From Saccoglossus kowalevskii (taxonomy: Eukaryota > Hemichordata > Enteropneusta > Harrimaniidae): a stretch of 31,839 bases of DNA. The position numbers and the translations under genes were made by a program. Positions 1 to 31,839 of this stretch are shown here, in pieces. The notes under the pieces are model-generated. The model saw nothing but the letters and a program-made list of their open reading frames with translations, did not search any database and was not told where the DNA came from. Numbering within the stretch: the stretch's first letter is position 1; the number at the start of each line of letters is the position of its first letter. The stretch covers positions 10,296 to 42,134 of the forward strand of contig NW_003130871.1 in NCBI RefSeq assembly GCF_000003605.2. The letters are read 5' to 3'.

Positions 1-26
1 AAAGCAGAAGATCAAATTAAATAACT

Positions 27-128
27 CCCCCCCCCCCGCCAAAAGATTTCCACAAGCCTAGAAATAATGAATAAAATCTTTTGAATAAAAAAAATTGCAC
101 ATGGAAAATTAGTTCCCCCCCCCCCCCA
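27..128. repeat. Poly-C tracts
   Basis: Two C homopolymer tracts (about 27-38 and 115-128) lie in RNF14 intron 5. Such tracts are prone to length error in sequencing. A third is at 8223-8233. Confidence 0.7.
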
Positions 129-172
129 CCTCTATGATAATGCTTCCCCTGATACACAATGAAAAATATCAC

Positions 173-304
173 CTTAGTATTTGAATAATGCTTTTTTGTA
201 AATCAACACATGTTGGCAAAGCCCTTGGATCAACAGGACCTACTATATCATCGTCTGTGTTTTGATATGGTGATAGTACAACTGTCTTCTCCAAACCTAG
301 GAAA
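173..304 (-). CDS. RNF14: RNF14-type gene, coding exon 5 (linker before RING1)
   Basis: The acceptor is TTATTTCTATCAG|TTTCC and the donor CTAAG|GTGATA. The 132 bases are 1 + 43 codons + 2. The first base completes a Ser codon split with exon 4, giving NESLSFLGLEKTVVLSPYQ, which parallels the end of the RWD in RNF14. It then encodes an acidic segment (NTDDDIVGPVDPRALP) and a helix (DLQKSIIQIL) that precedes RING1 in the family. No further exon is seen in bases 1-172, so the RBR exons are outside the window. Confidence 0.87.
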
Positions 305-3300
305 CTGATAGAAATAACATATTTATTCTCAAAATTCACAAAATGTTATCAACATATGTACAATTTCCAAGATTTTGACTTGGGTAGTTAGAAATAGATG
401 AATTCTATTGTTACTTATTCACTATGGTATCTGCATTGGGAGGGGGGGGTAGATATCAATTATGATAATGATATAAAAGATCACACTATTTTACAGACAT
501 TTTACTATACCAGCTGTACCAAACATTTTCATATTGTACAAACCTTATTGTTATTTTTTCAAAACTTAAAAAAACAGAAGCAGTTAAAAAAAAAAATGCG
601 AAGTAATAGAACAATAGCCAAAAAACAAACAACTTGTTTCCCTTGCATGCACCTTCAGTGGTACTGGTTGGTTTCTAGCCAATGACCTCTATGTGTCTAA
701 ATGTATTGCTGGAACAACCAGATTAACCAATCTGAAACTGATATATTTGTAAATCAGATCACATTTGATAGAAAGAAAAATATTGTCTGCTTCGATCGTT
801 ATTGTATTTTTCCTTCACATATTTATTGTTCAACTTATTGTGATATCCACGAATGACTGTATCATTAAGTTGGCATTGAAAAGATTGCCGCGTTCACTGA
901 AAACACAGATGTCGAGTATGTGGAGTCATGTGAGCACTGTGCTCCATACACTTGGAACTCAAACTTTGCAAAAGACACGTCATTTGTTTTTTTGTGATCA
1001 CTGTTGGTGCCCGCCCAGTAATGTAGCAACCATAACTCTCAAATCTACTCTTTATAAGATGAACAACTTCAAAATAATCAAACGTACCTCAAAGATTCAT
1101 TTTTTAACCAATCTACCCATGAATACACTATTGGTAGTTGTGACATCTCTCCCCACATTGCATCAAGGTGCCTACAGAGGGCGCTCAACTGTCCACCGTC
1201 TAACCATTCACTGCATAAGGTGAAAAACGGTGGATCATCGGAGGGATAGCTTAATGGGAATGTCACATTGATTTGTAACGGTGTAAGTTGAGCCACAGAG
1301 AATGTCGAATGCCATCTTTTACCTGGTGGAAAAAATGAACGTATTTATTGCTCATGCATCTAGATCAGCAGGCAAAGATCCAAAGTGATGACCAGAAGAA
1401 AACAATCAATCTGTGGGAATCTTGTTCACTTTGCCTTGAGGATACAAGCATGGGTTTTTTAAGGTAGAAGCCTACTAATAAATTCAAAAACCCAGAATTT
1501 ATTCATTTTGCAACAAACTATACTCCAAAGCTATATAAGGATATTGACTTAAAAAAAGTTGGGGGTCACCAGTCTTATTTTTGAGAAATTGATGGTTGTA
1601 TTTTAGTGGAAAGTCGTCATTTTGTCACTATTATAATGCTTTTACCATAGGTTCCTATGGCAGAGATATGATGCAATATCTCAAAATCTAGCCTGGTGGC
1701 ATAGGCTGAAAAAATCATATATTGTTAATAAAGGAGTACTTTTTTGTTGTTCTGAATTATTTAAAAAAATCTGGGTTTTAAAAAGTGTCAAACAATCCAA
1801 TTGTTCTTTAATATTGTGTTCTATGGAAATGTTCTAAAAATAGCAATTTTCAAGAAATATTAGGACACGCTACTCAAAAATCTTAACTGTAACACAGAAA
1901 ATAATGCTATTTCATTGTACCATGAGACATTAACTTCATGATTGTACCATGGAATTATGGGGTTTGTAGTTCCATAATTGTACATAATAAACTAATGAAC
2001 ATTGTCATGCAATTTATGACCAATTTTGTAAAAACTTATGAGAACTAGTATAATGTTTGATGGCTTCGGAGAACTCATCGGTCTATTTTATACAGCTGAG
2101 TGAACTGTCAGCTGAGAATTGAATATTTGAGACAAACACACTACACAACAATTAGAATGCAATGTCTGCATATTAATAAACTGTTTGAATTACCAATTGT
2201 GTCTTATTTCAACATTCGAAACTAACATGGCCAATTAAAGTAACCCTACTATACTTTCCAGTCCAGTCAATGCTCCATTAGGACATGGTTATTAGAAGAA
2301 CCGTGATTAGGAGCAAATTTACAACAGGAGCGCATATAAAACAACAATTGTATTTATTATATAATGAATTATTAATATTTTGACCATAGACACACCACTT
2401 ACATAACACATGCATTAATAACAGAGAAAACATGGTAATTGTCAGGTTTTTTTTTAGAAAAATTGGTAACACTCTATATTTGTTATAACTCATCATAATC
2501 TACTGACTGTTCGGTATGAGTGCACAAGCAAGGGGTATGAGGGCGCTGCGCCCCTATTTCCCAGGCTGAAAGTGCCCCTGATTGTGTTGATATTCTTACA
2601 TACCTGAATCGGATCTGCATATATTTGGGCGACCGCTTTCACTCTTTGAAGACAATGCCTGGGTACTGCTCATATCAGTCTCTATCGGCATCCAAGCCTC
2701 AATTTCAATATGGTCACCTGACAACTGCACAGGAATCAGAAGCTGCAAAACAAGTGTATAGTGGGGATAGCATACATTATGAAAGCATGAAAGTCTCTTA
2801 TGGAAACTTATCATGTTATAAAACATTCACCCCAGAAGACCCTCATGATTCACTTAAATGCAAAGAATATGCTTTCACAGTGATAGAAGCCACACAAGAT
2901 ATGTAGATGCTCTACTAGAAGCAACACCCCTTCTGCTGCATTGTACCATTTTAATAGCAGTCGCAGTAGTGATAGAAACCAATTGGAAACACCCATTACA
3001 AGGCTTGTTGTTAATTTTTAAACTCACTTATCCAAGATGTATGTTGTCTAAATATTTACTATAGTCTGCCAAGTTAGAACGCTACACAAAAGTTAAAATA
3101 TTGTCATTTTTCATTTTTGATATTTCCTGTCACGATGATGAAGAAAATGGAATAAAAATATGAGGTCACTGTACTCTGTTCAGTGACAAAATACAAAATG
3201 GAATACAAATTTTCTATATCAGGGCATTTTACCATTGTTTGCTATGGAATGGATATATCTCAATCTCTAAATTTTGCTTTGTGTATGTTGAAAAAAAGAT

Positions 3301-4646
3301 ATATAGTGTCTTACAAGGTACTTTTTTATGTCTAGACAAATTAAAAAATTTACAATATTTTAGTCGTTTTTTTATCGGGGAAATGTGTTTTCATCATGGT
3401 CTATAAAAACTGCTACTAAAATCACATTTTATGCATATTATTTTATCATTTTTTGTCCTCACAAAACAGATTGTCAGTGAACCAAAACAGTTCACATACG
3501 GTACTATTGATTATTACTAAAACGAATAATTGTAGAATTTGAATTTTTCGTCTACTATATGTGCTAAAATATGCGTACATAACAAGTGAGTTAATATTCA
3601 GTTGGCAATTTCAGTTGTCCAGGTGATAGGACTATCCTTAGTGTCATTGGCCGATTTCCTACCATATATCTTTTAAAGTGGGGAGTCATCGTCTACGCAT
3701 GCGACAGATGGCCATAGCGTATCATTGTTTACAAACTAGTGTCTACCCATAAGTCTTTGCGTTTTTAGCGTGTGTTGTTTTCATCGCTTGGGACTCAATT
3801 CCTGCGCGTACACAAGTGATGACCCTCTCGCTTTAACATGATTGGTTGAGTTTTTCAACCATCATTTAAAATCTATAAAACATTAATAAATATTTCATAT
3901 AAAAAAACAGTCATGCCTTCATGAAATTTACTATATGTTTATGAGATGAGAAAAAGTAAGCAGGCTGAGCGTTATGTACCGGTATGAATGCAAGAATGGT
4001 GGGGGAAACTCCATAGTTTTTGGTTTGTGAACTTCACTGGGCTTGCCTTATAATGGCACAGGATCAGAAAAACAATTAATTGTGTTTCTGGGTACTCACA
4101 TGAGTTATTTAAAATAAAATGTGCACATCAGAGCTTTAGATTTTGGTCAGGATTTTTAAAAGAAAAATTAAAAAAAAAAATCATGAAAAAATAATTATAA
4201 ATACTAATACACTAACAAATTTTTCATTTTTTTTTACGACCTTATCTCAAGGAATGGAATTAGGAATGGAATGGAGATTTAATCTACAAGTACTCACTTT
4301 AAAAATATTTTGACTTTCAGCATCTTCGAAACTTGTACTCAATAAAGTCAATTTGTCCTCAAATATAGACTGCAAAGCTGTCAACTGAAGAAGAAAGATT
4401 CGTTTGCCATCCTACATCCTGGCGTGTTACCATGGTTACATACACTCAAAATAAGAAAACACTGAATATACTGTTTCAACGGGTCTAGTAAGTAAACACA
4501 AAACAAAAAGAAAATACAATTATATTGACCTTTCTGAAGGTAAAAACACTTACCTCGTCTTCTTGTTCTTGTAAATTTTCCTCGCAAACCGCTTTCAGTT
4601 TCACAAGTTCATCGGATTCGGAAGGTAATACGCCCCCTACCGCCAT
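173..4646 (-). CDS. RNF14: RNF14-type RBR E3 ubiquitin ligase, 5' part (exons 1-5), partial
   Basis: Five minus-strand exons (4646-4554, 4384-4298, 2742-2604, 1322-1088, 304-173) join in frame to 228 complete codons plus two bases. Junction phases 0, 0, 1 and 2 all match and all introns have GT/AG ends. Residues about 29-184 form an RWD domain: it opens with QEDELTALQSIFEDK, has the diagnostic YPSDDPP (YPxxxPP) at 132-138, then QLSALCRHLDAMW and a W-x-x-x-L-K-x-E-S-L end. Order and spacing follow animal RNF14 (ARA54). The tail PRALPTCVDLQKSIIQIL corresponds to the helix before RING1. In known RNF14 (about 470 residues in human) the RBR module then ubiquitylates substrates; the family acts in clearing stalled or crosslinked translation complexes, with the RWD as docking domain, and was first described as an androgen-receptor coactivator. 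All catalytic cysteines lie left of base 1, so activity cannot be judged. A lineage-specific RNF14-like paralogue is the main alternative. Confidence 0.92.
305..1087 (-). other. RNF14-type gene, intron 4
   Basis: This 783-base AT-rich intron separates exons 4 and 5. The plus-strand open frames in it (398-685, 765-1223) have no codon bias, repeats or similarity I recognise and are read as chance. No repeat element recognised. Confidence 0.7.
1088..1322 (-). CDS. RNF14: RNF14-type gene, coding exon 4 (core of RWD domain, residues 108-184)
   Basis: The acceptor is TTTTTTCCACCAG|GTAAAAG and the donor TTTGAG|GTACGT. The 235 bases are 2 + 77 codons + 2, completing a Gly codon split with exon 3 and leaving phase 2. 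This is the most conserved part: LTPLQINVTFPLSYPSDDPP with the YPxxxPP turn, then EWLDGGQLSALCRHLDAMW and VYSWVDWLKNESL. It is close in order and spacing to the RNF14 RWD domain. A GTG in the middle (1296) is an internal Val codon, not a start. Confidence 0.93.
1323..2603 (-). other. RNF14-type gene, intron 3
   Basis: This 1281-base intron contains one copy of a diverged repeat at about 1561-1790, whose partner is in intron 2. Apart from that nothing recognisable; open frames are short and AT-rich. Confidence 0.7.
1561..1790. repeat. Diverged dispersed repeat, copy 1
   Basis: The segment shares an ordered set of blocks with 3164-3395: a GGTCAC start, a TTTTACCAT...CTATGG block, ATATCTCAA, TGAAAAAA followed by ATAT, and AAGG.(A/G)TACTTTTTT, then an A/T-rich tail. 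Spacing is nearly the same in both. Both copies lie inside introns of the RNF14-type gene. The family is not identified. Confidence 0.5.
2604..2742 (-). CDS. RNF14: RNF14-type gene, coding exon 3 (residues 61-106)
   Basis: The acceptor is GTTTTGCAG|CTT and the donor TTCAG|GTATGT. The exon is 46 codons plus one base (phase 1). It encodes LLIPVQLSGDHIEIEAWMP, fitting a first beta strand of the RWD, followed by a Ser-rich loop (SSTQALSSKSESGRP). RNF14 proteins have a variable insertion here, so the loop is expected to diverge. Open frames on the plus strand over this exon are shadows. Confidence 0.88.
3164..3395. repeat. Diverged dispersed repeat, copy 2
   Basis: The partner of 1561-1790, in the same orientation, with the same block order (GGTCAC, TTTTACCAT, GCTATGG, ATATCTCAA, TGAAAAAAAGATATAT, AAGGTACTTTTTT). 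Either an old intragenic duplication or two insertions of one element. Confidence 0.5.
3675..3834. mobile_element. MITE-like inverted-repeat element, family C, copy 1
   Basis: About 160 bp. The ends form imperfect inverted repeats: AAAGTGGGGAGTCATC at the left and, read on the other strand from the right, AAAGCGAGAGGGTCATC. The interior (CCATAGCGTATCATTG, TTTACAAAC, CTTTGCGTTTTTAGCGTG, GGGACTCAATTCC) is nearly identical to 19935-20094. It lies in intron 2 of the RNF14-type gene. It encodes no protein, so a non-autonomous DNA transposon is the likely reading. Confidence 0.65.
4298..4384 (-). CDS. RNF14: RNF14-type gene, coding exon 2 (residues 32-60)
   Basis: The acceptor is TTCTTCTTCAG|TTG and the donor AAA|GTGAGT. 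The 87-base exon is exactly 29 codons, phase 0 at both ends. It encodes LTALQSIFEDK, the conserved first helix of RWD domains of the RNF14 class (E-L-x-A-L-x-S-I-F/Y), then an acidic stretch ending AESQNIFK. Intron 1 upstream is only 169 bases. Confidence 0.9.
4554..4646 (-). CDS. RNF14: RNF14-type gene, coding exon 1 (residues 1-31)
   Basis: The start is the ATG at 4646-4644 on the minus strand. An in-frame TAA lies 24 bases upstream (4670-4668) with no other in-frame ATG between, so this start is well supported. The exon encodes an acidic, mostly helical N-terminus (MAVGGVLPSESDEL...) ending in LQEQEDE, which leads into the first helix of the RWD domain. The donor is GAG|GTAAGT, phase 0, at 4554/4553. 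The start lies in a run reading ATGGCGG. Confidence 0.9.
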
Positions 4647-4651
4647 TACTC
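4641..4651 (-). promoter_or_regulatory. YY1-like ATGGCGG motif over the RNF14-type start codon
   Basis: On the minus strand the start context is AGTAATGGCGGTAGG. The ATGGCGG core matches the YY1 and translation-initiator (TISU) core. The bases before the ATG do not fit the strict TISU consensus. Seen as a sequence match only. Confidence 0.3.
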
Positions 4652-5208
4652 TGGAACCAGAACCGGGTTAAAGTTGGCTTTAATACGGTCGGAAAACAAA
4701 ATCAAAGGGGTTTATAACATCGGCTTTAACACTAGCATCAAGCTTCAATGCAATACACAGAAATAAGAACACCTAAATCTGGCGTTTCAACCTCGCCACT
4801 TTACCGCTGAATTTCGAAACCTCACGCAATCACTGATTATGTCGATCATCTGACCTGATTAACCCAACAACCTCGTTCCATAAATTAACCTTATCTGATC
4901 CGTAATCGGAATTAATATTCATATTGAAATGGTTTTGACAAACAACAGTTTTATGTTTATAGTATTGTAAACAATACTGTTTGAATCGTATAGAAATAAT
5001 TCTATCTATTGAGAAATCGAATTTATAAAACATTATGCTGTGAGCAAGGATAATAAACTTTCAAACTCGCGACCTCTCAGACAATACTAGATAATTATGT
5101 GTTGTGTTTTAATCACAACACGGAAAAAAGCATCAAAATGTACTTATTGATACTAATAACATGATTAGAGACAACATGATCTTATAAATATGTAGGCCAT
5201 ACCGGCGT
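4647..5208. other. Spacer upstream of the RNF14-type gene, presumed 5' UTR and promoter
   Basis: The bases next to the start (4620-4720) are richer in CpG than the surroundings, fitting a minus-strand 5' UTR. No TATA box can be assigned with confidence. The remainder to the tRNA is AT-rich with no recognised feature. Confidence 0.4.
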
Positions 5209-5292
5209 GTCAGGATGGCCGAGCGGTCTAAGGCGCTGCGTTCAGGTCGCAGTCTACTCTTGTAGGCGTGGGTTCGAATCCCACTTCTGACA
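5209..5292 (+). tRNA. tRNA-Leu(CAG): tRNA-Leu (anticodon CAG)
   Basis: A complete 84-base class II tRNA without intron. The acceptor stem GTCAGGA pairs with TTCTGAC (one G-U), with discriminator A at 5292. The A box reads TGGCCGAGCGG and the B box GGTTCGAATCC. The anticodon stem CTGCG/CGCAG encloses loop TTCAGGT, so the anticodon is CAG at 5243-5245 (reads CUG). The long variable arm (TCTACTCTTGTAGG) is typical of tRNA-Leu. All arms pair, so it is probably functional. It lies about 560 bases upstream of the RNF14-type start and points away from it. Confidence 0.97.
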
Positions 5293-6263
5293 ATAACAAT
5301 TTTGGAAGCCACCCACGGGAGTTAATTACTCGAATTTAACTTTGACTATGTACATTGATACATACCTCCACGTTTGTGTTCGATACATTCAGTAGACATA
5401 TGTAATGACAGTTTCAATAAAAAACGTCTGAAAACATGCGTACTGGAATTCATTTTAATTTGCCATGATTGCTGGTGGTTTTGTTAAATTTCCTGTATAA
5501 ATTAATCACAAAAGTGTGGCCAGGTTTGCATTCAATCAAGAATTTTGTTTTAAATTCATGAGCATAAAATGTGAAAGAAAAATAATGTATCTGTTTATCA
5601 GTATTATAGTATTTACATTGTCTAAATTTAGTCCTAGTCTAAATCACAGCCATTCTGTATCTAAACCGCAAAACATTAAACATCTCAGTTACCACGCAGA
5701 GTGGATTTCAAAATGGTTCACCCTTATAAAATCAGTGTTTTACGCAATATCAATACATCTAATAATTATTTACTAGTAGCATATAGTTTATTTCCGTGTA
5801 TGCGCAACATGTGTTCTCCGTATCGTGATTCTATGACGATCGACGTGTCTAAAGTTCGCTGGGTAATAATAGCGTTATCGTGCTCGGAGTGTTTACGTTT
5901 GTAGCCAGCTGTCGCCACTCCAACGAATGAGGCGTGCCAAATACTTATAAGGGTGTGATCGTAGAATGCAACGCCAGATCCATTTATTTTTCAGTGTCTT
6001 CAAGACCAAGATACAAAACAACGTTTGCTCGCTGAGTATTGGGAGAAAATAAAGTTTGTTTAAAATCGCGCCGAATTCGGTTCACGTCGGGGAGACACGA
6101 CTCACCCCTGAACATAATGGTTTGTTCTCCACCCTAATGAACCCAAACTGTGAGAGACCTTCGTCCTTGGTCAAATTCAGGATATATCGTGCTCTGTGTA
6201 TGCTGTGATTTCTCACATAGAACCTCTGCTACATTGCACAGAATTCGCTGACACAAAATCGTC
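5293..6263. other. Spacer between tRNA-Leu and a CpG-rich patch
   Basis: AT-rich to about 5800, then clearly richer in CpG to the end. A TATA-like word (CTTATAAGGG) at about 5944 could be a core promoter for plus-strand transcription through 6264. An AATAAA at 6048-6053 is also present. Short upstream ATG frames occur at 6117 and 6137. No protein similarity recognised. Confidence 0.3.
5300..5303 (+). terminator. RNA polymerase III terminator of tRNA-Leu
   Basis: A TTTT run on the coding strand 8 bases after the end of the tRNA, the normal Pol III stop signal. Confidence 0.7.
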
Positions 6264-6405
6264 ATGATACGACAGAATGGGGGCGACACTGGTGAGTTCC
6301 TGAAGGTGCCAAACTTTTGCCGGACGATTCGCCAGGAAGTGACTCCGACGCGCCAGAGTTTTCTGTGCCAGCCCGCCGTAAACACGGCAAAGGCCGATCG
6401 AGAAG
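6264..6405 (+). CDS. Candidate first coding exon of an unrecognised gene
   Basis: ATG at 6264 follows an in-frame TGA (6249-6251) and opens 47 codons to a donor-like GAAG|GTGGGT at 6405/6406 (phase 1). Without splicing the frame stops at TAA 6411-6413 after 49 codons. The peptide starts MIRQNGGDTGEFLKVPNF and is rich in Arg, Gln and Thr. Third positions are about 60% G+C in an AT-rich window, and the CpG-rich setting suits a promoter-proximal exon. No downstream exon was found and I recognise no family. An overlapping minus-strand open frame (6134-6463) means the coding strand is not certain. Confidence 0.3.
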
Positions 6406-6413
6406 GTGGGTAA

Positions 6414-7726
6414 CTGATTTTCACAAATTCTTGTCGAATAAATAAATCAGGCGATAATGACACTGTGGATGGTATGTAGTCCTTAATATCAGTTTAATAA
6501 CTATACACGATAACCTAGCAGAACAATACACGCTTGAACTTTAAAAGTTAGTAGTGTGATGCGTAGACGTCAAAGTATGCAGCAACATGGCAGAACACCT
6601 ACGTACGTGTCATCGTATCCTTTGACCCCTTCTCCCGTGTTTGTTATTCCATCGTCGAGAGAGGGAACTATTTACAAATTGACAATATATCACACTATTC
6701 CGATCTGTATCTGTCCTATATATATCAATAGAATGATATTTACAAAATGTTAATTTAAATGTTATTTCAGGGAATAAATCTCACGAATTGATGAAATACT
6801 TGTAAAGAGGAACCTTGTCATTCTATATGAGACATTAGAATCAGGAAAATCCCTTCATTTTCCCGGTTGTCAGCTAAAGATGTTCACATCACATCAGAAA
6901 AATAAAAAAATGAAAAAAATATAAAATATTGTAAAGTAAAAGCACAATGTTAAACTTAATTAATAGTGGTTTAAAAATAAAAATAAAAAAACGTTTGTGT
7001 ACATTTTTAAAAACAGGTAGACAAGAAACTTTTTTTTTTAATATTTAATGTAATTTTAAATATAAACCGTCTTACAAGTGTATGTTTCATTCAAAATTGT
7101 GACTATTTAGAATATCAAAGCATATTCTCTTACTGTATTACAATACAACATTCACAGTCCTGTAAAGCAAAAGCTGACACATTGGCATTCAGTACTAGTG
7201 CCACTATTGATATTTTTTTTCATTAATACTTTTTAAATATCTGTCAAGCTGACCATTTGAAACAAAATCTGTCTACAGGAATTTTTGTTTTTGTTTTAGA
7301 TGATATAATTACTAGCTAGTTAGTATATACGGTAACTTAGGTACCAATAAATTTAATATCATGTTACAGTGTTACTTACTCCTACATGTATAGCATTTTA
7401 AGGATACCATCCTACCAAAGTACTTTAAAATCTGTATTAAACTGGGACTGCTTAAATGCAATAGAGCTACACATATAAGAAATGGTGATTTTTTTGGTTC
7501 TCATTTGTTCAAAATAAATAAGTGAAGCTTCTACATGTATCAGAGAGGAATATTTTAATCCAGCTTTAATGGTATACATGGGATCAGCACAGCAAGAGTA
7601 TCAACAACAGACCAACTCATACCTCATTTATAGTACATCTTCCTGGTCCAACGGTTTGGTGTAGAATGCCTAGATCTGAGTAAAATGGTGAAAATATTAC
7701 AATATTCCTTGGAACATAATTTTTTT
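6414..7726. other. AT-rich spacer, nothing recognised
   Basis: Low-complexity A/T runs and chance open frames only. No splice-bounded exon, RNA gene or repeat element could be supported. Confidence 0.5.
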
Positions 7727-8069
7727 GACTTGGATACTTATAATCCCAACAATAATTCTCCTGGACACAACCAATTTTGCGAGGGGTGCTGGGTGATGAA
7801 AACAATAAAATTGAATGCTTTAATTTTTGGTACAGAGTTTCTAGGAATCCCAGGTCAAAATGGAATCCCAAAAATCAAGTGAGTAATCTTGTGACTTGGA
7901 TACCCAGGTACTTATAATCCCAACAAGAATTCTTCTGGACACAACCAATTTTGCGAGGGGTGCTGGGTGGTGAAAACAACAAAATTGAATGCTTTAATTT
8001 TCAGGACAGATTTTCTAGAAATCCTGAGTCAAAATAGAATCTCCCAAAATCAAGTTGAGTAATCTTGTT
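7727..8069. repeat. Tandem duplication, two copies of about 166-177 bp
   Basis: Copy 1 (7727-7892) and copy 2 (7893-8069) abut head to tail. Both run from GACTTGGATAC through CAACCAATTTTGCGAGGGG and AATTGAATGCTTTAATTTT to GAGTAATCTTGT. Copy 2 has an 8-base insertion after GGATAC and scattered substitutions. The short open frames on both strands belong to the duplication and are not genes. Confidence 0.85.
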
Positions 8070-9987
8070 GACTGCTAGGAAGGTCTTTAAGAAAAAAATA
8101 AAATTGTATGTGACTCACTGTATAGTTCCTCGAGGCATAAACAAAAAAACAAAATGTTGTTGCCCCTTTTGTTTATCAAGTAAGAATTTCATTCCAGATG
8201 TTTTTCATAAATACTACATGTACCCCCCCCCCCATATATCAGTGTATGATGACACGTCAGTAAATTAACCAAACTACTTATGTCACAGCAAATCTTTGTG
8301 CAACAGTTGTGTCTCATATCAACTTAAAGGGCACACATGAAATCCCGCTTCTGTAGAGAAGCTTAAGAAAATATCCCATTTTCCATCAAAATTATTGGGT
8401 TCTACACTGTAAGTCAGCAAAGGCATGTTTTTGCTTATAAACCCAACTCTCTCCATTTGAAATCTGACTAAATTTGAATAATTGGAACCGATTGACGAGG
8501 AAGGGTCTTCGTTCTTTCTTGGTGCATGCAAACACTTGCTCATCCGACAGAAATTAGAACAGCCAAATTAGCTGAAGTCAAACTCATTCATACAGTGTAA
8601 ACTGCCACTGTTTATAAATATTTAAGCATATAAGTACATGTAATTGATAACATACATGCCTTTGCTGACTTCAATGGAACTTTTCTAGTGTTTATAAAGA
8701 AATTGCAAACTGAAGCATCATTCAGAATTTGACAAGACAACTCCATTTTTTTTAAATAACCTGAAAAAACATCTTGTGAAAATCTTAAATATTAATTATA
8801 ATTCATGAAAAATTTGAAACAAGAGAAAATTAGCGCTCTTATTTATTGAATCAGATAATTTACTGCAATGACTTCTGGGAGATTCTCATGTACATATGGT
8901 GAACTCCATAGTGAGAAGGGAGAAGGTCAAAGGGCACTCACCTCATGTTGAGAAAGATCAATTATCACTATAGAAATGACATTTTTATATTTATTTCAAC
9001 ATCGTTAGCTTCCTCAGTGTGTCAATAATGTGTTGTCATCTTAGTCTTACATAGAGAATATTGTGCATTAATGCTGTATTCCCTTCAAGTAGACCATGGC
9101 ACCTAAACAAAACATAGCTCACAACCAAGATCAAATAATAATGGTATATAGTTAATCAGCTCAACATTTTGAAGTTAACTTTCCTCATCTTTTACAAAAT
9201 AAACACGCGTAAAATTTCAATATTTCTCAAGAAACTTTGATCAAGACCTGTTGTAGCCAAGGATACTGTAGATTATGTCCATTCAGTCAAAAATTAAGAA
9301 ATAATTATATAGAAAAATACCTAAAAATGTTGAAGTTTTGGCGAGAAAAATCAATGCATTAAAAGGAAAGTCCAATGTCAATTTTTTGATTGCAATCTGA
9401 AAGTATAATCAAAATACCGGTAGAACTATTTACAGTGTTCTCTCCAGAAATTAAAACTACGGTGGTGGTAAAAATGTACATATTAATTTGCATAGCATTT
9501 GCATAATTATTTTAAACAGAAATTGTGATGATTATTAAAATATTCATTAAAATATTCACTCACACAATTTTTCACTTACATTACAATAAAATTGTGGTAG
9601 TCAAGTTAATGAATGTGGCGATGCCAGATTAGTGTGCTAGTAAAACAAAGTACTGTTGCTTTACCATGTGATGTGTATCTAGACCCTGAAGCTTTGACAA
9701 CACTTACCTGGACCACCTTCTGTTGTAAAAAACAGATACATGTACTTAGTAGTTAGATATCACCAGTTACACTGGAAGACAAAGAATGATGTCATCTGTT
9801 GTTATGTAATCTCCCATTTGTTGGTCTAAGCAGGAAGAATTAGATAATTCCTCTATTGTTCGCATAACTGAGATGCATTATGGTAGTACCACAATGTAAA
9901 TAATTATTAGGTACCATATTTGCACTATTTGAAGCACATCTTCAATATAAGCTCATGTAAATTAAAAATTGAATTTGGTATATTTTT
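8070..9987. other. AT-rich spacer, nothing coding recognised
   Basis: Contains a C run (8223-8233) and chance open frames such as 8319-8543 on the minus strand, which lacks splice context or recognisable motifs. No gene supported. Confidence 0.5.
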
Positions 9988-10869
9988 ACCATAGAAACAC
10001 CTTTGTCATTTACATATTAATAAAGTACAATGTACATGCACTACTAATAGAGCAAATACAGTATTGTATACTGAGTCATTAAAATATTTTTTATGTTGAC
10101 CTTAGAAACACCTTTGTCATTTACATATTAAGTACAATGTACATGCACTACTAATAGAGCAAATACAGTATTGTATACTGAGTCATTAAAATATTACTTA
10201 TTTTGACCATAGAAACACCTCTGTCATTTATGTAAGTACATGCACTACTAATAGAGCAAATACAGTATCGTATACTGAATCATTAAAATATTACTTATTT
10301 TGTCCATAGAAACACCTCTGTCATTTATGTAAGTACATGCACTACTAATAGAGCAAATACAGTATTGTATACTGAGTCATTAAAATATTATTTATGTTGA
10401 CCTTAGAAACACCTTTGTCATTTACATATTAAGTACAATGTACATGTACATGCACTACTAATAGAGCAAATACAGTATTGTATACTGAGTCATTAAAATA
10501 TTATTTATGTTGACCATAGAAACAGCTTTGTCATTTACATATTAAGTACATGCACTACTAATAGAGCAAATACAGTATTGTATACTGAGTCATTAAAATA
10601 TTACTCATGTTAACCATAGAAACAGCTTTGTCATTTACATATTACGTACATGTACTACTAATAGAGCAAATACAGTATTGTATACTGAGTCATTAAAATA
10701 TTACTTATTTTTACCATAGAAACACCTTTGTCATTTATATGTTAAGTACAATGTACATGCACTACTAATAGAGCAAATACAGTATTGTATACTGAATCAT
10801 TAAAATATTACTCATGTTGACCATAGAAACACCTTTGTAATTTACATAAGTACATGCACTACTAATAGA
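9988..10869. repeat. Minisatellite, nine tandem units of about 97-113 bp
   Basis: Units begin with ACCATAGAAACACC-like blocks at 9988, 10099, 10206, 10303, 10400, 10513, 10613, 10713 and 10820. Each continues through TTTGTCATTTACATATTAAG, TACATGCACTACTAATAGAG, CAAATACAGTATTGTATACT and GAGTCATTAAAATATT. Length changes come from gain or loss of AATGTACATG in the middle. The last unit is truncated. No open frame runs through the array. Confidence 0.93.
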
Positions 10870-11977
10870 TTGAATACTGTAGCATTAACTTCTTAATTTT
10901 AATTGTTATATTTTTATATTTTCTGTGTGCAACCAGCTCATTAACTGCCCACATTTATTGGCAGAGCTTACTCCCACAGGTAGTAGATGGGATTTATTTT
11001 CACTTGTTTCTCTGACACATGTAGTTATATTAAATCACAGGGAATATATAGAATTTATTGTTTCCTTCACAAACCAGTGAATTTAAAACTTCTTTCTTAA
11101 ATATCTCTTCAACAATTTACATTAAATCTGCTAAAATTCAAACCTGTGAATACTGTTTTCTTTAATTTAGTGATAAAATCAGAAATTCTGCTGCAGTCCT
11201 AAATTCGCTAAGTCACGGCGACTTTCATGAAATTTTGATCTTATTAATGCCATCAAATCGTAAAAGTGTTAGCTTCGAAAATTAAATTAGTGTTAAACTT
11301 TACATAGATAGATCATATCATTCATTCTTCAAATTGCTAATAATTCATTGGTTGACATGTGAATTTATGGAAAACTGAACTGTCTGTCATGTCTTTAATT
11401 GAAACAGATGTATTCTGAGTTATGTTTCATTTTCAATTGAATTACCATGTAAATAATATACTTCTGTAATCCATTTTTCTGCTAAAAATGTTTGAAGAGC
11501 GTTTACGTGGACACAATTTTGTGAAATTCACTGTGACTTGATGTATTTAATAAGGACCCCAGTGAAATGTTCCAGTCTTATTACTGGTATGTTATTTTTT
11601 ACATTTTCTATGACTTACAAATTATTTGTCTCTCTCAGAGTTGAAGCAGTTTACATTACAGGTAATTATTATTGGAGGTGCTGACTGGTCAATAGCATCT
11701 ACCATGTCAAATACTACTTTGTAATGCAACTGCTGTTGAATAATCACTTGTATGCATGTGTGCGTGTGCTGAAATTTAATTCCATTTATATGCACTTGTG
11801 TAGCTTTCCTGGATATACAGCTTTTGATAATATATCAGACATTGTTTTTGAGGGCAGTACTTGTAATGGAATCTTATGAACCCTTACCCTTTCAATAATT
11901 AACACATTCTGCAAGGAGATATGTACATGTACTGGTAAAGAACATCATCAACTTCTGTGCAGTTATAAACATGTAAC
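10870..11977. other. AT-rich spacer, nothing recognised
   Basis: No splice-bounded open frame, RNA gene or repeated element seen. Confidence 0.5.
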
Positions 11978-12189
11978 TACTGTAGAATACTTTATTTTCG
12001 CTTGGAATTTATTTTCGCTATTTTCGCTGAAGGGATGATTCCGTGAAAATAAAATCCAGCGAATATACTTTTTTTCCTATATTTCACATTAAACTCATGA
12101 AAAATCAGTGAAAATAAATTCCAAGCAAAACGCCCAAAAAGCCTTTTCAGCGAAAATTAATTCCAGCAAAAATAAAGTATTCCACAGTA
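11978..12189. mobile_element. MITE-like foldback element, family A, copy 1 (fullest copy)
   Basis: 212 bp. The left end TACTGTAGAATACTTTATTT and the right end read on the other strand (TACTGTGGAATACTTTATTT) are near-perfect inverted repeats of about 30 bp. The inside carries ATTTTCGCT / GGAATT words repeated in both orientations and GGGATGATTCCGTG. There is no coding capacity. Related copies are at 15438, 16049 and 31097. Size, long inverted repeats and copy number suit a MITE. Confidence 0.85.
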
Positions 12190-14314
12190 TATTGTACATG
12201 TCCTGCTGTGCTATGGTGAATAGTTTGGAGTTGATTTCCATTCAATAGTTTTTTTTTCACACTTTTTATTTGAATTGCTTCCATATTTGGCATGTAGGTG
12301 TCTTGGTGTGATCTCATTTTGATTTGTTTATTCCATGACAACTGTCAAATTTTAGCAAATTTTTTGTCATTTTTGGTAAACAAATATTGACATCTTTCTG
12401 AAAATTACAAGTACATGTACAATCATTGGAGCTTTATTATCCTTTGGAATTGTTATTGCCGATACTGACATTAAGTGCTTTATTACAGATATTGGGTACA
12501 TGATCTGATTAGCATATTTAATAATCATATACATGTATGGAGCACTGTTGCAGATAGAAACATTCAACCAATGCTTTATTGAAGACAAACTAGTCCCTTT
12601 ATTTGATCAACACCATATATGGCCATGTGGTCTCATTAGCGTACAGTTACTAGTAACCGTGATTAGCGTTAGATACACTAAACATTGCAACAACATGTCA
12701 GGCCTCAAATGCATATTTTAGTCCCAAGGAATAATTGTACCGGTAGTAGTATATTTATAATTAGTACTATCGTATGTACTTCCTATGTCATCTTATAATC
12801 TGCCTAAAACTTAATGCTATTTAATGTATCCAACACAATCACTTTACAGAGTCATGCCAGTTTGGCTTTCTAATGGTTTTTTTGTCACATTTGTTAATTT
12901 GTGGTGATAACATCATTTTACTTTTTTCCTGAATATTTTTGTCGTTTTCATCCTAGAATTAACTCCTTGCCCAATACAACGGTGCTGTGGAGTATTATTA
13001 ACCTAAGTCACCATTTAGTTTGTGTGTATTTAAGTGTGTACCGATAGTAAATGTACAATGTAGTATTTCAGAAATTGGCTGGTACCTAAAATACAATATA
13101 CTGGTATTGGTATTACAAATTACCAATATAAGTCATTCAAATCCATTTATAGTGCAATTACGGGATGCCAGTTAAAAGATGGGGATTCCCAGCATGCCTT
13201 GCAGATCATAGATTTTTTTGTGGTGAAACAATCATTTCTACGTATTTGTTTCACTACGGGGCACTCGTAAAAATAATCCAAACATAATGCAGATATTGAA
13301 TGGTGTGTACATAAGTTGTACAAGTTGTGTCCTGACTGCTGGCTTAGAGGGGACTGAGTGCTCAGGAAACAATGGCTACAGTGTTGATTTGTTAAGTAAA
13401 ATTCTGGTGACTTGCTAACCACTTACCGGTATCCAACTTTAATTGATATACAGGTACATGTGACACATGCAAATTTCAGGAAAAAGTATTTTATATGGAC
13501 TTCATTTCTACTGATTTAAATAAAGTTGTATTGTTTGAAAAATTTAGTTGAAAACCCTTTTTATTGTGATTAATGTGGACCAAAGTAAAATCTAAATGTT
13601 ACCGAGTCATACAATGTACAACAATAAATCCCATCATGCATTGCTCTGTTTCGAGAGCGTATCTAGACACAACTAATCAGAAAGTGACTGATGTTCAACA
13701 TTTGTTCAGACGCTGCTGTAACATAAGTAAAATATTTGTCCCATAAATTCAAAAGTTAGAGTGCTAATGATTATTCAGAAAACAGTTCAAGAGTCTGGTG
13801 TCCTATGGCAAATGCTTCACATCCGTAGCTGATATATATATATATGTAGTAGTTTATTTGGTAAGCATTGTTCTAAGTAACTATTTAGAATAGATAGATG
13901 TGTAGATGTTGAGCAATGGCTTGATAAAACCAAAGAAAATGTTCAAACTTATGGGTTAGAACGCAAGATCACACATAACAACAATAAAATGGAATCACTA
14001 AAAGATTCTGCAACAGAACATTTATACTTGCAATAGGTAGTAAACAAGGGAAATGAGTTTGTTAATTCCTTGTGGTTCGTTAGTTCCAAGGCGGAATCTA
14101 CTTTCCTCCTGGACACGCCTTGAATTAGAATGAAGTAGAACCAGATTTAAAAACCTATTATGTCATTGATGTTGTTTTTATTACTTTCCACACATTGCTT
14201 GCTTAACATGTCAAAGTTTTAAAACTAAATTTTGTCGACAATACAACTTTATACACTACAATACTACAGTAAGAATAAATTTACAGTGAAAATAAAGTAT
14301 GCTATACTGTAGTT
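12190..14314. other. AT-rich spacer, nothing coding recognised
   Basis: Includes TACCGGTA palindromes at 12738 and 13424 and a short TA repeat near 13840. The end (about 14264-14314) carries TACAGTGAAAATAAAGTATG and CTGTAG words resembling a broken family A end, cut by the assembly gap. Confidence 0.4.
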
Positions 14315-14553
14315 NNNNNNNNNNNNNNNNNNNNNNNNNNNNNNNNNNNNNNNNNNNNNNNNNNNNNNNNNNNNNNNNNNNNNNNNNNNNNNNNNNNNNN
14401 NNNNNNNNNNNNNNNNNNNNNNNNNNNNNNNNNNNNNNNNNNNNNNNNNNNNNNNNNNNNNNNNNNNNNNNNNNNNNNNNNNNNNNNNNNNNNNNNNNNN
14501 NNNNNNNNNNNNNNNNNNNNNNNNNNNNNNNNNNNNNNNNNNNNNNNNNNNNN
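14315..14553. other. Assembly gap (239 N)
   Basis: A run of N with no sequence. The open frames that cross it are artefacts of translating N. Confidence 1.
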
Positions 14554-15201
14554 CTAATCGCTCTAGGAGCAAATGACAGTCATTGTTTCTATGGAAACTA
14601 GTTTGAGTACCCCATATTTTTATTTGCTCTTTTGCTTCTAAATTTTCTGCTCCTCAGCTGGTTAGCAACATCTCTCCTTAAAGGGGAGTGGTTGCTACGC
14701 TGCATTGTGTTTGACATGGGTCTCGTACAAAGTGTGTAAAATACATTGTTTACACAAAATTTGAATTCTCAAATGCACAATGACCAATGTGTGAAAACAG
14801 GAAGTCAATCCCAGCACTTGTACCTGGGAATTATGGGACACCATTGGTTATGTTGGTACAACACTATTAATCAGTCTTTTATTTTGTAATTGTAATTTTA
14901 ATCCAGTAAATAAAATTAGTGCGAAATTAGAAGGTCTAACTGAATGTGCTCCTTTAAGGCTTATTGGCCTTAGATTACCTTAAAAGTTTATCTTTGCTTT
15001 GCTATTCCGTTTAAAATATAATGTCTGCTCCCAAACCTCACTGACCGCCACATGTGTAGGATTCCATGCCTCACTAACAGCAATACACCAGACGCCATCT
15101 GTATGTTAAAGCGAGCCTCTTCTTACAGAAGATTTTTAATAATAATTAAATTGTTTGTACATATCCATATTTGATTGAATTTTATTATTTACCGGTACAT
15201 A
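14554..15201. other. AT-rich spacer, nothing recognised
   Basis: No exon, RNA gene or repeat could be supported here. Confidence 0.4.
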
Positions 15202-15412
15202 TACTGTAAAAGGATTAATTATTCCCTGGGTTTTAATTTTGCTTATTCCGCGGACTGGCAATTGCACTAAAATTAAACCCATTGAATATGTAAAATTGAT
15301 CATAGAACACATTATCTAAATGATAAAACTGTGAATTTAAAACCCACTGAATATGCCAGAAATGCTAAATCAGTGAAATTTAAACCCAGTGAAAATTAGT
15401 CATTTTACAGTA
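15202..15412. mobile_element. MITE-like foldback element, family B
   Basis: 211 bp with inverted ends: TACTGTAAAAGGATTAATTA at the left and, on the other strand from the right, TACTGTAAAATGACTAATTT. Inside, both arms carry GGGTTTTAATTTT / GGGTTTAAATTTC. The first bases (TACTGTA) are like family A but the interior differs (TTATTCCGCGGACTGGC, CCACTGAATATGCC). Only one copy seen. Confidence 0.7.
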
Positions 15413-15437
15413 GATAGTTCAACCTGTTTTCTCACTA

Positions 15438-15641
15438 TACTGTAGAATACTTTATTTTCACTTGGATTTTATTTCCACTGTTTTCGCTGAAGGGATGATT
15501 CCATGAGAATAAAATCTAGCAAATATACTTTTTTTTCTATATTTCACCTTAAACTCATCAAAAGTCAGTGAAAATAAATTCCATACAAAACGCCCAAAAA
15601 AGCCTTTTCAGCAAAAATTAATTCCAGCGAATTCCACAGTA
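15438..15641. mobile_element. MITE-like foldback element, family A, copy 2
   Basis: 204 bp, same orientation and interior as the copy at 11978 (GAAGGGATGATTCC, CAAAACGCCCAAAAA, AGCCTTTTCAGC). The right arm has lost about 15 bases (the AAAATAAAGT part), so the right end reads GCGAATTCCACAGTA. It lies 25 bp from family B. Confidence 0.8.
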
Positions 15642-16048
15642 CCGGTATAAAATTGAGGTTTATATGATGAAACTTATCTGAACTGCTTGTACATGTATGC
15701 ATGTGATATCCCTGAGCCCTAAAGCATTCAGTTTGGGGAAACGAGTGAGCTTTGTGTAGTGAGTGAATGAATGAGTTTTCTTTGAGTCGAGCATGCAAGT
15801 GTTTTGCCAAAATGGCTGCCATTTTAAATCATGTTACCATCATGGATGTACATGTAAACAAAATCCTGGTACTATGGAATTATTACATGAATTCCACTTA
15901 TACATATATACATGAAGGCCAGTATGGTGATCTTGTCAAACCCATACAGAATACCATCTTAATACATGTATATAATTTAGTGAGATACAGTATAACAGCA
16001 GAAATGCCAGCGAAGAGTATCGTAAAAGCATCATGATTCCATTTTAGT

Positions 16049-16255
16049 TACTGTAAAATACTTTATTTTCACTTGGAATTAGTTTTCACTGTTTAATAAT
16101 AATAATTCAGTGAAAATAAAATTCAGTGAATATACCTTTTTTCCTTTATTTTACATTCAACTCATCGAAAATCAGTGAAAATGAATTCCATACAAAACAC
16201 CAAAAAAGCATTTTCAGCGAAAATTAATTCCAGCTTAAATAAAGTATTTTACAGT
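16049..16255. mobile_element. MITE-like foldback element, family A, copy 3
   Basis: 207 bp. Left end TACTGTAAAATACTTTATTT, right end AAATAAAGTATTTTACAGT, a near-perfect inverted pair. The interior matches the other copies but the GGGATGATTCC segment is replaced by an AT-rich run (TTTAATAATAATAATTCAGTG). Confidence 0.82.
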
Positions 16256-17080
16256 GTGCACTACATTGTTGTGTTCACTGTAAACAAAGGAGAGTGTTCA
16301 AATGTGACGTAAACGTGTCGCACAAAAACAGTAAAACATACATGTCAGCAAAATGTAATGATTTATAATATCAGGGATATACAAGATGAGGATATACCAT
16401 TGGTGTGATGGATGATGTGGATCTCACAAGAATTAAATAACAATCATGCTTAATGCGAGACGACAAGCATAAGTTTCTAGCAATTCTACTGCAAATTAGT
16501 GAGTCTGGGAGATTGGGGTCTTCAAGGAATTGGAAGATTGTCCGTTTGTATGTCGCTTCAGGTGACTTCTGAAGGTGCAAACTAAAATGTGGCCTCTATT
16601 TTCATCACTTTCTCATTTGTTTTGTTCATGAAATGTGAATTTCAATTTTATGAAATGATTGCAAATTTAAATAGGATATAATATAATAGGATATATTGCA
16701 AAGTAACATTTTCAATGTATAATTCTCTGTTGAGTCAATGACTCGTCAGGGAATAAACAAAACTAGTTATGTCATGGAAAAACTCTGTCAGTGTGAGATT
16801 GACTTCGAGAGCATACTGATCCACAGTTCTTCTATCTGTGTTGAAGGGACTGTGCGTCATGATTAATCTGGTAAAAACTTACTTTGTTAAATTACTGGTT
16901 CTTATTGACCTTTGACCCCAAAGTCAATATATTAATTTTTTTCAAATGACGTCACTCAGCATTTCGTCATGTGACTGATTATTCATGAAGAAATTCATTT
17001 CAGACAAACAAACAAGTAAAAAAAAAAGTAAATTATCAACATAAATGTCACTATTGTACTAGTTGTGTTGAAATAATTTC
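16256..17080. other. Spacer, no supported gene
   Basis: Contains the weak exon candidate at 16428-16568 and otherwise AT-rich sequence without recognised elements. Confidence 0.4.
16428..16568 (-). CDS. Weak candidate exon, unrecognised
   Basis: On the minus strand an acceptor-like TTTTAGTTTGCACCTTCAG precedes 47 open codons that end at a donor-like CTT|GTGAGA, phase 0 at both ends. The first half reads KSPEATYKRTIFQFLEDPN and looks protein-like; the second half looks less so. No partner exon was found within several kilobases and no family is recognised. It may be a decayed exon or chance. Confidence 0.15.
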
Positions 17081-17229
17081 GGCTGATCTGCACTGGCTCG
17101 GAAGATGAATTCTGATTGGCTAAAAAAACAAAAAAACTTGTGGCGTTGAACGCACGTTCATTGTCAGTATTGTTATGCAAATTCAAACTAGCTAATCATT
17201 TACAACCTTTGAGCCAGTGCAGATTAGCC
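17081..17229. mobile_element. Palindromic element with GGCTGATCTGCACTGGCTC ends
   Basis: Left arm GGCTGATCTGCACTGGCTC (17081-17099) and right arm GAGCCAGTGCAGATTAGCC (17211-17229) are inverted repeats with one mismatch in 19. About 110 bp lie between. No coding capacity. Probably a small non-autonomous transposon; other copies were not seen in the window. Confidence 0.6.
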
Positions 17230-19510
17230 CAATAATTTCTTTGTTTAGACAATGGAATGACCAGGAAGTCGCTACAAAGTAGCACAGTTAAGGTTGAAGA
17301 CATCTATGTTCTGTGATTACAGTGTACACCTGTACTATTTTTAGTACGATCTTAAAATCATGACAAACACATTATTAATTCCCTTTGTACAAAGTATACC
17401 TGAATGATTCTTTACATCCATCTGATCTAAATTACAAAAGAAAATGGAAATACTGCCACAAAATTTGCAAGGGAGAGCTGTGGCATTTAAAGGAATAATT
17501 GTCAAAATATATCTATATAATAAACACCAAACATTGCAGTGTATACGTGTATGTAGAAATGATGTAGTGGTAATATCTATGCTCACATGACTGACCCATA
17601 TACTAATTTGCATACAATAGCCATTCTAAACATTTGTAACAGGTTTAATGTCATGGTTTTATTGTTGATTTATTCAAATTGTTACTTAAATGAAGGGAAT
17701 GTCCCTTTTCAGGGACAAACTATTTCGTGTACATGGGTGTTAGGCTGCTAAATAATCTACTCGGTTTCTAGTCTTGTTGGCAAATTGTCAGGATTGAAGA
17801 ATAGTATTGAAGAGTATCACAAGATCTATCGTAGTTAAAGATGAAATTTTGAAAAAATTACAAATTCTGGATATTTTAATTGCAAGGTTTCATAAACTAA
17901 ATGACAAGTAAATAAAAATTGGGGGTACCTACTTGGCAGCCATTTTGGATTGAAAAATGGCAAAATCCCTACAATTTAGGTTCATAATTTATAAACAAGT
18001 TAGGAAACATGTATCCCACAGAATGGAACATTAACCCTTATCCTGCCAGCCTGATGTACTTTTACATTGACTTGACCAGAGTTATTCTTTCAAGTCAAAT
18101 TTTTAATAGCTTACAACTTGAAATTCAACATTTTTTCAAAATTTTGATTAAGACAAGAAGCCATATAAAATTACCGGTATGTCCATTTAGTCAAAAATTC
18201 TCAAAACAATAGGCAAATTGTTATACCAAAATTTAACAAGAAAAATTATGGCGATCAATCGGCTAAATTGCCATTGATGGCTCTGTCACGTAATCCCAAC
18301 CATGGAATTAGGTTTCTGTTGCATAATGCACCATGTGTCAGCACTTGCACATTTGTACAAAAAAAAGTAAGGAAAGACAACAGTGACATTCAATGTTCGT
18401 AACTTTTGCCTGACATCATTTCATGTTTGTATTCGTTAAATGTTATTTCATTTTGCAGGTTGGCCTCCTCAATATCAAGACCAACTAATTGTAAATCAAA
18501 CAAGTTTAGCATTACTGTCCCGTTGAGTACGTCACATATTACAACACTATAATTATTCCGATAAAATAATTCATTCATTTCAATTCACTAATATTTATTT
18601 ATCTAATTCTCGTAATAAAGTGCATATTTAATAACATAAATAGTGCAATGAGTTTTCAAGTATTGCACTAGTATTCTGTTTTGTTTTGTTTTATAAATAT
18701 TTTTCTCAATTCTTATTATAAGGTATGTATTTCATTATAAATAGTGACATAAGTTTTCAAGTACTGTGTAAGTATTTCTTGTGTAGTATGTGTTTTATAC
18801 AATATTTTCAACAACCCAATGTTGATGTTCAGCTGCCAGCAAAGGTGATCTGGCTGTCGCTGTTATGTTGGACAGCAAAGCTGAAAGTCTCATGAATATA
18901 TCACACAACTGTTGTACTCCATTATCTGTACTCGTACCATATTAGAATGCATAACATGTCTAATAAGTGCAAACTAAAATAGATAATGCTACATGTTGCC
19001 GTATGTCAATATTCAATATTATTATCCCATATTATCCACTATTATCCTATATTAAACACTCATTATCTGGTTATCTGGCACAAGGGTTTAACTGATTGAT
19101 CTTATGGATCTGTGCAGTTTCCATTTGCTATGATTTTTAACCACTTTGCCAAATTGCTGAATGTTGAATTGCTGATTACAAATACCATAGCTGCTCTTTT
19201 TAGAAATGGTGTACCTCAAAAAAAAAAAATATATTTATTGTTTGGATTATTAAAATACATTGTTATACATCTGTGACCGTAACACCATAAGTTACAGCGT
19301 ACCGTAATTTTGTGGTATTGCATTTGGTATTTTCATCCTACCAAACACGAATGCCGAATATGGAACGATTATGCACATAATTGTCCTCTATTAATAAAAA
19401 ACAAACATGGCTGCCCCAGGGTTTGACCAGACCCCATACAAATGAGTTTGCTAAATCTGTTCAACATTTCAGCATTCACATGATGTATTCCTGGGAGGAA
19501 AAGCTAGATG
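17230..19510. other. AT-rich spacer, nothing recognised
   Basis: Chance open frames only (for example minus 18390-18578, which lacks a donor). No RNA gene or repeat element supported. Confidence 0.45.
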
Positions 19511-19654
19511 TATAATAATAAGGTTATTACGAGGATACTGCAAAGTATGCACAAAGACAGTACAGCAGGAATATCAACCGATGCTCAGTGGAGGTCGATG
19601 CAACCGCATACTGTCTGAGTATGCAGTATCCTCGTAATAACCTCATATTATTAC
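19511..19654. mobile_element. Long palindromic element with GGTTATTACGAGGATACTGC arms
   Basis: Left arm from 19511 (TATAATAATA, GGTTATTACGAGGATACTGC) matches the right arm (GCAGTATCCTCGTAATAACC, then TCATATTATTA, to 19654) over about 32 bases with one or two differences. The inner parts also mirror each other (AGTATGCAC...GACAGTA versus TACTGTCTGAGTATGCAG), so most of the 144 bp can fold on itself. A MITE or hairpin-forming repeat is likely. Confidence 0.75.
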
Positions 19655-19934
19655 TGTCGGTCTATATATTCACTCCACTGTCATTTGTTTACTTACTATA
19701 AAACAGGTATAGTGCTTTTATGATTTCTTAATTTATTGCTTTTAGAAATGATGTAAATATCAAACAGTGCAGGTGAAACAGATTGAATTAATTTCCTGTA
19801 TTTCAAAATACTACATTTATGTAGGTATGATATACATTTAGCAGTATCCATGGAAATGGAATTACTGATCGCTGTTCTGTAAAAAGATTATGGGAATGTG
19901 TTTGTGAAAGTGAGAAAACTGTCTTATTTACTTA

Positions 19935-20094
19935 AAATAAGGAAGTTGTTACCTGCGCATGCATCAGACGACCATAGCGTGTCATTGTTTACAAACAAGC
20001 ACCTACCCATGAGCCTTTGCGTTTTTAGCGTGTGATGTTATCGTCACTCGGGACTCAATTCCCACGCGTGCGCAGGTGACAACCCTCCCACTTT
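19935..20094. mobile_element. MITE-like inverted-repeat element, family C, copy 2
   Basis: Same orientation and interior as 3675-3834 (CCATAGCGTGTCATTG, GTTTACAAAC, CTTTGCGTTTTTAGCGTG, GGGACTCAATTCCC). Terminal arms GTTGTTACCTGCGCATGC and, on the other strand, GTTGTCACCTGCGCACGC are inverted repeats with two mismatches. Confidence 0.7.
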
Positions 20095-21834
20095 AAATTG
20101 TCCAACATAGTATATAATGGCTTGTTTACTGATAAGATGAATCATTTATTAGCAAATATCTGCTATATAAAGCATGTAAATAGACAGATGATTCATTGTT
20201 CACTGTTTTATCTGTTAGTAGCACAAATGCATAATATTAACATGAAGCACATTTTGACAATGTCATAAAAGTGCTCATTAATGGAAAATTGAATTTATTG
20301 TATACTGGATTATAAAGTCTTGACTAATAATATAATGCTCCCAGATGAAAGAGTTGCACAAATGTAGGAGAATGTACTGTAAAACATGTTTAAACAGTTA
20401 CATGTCATTTGACTCCATGCATGAATTAACTGAATCATCCTTTGGCTAAAGTGTCAACAATCTCATTGTAAGAATATACTTTATTCTAAATTAGCAAAAT
20501 TACATGCTAGCTAAAAAGACATTTACAGTAATTTACAGTTTTTTCATCACTTTTCATTTTCATTTTTTACCAATTGCTCATACAGTACAGTTGTATGCAG
20601 TGTTCCCTCTAAGCCTTATTTTCGCTCAATTTTCTCAGATTCAATTGTAGTTTCTCAGTGAAATTTTGTCTTTTGAGAAACTTTCCATGCATTTTGTATG
20701 CAGAAAAAACATTCAAAGGGGAAAATTGGAAAAATTTTCATAGTATTTTCAAAATTCAAAAAAATTAAAAGAGAACAGTGGTTGTATGTAACCTGATAAC
20801 TGTTTAAAGGGGTCAAACAAGTTTCAGTCTATTTTCATAGAAAATAATTATTTTATTTATTTTGCCTTTTTGGCAATATTATTATTTTATATGCATGAGT
20901 AATATTCACACTGAGAATTTGAACTAATTCTCCTTCATATTTTTCTAGGTATGGATGAAATCGTTTTCCTACATGTAATATTTTGCAACAGATGTTGTGA
21001 TTATCATGTTGTTAGCCCGGACCTTCCCTTTAAAATAGAATTACCGATATGGACCTCTGTATTTAGGACATGTGCAACAAACATTGTACATGCTATGTTT
21101 TGTATTTAAACAAACTTTCAACGAAGGCCTAAAAACAGAAAGGGTAGATAAACTTTTTCAAACGCCATAATTTACTCTGTCAAAATTTGGATGCTGCATT
21201 ATTTTACATTTTTATCCAATTCTTTGTTAATTTTTGACCAAATAGACTTTGTTCACAGATCAAAATAAATGAAAAAAAAAAACAATTATGCAGATTGTTT
21301 ATGTTAATAGTGAAAAATGTTATATTGGCGATCAAAAGGTTGAAACACAATAGCATCCGCTGACCTAGTTAGATGTGATTGACTGAAGATCAACTTGACA
21401 ACTACTCATGTTGGTAGAGATGCTATGTCACAATAATTGTTGATTTTGAAAAATGTTACTGCCTGGTACATGTGTATTGGTCAGAAATTGTGATGATTCA
21501 TTGCAAAGAGTTTTTTTTTCCCCCTGTCCCCGTCATGTACACATGTATTGGAGGGGCATATATAATTAAATTTGAAGCACTGGAGGGTAGGGATAGGAAT
21601 AGTGTTTAGGGATGGGTGATGCAAAAAGAACTCTTTCCAGTTCTTCTATAATTTAACGTCTATCTACTTGTACTGTATTCAATTACATGTATCTGGTTTC
21701 GATATTAGTCACCAGACAAAACAATATTTTTCAGAAAAAATTAATTTATTGTCTGATCTTTATCACTTATTTTTTTTTTAATGTTTTTTGTGCCAGGTGA
21801 CAGTTCTGGACATTGAATGTCAACCCTAATGATG
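20095..21834. other. AT-rich spacer, nothing coding recognised
   Basis: No splice-bounded open frame, RNA gene or element seen. Contains several A/T homopolymer runs. Confidence 0.45.
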
Positions 21835-21909
21835 TTCAGTCTATGGTAGGATTTGAACTTGGGTCTACCGATCATGAGTCTGATGCGCTATGCTACCAGT
21901 GACTGGCAC
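21835..21909 (-). repeat. tRNA-Met-like SINE head (degenerate)
   Basis: Read on the minus strand the segment has an A-box-like TGGTAGCATAGCGC, an anticodon-like GACTCATGATC with CAT in the middle, and a B-box-like AGTTCAAATCC. The acceptor stem is decayed. An unrelated body follows (21834 down to about 21785: GAACATCATTAGGGTTGACA, then CTGTCACCTGGCACAAAAAA). That order, tRNA-like head, unrelated body, A-rich tail, is typical of tRNA-derived SINEs. A simple tRNA pseudogene is the alternative. Confidence 0.6.
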
Positions 21910-24102
21910 TTATTTTTGTTTCCTGTATTCACATACATTTTAGTGTCTTGAATTTCTGATCGAAAGGAATAAAACAAACTACGGGGGTATGTGGTTACAT
22001 GAAAATAAACAACATTGCAACCTATTTCGTCAACGAGTTCAGTAAGAATTCCCCAAAATGGATAAGAAAAAGAATGAGCATCTATAATTGTAATATTTCA
22101 TTTTGAGTTTTAGTATGACGCTTAAGTTTCTTTAATTCTAATTGTGCAAATATCATTGACAATTTTGTGATGGTTTCATTTCCAAATGCTTCCATCCATC
22201 TTTATTATCGACTATGATGCATAATGATTGTCACTCAGTATTCTATCAACATTTCAACAGATGGCATCTTTATTGTTAACAGCGCTATAATAATATATAC
22301 ATATGGATCCTGGTTGCTAGGTAACCAAACATCACCTGTTACAATCATTGTCTACATAGCCTACCGGGAACTGGCTTTGTTTTCCCTGGCAAGCAAATGA
22401 TAGCTGAATGTGGGTTTTAAACAATTAAACAAAAAGTAAACACTAAAAATAATGTTGTGTGCTTCTGAAACCTAGCATAGTAAATGCATGAGACCCTCGC
22501 TGTGTGATGGTGAAGGAAACCCAAACTGCAAAATATATTTTTTGAGATTTCTGTGTCACTGTGGTATTTTGGAAGAATGCTATTTAACAAGTTTATTTTT
22601 TTTAACAACTGCAAGAAGTTTTTTCATTAACAAGTTTTTAATATGGTATCAATTTGAAATTATTTCTGTTATTATACATTAGAAATTATTATTATTGTAC
22701 ATTAGACTATAAAATTATGTTGTTATTTCAAGTGAGATTGGTTTCCTTGTATTTGAAATACCACCAGAAATATAGAAATTTTTTAATCTTATATTTCCCA
22801 GGGTTTGTTTAATTAATAAATAAATTAGTTAGTTTAATTTCTAGTAGACCAATTCTGAATTTAATTCATCGTTCAAATAACATGGTTTTGAAAGCCTGCT
22901 AAGGTACATGTATTGTGGTGGAGCAGTGGCTAAATAAACAAACCTTTGCTAGTAAAAAATAATGTACATGTAATTAACCCTACTACTGTACAGGATTATA
23001 TGCATATCCTTTAAGAGTCATGTTTAAGGCCAACTAGGTCTGATGTAGTAGAACTTCACTGGCATTTGATTTGTCAGACAAAATATATTTACCGGTAATG
23101 CTAACATTAATGATCAATAAATTTTTAAAAATTGAAAAGAAGAAGCATATTTATTATTGTCAGTGCTATATTGTAGACGTGGAGCAGTGGGTTAATTAAT
23201 CTGGTTTGCTAGTGTCTAGTCATGATGATAGATACCATAGATAATAATGTGCAGAACTGCTGTGTAGTATGGTTTGGTTTTATGTGCTTTATTTAAATGA
23301 TGTAAAACAATGCTATGAATAAACAGAAAAGACTGGGCAGTGAGTGAGTGAGTGGATGGATGGGTGGGTGAGCTTGTGTATGTGGGTTAGGGTAGAGAAT
23401 ACAAGACCAGAGCTCAATCGCTGAACTTTTTTATGGTTAGAAAAGTTAAAGCTGATGTTGTAGTTTAATTACACTATTTGCTAAATATCAAAAGCACACT
23501 TACATTGTGCCCCGGTAATTCCAAAAATGTATTTATTATACGCCAGATTATTGAAATCTAATTCGTTTTGGCTATATATATCGACACACCTCAGCCATAT
23601 ATGTAAGTGCATATACGTATGCTGCTTGTAGGCCATATATGATTAACACAAATTAGTGGTTATTATTGAAGCCCCACTGTCGTTACCCCAATGTCATTAC
23701 GCGATACATGTCCAAATTTAATGTTTAAGCAATGTATTGTATGGTATACATCACATTGGATCCACGTCGATCATGATTCCCAGAATAAAAATTGATAAAT
23801 GAACAATTATATGCATAAATAAATAAATAAATAAAGTTATTGTCTTTATCTAACTGACTTGATGCGTTGTAAGAGTATACAATGTGAGCCAAGTGTGGTG
23901 CCCTCAGTGGTGATGTTTAGTCACCCTTTTATTTTCTGAATGGATTACATCTTATTATGTACAAATTTATAATTAACTTTGTATACTACATCATTTCTAG
24001 TACTGTATTTTTTGTAACAAATGCTGTTACACTATTAATGTGAAAATAAACTGAAAAAAATAGCAGATGGTCATGATAATGTATTTTGGTTGTATTTTTC
24101 AG
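21910..24102. other. Spacer upstream of the EFCAB14-like exon, nothing coding recognised
   Basis: Contains a GAGTGAGTGG / ATGGGTGGGTG low-complexity stretch (23340-23372) and an AAAT repeat (23816-23836). I searched for a basic MKKRKEL-type start exon with a phase 2 donor that could feed the exon at 24103 and did not find one; MDKKKNEHL at 22058 stops after nine codons. Confidence 0.4.
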
Positions 24103-24287
24103 AAGGGCTGCTGCGATGAAAGACGATGGATGTTGTGATTGTTGGGCAGTGCTGAAAGTATTCTCCTGGGTCATTGTATTTGGTTGTATTGCCACACTAG
24201 CGTGGCTAACGTACAGTTTGAAATTAGACATGGATAACCTTCGTAGTGAGTTTGACCGCTTTAAGCATCACCAGACTCCCCCTATAG
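24103..24287 (+). CDS. EFCAB14-like transmembrane exon, diverged duplicate upstream of the main gene
   Basis: Acceptor TTGTATTTTTCAG|AAGG, donor CCTATAG|GTAAGT. The 185 bases are 1 + 61 codons + 1, the same entry and exit phases as EFCAB14 exon 2 (29423-29571). An in-frame TAA at 24077 lies just inside the intron. The peptide runs from RAAAMKDDGCCDC through a hydrophobic segment (VFSWVIVFGCIATLAWL) to SLKLDMDNLRSEFDRF. It aligns without gaps to exon 2: CxxC, then Trp 24 residues after the first Cys, then LKxDxDxLR, about 26% identity. Known EFCAB14 proteins keep CxxC, the Trp and LKxDxDxL at this spacing. An internal ATG at 24116 could start translation if the leader is non-coding. It could be an alternative N-terminal exon of EFCAB14 or part of a tandem paralogue. 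Confidence 0.75.
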
Positions 24288-27260
24288 GTAAGTATTAAGA
24301 CTGTCCGGTCACCGGTTATTGCGCCGGACACATGTGATCAACCGGCGTCCTGGGTGAGTATGGGTTACAGATTCAATGGCAAGGCCCGAGCCACTGGTCG
24401 GGATTAATTCACTTATAATTCCATTTTTTGTGTGAACCTTAAGTCCTGCAGTTCGACCAGACCTGGTTGACGCTGGGGTTGTGCACATAAATTGTCATTG
24501 CAATAGGAAGATGTTCTCCAAGGCCGACTCCTAGTCCCAAACAGGAAATATGTGTATGTGACTTAACGTTGATTAATACAGTATCATTTTTGTTTTCTAA
24601 CCAATTATGTGTTCAAGTAATTTGCCATTTTCTGTATAACCTAAAGCCCATCTTGAAGATTCAGTGTAGTAATAAAAATTGTATCATATTTAATATCTAA
24701 AAGATTGAAAAGTTCAAATCCATTTGCCTACTACCGTACTATGAAATACACAAACTGATTTTTTGAATTTAAAAACAAAAATATTTTTGAAATTTAAGAA
24801 AAAAGTATGAGTTTAAAGTGGACGCACACGATTTATTTGTTATGTATTAGCCTATAACGAACAACCAATAGGTCCATGATCCTTTTTTTCTTCTTTAAAT
24901 AGTAGTTTGTGACACATTTTTCATTATCTTATGTTTAGAAAAAAATATCATGGTTACAGTGTATCTCAATATCAGCAGTTTCTAAAAACATTCATGAAAC
25001 TGCATTGATCGACAATAATAGTCTATATGTACATGTACCCATCACCAATTCGCAAATAGAAATACTAGTACCCTGGTAGTCAAAAAAAGGTAAGTGTTGA
25101 GTTGTAGTGCCATCAGTAGGTTTCCCTGCTTCATGACGTTCTGATGATTTTACGAACATTTACGCAGCAAAATCAACCTAGAGTCACCTGGCACAAAACC
25201 GATTTAAAATGTTGGAATTTATTCTCAACATGTAGTTGTATGAAGAATCTAACTGGCTGATATATTTACCAGAGAGAATAAACAAACCCAAATGTGGTAA
25301 TGATGTTGAGTATGAATATTGAGACAGGTTGATTTGCAGGTGTCAACAATTGACTTGGTCAGCCATTACATGTATGTTTCAATTCTTCTTTTATTCTCTT
25401 CTGTTCTTCTGTTCTGATGATAACATGGAAATTTGTGTGTATGAATGCAATACATGCTGCTTGACATACTATACCTGGTATTCTATTACCGATAGAAACA
25501 ATGCACTTACGAAATGACAGGTTTGTCTGTGCTCAAAATGAATCATATTGTAATGATCCAAGATACAATTAATGCAATTCCCGGCTTATGTGAGCTTCTA
25601 TTAGAAATGCACTTCGTATAAGAGTAAATATGGGTTGCTGTAACGTGTATGTCATTTTGTTAATGAAAGACTGAAGACAGGCATTCAAAGATTAGGGTAC
25701 ATGTATATTAGTGATGAGTAGTTCACACTCATTGTCCCAAGTCCAGTCAGAATCAGTCAGAGTGTGAACAAACTGTCATGGGGAATACAAGTATACCTTT
25801 TCTATAGTGCCCCCTCTAACAACAAATATTTATGTGTTAATGGGTGACTGCAATGTGTTCAAAATTAAAAATGTGTTTTTTGTAATAATTCATTTTTTAT
25901 TGGTGAACAGCTCTAGAATGAACATGGTCAGTTTCATTCAAGCAGAGTTTTATGTCTTGTGGGGAAGATGTATGGTCTACCTTATAATAGATATTTAACG
26001 TTTTTATCTTCATACACGGGCAGTTCACCTGCTATTCCATGCATACTGGTAGAATATGTTCAGTTAAGGTGTTGAGGTGACTAATGCAACAAGACCCAAG
26101 TTAAGAGTTTCTCTGGCAATGTCGATGCTGGTCGAATTAATATTTAATACATTTTTTTGAGAGAGACTCTGAATCATAAATGCGTAATTTAGATCCTACC
26201 AGTAGATCATAAAATAAAACAAATTTGCATTCTAGATCATTTCCTCAGAAACACCTCTGATATATTGAAATGGCAAACTTTTTCAGAACCATACTATAAT
26301 GGTGTGCAGTTTCACATATTCTAGAACATACAGATGTACAAATGCTGTCAGATATCACACCATCAATACTGTAGTTGTGGCAGCAAGGAACAAACATGAA
26401 GAAACAGTGTTTCGTCTTGAATGAAGTCTTATGATAGTACTTCACATGTATGTCTGCTTCCAAAGTTATTTATGTCACTCACGCCATCTAGTGTTGAAAT
26501 AGGGAATTTTTTTTTAGTATGTTGTATGGTGGCGCTATTGCAACTTTCCTTGGCCTTGTCAATTACTAGTAGTCATTAGTTAGCGAGATGACTTGCAACT
26601 TTGTGTTATGTTTGACATATTGTGTATAATTCACTATTTCCATCATTATGATCAATATGATAATTTGCAAATCTTTTATACATATTCAATAGCAATTTTT
26701 CTTTTCTTTGTCTACATTGTATGTAATTCAAGAAAAAAATCTGCACTTTACACCCTTATCTAGTCTCATAATGGAATGATCTAAACTATGCGTGTGTCAA
26801 TGGAACGGCGCTGTCAAGTCGAGATTGGGTAAAAACCGAAGTGTATTGCAAAGTGGCAAGCCATCTTGCTAACTATTAATATTTGAATAATTGTCAAAAA
26901 GGCAGTGAAGGAGAAGAGGACTTTTTATATGTATACTTTGTGTGAATATATTCGATCCCTCCCTCCTTTTAAATAAATAAATCCCAATAGCATTTATGTT
27001 TTGAGCTTAATGTTCAATTATGTATGCGTGTTGAAATGATGAATTGAAACGTGGAAGTTCATATAATTTAATATACAATGTTATTGTTTGCATCGATTAG
27101 CTTAAAGCCTGTATGATTGCAGTTGTTTTAATACACTCAGACCACTAAAATGCTTGCGCAAGTTTTTGTTTTGATAAGAACAAAATAGTTTTGTTGTTTT
27201 TTCAATCGCCAGGAACTTGGATTCTTGAAAGCGTCTTGGATAATTTAATCTGACTTTCAA
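24288..27260. other. Spacer or intron between the EFCAB14-like exon and the EFCAB14 promoter
   Basis: The first 250 bases (24300-24540) are unusually rich in CCGG and CpG for the window (GTCCGGTCACCGG...GCGCCGGAC is partly self-complementary) but have stops in all plus frames. The rest is AT-rich. No coiled-coil or EF-hand exons were recognised that would complete a separate paralogue. A short inverted pair GTTCACACTC / GAGTGTGAAC occurs at 25720-25768. Confidence 0.4.
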
Positions 27261-27268
27261 TGACGTCA
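27261..27268. promoter_or_regulatory. Full CRE palindrome TGACGTCA
   Basis: TGACGTCA, a perfect CREB/ATF site, 480 bases upstream of the EFCAB14 start. Sequence match only. Confidence 0.4.
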
Positions 27269-27303
27269 CCTATTCTTCTGAATCGAATTCCGCCATCTAA
27301 TGC

Positions 27304-27311
27304 TCACGTGA
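27304..27311. promoter_or_regulatory. E-box TCACGTGA (CLEAR/M-box core)
   Basis: TCACGTGA, the palindromic core bound by bHLH-zip factors of the MiT/USF type, 430 bases upstream of the EFCAB14 start. Sequence match only. Confidence 0.35.
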
Positions 27312-27493
27312 TATGTAACGGCTGATCTCGTTGGTCGGAGTCATACTGCTATTAATAATTATTTGACGATGATTTCGGATTTTGTTTAGTTAACCTGGCC
27401 ATTTCTTGTGAATTTGTTTCAAATGCTGTTCAATCCGTTGATATTCTGTGGTTTGCTGTATTTCTCACTCGTGAATCTTGTTCTCGGTAAACA

Positions 27494-27517
27494 ACTTCCG
27501 GGAACGATCGAGCCAAT
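27494..27517. promoter_or_regulatory. ETS site and CCAAT box in the EFCAB14 promoter
   Basis: ACTTCCGG (27494-27501, ETS) and CCAAT (27513-27517) stand 12 bases apart in a CpG-rich stretch, with no TATA box. This is the usual make-up of a housekeeping promoter, about 230 bases before the start codon. Confidence 0.45.
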
Positions 27518-27697
27518 CGCGTAGCTCGTGTCACCGCATGTTTTCCACTCGGTGGCGAACGTCGGTATCAGTGTGACGACGGCGGTGTAAGCTGGAATTA
27601 GGTTCATGTGGTGTACGCAACAGGAAACCCACTAGGTCAGGGAATTGTACTCAGTTATTACGTGATCTGTTCACAAACATTTTAACACTGGATCCAC

Positions 27698-27745
27698 ATG
27701 GGAATAACGGTGTGGACGTTCAATTTAAGACGGGTAAAAAGATGA
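27698..27745 (+). promoter_or_regulatory. Upstream ORF ending in an ATGA overlap with the EFCAB14 start
   Basis: ATG at 27698 opens 15 codons (MGITVWTFNLRRVKR) that stop at TGA 27743-27745, sharing bases with the main ATG at 27742-27744. If in the mRNA, it should lower initiation at the main start or feed it by termination-reinitiation. A shorter frame (27606-27635) lies upstream. Confidence 0.45.
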
Positions 27746-27893
27746 AAAAACGCAAGGAGCTTGACGCCCTTGTCGGCAATGGCAAGTTGGTCAAGAAGAA
27801 AAAACGATCAGACACTGGTCATGAACTGCTTCGAATGCACGACTCGTCGTCCGAGATAGAAGAATTTTGCGCAAGGAAAACTGTTATCAGAAA
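27742..27893 (+). CDS. EFCAB14: EFCAB14 coding exon 1 (start codon, residues 1-50)
   Basis: The ATG at 27742 starts MKKRKELDALVG, almost the same as the start of vertebrate EFCAB14 (MKKRKELNALIG), which fixes the start; an in-frame GTG at 27712 belongs to the 5' UTR. A Lys-rich run (KLVKKKKR) and an acidic Ser cluster (HDSSSEIEEF) follow, as in the family. The donor is AAA|GTAAGG at 27893/27894, phase 2. The exon encodes the cytosolic tail before the membrane segment. Read through, the frame stops at TAA 27895-27897, so the apparent 61-codon frame is not the whole protein. Confidence 0.92.
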
Positions 27894-29571
27894 GTAAGGA
27901 AATTGGTTGGCTTGTTGTCATTTATTTGGCTTTTCATGGCTGTTCACACGATTCACGAATTGTCCAGCGAGCTGTCACGCGTGAATAGCAAATGTTGACG
28001 GAATATAATTACGTGCCGTTCCATGCTGGGATAAGTCACAGTTCCGTGATAGAGCGACTGTTTTTCACATTTTGTGCGTTTTTTGTGGCGCAGATTCGCT
28101 AAATCTCTTCAAGGTTGGTCCATTATAATACTGGTTTGTGGAAATTTGTTCGGGCGTCGAATTAGTCGAAATTTTGAATCGGTATTGTTTATAAATGCAG
28201 TACACTCAGCTTGACCATTGTCACACTCAGAAGTTCACTGATAAATTGGAAGCACCATCAATTCATGGTTTACCGAGACCACACTAGCCTATATTATCGA
28301 TGTTACAAATCGACCCATAGAATATTATATATCAACACATCTATTTGATTATCCCACTAATCAGACAGTGTTGATATAATATCAGAAAAATTGTTCGATA
28401 TTATTTGAATTAAAACTGATTTATGATAAGCATTGATATCAGTTTGTCAGCCTGAACCAGTCACACACTAAATATTACAAGCATGATAATTTCCAACTTA
28501 TTGGTCTAAGGCTGTCTCAGTATAATAATTAGTGGTTTTCCATCGAAAACTGAAAAAATACAATAATAGAATATAATTATTAGCAAGAATTGTATAATCA
28601 GTTTCTTTATAGACAATAATGTATTAAATATGTATTTGGGCCCATAATTCTTAATTTTATTCTCAAATGAAACGCTGTCTATCTTTCTTAGGTTGCGGTA
28701 TTCAAATCTTGCTGGCCATAATTGCAAGTTGCTGCAATTTTCAATGAATAGGGATGTATGCAAAATAGATTTAAAATACCAGTGTTCCACCTTTACATAC
28801 AACTCAGTCACTGCTCCCTATTTTGCCTAATATAGTGCTAAAATTTAACAATCCTATAAGTATCAGTGCTATAATAAAAACAAACAATTAGTGATAGATG
28901 TTAATAACGTATATTTTTACATTTTTTTTTATCTTGCTGCTATTAATTTTTGAATCATGATTATCCTCCTTAACAAAAATTGGAAATGGCTTCGAGAAAT
29001 AGGGTTTCGTGTTCTCTGATAGAAGAATACAGGTTGCCTCAATTAATCAATAGCCAATGGGCTTAATAATTGCTTTGGCGGAAATATCTTGTTATAACAG
29101 TACTGCTAGAATTTCGGCTCAATAAATTTGTACTTTCCTCATTCTTGTGAAATTATCTTTATAGGACGGTGTGTCCTGAGAATTAAAACTTTTTTTCCAT
29201 CTGTGTTTCGTCACTTGTTTGATGTAAACTGTTCAGTGTGAATAGCTTTTCAAAATTCATCTCTTCTGTTTAGTCGCAATTGTTTTGTAAAAATGTTGAG
29301 TGAGCCAAAACATGGTGTAAGTATGCTGCGGACAGAATCGTGTGAACAGCCCAGTGAATATTTCTTCAAAACAATTTCCTTGATTTCTGTGGTGTTTTAC
29401 CAATATATTTATGTATATCCAGGCCGTCTAGGACGCGAATATGTGCGACATGCTTTCCCATCTGTGCATTCATACTGGTTGTAGCGTGTATAGCGGTATG
29501 TAGCGGACTTGTCTGGATGAACCTGGACTTGAAGAGAGATGTAGACCAACTTAGACATAGGCTTCAAAAAG
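27742..29571 (+). CDS. EFCAB14: EFCAB14, 5' part (exons 1-2), partial
   Basis: Exons 27742-27893 and 29423-29571 join in frame to 100 codons plus one base. The order is a basic/acidic cytosolic tail (about 1-55), a membrane segment (about 57-82), then the start of a charged heptad region. Vertebrate EFCAB14 is close to 500 residues, so about four fifths is missing to the right. Intron 1 is 1529 bases. Intron 2 exceeds 2.2 kb, since no third exon is recognised up to 31839. The related exon at 24103-24287 could splice into exon 3 in frame in place of exons 1 and 2. Confidence 0.92.
27894..29422 (+). other. EFCAB14 intron 1
   Basis: 1529 bases between a GTAAGG donor and a TATATCCAG acceptor. 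AT-rich; no repeat or nested gene recognised. Confidence 0.8.
29423..29571 (+). CDS. EFCAB14: EFCAB14 coding exon 2 (transmembrane segment)
   Basis: Acceptor TATGTATATCCAG|GCCG, donor AAAAAG|GTAAAG. The 149 bases are 1 + 49 codons + 1. The first base completes a Lys codon (AA|G) with exon 1. The peptide reads RICATCFPICAFILVVACIA, then VCSGLVWMNLDLKRDVDQLR. This matches EFCAB14: a Cys-rich membrane segment (CxxCxPxC), the Trp at its end and the LKxDxDxL start of the lumenal or extracellular coiled coil. The family's coiled coil and C-terminal EF-hand are encoded beyond the window. EFCAB14 is a single-pass membrane protein of poorly known role. Confidence 0.93.
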
Positions 29572-30817
29572 GTAAAGCAAGAAAACTAATTATGAGTATT
29601 CAAGTCCTGGTATGCATGTTTTCATGATTTCGATTGTGGAATTATTCCTATTCGCAGACGCCGTTGGCAATTATTCCTGTTCACAGGCGTTGTCATTGGA
29701 GATATTTCTGTTCATCACTTCTGTTTATGTATGCCGCAAGTAGCTACCAACAAGTGATCGGGAACTATATTTTATTACTTAATTAATTATTAGTATATGT
29801 ACACCTGCGTGTCCCAGCCAATTGAGCTGATCTAAATATAGCAAAACATACAAATTTCAGTATTCCATTAATTTTGTCTTGGTACTATACCTATTACAAG
29901 TGTGTCATGTGTTCTGCCATATGTTTAATATTTTACTATAAACAGAACACGCATATATATAGTACGCAGATACACTAGCACTGTAAGACATAATACTTGT
30001 CACACCCATAACTCTAATTCTAAGCCTGCCCCTCCACAGTGCCCTTCTCCATTTCAATTGTATATACCCCTTTTTAGATCACTTACAATTATTATGTATT
30101 TTTCTGGTTCATTATTTTTGTCTTACTGTATTTGGAGGAAATTTTCAATGTTGATATTTTTTGCGAAGGAGAAGTGACACATTGGGATTTTCCAGTTTCT
30201 GCTATATGTAGATTGTATTTGCTTTGTATGTTTGTTAGTAGTGCATACACTTACCTGGATGATAGATGTGTCTATGGCTAAATAAGTTTTATTTGATCGA
30301 TCCAACATACAATTTTTGGTTTATTTGCACTTTTGCTAGGTCAACATGGTGTCTATACACTAATACTAAAAGATGTGCATTTTCTCATCTATTATATTTA
30401 CATTCTCAAAATTAAAAATGCTCTTAAGATTGACTTGAGTTGACTCATTTTCATTGAGTGTTCAATTATTTGCTATGAATAAGAATTCATCATGAAGCAG
30501 AGTGAAAATCGAAAAGAAATATTAATTTTTCAATTAATTTCCGTATATTTGTACATTGATAAGTTGATTATCAGTACTCACCCTGTACTGCTTTTCCGTG
30601 TAATAGATTACAGGTATTTATAACCATTTCTTTTGTGGCCTTTATGATATATTTCACATAAAATGTTAATTGTGTTGCGTTGGCATTTAAAATTTAGTTA
30701 AAATGTTAGCAAGGTTATTAAAACCATGTCACATTGGCTTTACGTGATGTGTGTGTATGCAAGGTTAAAATGTCAACTTTATTAACCTTTTCACCACCAG
30801 ACTTTCACAAGCAAATT

Positions 30818-30970
30818 TTTCTGCACTTTTTTCCTGATATTCTTCAATATTTCTGTAAATAGGCCCAAATTTTGGATAAAATTTGAGTCAGTTTTTACTA
30901 AAAATGTTGTTACCCCAATCTTCTGATAGAAAGTGAAGGCTATAAAGAGGACTATTTTGTGAATTTGTGA
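30818..30970. repeat. Dispersed repeat, copy 1
   Basis: Shares ordered blocks with 31439-31600: TTTCTGCA(C/T)TTTTTT, TTCAATATTT, AAATTTGAGTCA, TTTTTACT, GAAAGTG, CTATAAA and GGACTATTTT. Same orientation, about 620 bases apart, both in EFCAB14 intron 2. Confidence 0.6.
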
Positions 30971-31096
30971 TGAAAAGTAAAGAGGGAACTCGTGGTGACA
31001 AGGTTAAGGAAGTATGAATGTCATCTCTTCAATAGCTTCTAGGAATGCAGGAAATGTTTGGAAATATGTACCATATTTGTTATACTATATATAATA

Positions 31097-31226
31097 TACT
31101 GTGAAATACTTTATTTTTGCTGGAATTAGTTTTGGCTGAAAAGGCTTTTTGGGAGTTTATTTTCACGGAATCATCCCTACAGCGAAATAAGCGAAAAAAT
31201 AAATTCCAAGCGAAGTATTCTACAGT
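31097..31226. mobile_element. MITE-like foldback element, family A, shortened copy 4, inverted
   Basis: 130 bp with both ends kept (TACTGTGAAATACTTTATTT and GAAGTATTCTACAGTA). Interior blocks run in opposite order to the other copies: GAAAAGGCTTTTTGGG, then TTTCACGGAATCATCCCTAC. About 80 bp between these blocks is missing. It lies downstream of EFCAB14 exon 2. A plus-strand open frame over it (31117-31338) is a by-product. Confidence 0.8.
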
Positions 31227-31438
31227 AATAGAAATGCACACAAACCCTAATAATATTTTATTGCATGCAACTAAGTGTATATCTTGTGATAGGTTAGTTG
31301 ATCATGTGGTCTTGTTGTATCATGCCTATTCCCTGTGATAAAGACCACTGAATATTAATGATGAGTATTGGTGATTTGATTGGTCGCTGTTCAAAATAGT
31401 GATGTTATGGTCTTTTCTTGTTAATAACTATTAATACA

Positions 31439-31603
31439 TTTCTGCATTTTTTTTCTTATATTTTTCAATATTTGTGGAAATAAACCCTAATTTTTGAGCC
31501 AACAGACAAAATTTGAGTCAATTTTTGGTTTTTACTCGTAACAATTTGGTTATTTTTGTCCCAGTTTTGATGGAAAGTGCTGACTATAAATGGGACTATT
31601 TTT
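31439..31603. repeat. Dispersed repeat, copy 2
   Basis: The partner of 30818-30970 with the same block order and a short insertion (GAGCCAACAGACA) in the middle. It abuts the hairpin-led repeat at 31604. Confidence 0.6.
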
Positions 31604-31839
31604 GACTCCCATGTGCGAAGCACATAATGGGAGTCTTTGCAGTTAGTGTATGTGTGTATGTATGTGTGTCCGACTGTTCCACTGCTATCTCAAGAACCAT
31701 ACATCGGTTTTTGATGAAACTTGGTGCATAGATGCTCTGGGCCAATGCGCAGATTTGATTAGGTTTTGGTAAAAATCCGTGCATATTAATTACCTAATTT
31801 GCATGATAATTAGCTGATTTTTAGCTGTTCCATGATTGT
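31604..31839. repeat. Hairpin-led repeat element, running off the window
   Basis: Opens with a 32-base hairpin (GACTCCCAT-GTGC-GAA-GCAC-ATAATGGGAGTC), then a GTGTATG microsatellite (31645-31668), then CAAGAACCATACATCGG and TTTTTGATGAAACTTGGTGC. I remember similar words from repeats of marine invertebrates but cannot name a family. The minus-strand open frame over it (31596-31784) is a by-product. Confidence 0.5.

Follow-up and report, generated by a model that had tools for sequence, protein, structure and literature searches.

A second, ancient copy of the membrane-anchor exon of EFCAB14, called exon 2' here, lies upstream of the exon that carries the EFCAB14 start codon in Saccoglossus kowalevskii. 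Judging from the genomic sequence, we hold with modest confidence that exon 2' serves as an alternative membrane-anchor exon of EFCAB14 and stems from an old duplication of the 5' part of the gene. EFCAB14 (KIAA0494) is an animal single-pass membrane protein with a coiled coil and EF-hands. The gene is little studied; among the EFCAB14/KIAA0494 papers listed, no title or abstract opening mentions isoforms, promoters, or another membrane exon of this gene. The window, that is, the whole stretch of DNA analyzed, comprises 31,839 nucleotides (contig C2278, positions 10296 to 42134), and the downstream contig was also read for exons 3 to 5. The human EFCAB14 protein, used as the query sequence throughout, has one membrane segment, whereas the locus described here has two membrane exons. 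The features discussed below are collected in Table 1.

Table 1. Features of the EFCAB14 locus and its upstream region, in window coordinates
Feature	Position	Strand	Remarks
RWD gene, first coding exon	4554..4650	-	ATG at about 4646
RWD gene, further exons	about 4384-4298, 2742-2604, 1322-1088, about 304-173	-	Two placed by eye
CpG-rich stretch	5801..6600	.	GC to 0.53 and CpG observed/expected to 1.55 (200-base steps); whole window, 0.58
Candidate exon 1'	6264..6405	+	Uncertain; donor AAG/GTGGGT at 6405, 10.7 bits
Exon 2'	24103..24287	+	Second copy of EFCAB14 membrane-anchor exon; 185 nt; full codons RAAAMKDDGCCDCWAVLKVFSWVIVFGCIATLAWLTYSLKLDMDNLRSEFDRFKHHQTPPI
ATG in exon 2'	24116..24118	+	Context GGCTGCTGCG followed by ATGAAA; possible start if the upstream exon is non-coding
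EFCAB14 exon 1	27742..27893	+	Starts MKKRKELDALVG...; leaves 2 bases; human match, tblastn E 1e-5
EFCAB14 exon 2, usual membrane exon	29423..29571	+	Leaves 1 base; human match, tblastn E 2e-11, 43% identity
EFCAB14 exon 3	40112-40260	+	Start at C2278:50407; beyond window; needs 2 bases
EFCAB14 exon 4	41285-41383	+	Beyond exon 3
EFCAB14 exon 5	43158-43280	+	Past window end
Further EFCAB14 exon candidates	45812-46060, 47395-47538		Downstream contig

A second membrane exon upstream of EFCAB14

Exons 1 to 5 of the gene match human EFCAB14. Exons 1 and 2 joined (100 residues) are 43% identical to it, and exons 3 to 5 match it at an E value of 6e-12 (blastp, two-sequence comparison). Positions 31840 to 34058 and 48061 to 73109 read N, and the EF-hand end of the gene falls outside the readable contig; the EF-hands that we assume for this protein are those of the human one. 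Together with one later candidate, exons 3 to 5 matched 44 Pfam families (best E, 2.4e-5); the 25 of these matches that were listed fell below the cut-offs and were mostly of coiled-coil types, with no EF-hand among them. Pfam offered no family for exon 2' or exon 2, and exons 1 and 2 had no match among solved structures. The one Pfam match of exon 1 was to a bacterial toxin family; with an E value of 0.099 and 13.1 bits versus a cut-off of 25, it was rejected as a chance match in a lysine-rich stretch.

A sequence-only reading of the window had placed an EFCAB14-like membrane exon upstream of the ATG exon, sharing its entry and exit phases with exon 2 and having CxxC, a Trp at +24, and LKxDxDxLR conserved in an ungapped alignment. 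The analysis bears this out, coordinates included. In the ungapped alignment to exon 2, all three elements are present, 11 of 43 residues are identical, and the BLOSUM62 score is 57; the next-best independent place for an exon 2 match, in six frames across the whole window, scores 35. At both exons the entry needs one base to complete a codon and the exit leaves one base. When the window was searched by tblastn, exon 2' recovered exon 2 at an E value of 5e-5, and human EFCAB14 recovered exon 2' at 0.024. Exon 2' codes for a hydrophobic helix and then a charged LKxDxDxL stretch, as does exon 2, and its maximum 19-residue hydropathy (2.12; exon 2, 2.71) fits a membrane helix. The alignments made by MAFFT and BLAST open a gap of 3 residues within the membrane segment, and the CxxC pairing, which needs the ungapped alignment, is therefore less certain than the homology itself.

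Hydrophobic helices look alike, and an open frame could resemble a membrane exon by chance. We consider this very improbable for exon 2', since a score of 57 was reached by none of 2000 residue shuffles of its peptide (maximum, 52) and by none of 200 Markov-1 versions of positions 6501 to 27300 (maximum, 51); moreover, the match runs past the helix into LKxDxDxLR, and both phases are shared.

The splice sites and the pattern of conservation bear on whether exon 2' is still in use. Of the two strong splice sites described in the sequence-only reading, the donor at 24287 is as strong as claimed (rank 4 of 1959 GT sites; the exon 2 donor has rank 35), but the acceptor at 24103 is of no more than fair strength (rank 91 of 1497 AG sites; the exon 2 acceptor has rank 43), both scored with a generic matrix made for this analysis. 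The 60 bases 5' of 24103 contain no branch point that strictly fits yUnAy. The further suggestion that selection has held this module is supported indirectly. Of the 18 positions at which the human protein and exon 2 agree in the ungapped alignment, exon 2' retains 9; of the remaining 25, it retains 2 (Fisher P = 0.0035). Exon 2' could nevertheless be a relic, formerly used and now silent; its low identity to exon 2, its fair acceptor, and the lack of an intact frame from an ATG through the strong donor of candidate exon 1' would all suit such a history. We judge this quite unlikely, because an unconstrained exon at such divergence would rarely be open (a 61-codon stretch stays open by chance at 0.0085 with the base composition found here) and at the same time retain its two splice sites, its two phases, and a donor of this rank, and because the retention of mainly conserved positions is unexpected without constraint.

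Exon prediction added little to this picture. A strict-threshold scan listed neither exon 2' nor exon 2; a loose scan gave 30.1 to a candidate at 24288 to 24396, 28.6 to exon 2', and 22.0 to exon 2. The scan separates true exons poorly, and the combined exon score cannot decide the matter alone. On the plus strand, 4 of the 1959 GT sites score at least 10 bits (6291, 6405, 24287, and 25089). In a minus-strand control, 10 donors score at least 10 bits and 2 of them (4554 and 2604) lie in recognized exons; donor strength alone is thus poor evidence, because the other 8 have no recognized exon. The strongest plus-strand donor, at 25089 (AAG/GTAAGT, 11.9 bits), has no recognized coding exon in front of it and perhaps belongs to a non-coding exon of an upstream transcript.

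Proposed joining of exon 2' to the EFCAB14 body

In the isoform that we favor, donor 24287 would be spliced to exon 3, and EFCAB14 exons 1 and 2 would be skipped. Exon 3 needs two bases and so accepts exon 2 and exon 2' alike. Acceptors at 40028, 40043, and 40061 score better than the one at 40112 and share its phase, so the phase of exon 3 does not depend on which acceptor is used. The chain of exons 2', 3, 4, and 5 stays open from the ATG at 24116, which is a possible protein start; alternatively, coding could begin in an upstream exon whose end is at 6405. Joining exon 2' to exon 2, on the other hand, leads to a premature stop, so that a full protein from an upstream-exon transcript must skip exon 2. 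Inclusion of both membrane exons breaks the frame and the RNA would probably be destroyed; hence, the two exons behave as mutually exclusive. Skipping exon 2 would need regulation, since that exon has its own acceptor, and this counts against the isoform. Splicing from exon 2' to an acceptor 5' of the exon 1 ATG was considered for all sites above 0 bits in 27301 to 27741 and rejected, as the sites of compatible phase are weak (27341, 1.6 bits; 27641, 3.6 bits).

A search of the genome (572 Mb, 4830 contigs) points to a single strong EFCAB14 body. Exons 3 to 5 found 34 places, of which 3 were strong and all belonged to this EFCAB14 (E 5e-24 to 2.5e-12); the other 31 were weak, with E values from 0.03 upward, and 29 of these lay in contig C589. 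The human protein found six places, namely exon 2 at an E value of 3.1e-8 and, more weakly, five places in C589, and did not recover exon 1, exon 2', or exons 3 to 5. Genome-wide, the DNA and the protein of exon 2' each recover only themselves, and the same is true of exon 2. Because the two membrane exons fail to recover each other, this search is blunt and diverged copies could be missed. Contig C589 contains long open frames in which weak matches to EFCAB14 exons 3 to 5 recur many times; these frames perhaps encode a repetitive coiled-coil protein.

The interval between exon 2' and exon 1 was searched with exons 3 to 5 and two later candidates, by the type of search in which exon 2' recovers exon 2. 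No later paralogue exon appeared in 24288 to 27741 (best E, 0.98), although strongly diverged ones could be missed; this agrees, at the sensitivity used, with the earlier claim that no other paralogue exons were recognized between 24288 and 27700. Coiled-coil or EF-hand exons of its own, as expected of a separate paralogue, were thus not seen behind exon 2' in this interval, and one strong body was found in the genome; use of exon 2' with that body is favored. A separate tandem gene would instead be a duplicate of the 5' part whose last exon, short or unrelated, lies somewhere from 24288 to 27.3 kb; it would encode a small membrane protein with one helix. The duplication is old enough for this, the very strong donor at 25089 lacks a recognized exon, and a weak phase-compatible terminal frame begins at 24452 (27 codons). 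Its score of 13.6, the best in 24288 to 27741, is no better than the 16.3 obtained in the in-window part of intron 2, and the body searches just described also speak against such a gene, which we regard as unlikely.

The sequence-only reading had proposed an isoform that skips exons 1 and 2. The phase of exon 3, the stop on joining exon 2' to exon 2, and the single strong body all agree with this proposal, and the isoform itself is what these features predict. It would arise by promoter choice combined with exon skipping, and its cytosolic tail and membrane helix would differ from the usual ones while the coiled-coil body (with EF-hands, going by the human protein) would be the same.

Searches for relatives extended to prokaryote and virus collections, in which an alignment of exons 1 and 2 gave 60 pattern matches in genome contigs and 102 in viral contigs, none confirmed. 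Exon 2' had no match in a plasmid collection. As all of these collections consist of prokaryotes, viruses, and plasmids, the outcome is silent on animal conservation.

The upstream CpG-rich region and a candidate first exon

Transcripts that include exon 2' would have to start upstream, most likely in the CpG-rich stretch near 6.2 kb, beside a minus-strand gene with an RWD domain (E 7.8e-13 with one exon and 8.7e-20 with the exons joined). The five exons of this gene run from about 4650 down to 173 and face away from EFCAB14. We take it to be RNF14-like; its RING part would fall in a contig stretch that reads N. Comparison with solved structures gave only weak matches, one at E 0.31 and one, an RWD protein, at E 0.82. 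A tRNA-Leu (anticodon CAG) is predicted at 5208 to 5293, a short way from where the coding part of the RWD gene starts.

CpG observed/expected exceeds 0.9 (400-base steps) mainly at 4401 to 7000 and at 27001 to 28400, the latter at EFCAB14 exon 1. Smaller places at 3401 to 4000, 23401 to 23800, and 29401 to 29800 reach 0.90 to 0.99, and one at 14201 is mostly N. The strong minus-strand donor at 6106 and the plus-strand donors at 6291 and 6405 point apart, as at a two-way promoter. Positions 5801 to 6600 are thus a possible two-way promoter for the RWD gene and an upstream EFCAB14 transcript, and donor 6106 may mark a non-coding first exon of the RWD gene. If the isoform exists, we see the case for and against this CpG-rich stretch as its promoter as evenly balanced. 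The first exon would end at 6405 (or at 6291 or 6409) and would be spliced over about 17.7 kb to 24103.

The neighboring donors 6291 and 6409 score 11.2 and 5.1 bits, respectively. An open frame at 6296 to 6405 reads VPEGAKLLPDDSPGSDSDAPEFSVPARRKHGKGRSR and leaves two bases, the phase that exon 2' needs. Its peptide resembles the acidic part of human EFCAB14 exon 1, but a TGA at 6293 to 6295 cuts this frame from any ATG, as assembled. The ATG at 6264 lies in another frame. Through donor 6409, it is in frame with exon 2'; through donor 6405, it leads to a TGA that overlaps the ATG at 24116 (ATGA), an overlap that could permit translation to restart and may be due to chance.

The resemblance of the exon 1' peptide to the human protein gave a score of 43, which was reached by 9 of 5000 shuffles and by none of 5325 open peptides taken from DNA simulated with matching composition. 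With the scores against this genome's own exon 1 and the human exon 1 summed, the peptide reached 62, the best after exon 1 itself among 164 donor-bounded peptides; the runner-up, before donor 24353, reached 58, so the lead is narrow. Against this genome's exon 1 alone the score is an unremarkable 19. The tblastn match to the human protein is weak (E 9.5), lies in an acidic stretch, and was noticed before it was tested. The 280 bases around exon 1' occur once in the genome. Composition-based coding scores near 6.2 to 6.4 kb were discarded, as multiple frames score high there, and so does the minus strand. Exon 1' may code for protein, either because the assembly or the allele differs here or by way of donor 6409; it may also be an untranslated leader or no exon at all. 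Granting the isoform, we think a coding exon 1' possible but less likely than not.

A fuller arrangement would consist of two complete 5' cassettes, each with a promoter, a tail exon, and a membrane exon, joined to one shared coiled-coil/EF-hand body. Promoter choice would then swap tail and anchor together, and the frame conflict between the membrane exons would enforce exclusivity. For the second cassette, the CpG-rich stretch and donors 6291 and 6405 are candidates for its own promoter and first exon, but through these donors no frame of the required phase runs intact from an ATG. We consider this arrangement rather doubtful.

Comparison with other variable 5' ends

Animal genes commonly have alternative first exons or duplicated exons. 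If the reading that we prefer is true, duplication in EFCAB14 has exchanged the membrane helix itself rather than a tail or an outer domain. The isoform could then alter the location of EFCAB14 or its pairing partners, and the role of the anchor would be directly testable by comparing location and partners for the same body on different helices.

The two-cassette layout proposed for EFCAB14 would be a two-member version of an arrangement like that of the chelicerate sDscam genes, in which repeated multi-exon 5' cassettes are joined to shared 3' exons and, per a section heading, have their own promoters (PMC4835542). There are also differences. The sDscam cassettes code for Ig domains, whereas exon 2' codes for a membrane anchor; several sDscam cassettes can be included without a frame shift, whereas inclusion of both membrane exons of EFCAB14 breaks the frame; and sDscam expression has been demonstrated (PMC4835542), whereas expression of exon 2' is a prediction. 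A second parallel comes from the DPP6/DPP10 and KChIP genes, which have variable N termini that arise from alternative promoters or first exons and precede a common core (PMC3973911). DPP6 and DPP10 are type II membrane proteins, and their membrane helix is part of the common core (PMC3973911); in EFCAB14, unlike in these proteins, the helix itself would be exchanged.

Repeats also occur in the window. Positions 9972 to 10903 hold a tandem array of 8 to 9 copies with a unit of about 100 bases and a spacing of 97 to 113. Dispersed repeats of about 170 bases lie at 11978 to 12147, 15438 to 15607, and 16045 to 16214, with an inverted one at 31087 to 31197; this family is perhaps a short mobile element.
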